Source: a virus. From it: a stretch of DNA of 33,828 nucleotides. The DNA is taken from the IMG/VR virus record IMGVR_UViG_3300025674_000183, positions 1 through 33,828 of that record; one strand, 5' to 3'. Positions 1 to 33,828 of this stretch are shown piece after piece (within the stretch, counting starts at the first letter, position 1; every line of letters starts with the position of its first letter). The notes under the pieces were generated by a model. The model was given only the letters and a program-made list of their open reading frames with translations. It did no database searches and had not been told where the DNA came from. The translations under genes and the position numbers were made by a program.

Positions 1-22
1 AAACAAACCTAAAGTTGCTCAA

Positions 23-703
23 ATGAATGAGTATATATATACAGACCTTAAAAAAGATTTAGCAAAAAAACATATGGTTAATAGACCACGCATGTTTAAA
101 AAAGATTATGCTAAAAAAGGTGTTGAGGTAAAGTTTGATAAAAGTATTAAACGTGGTAAACCTATGACAGCAGCACAAAGACGTGCAGCTGAAGCAGGTA
201 TACCTACTAATACAACTTTTGTACCTAAAACTAGACAAAAAGGTTTGTCTAAAAATCCTGTAGGTCTTGGTGAAATTTCAGAAAAACGAGCTAAAGCTTT
301 ACGTGCAGCACAAAAAAAAGCAGGGATAGGTATTGGTCAACCGGAACCTAGTCAATTTAAAACTAACCCATCTCCAAGTCAGCAACCTGTTAGTAGACAA
401 AAAATTAAAACACCTCAACCTGCTAAAGGACAAATAGGGGGCTATAAATATGGAGCTAGTAGTCCTATTAATTTAAGTAAAGCTTCTAAAAGATTATCTC
501 CTGCTGCTAAAAGAGCAGTAATGTTAGGTGCTAAAGTAGCTACTAAAGGTGCAACAAGATTAGTACCAGTCGTAGGACAAGTTCTTATAGCTAAAGACAT
601 ATACGATGTAAATAAATACGCAAGTTCTTTACCTAAAAAAAAGAAATCAAAAATGAAACTTTACGGAACAAATATTAATAAGACTTACAAATATAATAGA
701 TAA
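23..703 (+). CDS. Basic protein of unknown function, possible late virion or lysis-region protein
   Basis: This 226-residue protein is very rich in Lys and Arg. A Gly/Ala/Val-rich segment near residues 165-195 (containing LVPVVGQVLIAKDIYDV) could be membrane-active, and the tail is a Lys run. I do not recognise a family. The ATG at 23 has no clear Shine-Dalgarno sequence and the frame is open back to base 2, so the true start could lie off the window. If the window is circular, however, a stop is created across the join and ATG 23 becomes the only start. Its TAA overlaps the ATG of the holin-like gene (TAATG), so the two are translationally coupled. Confidence 0.7.
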   Translation: MNEYIYTDLKKDLAKKHMVNRPRMFKKDYAKKGVEVKFDKSIKRGKPMTAAQRRAAEAGIPTNTTFVPKTRQKGLSKNPVGLGEISEKRAKALRAAQKKAGIGIGQPEPSQFKTNPSPSQQPVSRQKIKTPQPAKGQIGGYKYGASSPINLSKASKRLSPAAKRAVMLGAKVATKGATRLVPVVGQVLIAKDIYDVNKYASSLPKKKKSKMKLYGTNINKTYKYNR

Positions 704-1002
704 TGTTTGCAAGAAATAGTAGGAAAAGAAACCAAGATGGGACGTTTAAGAAAGATGTTAGGTGGACACCTTGGAACGAAGCATGGAGTTATAAATTGAG
801 CAAAGAATACAAAGACGTTCTAAGCAAAACAGTTTGGACTTTTGTTGAAGCATTTATATCAGCACTTACAGTTGCACCATTAGTTGGTGTAGACGCAGAT
901 GCTGTACAACTCGCTGCCTTATCCGGTGGTGCTGCTGCACTTGTAGTAGTTAAAGAGTTTGCTAAAAAACAAATTGGTCCTAAACCTAAAGTTAGTAAGT
1001 AA
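703..1002 (+). CDS. Putative holin (r1t-like, two membrane segments)
   Basis: This 99-residue protein has a basic N-terminus, two hydrophobic segments (about residues 43-61 and 66-84) separated by a short GVDADAV turn, and a Lys-rich C-terminus. The pattern WTFVEAFISAL then GVDA then AALSGGAAALVVVKEF resembles small phage holins of the r1t type, which form inner-membrane lesions that release or activate the endolysin. It overlaps both neighbours by TAATG junctions in a late rightward string. The matching muralytic enzyme is not next to it; the only lysozyme-like gene seen is at 3670-4128 on the other strand. The assignment rests on topology and motif resemblance. Confidence 0.7.
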   Translation: MFARNSRKRNQDGTFKKDVRWTPWNEAWSYKLSKEYKDVLSKTVWTFVEAFISALTVAPLVGVDADAVQLAALSGGAAALVVVKEFAKKQIGPKPKVSK

Positions 1003-1286
1003 TGGCTAAGAAAAAAAACTACAGTTACGGTGACCCTGAAAAGAATAAGCAACTAGAAAAACAGTTGCAAAGTTCTATTGTGAAAGAGTTAGCATTAGCT
1101 AGTGAATTTAGGAAAGCGTCTAAACAACTACTTAATCAAGGTAGTGCTAGACCAGAAGTACTAAGGAAAGCTAAAGCATATGCAAAGCGTAGTACATTTT
1201 TCCAGAGACGAGCAGAAGCTAATAATGAATACCGTAAAGCATATCAAGCTTCGCTAAATCAAGTAAGTAAGAGATACGGAGAATAG
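1002..1286 (+). CDS. Small basic helical protein, unknown function
   Basis: This 94-residue Lys/Arg/Ala/Gln-rich protein is predicted mostly helical by composition (KNKQLEKQLQSSIVKELALASEF onward) and could form a coiled coil. There is no signal peptide or membrane segment. The start is coupled to the holin-like gene by TAATG, and the stop is one base before the next tiny gene. It belongs to the run of small basic genes from 23 to 1735. I do not recognise the family; a minor virion or DNA-associated protein is possible. Confidence 0.65.
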   Translation: MAKKKNYSYGDPEKNKQLEKQLQSSIVKELALASEFRKASKQLLNQGSARPEVLRKAKAYAKRSTFFQRRAEANNEYRKAYQASLNQVSKRYGE

Positions 1287-1287
1287 T

Positions 1288-1356
1288 ATGCCAGTTAATA
1301 AAAAAACCGGTAAGAAAAAATCTTATAAAGTTAAGAAAAAAACTAAGAGATACTAA
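1288..1356 (+). CDS. 22-residue Lys-rich micro-protein
   Basis: The reading is MPVNKKTGKKKSYKVKKKTK followed by Arg-Tyr and a TAA stop. More than half of the residues are Lys or Arg. The start lies two bases after the previous gene's stop, with GGAG upstream, and the stop overlaps the next ATG as TAATG. The good ribosome binding site and the coupling on both sides are the case for it being a gene. The small size means coding status is unproven. A charge-neutralising nucleic-acid-binding peptide is one possibility. Confidence 0.45.
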   Translation: MPVNKKTGKKKSYKVKKKTKRY

Positions 1357-1475
1357 TGGCTAAGGTAAGTTGGATGTGGGGTGGTAAACGTCATTACGGT
1401 ACCCTTATACGTGAAACTAAAACGCACAAGTTTGCTAGAACTGTTAACGGAAAAGTTAAGAAAATTAAAAAATGA
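1356..1475 (+). CDS. 39-residue basic protein
   Basis: The 39-codon frame begins MAKVSWMWGGKRHYGTLIRE and ends in a Lys-rich tail. It starts at the TAATG shared with the 22-residue frame and ends with an ATGA shared with the 87-residue gene at 1472, so it fills the gap exactly. That chain of overlaps supports it as real coding sequence. The Trp-rich N-terminus followed by basic residues could suit nucleic-acid or membrane binding, but no function can be assigned. Confidence 0.55.
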   Translation: MAKVSWMWGGKRHYGTLIRETKTHKFARTVNGKVKKIKK

Positions 1476-1735
1476 TTGAGTATAGAGGCGAAAAGTTTTC
1501 GGGATACAATAAACCAAAGCGTACACCTAAAGCTAGTAAGTCACATGCAGTATTAGCTAAACAAGGTGACAAGGTTAAGTTGATTAGATTTGGACAACAA
1601 GGTGTATCTGGTGCAGGTAAAAAGACTGACGCTAAATCAAAAGCAAGACGTAAATCTTTTAAAGCACGTCATGCAAAGAACATTAAAAAGGGAAAGATGT
1701 CTGCTGCGTATTGGGCAGACAAAGTTAAGTGGTAG
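1472..1735 (+). CDS. Conserved-looking small basic phage protein (RFGQQGVSGAGK type)
   Basis: This 87-residue basic protein has the sequence blocks MIEYRGEKFSGYNKPKRTPK, KLIRFGQQGVSGAGK and KARRKSFKARHAKNIKKGKM followed by SAAYWADKVKW. From memory, proteins of this type recur in marine phages without a defined function. The starting ATG overlaps the previous stop (ATGA). It is the last rightward gene: its TAG is immediately followed by the stop codon of the leftward HNH gene, with no bases between. A nucleic-acid-binding or virion role is inferred from charge only. Confidence 0.75.
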   Translation: MIEYRGEKFSGYNKPKRTPKASKSHAVLAKQGDKVKLIRFGQQGVSGAGKKTDAKSKARRKSFKARHAKNIKKGKMSAAYWADKVKW

Positions 1736-2017
1736 TCACTCGTTAACATCACTATATCTGTCTAGATATCCACGTAATAACTCACGATAAGCTACTTTAG
1801 TACCCATAGATTGGCGACCATCGTATATGTCATGGTGCCATTTACACAACATAGCTACATTTTCTATGTCAAACTTTCTTGTAGGGTTACCACCCATACC
1901 AATATCTTTTATGTGTGCTAGCTCTAACCATTTATTACTGCCACAATTTGCCCACTCACAGGCGTTTCCTGCTCTTTCTAGGGCTTGTTCTCTGATAGCT
2001 GATATATCTTCCGTCAT
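1736..2017 (-). CDS. HNH endonuclease
   Basis: This 93-residue protein carries an HNH (beta-beta-alpha metal finger) nuclease core. The CxxxxC pair is at residues 20 and 25, LELAHI contains the first His (about 35), Asn is near 53, and MLCKWHH gives Cys 58 and His 61-62. Such small enzymes cut DNA using a bound metal and often serve in phage packaging, recombination or homing. It is the last gene of the leftward block, coupled to the SET gene by ATGA. Because it lies far from the terminase, a packaging partner role is only one option. Free-standing homing nuclease is the alternative. Confidence 0.85.
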   Translation of the reverse strand: MTEDISAIREQALERAGNACEWANCGSNKWLELAHIKDIGMGGNPTRKFDIENVAMLCKWHHDIYDGRQSMGTKVAYRELLRGYLDRYSDVNE

Positions 2018-2331
2018 AGTATTTCTTTCATTTTAGGAGTATATAAATGGTATTTAACTGTTAGTTCTTCATCAGGCATAATGTCTACAAGTGTCTTAAT
2101 ACATTTAAGATTAAAAACATCTTCTAATATACAATTAGGATTTTCACTATGATTGATGAAGCCACCTAATGGTGTACGTACAAACCCGTGCTGAAACTGT
2201 TCATTAGCTACATGAGTAACACCTAATGTTGAGTTAGCACGTATAGGTTCTTTAGCAAATAAACCAACACCATCTATTATTGATTGCCTAATCTCTACTT
2301 CATCAGGTAAAGGTTTATAACTGTCATTCAT
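2014..2331 (-). CDS. SET-domain protein, putative protein-lysine methyltransferase
   Basis: This 105-residue protein is essentially a minimal SET domain. GVGLFA at residues 21-26 is the N-terminal SAM-binding loop motif, FINHSENPNC at 58-67 is the NHxxxPN pseudoknot motif, and DEELTVKYH at 87-95 matches the GEELTxDY motif with its catalytic-site Tyr. SET enzymes transfer methyl groups from S-adenosylmethionine to protein lysines. No substrate-targeting domain or post-SET cysteine cluster is present. It sits between a small zinc-finger-like gene and the HNH gene with ATGA overlaps on both sides. Targets could be host proteins or phage structural proteins; nothing here decides that. Confidence 0.85.
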   Translation of the reverse strand: MNDSYKPLPDEVEIRQSIIDGVGLFAKEPIRANSTLGVTHVANEQFQHGFVRTPLGGFINHSENPNCILEDVFNLKCIKTLVDIMPDEELTVKYHLYTPKMKEIL

Positions 2332-2558
2332 TTAACAATCCTAGTTCCACGCCATCTGCTTTTACGTATAATTTGTTTAGGATTGTCGTCATCAACACAC
2401 GGTTTAGTGTCTATGTGATGTCTGTATTGTTCGTTACATACAATACATCGTACATGTGCATTAAATCCCTCATCAACTTCAGCCATTAAAGCTTGCAAAT
2501 TTAAAGCAGTTTTTCGTGCAGCTTTATCTATTTGTTTTTGTGACACTTGTGAAGTCAT
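2328..2558 (-). CDS. Small putative zinc-binding protein
   Basis: I choose the start MTSQVSQKQI because GGAG lies six bases upstream; a longer frame runs up to 2597. The 76-residue product has an Ala/Lys-rich helical first half and a likely metal site in RCIVCNEQYRHH plus a later Cys (C38, C41, H47/H48, C54). The C-terminus is basic. It overlaps the end of the PD-(D/E)XK gene by 35 bases and the SET gene start by ATGA. Function is unknown; DNA or protein binding through a zinc knuckle is inferred. Confidence 0.65.
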   Translation of the reverse strand: MTSQVSQKQIDKAARKTALNLQALMAEVDEGFNAHVRCIVCNEQYRHHIDTKPCVDDDNPKQIIRKSRWRGTRIVK

Positions 2559-3015
2559 AGTATCTCCTTCCATCATGGTATTGTTTATATTCTGCAATAG
2601 GTATTAGACCTAATAATTCTTCTACTGTATAAAACTTAACAGTACCGTCTTTAAAACAGAACGCTATGTAGTAATCTGTTGCATGTCCTTCTGCATACAT
2701 TGTATGTACAGCACAATAGTGCAACAAGTCTTTAACTTTTACTTTAGGTGAAGACTTTACTTCTACTAACATTTGTTTTTTATCGTTGTATACAAAGTAA
2801 TCGGGGAAAGATTTAAGAAACGGTGACATCTTAGCCCACATTGGTATGGGACTTTCTGCAAAATCTGCATTGTCATTAAGATGTAACTGCCGATACTTCA
2901 TATTCTTATCCGTACAGTATTTTTCAAACACATTTTCTGCAAAAGGTATATAGTTTTTTATACGCTCAGCATCATTGAGTTTGTTATGTTCGCCTTGTGG
3001 ACTAACTTCTTTCAT
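2524..3015 (-). CDS. PD-(D/E)XK nuclease
   Basis: In this 163-residue protein the central block KSFPDYFVYNDKKQMLVEVK shows the PD-(D/E)XK nuclease signature: Pro-Asp at 71-72 and Glu-Val-Lys at 85-87, separated by a beta hairpin. This fold cuts DNA with a divalent metal held by the two acidic residues, with the Lys in catalysis. Helical segments flank the core. Likely roles are recombination or end processing with the Rad52-like protein of the same block, or degradation of host DNA. It is joined to its upstream neighbour by ATGA. The motif is clear; the exact family is not. Confidence 0.75.
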   Translation of the reverse strand: MKEVSPQGEHNKLNDAERIKNYIPFAENVFEKYCTDKNMKYRQLHLNDNADFAESPIPMWAKMSPFLKSFPDYFVYNDKKQMLVEVKSSPKVKVKDLLHYCAVHTMYAEGHATDYYIAFCFKDGTVKFYTVEELLGLIPIAEYKQYHDGRRYYDFTSVTKTNR

Positions 3016-3254
3016 TGTAAATTAGCTCTTTTCAGCCACATACTACCGTCTTTGTAAGGTGTAGATAAAACATTTACTAATCTAATAAACTGTTCTAAGT
3101 GTTCATATGTGTACTTTGTTATTGTATCTAAAGAAGTATCTTTACCATATTTGTCCCAGTCATCTACAACATCTTCTAGTTTGTAAACATCGGTAGAAAA
3201 TATTTCATGGTACTTTCCATCTTCTTCATACTTCAACATGTATATTTCAATCAT
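3012..3254 (-). CDS. Hypothetical protein, acidic
   Basis: The likely start is MIEIYMLKYEEDGKYHEIFS, because its ATG comes one base after the upstream gene's TAA; a longer frame extends to 3290. The 80-residue product alternates charged and hydrophobic residues (DVYKLEDVVDDWDKYGKD, then a helical HLEQFIRLVNVL). There are no cysteine pairs, membrane segments or known motifs. Tight coupling to both neighbours marks it as part of the leftward operon. I do not recognise it. Confidence 0.65.
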   Translation of the reverse strand: MIEIYMLKYEEDGKYHEIFSTDVYKLEDVVDDWDKYGKDTSLDTITKYTYEHLEQFIRLVNVLSTPYKDGSMWLKRANLQ

Positions 3255-3255
3255 T

Positions 3256-3531
3256 TTAAAACGGTGATTGAAAATCCATAGAACCTTCACGTGCTATGTC
3301 ATCTCTTATTTCTGCACGCTCTACTTCATGTTGCCATGTTTTTACTTTATGTAGAAACAATTTGTACATCTGTTTCTTCACATTGTATGTAGCCATCTGT
3401 GCATCTGTCCAAAACGCAATGCCGTTAGCTTTAGTTTTCTCTAAATGTTCTAACTCTAGTTGCGCTAGTTCTTCCATTTTATCTAATACATCTTCACCAC
3501 TAGGGTAAAAATCAAATGTAAGTTCACTCAT
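3256..3531 (-). CDS. Hypothetical helical protein
   Basis: This 91-residue protein has a long charged helical stretch (about residues 14-75, from DKMEELAQLELEHLEKTKAN) likely to form a coiled coil. It has no metal site or membrane segment. The start overlaps the upstream stop as ATGA and the stop lies one base before the next ATG. Its position between nuclease and lysozyme-like genes gives no firm clue. A small adaptor or inhibitor of a host protein would fit an early phage gene, but that is speculation. Confidence 0.65.
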   Translation of the reverse strand: MSELTFDFYPSGEDVLDKMEELAQLELEHLEKTKANGIAFWTDAQMATYNVKKQMYKLFLHKVKTWQHEVERAEIRDDIAREGSMDFQSPF

Positions 3532-3728
3532 TCTTCTTCTGCCTTTCTACGATTGTCTAATATTGTTTGTTCAAAACCTTGTAAGAACTCAAACAATAGT
3601 TTGCTTACTTTTTCTGGGTCTGCTTCTTGTAATACATTATCTTGAACAACACGTTGTCCACCACAAGCATTAGCTAGCTGTATCGCCCATACTTTTATTT
3701 CTTTTGGGTCGGTAAATATATTCGGCAT
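3528..3728 (-). CDS. Hypothetical small helical protein
   Basis: I choose the start MPNIFTDPKEIKVWAIQLAN, which has purine-rich sequence with GGAG upstream; the frame is open to 3770. The 66-residue product is mainly helical and acidic at the end (FEFLQGFEQTILDNRRKAEEE). It overlaps the C-terminal coding part of the lysozyme-like gene by 59 bases, an unusually long overlap for this genome, so either this start or the lysozyme end may differ in relatives. No family recognised. Confidence 0.55.
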   Translation of the reverse strand: MPNIFTDPKEIKVWAIQLANACGGQRVVQDNVLQEADPEKVSKLLFEFLQGFEQTILDNRRKAEEE

Positions 3729-4128
3729 TTTTCCAACACTCCTTACTAGAGTTCCAATGGTGCCATCCATCGTTATAGACTAGCCAACTAGCCACACGTG
3801 TAGACACCACAGGATTAACTCTGTTATCTTTTATACTTAACTTGTTTGAAAGCCAATCCCATGTATGGTTATTGAATTGCCACAGTCCTAAATCATTAGA
3901 ACCGTTTTTGTTTTTGTCATTGTATGCAGTATATCTACCACTACTTTCGCAATAGATTACTGTCATAGCTTGTACAATATCTTCTTCTTTGAAGTACGTA
4001 CTGACTGTCGGTATCCACTCCTCAACATGTTGTACTTTCTCTTTTACATCACGACAAATTACATATTTTTCTAGTGTGTCTGTACTTATTGGGAAAGTAA
4101 GAACACAACTTATAAGTAATTCAATCAT
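3670..4128 (-). CDS. Lysozyme-like muramidase or lytic transglycosylase, possible endolysin
   Basis: This 152-residue protein begins with a hydrophobic stretch (MIELLISCVLTFPI) that may be a signal or anchor segment. The core IVQAMTVIYCESSGRYTAYN followed by GLWQFN resembles the lysozyme-like transglycosylase fold: Glu 61 fits the catalytic acid and GLWQF at 81-85 fits the GLMQI-type motif. Such enzymes cleave the glycan of peptidoglycan. It is the only cell-wall enzyme recognised here, so it is the best endolysin candidate, although it lies in the leftward block and not beside the holin-like gene. The signal-like N-terminus would suit export through the host Sec system. A DNA-entry enzyme is the alternative. 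Confidence 0.7.
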   Translation of the reverse strand: MIELLISCVLTFPISTDTLEKYVICRDVKEKVQHVEEWIPTVSTYFKEEDIVQAMTVIYCESSGRYTAYNDKNKNGSNDLGLWQFNNHTWDWLSNKLSIKDNRVNPVVSTRVASWLVYNDGWHHWNSSKECWKNAEYIYRPKRNKSMGDTAS

Positions 4129-4526
4129 TCTTCTTCGTATAGTGCAGGTTTCTTATACTTCCTACCACTTATGTGTAAGCTGTATGCAACACAAAATTCA
4201 TCTAAGTCTTTTATGTTAAATATAACAAGTCCTTCACTTGTCCCATCGGGTTTAACTACAAACACAAAGGGTCTTTCATCGTTTGGCAAGTTGGTATCTG
4301 ATTGCTCTTTAGCTTTCAGATACCTATTCCATAACGTTTGAACTTGCTTACCTGCTTTGACTTCACATCTAATGAATGCTTCTGCCCATCCTTCTTCATG
4401 TACACGTAAGTGATACAGACTAGGTTCGGGCATACGTAACTGACGTAACGCTTCTAATTGTTTCCGTCTACCTTTACGTTTATTCAGCATACCTTGACGT
4501 TTATAGTCAACTTTTTTATTAGGCAC
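4125..4526 (-). CDS. Putative small PD-(D/E)XK-like nuclease or resolvase-like protein
   Basis: This 133-residue protein has a very basic N-terminus (NKRKGRRKQLEALRQL) followed by AFIRCEVKAGKQVQTLWNRY and a strand-rich end (FVFVVKPDGTSEGLVIFN). The strand-E-x-K block at 55-57 resembles the second half of a PD-(D/E)XK active site as in Holliday-junction-resolvase-like enzymes. The first acidic residue is less obvious, perhaps one of the Glu residues at 44-49. Its start lies inside the end of the Rad52-like gene (8-base overlap), which suits a recombination partner. The nuclease call is moderate. Confidence 0.5.
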   Translation of the reverse strand: MPNKKVDYKRQGMLNKRKGRRKQLEALRQLRMPEPSLYHLRVHEEGWAEAFIRCEVKAGKQVQTLWNRYLKAKEQSDTNLPNDERPFVFVVKPDGTSEGLVIFNIKDLDEFCVAYSLHISGRKYKKPALYEEE

Positions 4527-5559
4527 TTACTCCCCATTCGGGTGGTAAGTCTGATGAGTTTAACCACCATGATTTTGGAAACTTACCTGTGTGTGCAGGG
4601 CATTCATCAACTGCTTTTGCAGCACACTTAAAGTCTGGTGACTTCTCGGTTAGTTTACTTTTTCTGTTATCAAACACCTTGCCTGTACAAAAAGGACATT
4701 TAAGGTCTGTCTTGATATCATTTTGTTGTTGTGTTTTTTCCACAACACCTCCTAATATTCCTGATACCTTAGTTATAAGGTCATCATCGTCATCTACTTT
4801 ATTAGCAGTAGAAGATAATCCAAGCTCTATTTTAGCTACATAATCATCTATCTGCTTATTACTCCATTGAGATTTATCGGGATACTTCATGACTTTTTTG
4901 TAGTTATCTGCTAAGTCTAAAGCAAACACTTGTGTCTTTTCGTCATACCCCTCCATAATCCTGTCAATGGTGTCATCAATAAGTTTGACTTTACCATTAT
5001 CGGTATGTGTAGAGGTATCGTTAAAAGGTGCTTCCCCTTCTGATACTTCCTCAATAGGTTTGATTGGTACAGGTTCGGACTTGTTCTCTTTTCTACGCAT
5101 GTCAACCTTTGTCACCATAACATTGTCGGTGTCTGGGTCACTCATAGTAGCTAGAGGTTGTGCATTATGTTCTTCCTCAGTTGTATCTGAACCCGACCAT
5201 AGCTCAACACCTAAACCAAAACGCATACAAGCACGTTTAAAAGCGTCACTCTCTGCATCTTTTAGATTTGTACCATCGTTGTGTTTAGGACTGTCTAGTT
5301 TAAATGTGTCAACGTCTCCGAAGCCATCATAACTACCCATGTCCTCAATAGTTATAGTACCTTTAGCACCAACTATTCTTTTCTCACCTTTATGTGTACC
5401 GTATATAGGTTCACATGTCCATGAGTATTTTACTTCGCTATCACGTAGTCTTTCTACGTAGATACTGTGTGGAACGTAGTCGCCAAACTTCCCTGCAGGT
5501 GCTTTTTTAACAACTGACTTGGGAAATGGGGACAACAATTTAACTGGCTTTGTAGCCAT
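4519..5559 (-). CDS. Rad52-like single-strand annealing protein
   Basis: The start MATKPVKLLSPFPK is chosen because AAAGGAG precedes it by seven bases; the open frame extends to 5598 into hairpin A. In the 346-residue product, residues 25-125 contain YVERLRDS, a Gly-rich loop (GSYDGFGD) and DAESDAFKRACMRFGLGVELW at about 101-121, the hallmark of Rad52/DdrA-type annealing proteins that pair single-stranded DNA. An acidic, low-complexity linker follows. The C-terminus has a likely zinc finger (C288, C291, C312, C320, H323). It probably supports recombination-dependent replication or repair together with the nucleases encoded downstream. Confidence 0.8.
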   Translation of the reverse strand: MATKPVKLLSPFPKSVVKKAPAGKFGDYVPHSIYVERLRDSEVKYSWTCEPIYGTHKGEKRIVGAKGTITIEDMGSYDGFGDVDTFKLDSPKHNDGTNLKDAESDAFKRACMRFGLGVELWSGSDTTEEEHNAQPLATMSDPDTDNVMVTKVDMRRKENKSEPVPIKPIEEVSEGEAPFNDTSTHTDNGKVKLIDDTIDRIMEGYDEKTQVFALDLADNYKKVMKYPDKSQWSNKQIDDYVAKIELGLSSTANKVDDDDDLITKVSGILGGVVEKTQQQNDIKTDLKCPFCTGKVFDNRKSKLTEKSPDFKCAAKAVDECPAHTGKFPKSWWLNSSDLPPEWGVSA

Positions 5560-5575
5560 CACGTTCTCCTTTCTA

Positions 5576-5619
5576 TCATTATTTAATTTCCTTAACAAGT
5601 TAAGGAATTAAATTAATGA
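5576..5619 (-). repeat. Intergenic bulged hairpin, copy A
   Basis: The near-perfect inverted repeat has arms ATTTAATTTCCTTAAC and GTTAAGGAATTAAAT, with one extra T in the left arm and a further outer extension TCATTA/TTAATGA. Relative to the other copies the central CCCC/GGGG pairs are replaced by TTCC/GGAA on both sides, which keeps pairing. It lies just upstream of the ribosome binding site of the Rad52-like gene and downstream of the 49-residue gene. Confidence 0.8.
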
Positions 5620-5626
5620 TTTATAT

Positions 5627-5776
5627 TTATTTGCTTAAGCGTGTAACCCCACGTGTTAATTTACTGAAGTGAATTGCTCCATCTTCTGCACGATATATTA
5701 AAACAGGTGTATCACCTGAGTATTCTATACCAATCAACTCATGGTTTGTTACTTCTTTGACATTATTACTTGCCAT
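5627..5776 (-). CDS. 49-residue small protein, possibly expressed from a leaderless mRNA
   Basis: The frame reads MASNNVKEVTNHELIGIEYS onward and ends TRGVTRLSK followed by TAA. It has the look of a small beta-rich domain (YSGDTPVLIYRAEDGAIHFS). It fills the gap between the metallophosphoesterase stop and hairpin A. There is no Shine-Dalgarno close to the ATG; instead a TATAAT box ends nine bases upstream, so transcription may begin almost at the start codon. It begins with the same MASN as the metallophosphoesterase. Function unknown. Confidence 0.6.
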   Translation of the reverse strand: MASNNVKEVTNHELIGIEYSGDTPVLIYRAEDGAIHFSKLTRGVTRLSK

Positions 5777-5785
5777 ATACTATAT

Positions 5786-5815
5786 ATTATACCTATACAT
5801 CTTCTAAATTTACAA
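5786..5815 (-). promoter_or_regulatory. Leftward sigma70-type promoter
   Basis: On the minus strand TTGTAA (5815-5810) is followed by an 18-base spacer and TATAAT (5791-5786). The -10 box lies just past the stop codon of the metallophosphoesterase gene and the spacer runs back into its last codons. The expected start point is within a few bases of the ATG at 5776. It would drive the 49-residue, Rad52-like and downstream genes. The -35 TTGTAA is the same as in the rightward promoter at 13453. Confidence 0.6.
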
Positions 5816-6866
5816 GGTATTCAGCAGTTACTCCATGCTTTGGCTTACAAAACAGTAAGTACTGACATGGTCTACCCATACTTGCAAGTTGTTCTAACGC
5901 ATATGTATTATAACTTTCCGTACTTCCATTAATCCATAGTCGTACATCGTTTATGTATTGTGTGTTTGGTGTATGAAAATGACCTGCAATAGCATAGTTA
6001 AAGTCGGGCATAAGTCCGTTACTAGCTAGTGTTTTCCAACCCATTATCTTCTTACCAAATCCATACCACGGGAAACCACCAAAACCTCTGACGTTATCTC
6101 CGTGCCATAGAAAGAACTTACATTTCTCTCCTAAGTCTGCAATGTCAAACCAATGGTTGTCTGCATTTACACTATCAGGTATAGAAAATGTAATTCGTTT
6201 TTCGCTATCGTATATCATGTCTAATATCTTGCCTAACATTCTGTCGGCATTGCTATCAGGGTGGTAGTTTTTTCTTGAACGTCCACCCAAGTGTCCATGA
6301 TTACCGATTACCCAATGAACTTGCACTTCCTCAAAGTTAGCTAATAGAATGTCAAAGAATTGTGTCAAAATTCTAGGTGCATCAACAGTCACTTGACTGT
6401 ACAATGAACTGTCTATTAGATGTTCTTGTCCGGGAAATATAAGCTCTCCCTCTACTATGTCACCAACACAAAACACAGCAATTTTATTTACATTGTGTGC
6501 TTGTCGTTGGATATTAGCTAAGTCAACTATCTTATGTGCATATCGTACAACACGTTCTTCAGCTATTTCTGTATTGTATGTAGGTGTAATTTTTGCAAGT
6601 TGCACATCAGACAATACGGCACAAGCTATTTCTTCGCCAACTTTTTTCTTCTTGGCTAACTTGGGCTTAGGAACATTACCTTTTCGGTAAGTTGTGATAC
6701 TTGTTTTGACTGCTTCGTACACAGCTTCAACAAGTTTTTCAGTTTTATTCTTAGCTTTATCAAGCTGTCGTAACAACTTGATGTTAGTATCTTCTAGCTC
6801 TTTTACTCGCTCGCTCTCAGCATCAGCTAATAATCTAGCTAGTTCTTTATCTTTATTACTTGCCAT
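5793..6866 (-). CDS. Calcineurin-like metallophosphoesterase with N-terminal coiled coil
   Basis: The chosen start MASNKDKELARLLADAESER overlaps the upstream gene by 11 bases; the frame is open to 6899. In the 357-residue product, residues 5-55 are a charged coiled coil. The metal-binding motifs follow in family order: LSDVQ (85-89), GDIVEG (135-140), GNHGH (188-192), HGD (255-257) and GHFHTP (295-300). These bind two metals and hydrolyse phosphoesters. The usual DxH of the first motif reads DVQ, a variant to note. Possible substrates are nucleic acid ends, nucleotides or phosphoproteins. Coupling to a small HTH-like protein suggests that the two act together. Confidence 0.85.
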   Translation of the reverse strand: MASNKDKELARLLADAESERVKELEDTNIKLLRQLDKAKNKTEKLVEAVYEAVKTSITTYRKGNVPKPKLAKKKKVGEEIACAVLSDVQLAKITPTYNTEIAEERVVRYAHKIVDLANIQRQAHNVNKIAVFCVGDIVEGELIFPGQEHLIDSSLYSQVTVDAPRILTQFFDILLANFEEVQVHWVIGNHGHLGGRSRKNYHPDSNADRMLGKILDMIYDSEKRITFSIPDSVNADNHWFDIADLGEKCKFFLWHGDNVRGFGGFPWYGFGKKIMGWKTLASNGLMPDFNYAIAGHFHTPNTQYINDVRLWINGSTESYNTYALEQLASMGRPCQYLLFCKPKHGVTAEYLVNLEDV

Positions 6867-7092
6867 CAGACACCTTCTTGATGTACTTACGCATGGCACT
6901 ATCGGATATTTCTATATCAAACTCACGTTTTAATATGTTTATTATACGATAAGGTTTCACATCAACTCCGTTACGTACTCTCTCAATAAGTGTGTCCCAG
7001 AACTCACGTGCTTCTGGTGTAATTTTTCGTTCAACGAAATTATCTTTTACACCGTGTTCGGCTTCTTCTAGTAGTTTATCTATTTCTTTCAT
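6856..7092 (-). CDS. Small HTH-like DNA-binding protein, likely leaderless
   Basis: This 78-residue protein has an acidic helical N-terminus and a C-terminal part (residues 47-74, PYRIINILKREFDIEISDSA then MRKYIKK) with the spacing of a helix-turn-helix. No ribosome binding site precedes the ATG. A TATAAT box ends seven bases upstream, so the mRNA probably starts at or next to the start codon. It overlaps the metallophosphoesterase start by 11 bases. A regulator or a DNA-targeting partner of that enzyme is plausible. Confidence 0.65.
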   Translation of the reverse strand: MKEIDKLLEEAEHGVKDNFVERKITPEAREFWDTLIERVRNGVDVKPYRIINILKREFDIEISDSAMRKYIKKVSDGK

Positions 7093-7099
7093 GTAAATA

Positions 7100-7127
7100 A
7101 TTATACATGAATAAAAAATAAATACAA
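7100..7127 (-). promoter_or_regulatory. Leftward sigma70-type promoter
   Basis: On the minus strand TTGTAT (7127-7122), a 16-base T-rich spacer and TATAAT (7105-7100) are seen. The ATG of the HTH-like gene is at 7092, so the expected start site lies at or within a base or two of the start codon. It lies downstream, in the transcription sense, of the structured region 7141-7314, which would let this segment be expressed separately from the AAA/VWA genes. Confidence 0.6.
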
Positions 7128-7140
7128 TAAACTAAAAGAA

Positions 7141-7314
7141 AGCTAGAGATAAGTGTTCATGAAGGTAACAAAACCTATGACGAAGATATCCTGAAAGAAC
7201 AGTCATAGGTAAAAGACCTGTCGTAAGTTCTCTTTACGCTCTATTCTTATCTCTGTGCTTACTGTACATAGGGAAAGGAAACCCACGTATCACTTGCGTG
7301 AAACGTAAGCACTA
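7141..7314 (-). ncRNA. Structured non-coding region, two multi-helix domains
   Basis: No gene is present between 7093 and 7317. Domain 1 (7255-7312) is closed by GTGCTTAC/GTAAGCAC and contains TCAC/GTGA around a loop that reads GCAA (a GNRA tetraloop) on the minus strand, plus a GGG/CCC hairpin at 7271-7284. Domain 2 (7145-7254) is closed by AGAGATAAG/CTTATCTCT and contains the perfect 9-base helix ACCTATGAC/GTCATAGGT (7173-7181 with 7202-7210) and CGTAA/TTACG (7222-7238). It starts six bases after the VWA stop in the leftward direction. It could be a 3-prime UTR element, a processed RNA or an attenuator. I do not recognise a known RNA family. Confidence 0.5.
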
Positions 7315-7317
7315 CCT

Positions 7318-8796
7318 TTACCTTACTACATTTAATTTTCTAGCGAAAGACTTAACCTCATCTATGTCTGCTAGTCGCATGATGTTATATTTATTACATG
7401 CTTCCATACATTGTTGTAGATTTTGCTTGCCTGTCCCATTAAATCCTACAACTTGCATATCAGATACCCACAATCGTCTAGGTGTTTGTTTGCCTAACCA
7501 TTCAAGTGCAGGTAAGTCAATGTAATTACCACCACCAGTATGCTCGTGTAAGTATTCATCATTAACACGTCTACCATTTCTAGCAATAATACGTATGTCA
7601 CCTAATTTCTTATTGTTGTTCCAACCATAATAGTTGTACATTGCAATAGTCACAGCAGGTACTTCATTCATGACATCTAGTATGTCTTGACCGTCAAAGT
7701 TCATAGAACCACTAGCGTCAATCAGGATAGTTCCACCGTATGTATTATGTTTACGTGTGAATATCTTTCTATCTACTGTGTATCTGTGAATTTTTCTAGG
7801 TGCAACACCTTTGTCTTTAGCAACATTTGTGTAACCTGTACGAATTTTGTTACTCATGTTGATAGTTAACGCAGGTTTATGTAATGTATAATCTGCCCAT
7901 GAAGCTTCACTATTATCATAACTGTAAATGATTTCGTTATAGTCATTCTTGTTACGGTCTTTAAGCATAGATATATTCTTAGGTGAACTAAGTTCAGCTT
8001 CTTCATAAGCATCCTCTAAATCACCTGTTTCTTCTAATGCTTCCTCAAGTTTTTCTTTGTCATCATCAGACAAACGCACATCGTCTTGTGGTTTTCCGTC
8101 AAACAAATCAAATAACTCAGACAACTCTACTGCTAGTTTTTTAACTCTAGCCCATGCAGGTTTATGTGTTATACCTGCAGATTTAGTACTTGTATGTACC
8201 ATGCGTAGATGAAAGTAAGATATTTTATCCATAGCAAACTCTAAATCTTGAACACGGCTGTGTTTAAGAGTATGACTATTTATCTCATCTGTAATAGCTT
8301 TTACAAAAGAAACATACTCATAGCCATACTCGTTATATTTTATACGTGTATAACTTGAAGCAAAATTACTTTTGTACCATATTTTTTCAATGAAATAAAT
8401 ACAAGCTAATCCATACTTGACTAAGTCTGTAATACTACCTTTCTCTACAAGTTGTCTTGTGAAGGCGTCAACCTCATCTAAACATGTATGTGGTGCATTC
8501 ATAGGAATACCTGCATACGTTAGTCTGTGATTGACACGTATTTCTTCTAGCAAATGTATAGCTTCTTCATGAACGCCTTTGGGAATTTTACCAAAGCTTT
8601 TAGGTGACCACTTGACATGACCTAACTCATGTCGTCTGATTACACGTCCGTGATTTACACCACACTTGTGACACTCGTCATCTAGAGGTACGTACATTTT
8701 CCTATTGGTCATGTCCGTACGAGGTTGTTTAGTATCTTCGTATACTTCCCAATCTCTTTCTCCTGTGACTATTTCGGGGAATGGTCTGTGTCGCAT
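7318..8796 (-). CDS. Metallopeptidase-like and VWA-domain protein, partner of the AAA+ ATPase
   Basis: In this 492-residue protein the N-terminal part has CHKC (42-45), then RRHELGH (54-60), a zinc-protease HExxH motif, followed by EEIRVNH (84-90) that could give the third ligand. An acidic linker (about 235-270) precedes a von Willebrand A domain with MIDAS DASGS (360-364), TGGGNYIDLPAL (420-431) and VSD (444-446). This layout resembles the putative metallopeptidase plus VWA-like proteins and CobT-like partners of MoxR/CobS ATPases, which couple ATP hydrolysis to remodelling of a target. It starts at a TAATG overlap with the ATPase gene. Target and protease activity are unproven. Confidence 0.8.
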   Translation of the reverse strand: MRHRPFPEIVTGERDWEVYEDTKQPRTDMTNRKMYVPLDDECHKCGVNHGRVIRRHELGHVKWSPKSFGKIPKGVHEEAIHLLEEIRVNHRLTYAGIPMNAPHTCLDEVDAFTRQLVEKGSITDLVKYGLACIYFIEKIWYKSNFASSYTRIKYNEYGYEYVSFVKAITDEINSHTLKHSRVQDLEFAMDKISYFHLRMVHTSTKSAGITHKPAWARVKKLAVELSELFDLFDGKPQDDVRLSDDDKEKLEEALEETGDLEDAYEEAELSSPKNISMLKDRNKNDYNEIIYSYDNSEASWADYTLHKPALTINMSNKIRTGYTNVAKDKGVAPRKIHRYTVDRKIFTRKHNTYGGTILIDASGSMNFDGQDILDVMNEVPAVTIAMYNYYGWNNNKKLGDIRIIARNGRRVNDEYLHEHTGGGNYIDLPALEWLGKQTPRRLWVSDMQVVGFNGTGKQNLQQCMEACNKYNIMRLADIDEVKSFARKLNVVR

Positions 8797-9515
8797 TATT
8801 CTGCTTCACTTAACTTGATAGCGTCTAATAGTTCTTCTGCTCTATCGCCAAAGACTACTAACCCTGCTGTATCAATGTCTAACCCTTGCTCTTGTAACTT
8901 GAAGAACTCATCCCATTTACGAATAGAGATACGTTCACCCTCATCAGTAGATAAAGATGTATCACTAATAGCTTGATGCCACGCTTTTGGAAATTTTTCC
9001 AATGCTTTAGGATGTATCTCATCTATGTGTATAGCAACAGGGAACCTGTCTTTGAGTGCTTGTGGTAAGCTCTCTGGGTCCGCGTTAGACGTAGCTATCA
9101 CAGTAAACCCTTCGCTTGGACGAACAGTTTCTTTTTCTTTGTTGTTGAGTGTGATACCTGCAATATCTTTGTCATCTAATATGGCATGTAAGAATGTCAT
9201 AGCGTCTGGTGAAGCGTGGTCTATCTCATTGATAACCAATCTACCACCGTTACGCCATGCTTGTACAGCAATACCGTCACTCCATTCAAACTGTTGATTT
9301 TCACCTATCTGATAAAAACCTTGTAAGTCTGCACTTGTACTTTCTTCGGTCATGACTAACTGAAATACGTTAGCGTCACCGTTTATGTTCAATGGTGCAT
9401 TTTGTTTTACAGCAGAGTAAGTCTTGCCTGTACCCGGAGGTCCGTACAAAAGTACTCTATCTGATTTTCCTACTACGTAGGACACTAAGTCCCAACACGT
9501 TTGTTTTTTGCTCAT
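8796..9515 (-). CDS. MoxR/CobS-like AAA+ ATPase
   Basis: This 239-residue single AAA+ module has Walker A GPPGTGKT (25-32), Walker B LVINEIDHA (93-101), sensor 1 ATSNAD (141-146) and an arginine-finger-like LKDRF (154-158). The sequence TSADLQGFYQIGENQQFEWS between the Walker motifs is typical of MoxR and CobS relatives, which work as hexameric remodelling motors with VWA partners. The gene is coupled to the metallopeptidase/VWA gene by TAATG, and TTGGAG precedes its ATG. Phage genes of this kind are often labelled cobS, but there is no cobalamin pathway here, so a protein-remodelling role is more likely. Confidence 0.85.
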   Translation of the reverse strand: MSKKQTCWDLVSYVVGKSDRVLLYGPPGTGKTYSAVKQNAPLNINGDANVFQLVMTEESTSADLQGFYQIGENQQFEWSDGIAVQAWRNGGRLVINEIDHASPDAMTFLHAILDDKDIAGITLNNKEKETVRPSEGFTVIATSNADPESLPQALKDRFPVAIHIDEIHPKALEKFPKAWHQAISDTSLSTDEGERISIRKWDEFFKLQEQGLDIDTAGLVVFGDRAEELLDAIKLSEAE

Positions 9516-9518
9516 TTG

Positions 9519-9806
9519 TTATTCTCCAATCGGTACGAACCTAATGTATAAGTCCACACCCTCGTTGTTTTTTCTTTGCTTACACTCAAAAGAACCTTTG
9601 TCTTTCAAGTGACTTATGTTTCGTTGTTGCATACTCCGTATGTTTCCGACAACACCACTACTCCACTTAGGTAAAGTAGCGACTACGTACCACATGTTCG
9701 GGTTATTTAACAACACCTTAACTTTGTCGTCTGACAAAATTTTAGGTTGCTTTCCACCTTTGCGTATTGGTGGTGGCTCTTGTCTAGCCATACCGTTAGG
9801 TAACAT
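9519..9806 (-). CDS. Hypothetical basic protein ahead of the AAA+/VWA pair
   Basis: The 95-residue frame starts MLPNGMARQEPPPIRKGGKQ with AAAGGGGG seven bases upstream. A basic Pro-rich N-terminus leads to a compact region (VKVLLNNPNMWYVVATLPKW, then IRSMQQRNISHLKDKGSFEC and LYIRFVPIGE) that could be a small winged or SH3-like domain. The three-base gap to the ATPase gene suggests they are co-expressed. It may be a substrate or adaptor of the ATPase; this is inference from position only. Confidence 0.65.
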   Translation of the reverse strand: MLPNGMARQEPPPIRKGGKQPKILSDDKVKVLLNNPNMWYVVATLPKWSSGVVGNIRSMQQRNISHLKDKGSFECKQRKNNEGVDLYIRFVPIGE

Positions 9807-9835
9807 AAGTTACCCCCTTTCTGATACTTGCGTAT

Positions 9836-9900
9836 CTCACAGTCCAGATTTGGGCATGAAACAAACAATACTTTCGTATATATTGCATCTGAACTGTAAG
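9836..9900 (-). ncRNA. Structured leader hairpin with GNRA loop
   Basis: The arms CTCACAGTCCAGAT (9836-9849) and ATCTGAACTGTAAG (9887-9900) pair over 14 positions on the minus-strand RNA with two G-U pairs, which would be A-C mismatches on the plus strand. Inside, ATAC/GTAT closes a GAAA tetraloop when read on the minus strand. It precedes the 95-residue gene in the direction of transcription, ending about 30 bases before its ATG, so it may control translation of that gene and the AAA+/VWA genes. Confidence 0.5.
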
Positions 9901-9911
9901 CTACGTACGTA

Positions 9912-10020
9912 TAGATAGCTTGTAACACACATCAACTTGTAAATTATCCTATACCTTTACAAGTGCTAGTAGATTTTCTATATAGGTCAAATCGTACCTC
10001 TATGTGCTACAAGCTACCTA
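9912..10020 (-). ncRNA. Large arm-bounded RNA element, unit 1 (cloverleaf-like)
   Basis: In minus-strand RNA, the arm TAGGTAGCTTGTAGCACATA (10020-10001) pairs over all 20 bases with TGTGTGTTACAAGCTATCTA (9931-9912), with three G-U pairs that would be A-C mismatches on the other strand. Within it are AGGT/ACCT (9984-9999), TAGA/TCTA (9970-9980) and the perfect 9-bp hairpin ACTTGTAAA/TTTACAAGT (9935-9943 with 9956-9964). The layout is a four-helix junction. It is not a tRNA: it has no T-arm consensus and no anticodon arm. Confidence 0.6.
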
Positions 10021-10088
10021 CATAACTTGGGTTTACTCTTTACAGAGGCAAGGTTCAGTAAGTTCAAATTTCCCCTCGCTAACCCTTA

Positions 10089-10171
10089 TAGATAGCTTGT
10101 AACACACAGTTGGTGGCTTACACAATTAAGTCTTAGCAGTTTACCCAATGCTATGTGCTACAAGCTACCTA
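10089..10171 (-). ncRNA. Large arm-bounded RNA element, unit 2
   Basis: Both 20-base arms (10171-10152 and 10108-10089 on the minus strand) are identical to those of unit 1, again giving a 20-bp helix with three G-U pairs. The interior is shorter and unrelated, with CTTA/TAAG (about 10117-10130) as the clearest small hairpin and a possible TTGG/CCAA pairing. Sixty-eight bases separate the units. A third fragment TAGATAGCT at about 10196-10204 matches nine bases of one arm. Arm identity with interior divergence suggests either selection on the helix or duplication followed by interior replacement. Confidence 0.6.
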
Positions 10172-10208
10172 CTGTACATAAAGGGGTAATGTACGTAGAT
10201 AGCTATAT

Positions 10209-10439
10209 TTATTGCGTTTCTTTTGTGTGTTTACGCCACACTTTTTCGTTTACAACTACGGTGTTTAAGTCCGTAAACGTCTTTTGCTTGGGTGATTTAC
10301 TATCACCGTATGTAATAGTTGTCTTGCCGAATGCACGACTTACTGCTATTACAGGTACAAACTTATTCCCTTTCGTAAGTAATTCATCGGTCTCTTTAAC
10401 GTCTTTAGCGTAACGAGACCAACCATGTTTGTGAATCAT
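10209..10439 (-). CDS. Hypothetical small protein
   Basis: This 76-residue protein starts MIHKHGWSRYAKDVKETDEL with AAAGGGA six bases before the ATG, which follows hairpin B by about 12 bases. The middle (FVPVIAVSRAFGKTTITYGD then LNTVVVNEKVW) looks like a small beta-rich domain. GKTT is not in a P-loop context, so I do not call it an ATP site. It is followed by the roughly 400-base structured gap. Function unknown. Confidence 0.65.
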   Translation of the reverse strand: MIHKHGWSRYAKDVKETDELLTKGNKFVPVIAVSRAFGKTTITYGDSKSPKQKTFTDLNTVVVNEKVWRKHTKETQ

Positions 10440-10451
10440 AATTTCCCTTTC

Positions 10452-10499
10452 TAATTATATTTAATCCCCTTAACAAGTTAAGGGGTTAAATATTAATTA
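10452..10499 (-). repeat. Intergenic bulged hairpin, copy B
   Basis: The arms TTTAATCCCCTTAAC and GTTAAGGGGTTAAA have outer pairing extending through TAATTA on both sides, with the same unpaired T as in the other copies. It lies between the 79-residue gene and the 76-residue gene, directly before the ribosome binding site of the latter. Confidence 0.85.
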
Positions 10500-10503
10500 C
10501 TTT

Positions 10504-10743
10504 TCAATACTCGTACCCTGCGTCTGATTGGTCTGCCATGATTTGCTGTGTTTCTGTCATACCTGATGGGGGTTCATCGTATTCGCCATGATGTCGCATT
10601 ATTTCACGATGTTCTTGTTCTTGTACTTTTGCGTCTGCAACAGCGTCATCTAAACAATCTTCGTGAAACCAATCACCGTACGCTTTTATAATAGAATTTT
10701 GGTCATCTGTACTACTACAAAGTTCACATTCTTTAATAGCCAT
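10504..10743 (-). CDS. Small putative zinc-binding protein
   Basis: This 79-residue acidic protein has a treble-clef-like metal site near the start: CELC (C6, C9) and WFHEDC (H27, C30). The rest is charged and Gln/His/Met-rich with no fold I recognise. The start codon overlaps the preceding membrane-protein gene's stop (TAATG). The stop is followed by hairpin B. A protein-binding zinc domain is plausible, as in other small early phage proteins that target host factors. Confidence 0.65.
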   Translation of the reverse strand: MAIKECELCSSTDDQNSIIKAYGDWFHEDCLDDAVADAKVQEQEHREIMRHHGEYDEPPSGMTETQQIMADQSDAGYEY

Positions 10744-10895
10744 TATTCTTCCTTTCGTATAAGTGAGAGGAACTCATCACTAAGTCCCTCTCGTGTTTTT
10801 TTAACGTAAATAACAACGTTAACTATGTATTCTATTGTTAATAAGACAATAGGAATTAACATTATTACTATAAATAACCCTTGCCAACTGTTCAT
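10743..10895 (-). CDS. 50-residue small membrane protein
   Basis: The frame reads MNSWQGLFIVIMLIPIVLLT onward and ends KTREGLSDEFLSLIRKEE. Residues 6-31 form one strong transmembrane segment, followed by a basic then acidic tail, so the C-terminus is probably cytoplasmic. It is linked to both neighbours by overlaps (ATGA upstream, TAATG downstream), which is good evidence that it is coding. It is too short for most gene finders. Its role could be membrane anchoring or superinfection exclusion; neither is demonstrated. Confidence 0.65.
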   Translation of the reverse strand: MNSWQGLFIVIMLIPIVLLTIEYIVNVVIYVKKTREGLSDEFLSLIRKEE

Positions 10896-11281
10896 GACAC
10901 TTCATCCCATGAAAATTCAGACCAAACTCCGTCTAGTGTCATTACATTTATGAGATACAATCCCCAATCATCAGCCACAATCGGCATATCGTTGGCTGTT
11001 GGTAGCTCATCAGTAAATTCACGTGCAAAATCAAAGTTAAAAACACTCGGATTATGTCCGTCTTTACCCATATAAGCACACAAAATAGGGAACACTCTCT
11101 CTATTTCTTGCCTAAATTGGGGGTTCATATTTCTATCAGCGTCATTTTCCATATACATACGTTGCATTTTACTGACTGTTTGTTCCACATTAGAACCCAT
11201 CCAATGTGTGTAGATTACAGGTGAATAACTGTAACCTCTTTCGTCTTGACTGTACAATAGTACAGTTGCTCTGTCACCCAC
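10892..11281 (-). CDS. Hypothetical protein, 129 residues
   Basis: I choose the GTG at 11281 (product begins MGDRATVLLYSQDERGYSYS) because GAGG lies six bases upstream and it overlaps the zinc-ribbon gene by eight bases. An upstream GTG at 11308 would give 138 residues but lacks a ribosome site. The protein is rich in acidic and aromatic residues (ADDWGLYLINVMTLDGVWSE). No metal site, membrane segment or known motif is visible. The stop overlaps the small membrane-protein start as ATGA. Confidence 0.6.
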   Translation of the reverse strand: MGDRATVLLYSQDERGYSYSPVIYTHWMGSNVEQTVSKMQRMYMENDADRNMNPQFRQEIERVFPILCAYMGKDGHNPSVFNFDFAREFTDELPTANDMPIVADDWGLYLINVMTLDGVWSEFSWDEVS

Positions 11282-11453
11282 GTGACACCTCGCTTTCTGT
11301 TTTCTCACTTGTCAAGTATCGCTTTGAACTTGACTTTTTTACAGTACTATACCCACATTGTGGACAAAATACCATTTCTAACACGTTACTTTTCGCATTT
11401 GCGTAAATACCTTGATGTCGGTAATTCGCTTGACGACAGTTATCGCATAACAT
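11274..11453 (-). CDS. 59-residue zinc-ribbon protein
   Basis: The frame starts MLCDNCRQANYRHQGIYANA and continues EMVFCPQCGYSTVKK. The pairs CxxC at 3-6 and CPQC at 30-33 make a classic zinc ribbon, followed by a Ser/Lys-rich tail. TTGGAG precedes the ATG, and hairpin C lies just before that. It overlaps the next gene by eight bases. Zinc ribbons of this size often bind RNA polymerase, DNA or other proteins; the target is unknown. Confidence 0.65.
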   Translation of the reverse strand: MLCDNCRQANYRHQGIYANAKSNVLEMVFCPQCGYSTVKKSSSKRYLTSEKTESEVSRG

Positions 11454-11466
11454 TTACGCTCCAATC

Positions 11467-11509
11467 TAATTAATTAATCCCCTTAATAAATTAAGGGGTT
11501 AATTAATTA
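11467..11509 (-). repeat. Intergenic bulged hairpin, copy C
   Basis: The arms TAATTAATTAATCCCCTTAA and TTAAGGGGTTAATTAATTA pair with one unpaired T. The outer stem differs from copies B and D on both sides in a way that keeps pairing. It sits between the 75-residue gene's stop (11513) and the zinc-ribbon gene's ribosome binding site. Confidence 0.85.
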
Positions 11510-11512
11510 CGT

Positions 11513-11740
11513 TTAGCTAACTTCTCCGAAATAATTTTGTGCAACAAGCACAATTTCATTTAGAATTTTTTCTACATCGCTATGATGTAGACCGTTTTGT
11601 TCAAGTACTTCCTTGACATCATCTGTAAAAGATTCGTCGTTTAATGTACTTAAGTTTGCAATCATAAGCTCTTGTAAACGGGCTTTTTTTTGCTCGTCTG
11701 TCATGTTTGCTACCTGTTCAGGCGTTAGTGGTTCTACCAT
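11513..11740 (-). CDS. Hypothetical acidic helical protein
   Basis: This 75-residue protein reads MVEPLTPEQVANMTDEQKKA, then an acidic helical body (SFTDDVKEVLEQNGLHHSDV and EIVLVAQNYFGEVS). TTGGAG lies six bases before the ATG, following hairpin D. The LTPEQVANMTDEQK start resembles short interaction helices. There is no metal site. It is flanked by hairpins C and D, so it may be a single-gene segment of the operon. Function unknown. Confidence 0.65.
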   Translation of the reverse strand: MVEPLTPEQVANMTDEQKKARLQELMIANLSTLNDESFTDDVKEVLEQNGLHHSDVEKILNEIVLVAQNYFGEVS

Positions 11741-11753
11741 TTTTACTCCAATC

Positions 11754-11795
11754 TAATTACTTAATCCCCTTACTCTGTAAGGGGTTAAGTAATTA
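11754..11795 (-). repeat. Intergenic bulged hairpin, copy D
   Basis: The arms TAATTACTTAATCCCCTTAC and GTAAGGGGTTAAGTAATTA differ from copy C by matched changes (ACTTAA with TTAAGT) that keep the stem. The unpaired T is at the same place as in the other copies. It lies about 13 bases before the start of the 75-residue gene. Confidence 0.85.
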
Positions 11796-11802
11796 CTTGA
11801 TA

Positions 11803-11846
11803 CTCGCATAAGTATCCTACACACCCCCATTACGAGGGTGTGCGAG
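11803..11846 (-). terminator. GC-rich hairpin after the 108-residue gene, possible terminator or processing site
   Basis: The helix CACACCC/GGGTGTG (11820-11826 with 11836-11842) is followed by CTCGCA (11803-11808), which can extend it with TGCGAG. It begins eight bases after the stop of the 108-residue gene in the leftward direction. No clear U-run follows, so intrinsic termination is uncertain; an mRNA end-protecting hairpin is equally possible. Confidence 0.4.
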
Positions 11847-11853
11847 ATAATTA

Positions 11854-12180
11854 CTACGCTTTAACGAGTGCTTTTTTCTTAGCCCAAGCTTTTTTACCTC
11901 TATCAGAACGGATTTTAGTCAATCCCTCAGGTGTAATGTGCTTGAGTGTAGCGTCTGCACCCAACAATTTAACCATATCTTGTGCGTCTGTGTAATTTTT
12001 AGTCATAGGACTAACTGTATTTTCAGCAGTTAATTCGCTTATGTCATTTACACTCACGTTGGATACAAAGTATTCTTTACTCTCATTGTCTTTGACAATG
12101 TAGTATCCCTTGATTGGCGTATTATCGTCCTTACGAACGTTATATACGGTTGTTGTTGTTGTATTTATCAATTTGCTCAT
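11854..12180 (-). CDS. Hypothetical protein with basic C-terminus
   Basis: This 108-residue protein starts MSKLINTTTTTVYNVRKDDN with AAGGAG seven bases before the ATG. The first 60 residues look beta-rich (VYNVRKDDNTPIKGYYIVKD, then EYFVSNVSV). The end (KIRSDRGKKAWAKKKALVKA) is a basic helix suited to nucleic-acid binding. It has its own leader hairpin at 12215-12244 and a GC-rich hairpin after its stop, so it may be a separately regulated mRNA unit. Not recognised. Confidence 0.65.
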   Translation of the reverse strand: MSKLINTTTTTVYNVRKDDNTPIKGYYIVKDNESKEYFVSNVSVNDISELTAENTVSPMTKNYTDAQDMVKLLGADATLKHITPEGLTKIRSDRGKKAWAKKKALVKA

Positions 12181-12214
12181 TTCTGAACTCCTTTTCGTAT
12201 GTGTTATGTGTACT

Positions 12215-12244
12215 TTGACGCTCTCACATACAAGAGAACGTCAA
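12215..12244 (-). promoter_or_regulatory. Leader hairpin upstream of the 108-residue gene
   Basis: On minus-strand RNA TTGACGTTCTC pairs with GAGAGCGTCAA around an eight-base loop, 11 positions with one G-U pair; on the plus strand that position would be an A-C mismatch. It lies 35 bases before the start codon. A role in mRNA stability or attenuation is inferred. A 19-codon frame at 12246-12305 (MNPLWWSDEVDIQYLTYCV) lies just upstream but has no ribosome binding site. Confidence 0.45.
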
Positions 12245-12326
12245 CCTACACACAGTAGGTGAGATATTGGATATCTACTTCATCGCTCCACCACAATGGG
12301 TTCATGCTTTGTTTTTTCAAGGGGTT

Positions 12327-12362
12327 GTATTTAATCCCCTTACTCCGTAAGGGGTTAAATAC
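12327..12362 (-). repeat. Intergenic bulged hairpin, copy E
   Basis: The arms GTATTTAATCCCCTTAC and GTAAGGGGTTAAATAC enclose the loop TCC, with the shared unpaired T. Unlike other copies it is not directly before a convincing ribosome binding site: the next clear gene start is about 150 bases on, at 12180. The right arm includes the last base of the 62-residue gene's stop codon. Confidence 0.85.
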
Positions 12363-12550
12363 TAACCGTTCAGCGCCAAATCGTAGGAACATTCAAGCCC
12401 ACAAGCCCAACGGGTGTCACCCCACGGGTTCATGTCCCATTCTGTCCAACCAATGTTAATCTTTTGATTAACAGAGTAGTCAATTTTGACTTCACAGACG
12501 GCACAATAAGTATTTGGGACATAGTCCCAAGCGTCAAGTAATTCAGTCAT
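12362..12550 (-). CDS. Small putative zinc-binding protein, Trp-rich
   Basis: I choose the start MTELLDAWDYVPNTYCAVCE, preceded by AAAGGA at a good distance; an upstream in-frame ATG exists at 12565. The 62-residue product has two Cys pairs, CAVC (16, 19) and CGLEC (50, 54), a treble-clef-like arrangement. The region between them is Trp/Asn-rich (NIGWTEWDMNPWGDTRW). It lies between hairpins F and E. Probably a small zinc-stabilised binding protein; target unknown. Confidence 0.6.
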   Translation of the reverse strand: MTELLDAWDYVPNTYCAVCEVKIDYSVNQKINIGWTEWDMNPWGDTRWACGLECSYDLALNG

Positions 12551-12565
12551 ATCGTCCTTTCTCAT

Positions 12566-12606
12566 AGGGATTTAATCCCCTTACTACGTAAGGGGTTAAA
12601 TACCCT
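12566..12606 (-). repeat. Intergenic bulged hairpin, copy F
   Basis: The arms GGGATTTAATCCCCTTAC and GTAAGGGGTTAAATACCC enclose a three-base loop. The outer GGG/CCC extension is unique to this copy and pairs on both sides. It lies about 15 bases before the start codon of the 62-residue gene. Confidence 0.85.
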
Positions 12607-12616
12607 AACTTCTCGG

Positions 12617-12856
12617 CTACTTCCAATTTTTATGGTTGCGAACAACTTTTCCGTTAGTAAGAACTTCTTGCACAAAGTCTTTTATTTGCGTGTCCGTGTA
12701 ATCTTCGTTGTAAAAACCCATAAAACCGTTTAATTTTGTTCGTACACACTCTATTACGTCTGTACTGTCGGTCGTATTACGTGGGTGGTATCCGTCATGT
12801 AGGTCACGACACCATATGACGTTTTCCTGCAAACTAACATTTTGCATTAATTTCAT
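12617..12856 (-). CDS. Hypothetical protein, first gene of the leftward block
   Basis: I choose the start MKLMQNVSLQENVIWCRDLH because AGGAG precedes it by six bases; an upstream TTG at 12871 overlaps that site. The 79-residue product has scattered Cys and His (WCRDLHDGYHPRN, VIECVRTK) without a clear paired site, and a helical end (YTDTQIKDFVQEVLTNGKVV). As the gene nearest the divergent control region it is probably the first expressed. Its function is unknown. Confidence 0.6.
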   Translation of the reverse strand: MKLMQNVSLQENVIWCRDLHDGYHPRNTTDSTDVIECVRTKLNGFMGFYNEDYTDTQIKDFVQEVLTNGKVVRNHKNWK

Positions 12857-12881
12857 TTCGGCTCCTCTCAACAGGACTAAT

Positions 12882-12918
12882 GTATTTAATCCCCTTACCT
12901 TAGTAAGGGGTTAAATAC
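12882..12918 (-). repeat. Intergenic bulged hairpin, copy G
   Basis: The arms GTATTTAATCCCCTTAC and GTAAGGGGTTAAATAC enclose the loop CTTA, with the common unpaired T. It precedes the first leftward gene by about 25 bases and borders the control region. It would lie in the leader of the whole leftward transcript. Confidence 0.85.
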
Positions 12919-13452
12919 TATTACTTCCCCCTAAGACACAGCTCTCCCCTACTACATATTGTGGTTGTTGCCGATGACACTACATCTAGTGCATACCATA
13001 TCTAGTGGTGTTTCCCCCTACTACCTTCCAATTGTCTAAGAGTTCATATCTGTTTAGAAGAAGTTAACTTAACTACATATAGGGGTATTTAATTAACGTA
13101 CTACCATATCTAGTATGTATATTCTGTAACTTAGAATCATAAGACACTTCACAGTAACTATATATGTGCATACACCTACACGATACGTGTGTATCTATGT
13201 GCGTATGACCTACACATGTTAATGTGCTACCCCCCTGTATATATATGTAAGTAGAAAAAAATATTCTAGTAAAACGTTGTAACTAAAGGGGGTTTTGGAT
13301 ATAGCGGGCTATTAAGGGAAGTCCGCATGATAAAAAGTTTTCGTTAATCCTTGAGTATCTGGTTTGCGTTTCTACGTTATCGTTTGACCGATTCCAGACT
13401 TTCTGTATCCCGATTACAACTTCACTTGTAATTAATTAATGGCTTTCTATGT
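12919..13452. promoter_or_regulatory. Divergent non-coding control region
   Basis: No gene is seen here. The region holds an exact 13-base direct repeat TACCATATCTAGT at 12994-13006 and 13102-13114, with a related ACATCTAGT at 12982-12990. It also holds repeated CCCCTACTAC (12946-12955 and 13015-13024) with a related TTCCCCCTA at 12925. Small palindromes GATAC/GTATC and CACAT/ATGTG lie near 13181-13226, and GCGGGCT/AGTCCGC (one G-T) at about 13304-13326. The repeats look like operator or promoter elements for the leftward block. A weak rightward TTGTAA-17-TATAGC pair is at 13277-13305. Confidence 0.5.
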
Positions 13453-13481
13453 TTGTAATTAATGGTATGTTACCATATAAT
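13453..13481 (+). promoter_or_regulatory. Rightward late promoter, sigma70 type
   Basis: TTGTAA (13453-13458), a 17-base spacer and a perfect TATAAT (13476-13481) precede the terminase ATG by 38 bases, giving a short leader that ends in AGGA before the start. A near copy of the -35 region (TTGTAATTAATTAATGG) lies about 28 bases upstream, a direct repeat that could bind a regulator. This is the best promoter for the whole rightward block. Confidence 0.7.
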
Positions 13482-13519
13482 TATCATTACACAAACATTT
13501 ACAAAAAGCTTAGGAAACT

Positions 13520-15412
13520 ATGTCTAAAAAGATATGTCATGCTACAAACTGTAGAAAACGTTTAACAGCCGGTAAATCAAAATATTGCTCTACTGTATGT
13601 CAACGTAGGCAGTACATGAAAGAATATAGACATAACAAGAAACAAGAAAAACCTATTAACAGTAAGTACTCTGCATTAACCCCTATGAAGGGCAAGTACT
13701 ATAACGAATATGTAGACAAAGGTTTAGCTGATTTAGTTATGAATAGCGAATTAACAGCTACTAAAGCTGCAGAGGCACTAGGTTGCCCTATTGCAACTGT
13801 ATCTAAAATGAATGCTGCTTACCAGATTGACTTACAAAACAAACTTGATGCTGAAGATTGGACTGTGCCTAAGGAAGCAGAAAACGCTTTAAAAAATTTT
13901 TCTACGTTCCGCAATAAATACTTTGCTACTGAAACTGGAGAGAAGTATGAGACAGCAGCTTTTCATGAAAACTGGATAAATAAGATACTTAAGTCAATAG
14001 ACGAGGGGGGCGAACTGTTGGTATTGTCTCCGCCACGTCATGGTAAGACAGAACTCTTAATACACTTTGCAGTTTATCAAATATGTAAAAACCCTAACAC
14101 TCGTATTATGTGGGTAGGTGGTAATGAGGATATTGCAAAGAATGCTGTATCTGCAGTACTTGACCAACTAGAGAGTAATGAACGATTACAAGAAGATTTT
14201 TGTGAACCGGGCAAGTCTTTTAAACCAGACAATAGGTCAGGTAAGATGTGGGCATCTAATCAGTTTACAGTAGGAACAAGAACAGTACCGGGTATTAAAT
14301 CACCTACTATGGTTGCTGTTGGTAAAGGTGGTAAGATATTATCACGTGACTGTGATTTAATTATTGCTGATGACATTGAGGACCACCAAACTACAATGCA
14401 ACCCGGTGCAAGAGAAAATACAAGACAATGGTGGACTACAACATTATCAAGTCGTAAAGAGGAACACACAGCTGTAGTTGTTATTGGTTCAAGACAGCAC
14501 CCTGATGACTTATATCATCATTTATTAAATAACGAAAGTTTTGAAAGTATTGTTGAAACAGCACACGATTTAACTTGTCAACTACCTGAAGGTTCAGATG
14601 AAGAACATATTGACTGTATGCTGTGGGCAGGCAAACGTACACATAAATGGTTAATGTCACGTTTACGTGCTGCAGAAACAACTGGTGGTAAACAAATATT
14701 TGAAATGGTTTACTTTAATCAATCTTATGTTGAAGGCACACAAATATTTAGTCCTGATGCCATTGATAGTTGTAAGAGAGATGATTTAATAGTAGGACAA
14801 TTACCTAAACAATTACAACTTGTTGCAGGACTTGACCCATCTAGTTCTGGTTATCAAGCTGCGTTTTTATGGGGTATTGATACTTGGAACTCAGAATTAT
14901 ATTGTATTGATATAGATAATCAAAAAGGTGGTGGTGTAAGAGCTGCTGCACAAATTATATCTGATTGGTACCACAAGTATGATGTAGCACATTGGATTAT
15001 TGAAGAAAACGGTTTTCAAACTGCAATACGTCAAGACGAAACAATAAAAGAGTTTGTACTTAGAACAGGAATATTACTACAGGGACATGTAACAGGTAAA
15101 AATAAACATGACCCACTATATGGTGTAGGTGGTATGGCAGAATTGTTTGAAGCAAATAAAATACATTTACCCTATGGCAATTCTGAAAGTCAAGCTAAAA
15201 TAGAAAGTTATAAAAGACAGTTAGTATATTTTGATGGAAAACCTGTTTCTAGTAGGAACAAACATAAAACTGATATAGTTATGTCTAGTTGGTTTCCAAT
15301 GAAAGTATTTAGACGAGCGCAAAAAGAACACTTAGCAGAAGTGGGAATGGAATACAAACCAAGTTTTAGTGGTTATAATGTTACTGATATGAATGAAGCA
15401 CCATGGCAATAG
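13520..15412 (+). CDS. terL: Terminase large subunit with N-terminal zinc-binding and HTH-like region
   Basis: At 630 residues this is longer than usual for TerL. Residues 6-27 have four Cys (C6, C11, C23, C27) as in a small treble clef, and 76-100 (ELTATKAAEALGCPIATVSK) look like a helix-turn-helix. The ATPase follows with Walker A SPPRHGKT (170-177) and Walker B DLIIADDIED (279-288). The RNase H-like nuclease has AGLDPSSSG (D439), WIIEENG (E495/496) and HKTDIVMS (D585). It packages DNA into the prohead and cuts it. No separate small subunit was recognised, so the N-terminal region may supply DNA recognition. Its end overlaps the portal gene by 10 bases. Confidence 0.93.
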   Translation: MSKKICHATNCRKRLTAGKSKYCSTVCQRRQYMKEYRHNKKQEKPINSKYSALTPMKGKYYNEYVDKGLADLVMNSELTATKAAEALGCPIATVSKMNAAYQIDLQNKLDAEDWTVPKEAENALKNFSTFRNKYFATETGEKYETAAFHENWINKILKSIDEGGELLVLSPPRHGKTELLIHFAVYQICKNPNTRIMWVGGNEDIAKNAVSAVLDQLESNERLQEDFCEPGKSFKPDNRSGKMWASNQFTVGTRTVPGIKSPTMVAVGKGGKILSRDCDLIIADDIEDHQTTMQPGARENTRQWWTTTLSSRKEEHTAVVVIGSRQHPDDLYHHLLNNESFESIVETAHDLTCQLPEGSDEEHIDCMLWAGKRTHKWLMSRLRAAETTGGKQIFEMVYFNQSYVEGTQIFSPDAIDSCKRDDLIVGQLPKQLQLVAGLDPSSSGYQAAFLWGIDTWNSELYCIDIDNQKGGGVRAAAQIISDWYHKYDVAHWIIEENGFQTAIRQDETIKEFVLRTGILLQGHVTGKNKHDPLYGVGGMAELFEANKIHLPYGNSESQAKIESYKRQLVYFDGKPVSSRNKHKTDIVMSSWFPMKVFRRAQKEHLAEVGMEYKPSFSGYNVTDMNEAPWQ

Positions 15413-17190
15413 ATTTAAATAAAAAAACAGCACAGGAAGTTATTGACGCAGCACAAGAATTAGTTGCAGGAACTCCCTCTGATTCAAGACAAATAAATAA
15501 ATATAGAATTAAAGCTATTTTAAATGGTGGTGCAGATGGCATTAAAGCATTACTAGGTAACACAATGGATACAGCAGATGCAGATTTATTACCTGCACCA
15601 AACTTATTACAATCAGGTATTGATAGGTTAGCGCAAAAAATATCAGGTGTACCAAATATTCGTGTAGATTTAATGAACAATAACGATAGTGACCGTGCAA
15701 GAAAACGTGCAGAAAAGTTAGAAAGAATTGTTTCTTCTTATGATGAAAAGCAAAGACTTAACTTACAATTAGCACAAGCTGCAAGATGGTTACCGGGTTA
15801 TGGTTATTGTGCATGGATTATTACACACAAAAAAGATAAGAATGGTCACATATATCCAACAGCAGAATTAAGAGACCCTTATGATACATTTCCGGGTAAC
15901 TTTGGTCCAGACCAAAAACCACAAGAGTTAGCTGTATTAAGAAGTGTACCTAGATGGAAACTAGCTCAAATATATCCTGAATATAAAAATGTAATTATGA
16001 AACCTAACGAAAAGAAACAATCAGGTAGTGTAGGAAATCAAAGTACATCAATGATTGGATATGACAGAGGTAATGTACAACAATCAGATTGGGAAGATAA
16101 TACAGGACAAGGTGTAAGCATAATTGAATATTATGATATTACAGGTACCTATGTTGTGTATCCAGAAACTAGACAACTATTTGACTTTATACCTAATCCA
16201 TTAAGCACAGTTCCTTTTGTGTTTATGAAAAGATTTTCTTTTGATGAGCTTAAAGGTCAGTATGACCACACTATAGGACTTATGTCTATGATGGCAAAAA
16301 TAAATATTATGTCTGCTATCGCAATGGAAGATGCAGTTTTTACTGAAACAAACATTTCAGGTGAGTTAGAAAGTGGTGCGTATCGTAAAGGTAGATTTGC
16401 TATTAACTATTTATCACCGGGTACACAAGTTTCTAAACCATCAAACAATATTCCTTATCAGCTATTCCAACAAGTAGATAGATTAGAAAGACAGTTACGA
16501 CTTGTAGGTGGTTACCCAGTAACCGATGATGCCCAGTCGCCTGCAAGCGTAGCTACAGGAGCAGGTTTAGCAGAATTAAATAGTTCTATGTCATTAATGA
16601 TTAATGAGTACAGAGAAATAATTAAAGTCGGTATTGCAGAAATGGATAGCAAGCGACTAGAGCTAGATGAAATTTTAAGTATAGAAACAGGTATACAAAG
16701 TAAACCAATGGCAGGTTTCTTTAATGGTACATCTTTTTCAGAAAACTATAAACCATTAAGCGATATTGGTGGTGACCATAGAACAAGACGTATTTATGGT
16801 GTTATGGCAGGATTTGATGAACCTCAAAAAATTGTAACTGGATTGCAGTTGCTACAAGCAGGTGTTATAGATACAGAAACTTTACAAGATAATATTGATG
16901 GTCTTGAAAATGTTGGCAAAGTACAAGAACGTATTAGAAAAAATAAAGCTGAAAATGTTTTATTTGATAGTGTACTTGCTAGGTCTGCAGAAGGTGACGC
17001 ACAAGCTACACAAGCAGTTATTGCTATATATGAACAACCAAATTCTATGACAGAAATACTTAAAATGTTTTACACACCAGAAGAACCTCAGATGAGTGCT
17101 GAACAAATGGCTATGATACAGCAACAACAAATGATGCAAGCGCCACAAGGACCTCCACCAGATATGGCTGCAGCTTTTGGATTAGCGTAA
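15403..17190 (+). CDS. Portal protein
   Basis: This 595-residue protein follows the terminase directly, the usual portal position. The sequence has the portal-like pattern: a helical N-terminus (KYRIKAILNGGADGIKALLG), a central mixed region with RDPYDTFPGNFGPDQ and PFVFMKRFSFDEL, a long helical wing/stem region (MSLMINEYREIIKVGIAEMD) and a Gln/Met/Pro-rich tail (MIQQQQMMQAPQGPPPDM). The portal forms a dodecameric ring at the capsid vertex through which DNA enters and leaves. Its TAA overlaps the next ATG as TAATG. The call rests on context plus pattern. Confidence 0.85.
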   Translation: MAIDLNKKTAQEVIDAAQELVAGTPSDSRQINKYRIKAILNGGADGIKALLGNTMDTADADLLPAPNLLQSGIDRLAQKISGVPNIRVDLMNNNDSDRARKRAEKLERIVSSYDEKQRLNLQLAQAARWLPGYGYCAWIITHKKDKNGHIYPTAELRDPYDTFPGNFGPDQKPQELAVLRSVPRWKLAQIYPEYKNVIMKPNEKKQSGSVGNQSTSMIGYDRGNVQQSDWEDNTGQGVSIIEYYDITGTYVVYPETRQLFDFIPNPLSTVPFVFMKRFSFDELKGQYDHTIGLMSMMAKINIMSAIAMEDAVFTETNISGELESGAYRKGRFAINYLSPGTQVSKPSNNIPYQLFQQVDRLERQLRLVGGYPVTDDAQSPASVATGAGLAELNSSMSLMINEYREIIKVGIAEMDSKRLELDEILSIETGIQSKPMAGFFNGTSFSENYKPLSDIGGDHRTRRIYGVMAGFDEPQKIVTGLQLLQAGVIDTETLQDNIDGLENVGKVQERIRKNKAENVLFDSVLARSAEGDAQATQAVIAIYEQPNSMTEILKMFYTPEEPQMSAEQMAMIQQQQMMQAPQGPPPDMAAAFGLA

Positions 17191-17348
17191 TGAATGAAGA
17201 ATTTGTAGAAGCAGAGTTTTGGAGTATTGTAAATAATGAATATGGAGATACACAAGTAGTATCTTTTGAACAAGCATACGAAATAATAAACCCTTATCCG
17301 GGAATTTATGTTGTAATAATGGAGGAATATGGCGAAGAAAAGAGCTAG
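17190..17348 (+). CDS. 52-residue acidic protein
   Basis: The frame starts at the TAATG junction after the portal gene: MNEEFVEAEFWSIVNNEYGD, then TQVVSFEQAYEIINPYPGIY and a Glu-rich end. It overlaps the next gene by 20 bases, and the next gene's GGAGG lies inside its codons. Coupling and codon quality suggest that it is real although it is short. It may be a small virion or assembly protein; not recognised. Confidence 0.6.
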   Translation: MNEEFVEAEFWSIVNNEYGDTQVVSFEQAYEIINPYPGIYVVIMEEYGEEKS

Positions 17349-17748
17349 AGGTGGATATAGACAACCTAAAAACCCTGCTGCAGTAAGTGGTCCGGGTTCA
17401 TTATCACAGAGAACAGATGGTGGTGCAGGTAGTAGTAGTCAACCTATAAGAAGAATACCGGGCGTTGCATATGGAGAACAAAAAGCTTTATCAGCACAAC
17501 AATCTGCTGCACCTTTACCAGTAGCTAATCAAGGTCAAACTCCTGTAAGAAGTACACAAGGTGCAACACCAAATGTATTTGCTGCAACTGAGTTTCCTAA
17601 TCAACCAATAACTGAAGGTGCTATGTTAGGTGCGGGTTCACCTCCTATGCAAGCTATAGACGAAGATGCAAATATGTTACTTGCTGCAATGTATCAAGTA
17701 ATGCCAAATTCAATTATATCGGAGTTAATAAACCAAGGTAGCGAATAG
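17329..17748 (+). CDS. Low-complexity structural-region protein
   Basis: This 139-residue protein has a basic Gly-rich start (MAKKRARGGYRQPKNPAAVS), a long Ser/Gln/Pro/Ala-rich disordered middle and an ordered acidic helical end (DEDANMLLAAMYQVMPNSII then SELINQGSE). GGAGG lies close upstream of the ATG. Its place between portal and the giant protein suggests a minor virion component or an assembly adaptor, with the C-terminal helix as the docking part. Its stop overlaps the next start as TAGTG. Confidence 0.7.
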   Translation: MAKKRARGGYRQPKNPAAVSGPGSLSQRTDGGAGSSSQPIRRIPGVAYGEQKALSAQQSAAPLPVANQGQTPVRSTQGATPNVFAATEFPNQPITEGAMLGAGSPPMQAIDEDANMLLAAMYQVMPNSIISELINQGSE

Positions 17749-20700
17749 TGTTCTTTCCCGACCCAATATTTGAACAATCACAAGTAGCTAATAACGTAGC
17801 TAGAAATAATAAGTTTAAAAACTTAAAACAAAATCTTAGTGATGTTGACCCACAAAATCTTATTGCATTTACTAAGAAGTTTCCTAATGCACCACAAAGT
17901 TTGCTTATTGGTTTTACACAAGTAGGTGCAGACCCTAATTCAACTGCAGTAGAAGAAATAGTAGATAGATATTCTATATCACAATCTGAACAAGCAGCAA
18001 AACAATGGGAGTTAGCTTCTACAGATGGACAAGGCAATTCTTTAATGCCTGAACATCAAGATATGACATTAAACCTTGCAAAGGTATTTAAAGGAGATGC
18101 ACAGTTAGGTGTCTGGGCTTTACTTGGATTTGAAAGCATGGGTGAAAAAGTTATTAAAATAAATCGTCAACTTAAATATGTTGCTGATTTGCATGCCTAC
18201 GACAGTATGTTAGAAAGCGGTATGTTACCTACTGAAGCTCAAGAAAGTTTAGCTATGTATGTAAGTAATACACAGGTACCTGATATTGGTAAAGATAAAG
18301 GTACATGGGGTGAACTTAAAGAGTATGTTGAAATGTGGAGTGAAAGTAACAAACTTGCAGGAGAAACTGCATTTAGTGCTGCATTTAGAGAAGCATGGAA
18401 TGGTAACCCAGTTAACTTTGATAGAAACAGAAAATTTATATTTGAAAGTTTAATAGCAGAAGATGATATACGTTATCAAAGATTACTTGATATGGGTATA
18501 TCAGAAAATGAAGCTAGAAAAATATATTATGATAATGTAGGTACACCTATTAAGGCAAATGAAGCATTAGGTATGCAAGAGTATACAAGTTTATCTAGCC
18601 CTAATAGAATACAATTTTTTGAAGGTAGGAAATCTAATTATGCTCCCGGAAATAATATTAACGATATGTTTAGTATTTCTAATTGGTGGAGACAAAAACA
18701 AGGATTAGATACTGGTGTATTACAACCTTATTCACCGGGTAGACAAATTGCTTATAATGTAACTCCTAGTGGTACAACTGCAGCAAATACATTATCAGGT
18801 TTAATTGATGGTGGTATAAGATTAATTGCAGATGTACCTTTAGCTAAAGGAATATCAGGCATAAATAAATTAAAGAATGCTTCTATTTCTGTAGACAAAT
18901 TACTAGATGCAGGTAAAGCTGCAAAAGTAGATAATTATTTAAACGCTTTCAACAAAACTGTTAATGATTTAGAAGATTATGTAGACCCGTTTTCTGATAA
19001 AAAACCATTAATAAGTGGAAAAAACGGACAACTTATTAGAAAGTTTAAAGGTCCTGAAGGTAGAGAATATGCTGCAGGTAGAAAACTTTATAAACAAGCA
19101 GGTGTAATTAGTGGTACTAGAAAATCTTTGTTTAGAAATACATCACAAGATTTAATGAACTCACCATTTGGTAGAAAAATAACTAGAGCATTAACCGAAG
19201 AAAATAATGTTGCTAAGTTAATGACTACACCGGGACTTGACAATTTAGATTACACAGTAGCTAAACAAATAGCAGACAGTAGAGACTACTTAACAACTAG
19301 ACAAATACTAGATAATTTATTTGATACAGGAATAATTAATCAATTACCCGGTAAACAATCTGGACTAACTAATGCTGTACTTAAAACTTCTGCTCTTAAA
19401 GGTAAAGAATTACTTGATAGTCAAAATGTTCTTAAACAAACAGTAGGCAAAGGTTTATCTGCTATAGGTAGAGAAGATGCTGCATTTAGAAGTGTTGGGT
19501 CTTATCTTGGTGGCGGTGTTAAACAAGGTATAAACGTACTAAAAGGAAAACCTGTAGAAGGAGATGCTTTTGCACAATTAATGGGCTTTAGTGCAAATAT
19601 GCGTTCAGGTTATAAACCATATATGAACAAAATACTTAGTGTAACTCCTGAAGAAGGATTGTCATTTACAAATAGAAATAGCGCTGTAAGAAACCTTGTA
19701 TCACACTTGCAAGTTACTGGATACAGTTATGATGCTATGAAACCTATAGTTGATGAGTTAATAGATATAGCTGATGGAGATTTTGAAGCTATACAAAACT
19801 TTGCATATCAACAAATACTTAGAGATGAATTTATTATGCAACAAACTGGTAAAAATATTGCTACACAAAGAATTGCCAAAAAAATATTTGAAAGTAATGC
19901 AGACATTAGGAAATATTTTATTGACAGTTTAACTGGTGAAAATATGCCATTTGTTGGTGATGTAATGGAAACTATTGTACAACGTGGTCCAGACGGTGAG
20001 GAAATAAATATGGTTGTACCTTCATTACATTTATTAGCTGAATCATCAGAATTAATGGCACCATTAGTAGATTACAGATTAATAAATAGAGCATTAGGTA
20101 AAGTATTTACAACATACGGTGACGAGTTTGAAGGTGGATTAAGAGCTAATTTAAAACATACCGGTAAAAATATGGTTAAAGCATTTAAAGGTGGAGAAGA
20201 TTTTACAGGCATTATTCCAAGTAAAAATTTAACAGATGATGCTTACACTTTGACATTAGATTACATGACACGAAATGTATTTAAACCGTTAGTGCTACTT
20301 AGAGGTGCTTGGTTTATTCGTGTTTTCTTAGAAGAAAGTATGAGAATGGCTGCAGCAGGTCTTGACAATATGTTTATAAATCCTGCTAGTCATTTAGTTT
20401 GGGCTAGGTCACATGGTCAAGCAGGCAAATTATCTAAGAAGTTTTTAGGTGAAAGTGCCGGTGGTGTTGATAGTGCAAAAATTAGAGAAAGCTTAGAGTA
20501 TAAAGACGTTACTAATAGTGTTTGGTCAGCAGGTGCATTAAAAGGTAGACCTACTAGAGGTTCTAGTATGGGTAGAGATTTTATTGAAATTAGACGTGGA
20601 GAAGATGGATACGTTAATGGTATTGCTACAGAATTAATACAATTACGTAATGACCCTATAGCTAGATACTTAGCTGCTAATGGATTTAATGACGCATCTA

Positions 20701-23051
20701 AAGCTTGGTTTAGAAGCGCAGAAGCGTTACCACTTAGAAAAGAATTAGCAAGATTAGGCGGTAAGAAAATGGAAGGTATTGTTTCTAACGCTCGTGATGC
20801 TGATGCTTATTTAGCTTCTGTAGAAGCACGTATAAGAATAAAAACTGGTGAACAATTAATTGAAGGTAAAAACTATATAGCAGGAGATAAATACAGTTAT
20901 AAATTTGGTACATTTGGTGGAGAACAAAGATTAAGAGATGCTATTGCTACTGGTAAATTAGAGTTACCTAGAGGTAAAAAATTAGATAAAGCAAACGTTA
21001 TAAACTTTATTCCTGATGTCACAAAAGAATATAATAAAAAACATTTAGAAACAATTTACAAAGGGTTGTCATATTATGTTGATGAAGGTTTAGATTTTGG
21101 TTTAGTAAAAGGTTCAAGACCACAACAAGATGTAAGTGGCTTTTTAGGTAAACTAGAAAACAAATTAGATACTATGACTGATATAGCTTTTAAACATCTT
21201 ATGACTAAACCTAATGCTTATTTATCTAGGTCTGTTACTTGGAAACAATATAGATGGCAATGGATTAATGATAATTTTATGGACATGTCACCTGAACTAC
21301 AAAAGAAATTTGTTAAAGAAGCTCAAGAAGCTAAAATACCTAAAAAAGTTATTGATGAAATGCGTGGTCAAAAAGGTGTAGCTACAAGTAAAATAGACGA
21401 CTATGACTTAGCTAATACACAAAGCAGGGCTTATGGATTAGCTGCTACCAAACAATTATTATATGACGCATCTAAAAAACATTTAATATCTGATATTACA
21501 AGAAACATATTTCCCTTCCCTGAAGTATGGTTTGAGTTAGCACAGACTTGGAGCAAAATATTAATAGCTAACCCTTATAGAGCTAGACAAGCACAACTAT
21601 TTACTACTGGTGCTAAAGGTTCTAATGTCAATGAATACACAGGAGAAGGTTTCTTTGCACCAGACCCTAATGGTTCAGGTTCAGAAATGTTTGTTTATCC
21701 GGGTATGGACTTTATGAGTAATGCTATATTTGGTAAAGATAGTGGTGTGAAAGTAGCTCCACAAGGTTTTGTTCAGGGTATAAACTTATTGGGTCAGGGA
21801 TTTGTTCCGGGTCCATTACCTTATGTAGGTGTTCTTGCAGATAAAGTATTACCAAGACATGGACTAGGTAAAGATATTAGAGGTTTATTATATGGTGAGT
21901 TTGGACCACCAAAATTAGGAGATGTTGTACCAACACCTGCATGGTTAGATAAAATACTATCTGCAGTAGGTGTAGGAGAAGATAGACAACAATTAAGAGC
22001 ATCTACAACTATAGACGTATATAGATATGGTAAAGCTGTTGGTAGAGATAAATCTTTAGCAGAACAAGGAAAACTAGATAAGTACTTAAATAAAGGTATG
22101 AGTTTAGACGATGCTTACATGGCATATTCAAAACGTCAAGCATCACAACTTTATTTGTTTAGAGGATTATCACAGTTTTTTCTACCTACTGGTTGGACAC
22201 CAAGATACTACATTGAAGATAAAAATGGTAAGTATTGGGGTGCGCAGATACTAGCTAATGAATATAGAGAGTTAGTTGACAAAAACGATGATGACCAAAT
22301 TGCTGCTGCTAATGAGTTTTTAAGAACATATGGCATGGAACATGGTTGGTTAACTGCACCTAAAACACAATCTAAAGTAGGAAAACAATCCTTTACAGAC
22401 AGAGTATTAGAATTTCAATCTAAAAATAAAAAATTACTTGAAACATTAGAATTGTCTAAATGGTATGCCTTACCTGATAGTCCCTATGATGAACGTAATT
22501 ATGCAAACATGTATGATGCTTTTAACAAAGGAGATAGAGTAACACTATCGCCTGAAGAATATCAAAGACAAGTAAATGATACACGTGGTTATTTTCAATA
22601 CTCAGCGTTTAAAGAACAAGTAGAAGCTATGGGATTATCTTCTGCAGATGAAGTACAAGTATTAAGAGTGTATAGAAATTATTTAATTGAACAACTACCG
22701 GGCTTTCAGAGAGATTATGGAACAATTAATCCGGTTAAAGCAAGAGATGTTTTAGAAGAAATGCAAGCAGAATGGACTACAAATGAGCTAGTATTAAAAC
22801 TAGAATCTGGAAAAGCATTTGCTGAGTTTAACCCTATATGGGAAGAAGCAGGTAAAATTTCAGAAAGTTATGGTTTTAGTGATAGTTGGTGGCTAACGAG
22901 TTCTGCACCAGAAGCAAAAGCATTGAGATTAGGAGTAGCCCAAATCGCTAGAAATATAACAAAAGAATATCCGGATTTTAAATATATATGGATAGGAGTT
23001 TACAGTAGACTGTTCAGAGACGATACTGAACTTATAGGAATATTTAACTAA
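17748..23051 (+). CDS. Giant 1767-residue virion protein, candidate internal/ejection protein
   Basis: This is the largest gene, starting with GTG at a TAGTG overlap. The protein is polar and mostly helical by composition, with a few less polar stretches: near residues 345-370 (GLIDGGIRLIADVPLAKGIS), near 845-875 (LVLLRGAWFIRVFLEESM) and near 1254-1280 (FPFPEVWFELAQTWSKILIA). No protease, lysozyme or polymerase motif is evident. Phage proteins of this size with membrane-like patches are usually internal virion proteins ejected with DNA, or tape measures. Lying between portal and capsid genes and apart from the tail genes favours an internal protein. The family is not recognised. Confidence 0.75.
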   Translation: MFFPDPIFEQSQVANNVARNNKFKNLKQNLSDVDPQNLIAFTKKFPNAPQSLLIGFTQVGADPNSTAVEEIVDRYSISQSEQAAKQWELASTDGQGNSLMPEHQDMTLNLAKVFKGDAQLGVWALLGFESMGEKVIKINRQLKYVADLHAYDSMLESGMLPTEAQESLAMYVSNTQVPDIGKDKGTWGELKEYVEMWSESNKLAGETAFSAAFREAWNGNPVNFDRNRKFIFESLIAEDDIRYQRLLDMGISENEARKIYYDNVGTPIKANEALGMQEYTSLSSPNRIQFFEGRKSNYAPGNNINDMFSISNWWRQKQGLDTGVLQPYSPGRQIAYNVTPSGTTAANTLSGLIDGGIRLIADVPLAKGISGINKLKNASISVDKLLDAGKAAKVDNYLNAFNKTVNDLEDYVDPFSDKKPLISGKNGQLIRKFKGPEGREYAAGRKLYKQAGVISGTRKSLFRNTSQDLMNSPFGRKITRALTEENNVAKLMTTPGLDNLDYTVAKQIADSRDYLTTRQILDNLFDTGIINQLPGKQSGLTNAVLKTSALKGKELLDSQNVLKQTVGKGLSAIGREDAAFRSVGSYLGGGVKQGINVLKGKPVEGDAFAQLMGFSANMRSGYKPYMNKILSVTPEEGLSFTNRNSAVRNLVSHLQVTGYSYDAMKPIVDELIDIADGDFEAIQNFAYQQILRDEFIMQQTGKNIATQRIAKKIFESNADIRKYFIDSLTGENMPFVGDVMETIVQRGPDGEEINMVVPSLHLLAESSELMAPLVDYRLINRALGKVFTTYGDEFEGGLRANLKHTGKNMVKAFKGGEDFTGIIPSKNLTDDAYTLTLDYMTRNVFKPLVLLRGAWFIRVFLEESMRMAAAGLDNMFINPASHLVWARSHGQAGKLSKKFLGESAGGVDSAKIRESLEYKDVTNSVWSAGALKGRPTRGSSMGRDFIEIRRGEDGYVNGIATELIQLRNDPIARYLAANGFNDASKAWFRSAEALPLRKELARLGGKKMEGIVSNARDADAYLASVEARIRIKTGEQLIEGKNYIAGDKYSYKFGTFGGEQRLRDAIATGKLELPRGKKLDKANVINFIPDVTKEYNKKHLETIYKGLSYYVDEGLDFGLVKGSRPQQDVSGFLGKLENKLDTMTDIAFKHLMTKPNAYLSRSVTWKQYRWQWINDNFMDMSPELQKKFVKEAQEAKIPKKVIDEMRGQKGVATSKIDDYDLANTQSRAYGLAATKQLLYDASKKHLISDITRNIFPFPEVWFELAQTWSKILIANPYRARQAQLFTTGAKGSNVNEYTGEGFFAPDPNGSGSEMFVYPGMDFMSNAIFGKDSGVKVAPQGFVQGINLLGQGFVPGPLPYVGVLADKVLPRHGLGKDIRGLLYGEFGPPKLGDVVPTPAWLDKILSAVGVGEDRQQLRASTTIDVYRYGKAVGRDKSLAEQGKLDKYLNKGMSLDDAYMAYSKRQASQLYLFRGLSQFFLPTGWTPRYYIEDKNGKYWGAQILANEYRELVDKNDDDQIAAANEFLRTYGMEHGWLTAPKTQSKVGKQSFTDRVLEFQSKNKKLLETLELSKWYALPDSPYDERNYANMYDAFNKGDRVTLSPEEYQRQVNDTRGYFQYSAFKEQVEAMGLSSADEVQVLRVYRNYLIEQLPGFQRDYGTINPVKARDVLEEMQAEWTTNELVLKLESGKAFAEFNPIWEEAGKISESYGFSDSWWLTSSAPEAKALRLGVAQIARNITKEYPDFKYIWIGVYSRLFRDDTELIGIFN

Positions 23052-24184
23052 TGGAAGAATTAATACAAAAACAATTTGGAGTTTCTGTACAAGAATTTAG
23101 GGACACATACATGACAGTAGTTCCTGCATATTATTCTCGTATAATAAATGCTATTGATGCAAATGATGTTGATGTGTTGCAACCTATATTAGATGAAATA
23201 AATATGGTACAAGATACATCAGGTGTACCAGAAGTAGAACAATTTGAAAATGCTAATACCGTGGAAGAAACAATTCAAAGCGGTATATCCGAAGCATTAA
23301 AAAATACACCTTATAGTACAGGTCCATCAAGACAAATTTATGTAAAAAATCCTGAAACAGGAAAGTTAGAATTGCAAATGTTACCTAGCAATTTTGCTAA
23401 TGGTTTTACTGCTTTATTTAATATAAGTCAACAACCAGAATTGTTAGCAGAATTACAAGATAGTTTTGTAAAAAATGGTTTAGTAGATGCAGAATATTTT
23501 GATGATGAAGAAGTATTTGGAGAAAAAACACAAGCTGTTTTATCTGCTGTTATGGAGTATGCAGACAATACAATTTTCATTGAACAAGATAGTGAAGAAG
23601 GTCAAGCACTTATTGAACAACATGGTTCTACATATGGTTTCTTAGAGGGAGACCCTGAAAATGTAGCATTTAGTATGGCTGTATTAGACCTAGCAGTAGA
23701 AGGTATGTCTCAAAGTGTTAAAGTACAAAAAGATTTACAAGAAAAATTAGAAGATGAACAAGCTAGACAAGTACTTGCATCACAATATGATGTACCTACT
23801 GATTTAGAAATGGAAGAAACTATTGATGAAGTTTTTCAAAGTATTGTACCTAGAGAAGCTACAGAAGCAGAAAAAGCTAGATACAGTACAAGACTTGCAC
23901 AATTATATTCACCTAGATTTAAACAATTAGAAGCTTTAGAAAAAGCAATTAGAACTAATAATATATTTCAAACAGTAGATGTTACTAAAGAGTTTGAAGG
24001 TAGAATGGTAACTGGACAAGAAGAACAATTAAAAACAGATATTTTTCAAATTACAGACCCTGAAAGCGTTATACAATCAGAAATAAAAGAAGATTTAAGT
24101 GCTGAAGCTAGTGCAATAGAACAAGCTAATGCAGCTAGAAGACAACAGTCATCACTTATTGCAGCTATGTTAGGACAGATATAA
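23051..24184 (+). CDS. Putative internal virion or structural protein, 377 residues
   Basis: This acidic, Gln-rich, mainly helical protein begins MEELIQKQFGVSVQEFRDTY, and its C-terminal third is a long helical region (EKARYSTRLAQLYSPRFKQL onward). The middle contains YVKNPETGKLELQMLPSNFA and an acidic EYFDDEEVFGEK segment. It is joined to both neighbours by TAATG. It belongs to the five-gene set between portal and scaffold that probably encodes ejected or capsid-internal proteins acting with the 1767-residue protein. No known domain is visible. Confidence 0.65.
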   Translation: MEELIQKQFGVSVQEFRDTYMTVVPAYYSRIINAIDANDVDVLQPILDEINMVQDTSGVPEVEQFENANTVEETIQSGISEALKNTPYSTGPSRQIYVKNPETGKLELQMLPSNFANGFTALFNISQQPELLAELQDSFVKNGLVDAEYFDDEEVFGEKTQAVLSAVMEYADNTIFIEQDSEEGQALIEQHGSTYGFLEGDPENVAFSMAVLDLAVEGMSQSVKVQKDLQEKLEDEQARQVLASQYDVPTDLEMEETIDEVFQSIVPREATEAEKARYSTRLAQLYSPRFKQLEALEKAIRTNNIFQTVDVTKEFEGRMVTGQEEQLKTDIFQITDPESVIQSEIKEDLSAEASAIEQANAARRQQSSLIAAMLGQI

Positions 24185-25053
24185 TGGAAAATACACCATT
24201 TGATGAACACATGGCAGGTACAACTGATGCTGAAATAGCAGAATGGTATGGAGAAAAGTACGGTAAAGATTACATTACTGATACTAAAACCATGACACCT
24301 GCACAAATAGACGACATTAAAACACAGTTTAAAACAGATGTAGCACAATCTTTTTTAGATGATACAGATGAAGTTGCATTGTCTGCTAGAGAATGGCTTA
24401 ATGAAAACACATCAAGAGGTGTAGACCCTACAGCACAAACTGATGACACATTGTTATCTTTAAGTGAACAAGACGAAGTTATACAAAGAAATAAAGATTT
24501 TGATTTAGAAAACGCTTTAACTGATGATGAAATATTTATGAGAGATGTACAACCTGATATTGACGATTATTATGCAGATTTAGCAGCAAGAGAACCTACT
24601 GATGAAATGATAAATTCTTATTATGAAGCACAATCCTCAGCAGACCAAGCAATGATTGATAATTATTATGACAATTTAATTGATGATACACAAAACATTA
24701 AAATAGCAGACACTCCAGTTACAGGTAAAGTAATTAAACAAACTATAAAAAATAGATTAAAAAAAGTTTTAATAGGTGGTGTTGATGCTTTAGACATATA
24801 TGAATTAGGTTTAATTGGTATGGCATTAGTAGAACCTGCTGTACAAAAAGCATTAAATCCTATAATGCCAATGATAATTCCCGGCTTCAAAGGTAAATTA
24901 GATAGTAAAACATACGGTCAACAAGTAATAGAAAACTTACAAACAACTGCAAAGATTTCACCTACTGCAAAAGTTGCAGAAAAATTTAGTGAAATGCCAA
25001 AACAAGGAGAATACAGCTCCTATAGTTGGGTAGGAAAGATGTTAGATAGATGA
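24184..25053 (+). CDS. Putative internal virion protein with hydrophobic segment, 289 residues
   Basis: This very acidic protein (many Asp-Asp pairs across residues 1-170) carries a hydrophobic stretch near residues 198-235 (DALDIYELGLIGMALVEPAV and NPIMPMIIPGF) that could insert in a membrane. The C-terminus is basic. The acidic body with a membrane-like patch would suit a protein ejected into the host envelope. It is coupled by TAATG upstream and ATGA downstream. No known family recognised. Confidence 0.65.
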   Translation: MENTPFDEHMAGTTDAEIAEWYGEKYGKDYITDTKTMTPAQIDDIKTQFKTDVAQSFLDDTDEVALSAREWLNENTSRGVDPTAQTDDTLLSLSEQDEVIQRNKDFDLENALTDDEIFMRDVQPDIDDYYADLAAREPTDEMINSYYEAQSSADQAMIDNYYDNLIDDTQNIKIADTPVTGKVIKQTIKNRLKKVLIGGVDALDIYELGLIGMALVEPAVQKALNPIMPMIIPGFKGKLDSKTYGQQVIENLQTTAKISPTAKVAEKFSEMPKQGEYSSYSWVGKMLDR

Positions 25054-26267
25054 GTGAAATAACTTGGGGTCCTAAAGGTACACAAATAATTGTTATTGAA
25101 GGTGCTAAATCAGATGAAGAAGGTAACTTAGTAGAGGGTAGCCGTATGGATACTGCATACTTTTTAGGGTATGAGGATACTAATGGGACATTCTTTTTGT
25201 GGTCAGTACCAGAACAAGAGCTATCTGTAGTTACAGACTTAGATGATACACTACAAAGAGGAGCATTAAAACAAGAAGTACTTAATACATTACCTAGTAG
25301 AAAAGTACCATTGACTACATTTAATAGTTTAAGTATTAACAATCAAATAGTTTCTGCAGGTAATTATGCAGAGCTTAAATCTGATTTAACTAATCTTAAT
25401 CCAATACAAGGGTTTTTAAAAGATATGCAAACTATTGCAGATGAATTGTACTGGTGGAAAGATAGTAACTATATAAATATGGTACAAGAAAACTATGCTG
25501 AAACAGGTAGCTATGAACTTAATGCTGCACAAATGGCAGAGTTTTTACAAAAGTATGACATGTCAGAAGCAGAATACAATTCTGCTATTACTAGAGCTAC
25601 AGATAAAAAAGGTTATGAATCTACTAAACAAACATACTACAACTCTATCGTTGACCAAGTAACAAAACTTGGTGGTGAAATATCTGAACAAGGTATGATG
25701 TATCTAGCTACACAATGGGCTAATGGTTTATATAACACAACTAGAGTTACCCAAGAAATTATTGGTTTACTAGACCCATTTTCTAACTTACCTGTATCAG
25801 AGGGATTTAAAACTGCTGCAGGAGATACTACACCTATACAAACTGGTGAAACTAAAGTACAAGAATTATTAAACAAATGGCTACCTAAACACATGCACAA
25901 TGAATTTAACATTGAACAAATAGCAGGTGATATAAGAAATAAAGGTGGATATGAAGCACAATTTATTGAAGACCTTAAAGATAAAAGATTTGCTCAATAT
26001 GGTATGTATGATAGAGATATTGCTTGGAATAACATTGTGAGTACATATGTGTCACAAGCTAGTGACATATGGGGTGTACAAGCTATGGAAGATGACCCAG
26101 TAATACTTGATGCAGTACAAAGAAATAATCAAACAGTATCAAGAGAAGAACTTAAGAAAATTGGTTTAGAACGAGGATATCAGAAGACTGTGACAGATTT
26201 TGCAAGTAGTATGGCTGATGCTTTTGGTACAGGCGTAGTTAAATCTGCAGGATACTTGGAGGGGTAA
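25050..26267 (+). CDS. Putative structural protein, 405 residues
   Basis: It starts MSEITWGPKGTQIIVIEGAK at an ATGA overlap. The first 110 residues look beta-rich (TAYFLGYEDTNGTFFLWSVP), the rest helical with AQMAEFLQKYDMSEAEYNSA and a Trp-containing YDRDIAWNNIVSTYVSQASD. The end (FASSMADAFGTGVVKSAGYL) is Ala/Gly-rich. It belongs to the portal-to-scaffold set. The layout of a beta head and helical body could suit an internal core or connector protein. Function is inferred from position only. Confidence 0.65.
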   Translation: MSEITWGPKGTQIIVIEGAKSDEEGNLVEGSRMDTAYFLGYEDTNGTFFLWSVPEQELSVVTDLDDTLQRGALKQEVLNTLPSRKVPLTTFNSLSINNQIVSAGNYAELKSDLTNLNPIQGFLKDMQTIADELYWWKDSNYINMVQENYAETGSYELNAAQMAEFLQKYDMSEAEYNSAITRATDKKGYESTKQTYYNSIVDQVTKLGGEISEQGMMYLATQWANGLYNTTRVTQEIIGLLDPFSNLPVSEGFKTAAGDTTPIQTGETKVQELLNKWLPKHMHNEFNIEQIAGDIRNKGGYEAQFIEDLKDKRFAQYGMYDRDIAWNNIVSTYVSQASDIWGVQAMEDDPVILDAVQRNNQTVSREELKKIGLERGYQKTVTDFASSMADAFGTGVVKSAGYLEG

Positions 26268-27256
26268 TGGCAACATATGTAGTAGTAGGAAGTCCCGGAA
26301 AATATGTAGTTAAAGAAGCTACAACAGAAGAAGAAAAACGTAGCGGTATGTCTGAAATTGCTGCTAAACAAACAGCAGAAAACTTAAATGCAGCAACTCC
26401 ACAAAGTTCTAGTAATGGCGGACAAACAACACCTCCACCTACTCAATTACCATCAGTAAACACAGACGCAGCTATGGCAGTTGCAAGAAGTTTATTTAGT
26501 TTTTTTCCTGAAGCTGTATTAAAAGATTATGCTAATGCTTGGATTAAATTTGATGACAAACAATTAGCACTTGCTGAAACAAGAACAAAACCTGCATGGC
26601 AAAAAGAATTTGGATTTTTACAAAGAGATGATGGTAGTTTAATTATGTCTGAAGCTGAAATGTTATCTACTAAAGCTAGTTATGCAGAAACCTTAAGAGA
26701 AGTAGATATAACAGATATTAGTCAATTTGAAAATAAATTTAATGATTTAATTACTGGTGAAGTTTCTGCGGCAGAGTTTCAACAAAGAGTAGACCTTGTA
26801 TACAATCAAGTAGTAGACCAAATACCAGAGGTAGAACGTTTATATAGAGAACGATATGGTATTGAATTAGACCAACCTACTATATTTGGTGCATTACTTG
26901 ACCCTGATATATCAGATAAAGTACTTAAAGGTGATATACAAACTTTACAACTACAAGCACAAGCAAGTATTAGAGGGTTTACACAATCTTTTGCTAGGGC
27001 AGAAGAACTAAGAAAACAAGGATTTACTGCACAACAAGCAGCACAAGTATATGAACAAGCAACTGGATTTATGGAAGCTGCTCAAACTGTTGGTAGAGAA
27101 TTAGAATTAGAAACACTAGAAGAAGCAGCACTCGGTGACATAAGTTCACAACAAAGATTGCAAAGAATATCAGCAGAAATACAATCTGCAGGTGGTGTAC
27201 AACTAGGAGCAGCACAAACACAAACTGGTGAAATAGTTGGACTTATAGAAGATTAG
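26267..27256 (+). CDS. Putative structural protein with helical C-terminus, 329 residues
   Basis: This protein has a short beta-like start (MATYVVVGSPGKYVVKEATT), a Ser/Thr/Pro/Gln-rich linker (residues 40-65), then a mainly helical body. The last 100 residues (ARAEELRKQGFTAQQAAQVY and ETLEEAALGDISSQQRLQRI) are Ala/Gln/Glu-rich coiled-coil-like. GGAGG precedes the ATG, which overlaps the previous stop. It is the last gene before the structured leader at 27259, so it probably ends one translational unit. No family recognised. Confidence 0.65.
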   Translation: MATYVVVGSPGKYVVKEATTEEEKRSGMSEIAAKQTAENLNAATPQSSSNGGQTTPPPTQLPSVNTDAAMAVARSLFSFFPEAVLKDYANAWIKFDDKQLALAETRTKPAWQKEFGFLQRDDGSLIMSEAEMLSTKASYAETLREVDITDISQFENKFNDLITGEVSAAEFQQRVDLVYNQVVDQIPEVERLYRERYGIELDQPTIFGALLDPDISDKVLKGDIQTLQLQAQASIRGFTQSFARAEELRKQGFTAQQAAQVYEQATGFMEAAQTVGRELELETLEEAALGDISSQQRLQRISAEIQSAGGVQLGAAQTQTGEIVGLIED

Positions 27257-27258
27257 TG

Positions 27259-27429
27259 TATACTAATGTGTATAGCGTTGCGTGGTCCGCTTAAAGACCT
27301 GCAATCAGATTTTGGTCCTACGTCAAAATCTTGTACTTAAATTCGTAGAGTAAGGACTTTAGCTAGAGCTACAGTAACTAAAGTCAAGTGTGGTCTGTAG
27401 TCCCACGTTAGACATCCACAGGGTCTAAC
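27259..27429 (+). ncRNA. Structured leader upstream of scaffold and capsid genes
   Basis: The gap 27257-27459 holds no gene but a chain of hairpins. TTGC..GGTC/GACC..GCAA spans 27278-27304. The perfect 8-bp AGATTTTG/CAAAATCT is at 27307-27331 and the perfect 8-bp GACTTTAG/CTAAAGTC at 27355-27385. GTGG/CCAC is at 27390-27406 and the perfect 7-bp GTTAGAC/GTCTAAC at 27407-27429. CTTA/TAAG and TATAC/GTATA are smaller. It looks richer in G+C than its surroundings and ends 17 bases before the AGGAGG site of the scaffold gene. Candidate roles are an mRNA-processing or stability leader for the most highly expressed proteins, or an independent RNA. No known class recognised. Confidence 0.5.
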
Positions 27430-27459
27430 TGCAAGGGTAATGCTGTGAGGAGGTACGAA

Positions 27460-27948
27460 ATGACAGAAAACTATACAGATGCAGGCGAAGAAACTATTAA
27501 TGAATCTTCCGGAGCTAAACAAATGCGTCAGAAAATTAAATCGCAAGAAGAAGAAAATGCAGATTTAAAAGCTAAGTTAGCAATGTATGAGCAGGAGAAA
27601 TTAGAAACTGCTGTAACAGGAATTGGCTTAGACCCTAACGCAGGGTTTGGTAAAGCATTAAAGCAAGTGTATAAAGGAGATGTCACACAAGACGCTCTTT
27701 TGGATTTTGCAAAGCAAGAGTATGGCTATGAACCAACAGGTGTTTCAGAACAGGATGCACCACAACCAGTTCAGGAAGCTGTAATTCAAAGTGATGCACG
27801 AGCTAGAGTAGAAGCACTTGAAAATAGTTCACAATCAGTTGTACCCAAAGATGCTTCAGAAGTTTTACAAAAAGTTGCAGAAAGCGGTAATACTAAAGAC
27901 AGTATTAGAGCGAAACTCAACATAATGGAAGCTCAGAAGAATCTATAA
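27460..27948 (+). CDS. Capsid scaffold protein
   Basis: I choose ATG 27460 (MTENYTDAGEETINESSGAK), preceded by GAGGAGG at six bases; the in-frame GTG at 27445 overlaps that site. The 162-residue product is charged, Gln/Glu/Lys-rich and helical, with a coiled coil at about 18-50 (MRQKIKSQEEENADLKAKLA) and a helical, partly basic C-terminus (KDSIRAKLNIMEAQKNL). Composition, length and place directly before the capsid gene fit a scaffold that guides prohead assembly and then leaves. The C-terminal helix would be the usual capsid-binding part. Confidence 0.78.
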   Translation: MTENYTDAGEETINESSGAKQMRQKIKSQEEENADLKAKLAMYEQEKLETAVTGIGLDPNAGFGKALKQVYKGDVTQDALLDFAKQEYGYEPTGVSEQDAPQPVQEAVIQSDARARVEALENSSQSVVPKDASEVLQKVAESGNTKDSIRAKLNIMEAQKNL

Positions 27949-27987
27949 AATTTAGTATAAGTACGAGTAATTATGTAGGAGGTAATT

Positions 27988-29019
27988 ATGGCAGCTATAG
28001 GCAGCCCTAATCCAATCTCAGCAAGTGAGATAAATAACTTTACAGGCGAGTTGTTTAAAGTCACACCACATAGAACTCCATTATTATCAGCATCCGGAGG
28101 ACTTACCGGAGGAAAAGCTATTAATAGCACATTCTTCCAGTTCCAAACGATTGATAATGCTACAGTATCTTCAGTTACACCGGGAACAGAAGGTGGCGCA
28201 CCTAACTATAATGGTCGTTCACGTTCTGCTATCCAAGGTGTACTTGAGATATTTCATGAAGCAGTTCAGTTAACCTTTACTGCTCAAGCAGCTTATGGAG
28301 AGATTGTGCCGTTTGACTTGGCAGCTAACTATAAGAACAGTATTGACAAGTTAGCATTAGAGGGTACTAACCCTGTTAATGATGAAATGGCTGAACAACT
28401 TCAGCTAGTTCTTGAACTTGTTGCAAAAAAAGCAGAGTTCCAAGCTTTTAATGGTACTTTTGCAGACGGAACCGCAGCTAGTAGGCAAATGAGGGGCTTA
28501 GATGCTCATTGTAACCTTACTGGTGGCAACGTTTATTTTAACGATGCTAATGGTGATGGTACCGGTGCAGACCAAAAAATACATTGGGACACAGTAGCAG
28601 GTGCTATGAAGAAACTATATGATGCAGGCGCTCCAATGAGAGAACCAGTATTATTTGTTTCTCCTGCAATGTTGTTGGACCTTAACAAAGAACTTGTTAA
28701 CCCAACAGTATCAGGTGCTTTAACAGGCGGTATTCTACCTAGAGACAGAAATGTCGGAGGTGTTGACATTGACACTATCGTAACTCCATTTGGAGCTATG
28801 GGATTGGCTTTGTCTGACTACTTACCTGCTAACAAAGCATTTATTGTAGACATGGCATATGTTGCACCTATCTTCTTGAACATTCCGGGCAAGGGAACAG
28901 TCTTCATAAGAGACTTAGACCAAGCCGACAATGCAAGAATGGGTAAAGCAGTTTACATGGAAATGGGATTTGACTTCGGTCCTCCACAATACCATTGTGA
29001 AATTGCCGACATTGCTTAA
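27988..29019 (+). CDS. Major capsid protein, HK97 fold probable
   Basis: This 343-residue protein with a strong AGGAGG site reads MAAIGSPNPISASEINNFTG, has TPHRTPLLSASGG near the N-terminus, a helical spine region (AEQLQLVLELVAKKAEFQAF) and a C-terminal part with FIVDMAYVAPIFLNIPGKGT. The pattern resembles HK97-fold capsid proteins of the SU10/DUF5309-like group. It follows a scaffold gene, and codon choice looks less A+T-biased than in its neighbours, as expected for the most abundant virion protein. There is no sign of a fused protease. It builds the icosahedral shell. Confidence 0.87.
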   Translation: MAAIGSPNPISASEINNFTGELFKVTPHRTPLLSASGGLTGGKAINSTFFQFQTIDNATVSSVTPGTEGGAPNYNGRSRSAIQGVLEIFHEAVQLTFTAQAAYGEIVPFDLAANYKNSIDKLALEGTNPVNDEMAEQLQLVLELVAKKAEFQAFNGTFADGTAASRQMRGLDAHCNLTGGNVYFNDANGDGTGADQKIHWDTVAGAMKKLYDAGAPMREPVLFVSPAMLLDLNKELVNPTVSGALTGGILPRDRNVGGVDIDTIVTPFGAMGLALSDYLPANKAFIVDMAYVAPIFLNIPGKGTVFIRDLDQADNARMGKAVYMEMGFDFGPPQYHCEIADIA

Positions 29020-29031
29020 TAGATAAGTATT

Positions 29032-29068
29032 GAACTTTATGGGGGAATCCACCTTCCCCCTAAAGTTC
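29032..29068 (+). terminator. Strong hairpin after the major capsid gene, possible terminator or mRNA stabiliser
   Basis: GAACTTTATGGGGGAA pairs with TTCCCCCTAAAGTTC around a six-base loop, a 15-bp stem with one unpaired T. It begins 13 bases after the capsid stop. No U-run follows, so it is not a standard intrinsic terminator; partial termination or protection of the capsid mRNA 3-prime end is more likely. The single bulged T recalls the leftward hairpin family, although the sequence differs. Confidence 0.6.
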
Positions 29069-29085
29069 TGCTAAAGTAGGAGATT

Positions 29086-29430
29086 ATGAGTTTAAGTAAA
29101 TCAATAGCTAAAAGTGTAACAATAGATGTATCTGCAGATGCTAACAATTCATCAGGTATAAGTACTGATGGAATGTTATTAGCAGGAATTATTTTTCCTG
29201 CAACAATGACAGGTTCAGCATTAACCCTTGATTTTTCTTTAGATGGAAATACATGGTACGATGTTGTAGAAACAGACGGTACTGAAGTATCTTATACAAT
29301 TACTGCAGGTGACGCAGTTAGAGTTGACCCTAGTGGTTGGGCTTTTGCATCATCAGGTTTTGTCAGAGTAACATCAGGAAGCACAGAAGCTGCAGATAGA
29401 ATAATAACATTAATATTTAGAGCTGCTTAA
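29086..29430 (+). CDS. Small beta-rich virion protein
   Basis: This 114-residue protein with AGGAG before the ATG is rich in Ser/Thr/Ala/Gly and alternating hydrophobics (ALTLDFSLDGNTWYDVVETD, DRIITLIFRAA), as in beta-sandwich capsid-decoration or fibre-tip domains. It lies directly after the capsid gene and its hairpin, a position often used by decoration proteins. The sequence is similar in style to the 108-residue protein at 33182, so the two may be related folds. Confidence 0.65.
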   Translation: MSLSKSIAKSVTIDVSADANNSSGISTDGMLLAGIIFPATMTGSALTLDFSLDGNTWYDVVETDGTEVSYTITAGDAVRVDPSGWAFASSGFVRVTSGSTEAADRIITLIFRAA

Positions 29431-29439
29431 GAGGTATAC

Positions 29440-30435
29440 ATGAGTACCACAATAGGAGACCTAGTTGATAGGGTTTATAGAGAATACCTAGAATCACCCG
29501 ATGACTTAGTAAGTTATTCATATTTAACAGGCGGTATAGATAGTACTGCTACAACACTTGCATACGATGATGGTTTGTTTTCTAGTGAAGAAGAAGACGC
29601 ATTAGGTGCAGGTACCGTTATAGAAATTGACCAAGAGTTAATGTATACAACTGCATTAAATGTAGTTAATAACGAAATAACAGTTAGAAGGGGTGCAAGA
29701 GGTACTACAGCAGCAGCACACTCAGCTAATGCAATTATTAAAGTATCACCTACATTTACAAGAAAAGCTGTGTATGACGCAGTAGTAGACCAAATTGAAA
29801 ATTTATATCCAACTTTATTTGCTGTAGAAACACAATCAATTACTGCTAAATCAGGAATAAATATTTTAAATGGAGCAACAGATAATTATTTAGTTACTCC
29901 TATAAAAGCTATATCTCAGTATACAGATTATGATGTAGGGCAAGATGAAACAGGTTCACAGTTTAGAGGTGTATCTGTAGAATTAGTACAATTACCTAAT
30001 CCATTTACCTATACAAATGATGCAGGTGCATCTGTAACAGTTACCTATACAAGTGGACCAAGTGTTGTACACGCATTACAAAACTATGGCATTACTTCAG
30101 GTAAAACTATTTATGTTACTTTTAAAAAGAAATTTGTTGAACCAACAGATGAAGATACAACATTAGTTGCTGTAGGTTTAGAAAATGAATACGAAGCTAT
30201 TATTATGGCAGGTGTTGCTGCACAAATGGTTGCAGGCAAAGACATTAGTACGTTAGATGCTAAATATCTTACAGACCAAATAGCTGTACAAAATGCTCCA
30301 ATAGGTAGTTCTAATCAAATTAGAAATAGTTTATTACAATATCAACAATTATTAATACAACAAGCAAGAAAAGATTTAAGAGCTAGATATCCAGAACCAG
30401 TATCTATGAACAATATTAACTATCCGAGTGTGTAA
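29440..30435 (+). CDS. Putative head-tail connector or tail protein, 331 residues
   Basis: It starts MSTTIGDLVDRVYREYLESP. Residues 30-105 contain DSTATTLAYDDGLFSSEEED, IEIDQELMYTTALNVVNNEI and VRRGARGTTAAAHSANAIIK, a beta-rich motif (bound value, then RGxxGTTAAAHxA) common in phage tail and baseplate proteins. The later part is mixed, with helices at the end (NSLLQYQQLLIQQARKDLRA). Its position after the decoration gene and before the propeller-like protein suits a connector or tail-tube component of a short tail. It is coupled by TAATG to the next gene. Confidence 0.68.
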   Translation: MSTTIGDLVDRVYREYLESPDDLVSYSYLTGGIDSTATTLAYDDGLFSSEEEDALGAGTVIEIDQELMYTTALNVVNNEITVRRGARGTTAAAHSANAIIKVSPTFTRKAVYDAVVDQIENLYPTLFAVETQSITAKSGINILNGATDNYLVTPIKAISQYTDYDVGQDETGSQFRGVSVELVQLPNPFTYTNDAGASVTVTYTSGPSVVHALQNYGITSGKTIYVTFKKKFVEPTDEDTTLVAVGLENEYEAIIMAGVAAQMVAGKDISTLDAKYLTDQIAVQNAPIGSSNQIRNSLLQYQQLLIQQARKDLRARYPEPVSMNNINYPSV

Positions 30436-32432
30436 TGCCTAGAGTAGCAACTACTTCTATAGTTAGTAAACCTAAACAATATGGATACGATATACAATTA
30501 GATGACGTATTATTACGCACAGCTATTGGTCCTAATGCACAAATGACTATACAATCATCTGATGTTCAAGAATCAGGTATAAATGTTAGACAAAACCCTG
30601 AAGATTTTACATCAAACTTAGGTCGTATATACTCAAGAAATAACTTTAAATCTGGACAAGGATTAGATACTGCACATAGAAGTAATGGAAATCCTGATGA
30701 TGTTAACAGATTTTGGGATAGTAAAGGTATAGATGTATTTCATGCAGAGGATGAAACTTCTTATCATATACATTTACTACATGAAACTGCTGATGTAAAT
30801 GTTAGAGGAGCAGATACTACATTTGCTGGTACTAATAACTATATGACACAAACTACAGATGGAAAGATATGGGTAACTGACAATACAAGTGTTTATTACT
30901 CTACAGATGGAACTTCATGGACTGAAGTAGATAGTGCTACAAACAATGCAACACATAACTTTACTGGTATAGCTGCATTCGGTAACAAGTTATTTCTTAC
31001 AACAGCTAATGGAACAACAGATTCACAGTTAATAGAGTTTGATGGTACAAGTACTTGGACTGTACAAACTACTGCACAATCTAGTGCAGGTGGATTAACT
31101 GGGGTATGGTTTGTAAAAAATAGATTATGGATTACAGGTAATGATGGAACTGCAGAGTACATATGGGAAGCTAGTCCATTTAATAAATCATGGTCTGGTT
31201 CTGATTTACAAGATGCAGATAGCATAGTAGAAGTAGAACCTACACATGAGTTTACAGGTATCATTGATGGTGGTGCAGCAGTATTAGCTGCTAGTACAGA
31301 CGGTACTGTTTATTCTTTTAAACTTAGTAGTGGTTCTTTTGTAAATCAAGGACAAACAAAAATACCTTTTGAACAAGTACATAGTATAGCTGCATCAGAA
31401 GGAATTATATTTCTTGGAACTAAAGAAGAAGGTGGCAACTCTACAGGTGTAGGTCGTTTATATAGAACAGAACTTGTAGCAGTAGATGATTTATATGTAT
31501 TAGCTAATAGACAATTAATAAAAGAATGGATATATACAGGTATAGATGCTACACCACATGCTATGTTTGTTAGTCGTGATAGTGTTTATATGGGTGTACA
31601 AGAAGATACTAGTGAAGTAAATTTGTGGCGATACTACCTACCAACAGGTGGTTTGGCTAGAGATTTATTAACAACAGGCAATAGTTTTGTATATGGCATA
31701 ACACAAAATGCAGGTAAATTTGTAATATCTGTGTCAGGTAGTGATGTATATAAAGAACAATCTACATATGAATCGGAAGGTTATTTATTAATGTCTGCAG
31801 CAGATTTCTTTACAGCAGAACAAAAACAATTTGTTGGTGCAGAAGTTTCAACATTTAATTTACCTAATAACACAGAAGTTGATTTACAATATTCTACTAA
31901 ATTTGAAGATTTAGATAGTCCTGAAGCAGCTACATTTACTACAGCTATTACACAAGTATCTGGTATAGGAGATGTTGAAAAACAAATAGCAGAAGTTTCA
32001 CGTTATATTATAGGTAAAGTAGTACTTAAAAGTACAGACAATATAGATACTCCTAAAGTCAAGTCTGTACAATTTCGTGCATTGGCTAGACCAGAGTTAG
32101 TAGTTGTACAAATACCTATAAACATTAGTGATAGAGTAGAAAGACCTAACAGAAAACCTATTAAAGTAAAAGGATTAGGCGAAACGTTGTATCAATCTTT
32201 AAAAGCTAAAGAAGGTACATCAGCTACATTAGAAATATTTGAACCAAGAGAAATTATAAGAGGTGTTGTTGAAAAAATAAGTTACCCAATACAAGCTGAT
32301 GAAGTATTAGGAAGCGACACACAGTATGCTATAATTACAGTCAGAGGTACTAGACAACCTACATTTGACGATGTAACATCTATTAACGTACCGGGTATTG
32401 CAGCTTATGGTATAATGAGGTTCGGAGCATAA
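30435..32432 (+). CDS. Tail protein with beta-propeller-like repeats, 665 residues
   Basis: Residues about 120-400 consist of repeated short blades with Trp and SxDGTxW turns: KIWVTDNTSVYYSTDGTSWT, NKLFLTTANGTTDSQLIEFD and NRLWITGNDGTAEYIWEASP, then ILAASTDGTVYSFKL. This is typical of a beta-propeller, as in podovirus tail-nozzle proteins and some receptor-binding tail proteins. The C-terminal quarter (KVVLKSTDNIDTPKVKSVQF onward) is beta-rich and may form the attachment domain. It is the largest tail gene and probably part of the tail tube or tip. Coupled on both sides by TAATG. Confidence 0.75.
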   Translation: MPRVATTSIVSKPKQYGYDIQLDDVLLRTAIGPNAQMTIQSSDVQESGINVRQNPEDFTSNLGRIYSRNNFKSGQGLDTAHRSNGNPDDVNRFWDSKGIDVFHAEDETSYHIHLLHETADVNVRGADTTFAGTNNYMTQTTDGKIWVTDNTSVYYSTDGTSWTEVDSATNNATHNFTGIAAFGNKLFLTTANGTTDSQLIEFDGTSTWTVQTTAQSSAGGLTGVWFVKNRLWITGNDGTAEYIWEASPFNKSWSGSDLQDADSIVEVEPTHEFTGIIDGGAAVLAASTDGTVYSFKLSSGSFVNQGQTKIPFEQVHSIAASEGIIFLGTKEEGGNSTGVGRLYRTELVAVDDLYVLANRQLIKEWIYTGIDATPHAMFVSRDSVYMGVQEDTSEVNLWRYYLPTGGLARDLLTTGNSFVYGITQNAGKFVISVSGSDVYKEQSTYESEGYLLMSAADFFTAEQKQFVGAEVSTFNLPNNTEVDLQYSTKFEDLDSPEAATFTTAITQVSGIGDVEKQIAEVSRYIIGKVVLKSTDNIDTPKVKSVQFRALARPELVVVQIPINISDRVERPNRKPIKVKGLGETLYQSLKAKEGTSATLEIFEPREIIRGVVEKISYPIQADEVLGSDTQYAIITVRGTRQPTFDDVTSINVPGIAAYGIMRFGA

Positions 32433-32968
32433 TGGCAGATAGACAAACACAAATAGTTAACTTTTACGAATCTACAATTGCAGGTAGTATTTTAGCTAGC
32501 GCAGCAACATCGTTTACAGTATCTTCTGCTCCTACAACAAACGGTACTACAGTTATAAACGCAACAATAAGTAATGCAGATACATGGTTTTATTTAGTAA
32601 TAGACCCTGATAACTCTGGAGCTAGAGAAGTTGTTATAATTAAAGCTTCTGCATCTACGAGTTTTACAACAGTTGAAAGAGATATTGAAAACAGATATGG
32701 TGGTACACCACCTAATCATCAAGTAGGAACAACTGTACGTATGGCTGTTGTATATCAACAAATAGAAGATGTTAATGATAGAGTTGATGCAGTTAAAGTT
32801 ACTGCTGATGGTGCAATACAGACATCTTTATTACAAGATGATGATAGTTTTGCAAGTCCTGCTGCTAACAAAGTAGCTAGCTCTGAAAGTATTAAAGCTT
32901 ATACAGATGCACAGATTGCAGCGTTACCAACAGGAGTTAGTCTCGGCTTAGTATTGGCATTGTCATAA
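32432..32968 (+). CDS. Tail fibre-type protein, 178 residues
   Basis: This is a Ser/Thr/Ala-rich, beta-structured protein. The N-terminal half has AATSFTVSSAPTTNGTTVIN, FYLVIDPDNSGAREVVIIKA and a VERDIENRYGGTPPNHQVGT motif, related in style to the RGxxGTTAAAHxA motif in the 331-residue protein. The second half has LLQDDDSFASPAANKVASSE and SIKAYTDAQIA, a sequence type often seen in phage tail fibres before a trimer-forming region. It is probably a short fibre or tail appendage. TAATG couples it to both neighbours. Confidence 0.7.
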   Translation: MADRQTQIVNFYESTIAGSILASAATSFTVSSAPTTNGTTVINATISNADTWFYLVIDPDNSGAREVVIIKASASTSFTTVERDIENRYGGTPPNHQVGTTVRMAVVYQQIEDVNDRVDAVKVTADGAIQTSLLQDDDSFASPAANKVASSESIKAYTDAQIAALPTGVSLGLVLALS

Positions 32969-33165
32969 TGAGTATGTTAACGATGCTTAAAGAAGGTGGA
33001 AGTCTTCTTATAGATACAATAGGTAACTTACCTATAGTAGAAGATTTAGATTTATTACCTAATGCAGGTGGTAGTTTATCAACAACTTTTAGAATAGTAA
33101 TGGATAGTTTTTTCATAACAAGTAGCAATAGTTCGCAAGCTTATGCTATAGTTATGGGAGATTAA
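32968..33165 (+). CDS. 65-residue hypothetical protein
   Basis: It starts MSMLTMLKEGGSLLIDTIGN at a TAATG overlap and continues LPIVEDLDLLPNAGGSLSTT, then FRIVMDSFFITSSNSSQAYA. The hydrophobic and Gly-rich N-terminal part could associate with a membrane or with the fibre. It lies between two fibre-type genes with clear coupling. No family is recognised. Confidence 0.6.
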   Translation: MSMLTMLKEGGSLLIDTIGNLPIVEDLDLLPNAGGSLSTTFRIVMDSFFITSSNSSQAYAIVMGD

Positions 33166-33181
33166 CAATTTGGAGATATAA

Positions 33182-33508
33182 ATGGCAGATACACTACATT
33201 CAGTACAAGGAGTTCTAGGAACATCAGCAGCAGATATTATTGATGCTGTTCCTGCTTCAACTACTGAAACAGTTATTGGTATTTTAGTATCTAATGTTAG
33301 TGGAACAAGTTCAGATGTTACAATAGATTTAAGTGTGACTAAATCAGGTGGAAGTTTAACTCACATTCTTAATGATGTATCACTACCTTTTGGCACAACA
33401 ATAGAGATTACAACAAAGATATCATTAGAAACAGGTGATGTATTACAAGGACTATGTTCTGCAGCTTCTAGCGCAGAATACAATGTATCATTTCTTAGAC
33501 AAGCTTAG
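33182..33508 (+). CDS. Small beta-sandwich virion protein, 108 residues
   Basis: It starts MADTLHSVQGVLGTSAADII with GGAG upstream. Regular alternation of polar and hydrophobic residues (TVIGILVSNVSGTSSDVTID, GSLTHILNDVSLPFGTTIEI) indicates a beta sandwich, as in capsid-decoration or fibre-base proteins of marine phages. No catalytic motif is visible. It lies in the tail-fibre part of the late block, eight bases before the next gene. Confidence 0.65.
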   Translation: MADTLHSVQGVLGTSAADIIDAVPASTTETVIGILVSNVSGTSSDVTIDLSVTKSGGSLTHILNDVSLPFGTTIEITTKISLETGDVLQGLCSAASSAEYNVSFLRQA

Positions 33509-33516
33509 GGGTCAAT

Positions 33517-33828
33517 ATGCCCTACATAGGCACACAACCGAATGATGTAAAAAAGAATACAGGTTTATATACACCTAGTGAAATACTGCAATTAGAAAAA
33601 GATGGACATTGGGGTGGCTCATTAGAACTTATTGCAGAACAAACTGCTGATGGAACAACTGCAACTATTGATTTCTTAGACATAAAAGAAAATGTATATG
33701 ATGTACACCTTTTAACTTATAACAATGTTGGAACAACAGGTACAGATTATGACCTTATCTTAATAAGACTTTATGAAAGTGGTGTTTTAGAAAGTGGCAC
33801 AGTTTACCAATGGGCTAATCAAAGAATA
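33517..33828 (+). CDS. Fibre or virion protein, runs off the right edge
   Basis: 104 codons are visible from ATG 33517, with GGGG upstream: MPYIGTQPNDVKKNTGLYTP, then SEILQLEKDGHWGGSLELIA and a beta-rich body. The start and composition resemble small phage tail or virion proteins. The window ends exactly at a codon boundary. If base 33828 is followed by base 1, the frame continues Lys-Gln-Thr and stops at 10-12, giving a 107-residue protein directly ahead of the gene at 23. Otherwise the gene is incomplete. Confidence 0.7.
   Translation, partial: MPYIGTQPNDVKKNTGLYTPSEILQLEKDGHWGGSLELIAEQTADGTTATIDFLDIKENVYDVHLLTYNNVGTTGTDYDLILIRLYESGVLESGTVYQWANQRI

Follow-up and report, generated by a model that had tools for sequence, protein, structure and literature searches.

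The early leftward block of this viral DNA carries seven copies of a bulged hairpin (A to G) at gene boundaries, and there is strong support for selection acting on the structure of the RNA. We read the hairpins as cis-acting gene-boundary signals in the early mRNA, most likely RNase III-type processing sites, and we put the probability of this reading at about 0.45.

A covariance model of the family, as proposed in the preliminary description, finds exactly the seven hairpins of that description in the window (the whole stretch of 33,828 nucleotides), all in the places noted and always with the best score on the gene strand. Scanning the window for a strict architecture (a stem of at least 7 bp, a 1-nt bulge on the 3' arm, at least 6 further bp and a loop of 3-6 nt) gives eight matches on the minus strand, none on the plus strand and none in 60 shuffled windows; the eighth match, in the late block, is a hairpin of another kind. 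In the mRNA sense, the family has the form UUAACCCCUUA-loop-UAAGGGG-A-UUAA. One unpaired T next to the left arm had been described. The single bulge stands, but because the early genes are on the minus strand, it is read in the RNA as an unpaired A of the 3' arm. The bulge is always on that arm, and rarely the base is a C, which also occurs at this position in relatives. The loops, described as variable, are more constrained than that, as the arm spacing is only 17 or 18 and the loop therefore has 3-4 nt.

All seven hairpins are covariance model matches on the minus strand, as are the genes behind them. Hairpin A (5579..5616) precedes the gene of a Rad52-like ssDNA-annealing protein (SSAP; phrog_3290, 4522..5559). 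Its core is TTCC/GGAA, so that the core reported as shared by all is literally present in six of the seven, and its outer stem extends further, to about 5573-5622. Hairpin B (10457..10494) stands before a 76-aa gene (10209..10439) and hairpin C (11470..11507) before a 59-aa gene with cysteine pairs (11274..11453); across orthologs, the upstream regions of these two genes have z values of -4.6 and -3.2. Hairpin D (11757..11793), with the outer stem TTACTTAA/TTAAGTAA, precedes a 75-aa gene (11513..11740). Hairpin F (12568..12604), with GGG/CCC added below, precedes a 62-aa gene (12362..12550), and hairpin G (12882..12919) a 79-aa gene (12617..12856), the first of the early block. The changes matched on both sides in A, D and F are present as first described. 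The start codon is 13-25 nt downstream for six hairpins, close to the 12-25 bases given before. At gene boundaries, the hairpin usually lies 0-15 nt after the stop and 12-29 nt before the start codon, and several clades have 3-5 nt between the end of the helix and the SD.

Hairpin E (12327..12363) is the exception, in that no conserved start follows it. It is followed by a conserved structured RNA leader (12195..12319, minus strand), which lies between the hairpin and a 108-aa gene (11854..12180, minus strand). The leader shows two-sided changes at 9 of its 30 pairs, the ORF within it is not conserved, and it has no match in Rfam. That hairpin E stands ahead of a conserved structured leader and not of a conserved gene favours a boundary role over control of the ribosome site.

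Selection on structure, which the preliminary description had proposed, is borne out by covariation, by retention of the hairpin under full sequence turnover and by the fixed strand. In related contigs, 10 of the 16 pairs are changed on both sides (0 of 500 shuffles), 96.4% of the cells in the alignment are paired, and a slide of one base destroys the pairing signal. These covariation statistics leave out an alignment that mixes in CTGTTCT variants and is misaligned by MAFFT. The bulged core is found in 34 stretches of IMG/VR, many of them multi-copy, and in all 34 the arm spacing is 17 or 18, with 14-24 permitted; the core without its bulge has no match in IMG/VR. The SSAP slot carries the strongest evidence. 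A hairpin precedes the SD in 49 of 49 distinct orthologs of the SSAP gene (median z -4.4), even though the stem sequences at this slot are unrelated between lineages, with matched changes within groups, and it is from this retention that we conclude that the RNA fold is under selection. After thinning, the median z upstream of the SSAP gene is -4.2; TerL, portal, exonuclease and a further early gene give -0.2 to -0.6. The preliminary description named loss of the hairpin or unpaired stem changes among relatives as refuting; we looked for both, and selection on structure passed this test. The slot offers a natural experiment, and a clean one, on selection that acts on mRNA structure alone: a large group of uncultured marine phages keeps a hairpin before the same gene in all relatives examined while its sequence is replaced.

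Upper stem and loop differ by lineage, and the hairpin sequence or its apical module is common within a genome and different between lineages. Hairpin A is unlike its sister copies in sequence and is replaced wholesale between lineages. Some relatives have perfect stems of 15-17 bp or large loops, without the single-base bulge. Within the clade of the window, the sequence is conserved beyond the needs of a substrate recognised by structure alone.

The closest comparison is phage T7, for which structured processing signals in the gaps between early genes are textbook knowledge. Its early RNase III signals (R0.3, R0.5, R1, R1.1 and R1.3) are likewise several intergenic two-part hairpins in an early polycistronic mRNA, where an asymmetric break separates an upper stem of about 9 bp from a lower one, before the SD of the next gene; the copies are alike within the genome and lie at a similar distance from the start. 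One of them precedes the first gene, 0.3, as hairpin G precedes the first early gene here. Our folds of the leaders of T7 genes 0.3, 0.5, 1 and 1.3 have upper stems of at least about 9 bp that end about 35-40 nt before the start, and most of the folds also have a lower stem, set off by an asymmetric break. In the phage studied here, the intergenic hairpins would similarly split what is probably one early transcript. Asymmetry on the 3' side with a short loop is found in the clade of the window and partly in more distant relatives. Unlike T7, these hairpins have a single unpaired base instead of an internal loop, their stems are shorter, they belong to an unrelated phage lineage, and we infer the cutting. 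The covariance model has no match in T7 positions 700-7000 and common descent finds no support, so we class the hairpins as probably working like the T7 sites and not as members of that family. A single chromosomal counterpart is the intergenic hairpin just before pnp in the Streptomyces rpsO-pnp operon, which is an RNase III site (PMC5872136). It also stands before the downstream gene and is from an actinobacterium, Actinobacteria being probably the host phylum here; it differs in belonging to a housekeeping operon and in having no repeated family.

According to the processing reading, the early leftward block would be transcribed as one polycistronic mRNA, with the hairpins marking its gene boundaries. 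Host RNase III would bind the two-part hairpin (lower stem of 6-11 bp, upper stem of 8-9 bp, loop of 3-5 nt) and cut at or near the asymmetry made by the unpaired base. The upstream message would then keep the hairpin at its 3' end, and the new 5' end would fall about 25-38 nt before the next start codon, or before the structured leader at E, giving units that may be separately stable and separately translated. Several findings count against processing: at 14-20 bp, the stems are shorter than expected of a canonical RNase III site; lineages differ in upper stem and loop; some relatives are without the single-base bulge; the sequence in the window clade is conserved beyond structural need; and none of 20 related records encodes an RNase III. 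Among the three roles proposed earlier, RNase processing nevertheless fits best, translational control is possible, and sequence-specific binding of a protein to the DNA is disfavoured.

Alternatively, the hairpins may be passive elements that stay uncut, guarding mRNA ends (against 3' exonucleases, or at the 5' end) or insulating the ribosome site. We consider this a doubtful but serious candidate. It accounts for the tolerance of sequence change and for the position beside stop and SD, and the predicted openness of the SD and start is 0.517 with the native hairpin versus 0.459 with its letters shuffled. Deleting the hairpin, however, barely shifts the predicted openness of the SD (0.495, p 0.14), which makes insulation weak, and passive elements give no reason for the window clade to preserve the 1-nt 3' asymmetry, a core lacking the bulge being absent from IMG/VR.

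The position of the helix ends close to the SD is also what one would look for in translational operators, where a phage or host RNA-binding protein on the bulged hairpin would control many early genes together. Likeness within a genome and difference between lineages is expected of a co-evolving binder, and phage coat proteins are known to recognise their hairpins by a single bulged purine. We nevertheless judge this reading unlikely. Hairpin A departs from its sister copies and is swapped as a whole between lineages, hairpin E has no conserved start behind it, and we find no candidate binder. The T7 RNase III sites are also alike within one genome, so that within-genome likeness does not call for a phage binder. 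The coat-protein operators of MS2, PP7 and Qbeta, some of which have a bulged purine, and the T4 gp32 and RegA systems likewise place an RNA hairpin or structure near the ribosome site; the coat-protein operators differ in having the bulge on the 5' arm and overlapping the start codon region, while in the present hairpins it is the 3' arm that carries the bulge, with the start 12-29 nt downstream. A more elaborate version, which we regard as improbable, is a lineage-specific hairpin code: a rapidly evolving phage factor that binds RNA would read a variable lower stem and a lineage-specific apical module before many early genes and set early expression, with hairpin sequence and factor switching together while fold and position stay.

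Readings of the hairpins as DNA operators, as promoters, as terminators or as recombination sites fit poorly. None of the seven hairpins is among the terminator-like sequences of the window, and no U-run follows the stems, as had been noted before. Sites acting as DNA operators or promoters, like the ESAS inverted repeats of Cluster K mycobacteriophages, are very unlikely. The layout is the same, an inverted repeat just before the SD of some of the non-structural genes with a consensus specific to the subcluster (PMC3203893, PMC11373665), the phages here are probably actinobacteriophages too, and one sigma-70-like match overlaps hairpin B. The ESAS arms, 17 bp long and imperfect with a spacer, do not co-vary and go with SigA-like promoters (PMC3203893, PMC11373665), and the ESAS authors report departures that do not support pairing. 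Here the changes are compensated under sequence turnover, the arm spacing varies, and promoter-like matches in the region are not enriched (21 versus 28.9 expected). The 13-bp SAS motif GGGATAGGAGCCC beside a start is not above chance (2 matches with 3 mismatches versus 1.5 expected). Folding upstream of the SAS sites of Anaya gives a mixed picture, with a strong hairpin at few and none at most. We rule out ESAS as the same element by the covariation observed here.

Recombination or mobile ssDNA hairpins (attC-like junctions, REP/IS200-type ends) shuffling early gene cassettes are hardly credible: in relatives, the first gene behind the G slot is of at least six unrelated kinds and the phage encodes an ssDNA-annealing protein, but the hairpins keep fixed places before orthologous genes, always in gene orientation, copies within a genome can differ in sequence, and tyrosine recombinase (PF00589) and Y1 transposase (PF01797) are absent from 20 related records, although a host enzyme is possible. 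As a by-product, cassettes could still be swapped through homologous exchange at the repeats.

The window has no match to Rfam covariance models at E<=1, there are no near matches among sequenced phages, and WhiB is not encoded in the 20 related records. Among 84,980 species genomes the core has four matches, and all four lack the 17/18 spacing, by which we reject a host repeat. Signals of this kind, familiar from T7, have not been described for these phages, and to our knowledge little is known of them beyond a few model phages. If cleavage is confirmed, the hairpins would be an independent case of phages organising early expression by double-strand RNA processing, and a simple marker of early gene boundaries in metagenomic phages.

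The restriction to the leftward block holds for the A-G family. The late block has a bulged hairpin of its own at 29032-29068, unrelated to that family.

The A-G hairpins are RNA elements under selection for their fold, and they sit at gene boundaries. All seven bulged intergenic hairpins that the preliminary description placed at 5576-12918, in the leftward (early, minus-strand) block, are present there. The genes downstream of A-G are all on the minus strand, so we read the RNA form from that strand as UUAACCCCUUA-N5/6-UAAGGGG-A-UUAA, with a lower stem, an 8-bp upper stem, a loop of 3-4 nt, and a 3' arm carrying an unpaired A. In the window this architecture has eight minus-strand occurrences (A-G and one unrelated late-block hairpin) and no plus-strand ones, and 60 shuffled windows contain none. 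We built a covariance model on 25 distinct hairpin copies; it matches exactly A-G in the window, has its stronger match on the gene strand in every record, and finds nothing in T7, in mycobacteriophage Anaya or among the more distant relatives. Confinement to the leftward block, as originally proposed, holds for the A-G family, the only matches of the model, but it fails in one clear case, a bulged hairpin at 29032-29068 (+). Strong, and with a T bulging from its 5' arm, it separates the major head gene from the late gene after it, whose ribosome site it precedes. A related IMG/VR locus (L082) has a hairpin of different sequence ahead of a similar gene.

When IMG/VR is scanned for the bulged core with 2-12 bases permitted between the arms, 34 stretches match, all with an arm spacing of 17 or 18; the same core lacking the unpaired base has zero matches in IMG/VR. 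The copies in close relatives precede differing genes, and their arms vary in matched fashion (CCCCATAC/GTATGGGG, CCCCCTAC/GTAGGGGG, CCCTTTTAA/TTAAAAGGG, TTTTAA/TTAAAA), with the unpaired base in some being C in place of A. Pairing holds in 96.4% of cells across the 25 distinct copies, and 10 of 16 pairs have changes on both sides, a value reached in 0/500 shuffles, a count that is not a probability because the copies are related and partly picked by structure. The pairing signal is lost when the partner is shifted by one base; this control favours structure, as does the number of pairs changed on both sides.

The ssDNA-annealing protein encoded behind hairpin A (4522-5559, -) is recognisable in distant relatives, where upstream sites were picked via the protein and not via the hairpin. 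A hairpin stands directly ahead of the ribosome site in 49/49 distinct upstream regions, a few of them weak (such as L185/L186 and L192/L214). The median z is -4.4 with 90% below -2 (-4.2 and 94% after thinning), against -0.2 to -0.6 for control regions that lie, at the same loci, upstream of the terminase, portal and exonuclease genes and of another early gene. No stem sequence is common across lineages: the window has TTCCTTAA/TTAAGGAA, and other lineages have, for example, CTGTTCTTA/TAAGAACAG, GTCTTTCA/TGAAAGAC, TTATCTTCGTGT/ACACGAAGATAA or GTATTTTTATGTA/TACATAAAAATAC. Within groups, 9 pairs covary versus 5 with breaks. Selection on structure, claimed earlier from the seven copies, is strengthened well beyond the window. 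Many of these hairpins retain the unpaired 3'-arm A, but it is gone in the close relative L179, and more distant hairpins have other discontinuities or none; what is conserved is therefore the presence of a hairpin, and the bulge, though pronounced in the window clade, is not universal.

At 61 distinct sites, the helix usually starts 0-15 nt past a stop codon (a few at 51-59) and ends 12-29 nt ahead of a start codon, with 25-38 nt from bulge to start. By rough counts from a home-made gene caller, such a hairpin precedes 6/7 early versus 1/5 late window genes with upstream room, and, in relatives, about half of the early genes whose gap measures 35 nt or more. Behind hairpin E, the ORF is not conserved (3-40 codons), and what is conserved is a structured RNA leader of about 125 nt (12195-12319, -), which starts GAAAAAACAAAGCATGA, lies between E and a 108-aa gene, has changes on both sides in 9 of 30 predicted pairs, and has no match in Rfam. 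Hairpin E therefore parts a gene from a structured leader and does not serve a ribosome site. Hairpin G is upstream of the first gene of the block. That gene is swapped among relatives, in which the same hairpin is followed by at least six unrelated proteins, and the slot (12617-12871, -) is a cassette-exchange hotspot adjoining the divergent promoter region. Since these genes are freely swapped, the hairpin repeats may incidentally promote homologous exchange. The 20 related records examined contain no integrase and no Y1 transposase.

Of the possible uses, the one that accounts for most of the observations is processing by a double-strand endonuclease, and we tentatively give mRNA processing a probability of about 0.45. 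Such an enzyme would process the hairpins; we infer the cleavage, the enzyme and the benefit alike. This reading fits because of the sequence tolerance, need for a helix, 3' asymmetry, boundary position (including a first gene and a leader RNA) and within-genome likeness of the hairpins, all shared with the early RNase III sites of phage T7. When folded, T7 leaders form upper stems at least about 9 bp long, which end some 35-40 nt ahead of the start. The closest rival to processing, a passive protective or stabilising role, is less likely but a serious alternative; predicted folds support insulation of the ribosome site weakly. Ranked slightly below it, and likewise a serious alternative, is translational control by an operator hairpin. 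The apical part is common within a genome in other lineages (L132, L139, L115, L120, L157, L060), as an operator would have it, but hairpin E and the free turnover of sequence ahead of the annealing-protein gene count against a strict binder. The pre-ribosome-site hairpins of L132, L139, L143, L115 and L120 form lineage-specific families, in which the lower stem varies and the apical module is shared (e.g. TCTGCACTTACGCAATC, TCTCTTKATGAGTTC). A DNA site like the ESAS repeats of Cluster K mycobacteriophages, whose layout is similar, is disfavoured: ESAS hold promoters and their arms do not covary (PMC3203893, PMC11373665), whereas the arms here do, and the window has neither the SAS motif nor an enrichment of promoter-like matches.

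The window is an entire IMG/VR virus record of 33.8 kb. Its rightward block encodes the terminase large subunit (phrog_38) and major head protein (phrog_1328), and its leftward block an exonuclease, the ssDNA-annealing protein, a MoxR-type AAA protein and numerous small unknown proteins. No near relative was found among sequenced phages; a related terminase occurs at 38 IMG/VR loci, and a terminase query from a 68%-identical lineage matches 305 stretches. Because the closest isolates by terminase, portal and capsid are actinobacteriophages (just 22-34% identity) and the GC content is 35.5%, the host is likely a marine actinobacterium, for which group G13 (PMC3861242) is the comparison. At 7318-9515 (-), a 492-aa gene (phrog_33218) of unknown function comes after a MoxR-type AAA ATPase gene, an unusual arrangement in a phage early operon; judged by gene order, the 492-aa protein is possibly a VWA-type partner of the ATPase. 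The non-coding stretch at 7093-7317 (-), between the 492-aa gene and a 78-aa gene, has possible paired segments. In another stretch of about 400 nt at 9807-10208 (-), with no obvious gene, GATAGCTTGTAACACAC / GTGCTACAAGCTACCTAC units recur and could pair; this stretch may be a structured or regulatory RNA.

Follow-up and report, generated by a model that had tools for sequence, protein, structure and literature searches.

What is the role of two RNA elements that share identical arms, enclose unrelated interiors and sit side by side among the early genes of a phage? The window analysed here is the entire 33,828-base stretch of record IMGVR_UViG_3300025674_000183, a tailed-phage genome or a fragment of one. 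It encodes a terminase, an SU10-type capsid protein, an exonuclease, a single-strand annealing protein (SSAP) and an AAA ATPase, and its early genes run leftward from ~12.9 kb to ~1.7 kb. The host is likely an actinobacterium, because the capsid protein is nearest to those of Actinomycetota phages (34% to Mycobacterium phage Bernal13); the capsid relatives come from 25 phage records, nearly all of them actinobacterial by host or name. The two units belong to a string of RNA elements flanked by two small genes (Table 1). The 95-aa protein encoded downstream belongs to an unannotated family present in 30 of the 119 contigs collected first; it has no Pfam match, and its AlphaFold model is confident (pLDDT 86), with no relative found in the PDB. 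The 492-aa protein encoded further downstream carries HELGH and DASGSM (VWA MIDAS-like) motifs; together with the ATPase it follows the RNA string in about half of those 119 contigs.

Table 1. Features of the RNA string and its neighbours in the window, listed in the order in which they occur on the minus-strand RNA
Feature	Position	Strand	Details
76-aa gene	10209-10439	-	immediately upstream of the string, on the same strand
Small hairpin before unit 2	10174-10194	-	GUACAU-UACCCCUUU-AUGUAC, C-rich loop
Unit 2	10089-10171	-	same arms as unit 1 (10171-10152 and 10108-10089), interior 43 nt
Linker between units 1 and 2	10021-10088	-	68 nt, type with GAACCTTGCC...ACCCAAGTT; the length class joins units elsewhere too
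Unit 1	9912-10020	-	20-nt arms (10020-10001 and 9931-9912), interior 69 nt
Third, diverged hairpin	~9905-9831	-	directly after unit 1; ACGTAGCTTACAGTTCAGAT...
Shine-Dalgarno sequence of the next gene	9813-9821	-	AAAGGGGG
95-aa early gene	9519-9806	-	directly downstream of the RNA string; start codon at 9806
AAA (MoxR/CobS-like) ATPase, then 492-aa protein	7318-9515	-	downstream of the RNA string

The boundaries of arms and interiors put forward in a sequence-only reading of the window are exact, and so is the pairing that it described: on the minus strand the arms pair at 20 of 20 positions, 17 of them Watson-Crick and three G-U, where the plus strand has A-C. Four arm matches occur within the window against 0.08 expected. 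The minus-strand folding z-scores are -6.7 for unit 1 and -5.7 for unit 2, with none of 200 shuffles as good, and the plus-strand values are weaker (-3.95 and -1.95); the 402-nt stretch of the whole string scores -6.9 on the minus strand against -2.9 on the plus strand. The three hairpins drawn inside unit 1 by the same reading come down to two in the minimum-energy fold. The third hairpin of the string has relatives in 12 further contigs in which the arms are changed and the pairing is kept. The loop of the small hairpin ahead of unit 2 is UUACCCCUUU and could, in the predicted fold, pair with the Shine-Dalgarno sequence of the next gene. The 5' arm, UAGGUAGCUUGUAGCACAUAG (10020-10000 and 10171-10151, minus strand), has UAG at positions 1, 5, 12 and 19, which places stop codons in all three frames.

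The element is far from being a peculiarity of one genome. The exact 20-mer of the 3' arm is found in at least 119 IMG/VR contigs, against an estimated ~0.1 by chance, and further IMG/VR scans brought the catalogue to 375 units in 200 contigs. To gauge prevalence, contigs were selected solely for encoding the 95-aa downstream protein, 62 of them with 4 kb of upstream sequence. A unit lies within 4 kb upstream of the gene in 43 of the 62, permuted arms giving none, and within 4 kb downstream in 2 of 42. The eight antisense detections in this sample reflect the near-palindromic nature of the arms, and at least five of the 19 negative contigs carry a unit too diverged for the filter. None of 84,980 GTDB genomes of bacteria and archaea contains the degenerate (R/Y) arm 20-mer, and no unit was found in INPHARED (cultured phages) with unit 2 or its surroundings as query; two phage-like MAG contigs with a gene for the 95-aa protein, one labelled Gammaproteobacteria and the other Actinomycetota, do contain diverged units. 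The unit-bearing phages are a large uncultured aquatic group, common in aquatic metagenomes.

The relatives make it possible to ask whether the stem is maintained as such. In 60 distinct arm pairs 97.3% of the cells are paired and 16 of the 20 pairs have changed on both sides. Two-sided compensated cells number 70, compared with 10.9 after shuffling (0 of 500 shuffles reach 70), and none of the slid-arm controls comes near the observed covariation. When arms are picked by sequence alone, there are 92 two-sided changes, of which 84 pair and 8 do not, so the minus-strand helix first read from two copies is borne out by its relatives. The variant cells in this set comprise 52 G-U and 10 A-C, where arm shuffling gives 81 and 40, a strand bias in which transcription and orientation along the genome axis are inseparable because all early genes point one way; a hairpin of single-stranded DNA would leave similar G.T/A.C traces. 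Judging from this pattern of change, the stem is a conserved helix under selection. Its outer pairs 5-11 are nearly invariant and its inner pairs 12-17 vary freely with compensation; the conservation of sequence beyond pairing, with all three G-U pairs kept, suggests recognition by a factor.

Within this helix the interiors are highly diverse. The arms, used as a query against viral metagenome contigs, led to 277 distinct interiors of 9-242 nt, usually 30-110 nt, which at a clustering threshold of 68% identity (58% being too lax) form ~115 sequence families in ~200 related contigs. A recent duplication with interior replacement, one of the origins suggested for the window, is too narrow an account: its two interiors are two of the ~115 families that different phages share, that of unit 1 recurring in L019, L045 and L072 and that of unit 2 in L106. 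Another suggestion, exchangeable cassettes, fares better. Among 142 pairs of units with flanks homologous on both sides right up to the unit, 84 have the same interior and 58 unrelated ones (for example L069 and L113, flanks 98 and 96%, or L126 and L130, 96 and 89%), and in 374 pairs the interiors are at least 75% identical with flank homology undetectable on either side, the pairs in both counts not being independent events. The 154-nt cargo of L093 reappears in L217, a MAG contig, where the outer arms around it are different. Since unrelated interiors can occupy one and the same junction, and nearly identical ones lie between unrelated flanks, the units are, on the evidence of these alignments, exchangeable cassettes swapped between genomes.

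Two DNA-level explanations have to be weighed here. A MITE-type mobile element moved via its terminal inverted repeats would likewise combine such repeats with a variable interior and be present or absent at the same junction. It is highly improbable, as the arms are imperfect as DNA (A-C on the plus strand) yet pair perfectly as RNA across ~200 contigs, the copies number one to five per genome and always lie in one early region, and the inner arms co-vary with each other. The second is a folded single-stranded DNA site for recombination or replication with the interior as a passenger, reminiscent of the integron attC site, a strand-biased hairpin with conserved ends and a variable middle that is tied to cassette exchange. 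The units share all of these traits with attC; cassettes are exchanged at the arms, the phage has an SSAP and an exonuclease, and DNA hairpins, too, tolerate G.T wobble. However, the swapped piece lies inside the hairpin and not between hairpins, and inspection of the arms (GTTACAA) by eye does not reveal the attC core boxes GTTRRRY/RYYYAAC. RNA is favoured over a DNA site by the location of units 10-30 nt before start codons, by linker loops rich in C that could pair with Shine-Dalgarno sequences (as predicted in the window), and by T-arm-like cargos and a tmRNA-like domain beside one unit. A folded DNA site is of low probability, and weaker than the cis-acting element discussed below.

The arrangement of the strings bears on how the RNA may work. 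Of the 201 strings with 400 nt on each side, 68 hold two units, 20 hold three to five and 113 a single one, so that a switch between units, as envisaged from the two copies in the window, is not a general rule. Units sit between early genes, typically starting 30-110 nt past the previous stop, and about half of those that are last in their string end 10-30 nt ahead of a start codon supported by an SD. The 129 unit-to-unit spacings are mostly 31-130 nt, and the linkers are often hairpins themselves: the type GUARGAG-stem-CCCUGUU-stem-RACYGAA has 52 occurrences, in which the stems change, 48 of them standing before a 5' arm and 45 after a 3' arm, and C-rich loop motifs occur within 75 nt before 37% of units against a background of 3.4%. 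Contig L040 has, between a unit and a gene (5415-5494, minus strand), an 80-nt tmRNA tRNA-like domain (RF00023, 52.4 bits, cut-off 47). This domain is without a tag-coding part, its inner region being a 9-bp stem with the loop TTAATCCCTTTT; the acceptor stem retains the G3-U70 pair and the 3' end is CAA, which suggests a phage 'mini-tmRNA'.

The main rival to an RNA that carries a cargo is a cis-acting element of mRNA processing or stability, whose stem would be cut or bound and would separate or protect the early mRNAs, the interior being mostly filler. It agrees with the location of the units between early genes and immediately ahead of Shine-Dalgarno sites, with a helix length near two turns, and with the loose relation of unit and gene, in which any cargo works with any gene and a given junction can gain or lose units. 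Of the downstream gene families, the commonest (42 units) has 24 cargo families in front of it, one cargo family (12 copies) stands before 7 gene families, and a single gene junction holds zero to three units across contigs; as junctions without any unit exist, no single unit is essential. The early genes of T7 likewise have RNase III sites between them, hairpins in a polycistronic phage mRNA, but the units here have a much longer, near-invariant helix and large exchangeable interiors. RNase III has little sequence requirement, whereas the outer 11 pairs and the three G-U pairs are nearly constant. Moreover, cargos recur nearly unchanged in unrelated places and the one cargo family tested has internal compensatory change, neither of which is expected of filler. 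On balance, a cis-acting element is rather unlikely.

The cargos themselves deserve a closer look. In the family tested, FAM 0, two-sided compensated cells number 27 against 6.5 after shuffling, part of them in the inner arm; going by these changes, its internal helices are kept and the cargo is under selection of its own. Folded without the arms, cargos reach mean z-scores of only -0.73 and -0.78 on the two strands, and values so modest and strand-independent mean that many cargos may be weakly structured. Antisense 14-mers between cargo and phage genes were found in 42 families, which is not above the controls (reversed 41, complement 31). A T-arm-like hairpin is present in 8 of 171 representative interiors (0.3 expected) and in 4 of 115 families (0.07 expected), and in L018, L099 and L125 inspection by eye suggests a second, D-arm-like hairpin. 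Anticodon-loop mimicry showed no enrichment in the cargos once T-loop matches were set aside, and was rejected as a general cargo rule. These features touch on the idea of decoy or anti-defence RNAs, in which the fixed stem would bind one factor of host or phage and the variable part would evolve against diverse host-encoded nucleases or translation-targeting defences. The early expression region, the hypervariable and exchangeable content and the few mimics of tRNA parts (T-arm hairpins and the 80-nt tmRNA tRNA-like domain) are in keeping with such a function. Set against this, tRNA-like features occur in only ~4 of 115 families and anticodon-like hairpins lack independent enrichment, and we regard this explanation as distinctly improbable.

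The reading that we prefer, with a probability of roughly 45%, is that of a conserved RNA clamp which presents, and perhaps excises, exchangeable structured RNA cargo in early phage transcripts. At the level of sequence, the helix with its conservation and strand bias, the diversity of the cargos, their exchange at the arms and the position ahead of start codons are established. Each unit would be an RNA element of a leftward early polycistronic transcript, and the nearly invariant helix of 20-24 bp would serve as a generic clamp that presents the structured cargo and might free it, for example via a double-strand RNase. Related phages would swap cargos by homologous recombination at the identical arms, presumably carried out by the phage's own annealing protein, an SSAP being encoded together with an exonuclease. 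Since the cargo does not follow the adjacent gene, it most likely has a trans-acting role, or one independent of that gene, possibly as a small RNA, decoy or scaffold. A bolder version, possible if doubtful, is a phage-wide 'RNA cartridge' system in which related phages trade more than 100 kinds of small trans-acting early-region RNA in a standard clamp. Exchangeable gene cassettes in phages are well known, and such a system, if true, would be the RNA counterpart of exchangeable anti-defence genes; to our knowledge, exchangeable RNA cassettes inside one standard RNA stem have not been described. If the cargos act in trans, they would make up a large and unexplored repertoire of phage RNAs that possibly serve host takeover or counter-defence. 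The 20-base arm provides a simple search handle, and arm compensation and cargo swap are clear tests.

The clamp and its cargo match no known RNA family. In agreement with the sequence-only reading, which knew of no fitting RNA family, Rfam 15 at the gathering cut-off gave no match in the window, and its sole match in 33 related loci is the tmRNA-like domain outside the units of L040; a permissive scan of positions 9700-10400 gave sub-threshold matches only. ARAGORN, run on the window and 20 loci, found no complete tRNA or tmRNA, the likeness to tRNA within cargos being limited to T-arm-like parts, and no published description of this arrangement was found in a literature search outside of which most subscription papers fall. 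TIGR-Tas systems, which are likewise carried by phages, also string together RNA units that combine constant pairing parts with variable ones; they have a Nop-domain protein, repeats of 8-12 nt, spacers of 9-12 nt and 5-15 units (PMC12045711). The units described here differ in having 20-nt arms, interiors of 9-242 nt and strings of 1-5, and the Nop domain PF01798 was found in 0 of 14 phage genomes, control genomes being positive. The Y RNAs of Ro60 (TROVE), including YrlA, have conserved paired ends around a variable part that may hold a tRNA-like module. This likeness extends to the phage units, which differ by their dozens of unrelated interiors; a phage-encoded TROVE/Ro protein (PF05731) was detected in 0 of 14 phage genomes.

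A partial resemblance is seen to the ssNA-helicase RNA (RF03070), whose short hairpin and GUAGC-x-UGUAGCA tail align with the linker hairpin and the 5' arm in every one of the 30 records tested, with E values of 0.002-0.24 per record; none of these records reaches the cut-off of 41.5 bits (best 21.4). The RF03070 model is without the 3' arm and the cargo, and neither its consensus tail nor true ssNA-helicase RNAs were found in any IMG/VR contig; the motif may be a piece of a related element. Other hairpins recur as well. A sub-lineage without canonical units (L257, L259, L260, L263, L266-L269 and L272) has other hairpins at fixed places, such as TATCACTTGTCTGTCC...GGACAGACAACTGATA. Lastly, a hairpin of the form AGTAGG-n-GGAAACGCT, with a changing stem and constant inner bases, occurs in L072, L082, L110, L179 and other interiors, spanning several unrelated cargo families and at least one linker.

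Follow-up and report, generated by a model that had tools for sequence, protein, structure and literature searches.

The window, i.e. the whole stretch of DNA analysed here, is IMG/VR record IMGVR_UViG_3300025674_000183 with a length of 33,828 nt, and all coordinates are given for its + strand. In its late block (13520-33508), a putative scaffold gene and the gene for the major capsid protein are preceded by a gap of 203 nt (27257-27459), which reaches from the stop codon of the upstream gene at 27256 to the ATG at 27460. A preliminary description of this DNA had called the late block almost gap-free; this is roughly right, as the ORF list contains one other gap of more than 100 nt (17191-17328, 138 nt). 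The locus has the following features:

26267-27256: upstream gene, 329 aa
27257-27264, + strand: promoter-like TG and -10 hexamer TATACT (27259-27264), by sequence match
27274-27299, + strand: pseudoknot PK1; stem 1 27274-27277/27288-27291, stem 2 27284-27287/27296-27299; core GUUGCGUGGUCC at 27277-27288
27307-27348, + strand: pseudoknot PK2; stem 1 27307-27314/27324-27331, stem 2 27318-27322/27344-27348 (CCTACG/CGTAG); A-rich loop 3
27355-27401, + strand: pseudoknot PK3; stem 1 27355-27362/27378-27385, stem 2 27368-27374/27395-27401
27407-27447, + strand: pseudoknot PK4; stem 1 27407-27413/27423-27429, stem 2 27417-27421/27443-27447
27449-27453, + strand: Shine-Dalgarno sequence GGAGG of the scaffold gene
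27460-27948, + strand: putative scaffold gene with 162 aa, which comes first after the leader (phrog_7813, function not annotated; named by position)
27988-29019, + strand: major capsid protein gene, second gene of the unit (SU10_MCP, PF17236, 3.8e-45; phrog_1328)
29032-29068, + strand: strong, conserved hairpin (loop UCCACC) that follows the capsid stop codon and may mark the 3' end of the unit

The designation of the 162-aa gene as scaffold is putative and is based on its position, an all-helical model of low confidence and very weak matches to scaffolding proteins. A structure search with this model gave no match at E ≤ 0.001, and neither PADLOC nor Pfam returned a match for the gene at E ≤ 1. 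Across the Shine-Dalgarno sequence and the start codon (27448-27462), 13 of 15 alignment columns are invariant.

No phage record matched the DNA of 26200-29100. The closest capsid proteins in the phage collection belong to actinobacterial phages and two uncultured records, with an identity of 34% at best, and the only two capsid matches in GTDB contigs are both located in one Actinomycetota MAG. An actinobacterial host therefore appears plausible. Elsewhere in the window, a noncoding divergent region of 650 nt (12872-13519) lies before terL; within it there are short AT-rich motifs (e.g. TACCATATCTAGT) as well as a hairpin of GCGG with CCGC around 13304-13326.

Architecture of the pseudoknot chain

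At least three perfect hairpins of 7-8 bp had been described within the roughly 200 bases of the gap, and all three are present, with 8 bp (27307-27331), 8 perfect pairs or 11 pairs with one mismatch (27355-27385), and 7 bp (27407-27429). The hairpins are real, but they are not the chain of simple hairpins that had been proposed. Each of them, with a loop of 9 nt or nearly so, is stem 1 of a pseudoknot, in which the loop pairs with sequence 3' of the hairpin. Beyond these three, a fourth pseudoknot, PK1, lies at the 5' end of the chain. The four consecutive H-type pseudoknots fill positions 27274-27447 of the gap with 5-7 nt between neighbours, and the 3' end of PK4 is located one base ahead of the Shine-Dalgarno sequence.

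The pairing of CCTACG with CGTAG, which had been considered an alternative to the hairpins, is also present, but it constitutes stem 2 of PK2 and forms alongside stem 1. A switch between two folds was rejected because the two stems of PK2 persist together in the same sequences, each with both-side changes. PK2 recurs in other clades of relatives, in which stem 2 reads CTACG/CGTAG, CTGCG/CGCAG, CAACG/CGTTG, TACGG/CCGTA, CAAGG/CCTTG or CTACT/AGTAG.

When only nested pairs are allowed, folding of the gap is ordinary (z = -0.94 for the minimum free energy, which 32 of 200 shuffles equal) and gives an alternative with part of the ribosome binding region paired. Nested minimum free energy was discarded as a test, being not significant and, as it is blind to pseudoknots, misleading here. 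A score for pseudoknot chains, for which both the scorer and its limits were set after the fold had been seen by eye, was reached by none of 300 dinucleotide shuffles of the gap. The scoring script returned the same four pseudoknots, with stem 1 of PK2 longer by one pair. Among 1682 tiles of 195 nt covering both strands of the window, the top tile lies in the gap, and the runner-up is the gap on the other strand. The comparative evidence is independent of this single-sequence test.

Conservation of the chain in relatives

A search with the capsid protein led to 62 loci, 57 of which were measurable, while three had no measurable gap and two no capsid start. In all 57 measured loci, at capsid identities from 98 down to 52%, a gap of 156-356 nt lies ahead of the scaffold gene, the low values of 156 being due to an upstream in-frame start codon. 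The position directly before the scaffold and capsid genes, noted earlier for the window, holds in relatives. Among 102 stretches carrying the RNA motifs, the capsid gene follows at a distance of 300-1100 nt in 87, and 13 stop too early for this to be judged. Of the other two, L141 shows no more than a partial capsid match at a greater distance, and L197, one of 53 pattern matches, was dismissed as a chance match within coding sequence. A second copy of the leader was not found in any of 242 sequences (241 loci and the window), and apart from 27277-27288 the PK1 motif, with up to three mismatches, occurs in the window no more often than by chance. In phage records at 23-34% capsid identity the gaps measure 39-201 nt, and none of the four tested has a chain at p ≤ 0.05; the fifth record of this set, with a gap of 39 nt, was too short for the chain test.

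The preliminary description had proposed to compare the same gap in related phages for conserved helices, and the helices are conserved. For 48 distinct leaders of clade A (alignment A1), the structure with four pseudoknots comprises 48 pairs and 2298 cells, which are counts of related sequences and not of events. Standard pairs occupy 93.9% of these cells as opposed to 30.7-41.3% in six versions with the partners slid by 1-3 columns. Both-side changes are found in 24 of the 48 pairs, compared with 14.0 (sd 1.6) in shuffled and 1-7 in slid alignments; further pair types do not exceed the shuffles (40 vs 37.8). Stem 1 of PK4 shows both-side changes in all seven pairs, one of which occurs with five pair types. 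One row (L178) is misaligned in PK2 and was kept in. Clade B, treated separately with 27 distinct sequences and 45 pairs, has 96.9% of its cells paired (31.6-43.8% when slid), with both-side changes in 16 of 45 pairs vs 8.4 in shuffles. Helices 2, 4, 5, 8 and 9 of clade A are 100% paired, including 44 G-U cells. Over all clade A helices there are 79 G-U and 46 A-C cells, and A-C occurs exclusively in helices which are not fully paired. As a G-U pair would be a mismatch in a transcript of the other strand, its presence in 100% paired helices points to an RNA read from the + strand.

These data also bear on the very improbable reading that the stretch is a DNA element, such as a packaging, recombination or replication site, or a product of chance or coding constraint. 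The inverted repeats could be extruded as DNA hairpins, but the G-U pairs in fully paired helices, together with the covariation, largely refute this reading. A coding role is contradicted by stop codons in all three + frames and by lengths that differ among relatives by 1-9 nt, down to single bases; the gap is thus noncoding. Against chance stands the frequency of chains in a wider capsid search, in which the best 80 of 396 relatives yielded 54 distinct gaps, many on contigs from the first capsid search: 52 of these gaps have chains at p ≤ 0.05 compared with shuffles, the two below this level being L321 and L275, whereas coding controls reach it in 5 of 54 cases inside the scaffold gene and in 2 of 54 inside the upstream gene. 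Among representatives outside the group of the window, the chain is reached by at most 5% of 200 shuffles in 19 of 20; in the exception, L045, 66 of 200 shuffles are as good, and the layout is the same by eye. By reading, four pseudoknots are present in clades A, B and L037, and three in the clades of L035, L039/L041 and L043/L044. Between clades the sequence differs strongly and the layout stays.

The pseudoknots differ in the degree to which their sequence is constrained. In alignment A1, 34 of 48 rows were picked by an exact match to the PK1 motif, which accounts for the conservation of PK1 in these rows; the other 14 came from the capsid protein search alone. None of these 14 loci varies in the PK1 core GUUGCGUGGUCC (12 of 12 columns invariant), whereas 13 of 41 columns are invariant in PK4, and no invariant run in their scaffold gene is longer than 9. 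PK1 rows with double changes number six, all of them among these 14 (five AGTG/CACT, one GACG/CGTC). In alignment A3, part of the rows were found with a pattern fixing stem 2 of PK2. The contrast between the core of PK1 and PK4 indicates that PK1 is held in sequence and the other pseudoknots more in shape, and the conservation of PK1 is more easily explained by a partner that recognises it than by a passive shield. One form of such recognition would be a translational operator, comparable to the one gp32 uses on the T4 gene 32 leader: a ligand or a protein, be it scaffold, capsid or some other product of phage or host, would bind the chain specifically at PK1 and turn scaffold and capsid translation on or off. 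This reading is rather doubtful. The invariant core, seen in loci that were not picked by it, and the direct contact of the chain with the ribosome binding site speak in its favour, but PK1 differs in several other clades.

Boundaries of the putative scaffold-capsid unit

The promoter-like box at the 5' end of the gap has counterparts in relatives. All 19 clade representatives have a -10-like hexamer (4-6 of 6 positions matching) whose end lies 6-9 nt ahead of PK1; in 14 of them it beats 95% of shuffles, and a complete TTGACA (6 of 6) is present in four (L037, L039, L041 and L042). The -10/-35 of the window itself is weak and not significant alone, with 37 of 300 shuffles as good. From the position of the box, the transcript would be expected to start at about 27270-27274. 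At the other end, relatives also have their last pseudoknot terminating near the ribosome binding site. In clade B (e.g. L011, approx. 1470-1645), a small ORF (just under 60 aa) that includes a hydrophobic stretch was noticed by eye between the upstream gene and the leader; the -10 lies in its coding part, and its end overlaps PK1.

It had been suggested that the element sets scaffold and capsid expression apart from the upstream structural genes. Because of its own promoter-like -10, the leader may indeed do so. Taken as a whole, the earlier interpretation is partly supported: the conserved helices, the position and the promoter-like -10 speak for it, but the hairpin chain and the alternative pairing had to be corrected. 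Position, promoter-like box and boundaries make it very probable that the gap is the 5' leader of a separate scaffold-capsid mRNA.

A terminator-like site of the intrinsic type is absent from 27257-27459. Behind the capsid gene, the hairpin at 29032-29068 is perhaps an attenuator or a 3' stabiliser. Of 50 distinct stretches downstream of the capsid gene (window and relatives), 40 have CCACC in the loop, although the stems differ between clades. A comparable arrangement is known for the capsid gene 10 of phage T7, which has its own promoter and a structured leader before it and a terminator hairpin after it; the leader structure is a simple hairpin and the promoter that of the phage polymerase. 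The likeness lies in the promoter and leader before and the hairpin after the capsid gene, while T7 is not known to have a chain of pseudoknots there.

The strong hairpin that separates the capsid gene from the genes downstream, and the location of the chain at the expected transcript start with a sequence-conserved first element, would also suit an antiterminator of the nascent-RNA type, for which put is the example. The leader would then bind the emerging RNA polymerase and allow read-through of the post-capsid hairpin to the last late genes. Such a function is quite improbable, given that PK2-PK4 keep structure more than sequence, that in every clade read the chain runs up to the ribosome binding site, a placement not required for an antiterminator, and that the element does not recur elsewhere in the window.

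Comparison with known systems and proposed function

The Rfam search proposed in the preliminary description gave no family match for the gap. With Rfam 15, no family reached its gathering score for the gap: no match was obtained in the window, for 27150-27550 at E ≤ 5, or in 11 relatives. In 7 relatives searched at E ≤ 5 there were two matches, neither of which lies in the gap or on its + strand. The self-cleaving ribozymes known to Rfam gave no family match in the window or in 27150-27550. ARAGORN detected no tmRNA in the window; tmRNA likewise has several pseudoknots in series, but the element described here has no tRNA-like domain or tag frame. What was found are covarying helices between a promoter, recognised by sequence match only, and a ribosome binding site, which is the general mark of a cis-acting structured mRNA leader. 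By kind, the element is a structured phage mRNA leader with an architecture new to Rfam.

Published systems were used for comparison (PMC3475682, PMC5086642, PMC2864571 and PMC3014915), and a search by title in the open-access literature gave no report of a phage leader with tandem pseudoknots; an earlier report elsewhere is possible. The marine and cyanophage motifs manA, wcaG and PhotoRC-II are structured, possibly cis-regulatory RNAs of marine phages (PMC2864571). They are linked to metabolic or photosynthesis genes and are in Rfam, whereas the leader described here matches no Rfam family.

According to a 2010 review (PMC3014915), the T4 gene 32 leader combines a phage leader pseudoknot with unusual mRNA stability and protein-controlled translation; the gene 32 mRNA is the most stable T4 mRNA, and its pseudoknot was regarded as perhaps the only viral one in translational autoregulation. 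The gene 32 mRNAs of the phages T4, T2 and RB69 likewise have an H-type pseudoknot in their 5' leader, ahead of the ribosome binding site. They have one pseudoknot followed by an unstructured A+U-rich stretch, in contrast to the four pseudoknots found here, which extend up to the Shine-Dalgarno sequence of the scaffold and capsid unit; an unstructured A+U-rich stretch leading into the ribosome binding site is absent from this leader. For the operator discussed above, T4/RB69 gene 32 provides a precedent, but the T4 operator, as described in that source, needs the unstructured stretch behind the pseudoknot for cooperative binding, and the present leader is almost wholly paired.

Tandem H-type pseudoknots transcribed from one promoter are the mark of the ToxI-type antitoxins, with one case in a phage, PhiTE, which escapes ToxIN through pseudo-ToxI repeats. 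An improbable alternative is accordingly that the chain is released as a small trans-acting RNA, which might serve as a PhiTE-like decoy of the type III (ToxN-like) toxins of the host or in some other regulatory role. ToxI and pseudo-ToxI consist of repeats of 34-36 nt, have a terminator, are associated with a toxin gene and act in trans. Here, each unit is an H-type pseudoknot, but the four units are not identical, with no direct repeat family in 27257-27459. The gap lacks a terminator-like site, a head gene takes the place of a ToxN, CptN or TenpN gene behind the element, and the neighbouring genes have no toxin match. The position before the scaffold gene, fixed in relatives, also argues against release of the chain.

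Since its design is kept in distant relatives although the letters change, the pseudoknot chain is a real, uncatalogued RNA device, and most likely it controls the amount of capsid protein. There is about an even chance that it does so as the cis-acting leader of the separate scaffold-capsid transcript, protecting the mRNA and setting its translation. Transcription would begin a few bases before PK1, so that the mRNA would start with a pseudoknot. Acting in cis, the chain would leave almost no single-stranded 5' end or linker to ribonucleases that depend on the 5' end or on single strands, and it would prevent the leader from folding back onto the ribosome binding site. In addition, it would park a compact structure at the expected place of the mRNA exit side of the 30S subunit. 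As an outcome, the two proteins required in the greatest amount would be made from a long-lived mRNA that is translated efficiently and whose 3' end is perhaps closed by the conserved hairpin after the capsid gene.

As one stable 5' structure would be enough for protection, the presence of four pseudoknots suggests more. Beside protection of the 5' end and an initiation site ready for ribosomes, PK1 may be read by a partner. Tandem-pseudoknot domains are known from the UTRs of plant RNA viruses. Tentatively, a chain of three to four pseudoknots spanning the mRNA from its 5' end to the ribosome binding site could be a bacterial counterpart of these domains, making the capsid mRNA nuclease-proof and preferentially loaded with ribosomes. 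If this is true, such a chain would be common to a large group of uncultured phages.

The chain represents a new RNA family, strongly supported by comparison within a sizeable group of uncultured phages; it is located where capsid production is decided and marks these phage genomes for annotation. It also offers a compact part for testing mRNA protection by pseudoknots and ribosome loading in bacteria. A chain of four pseudoknots before the capsid genes would extend the phage leader pseudoknots well beyond the gene 32 case.
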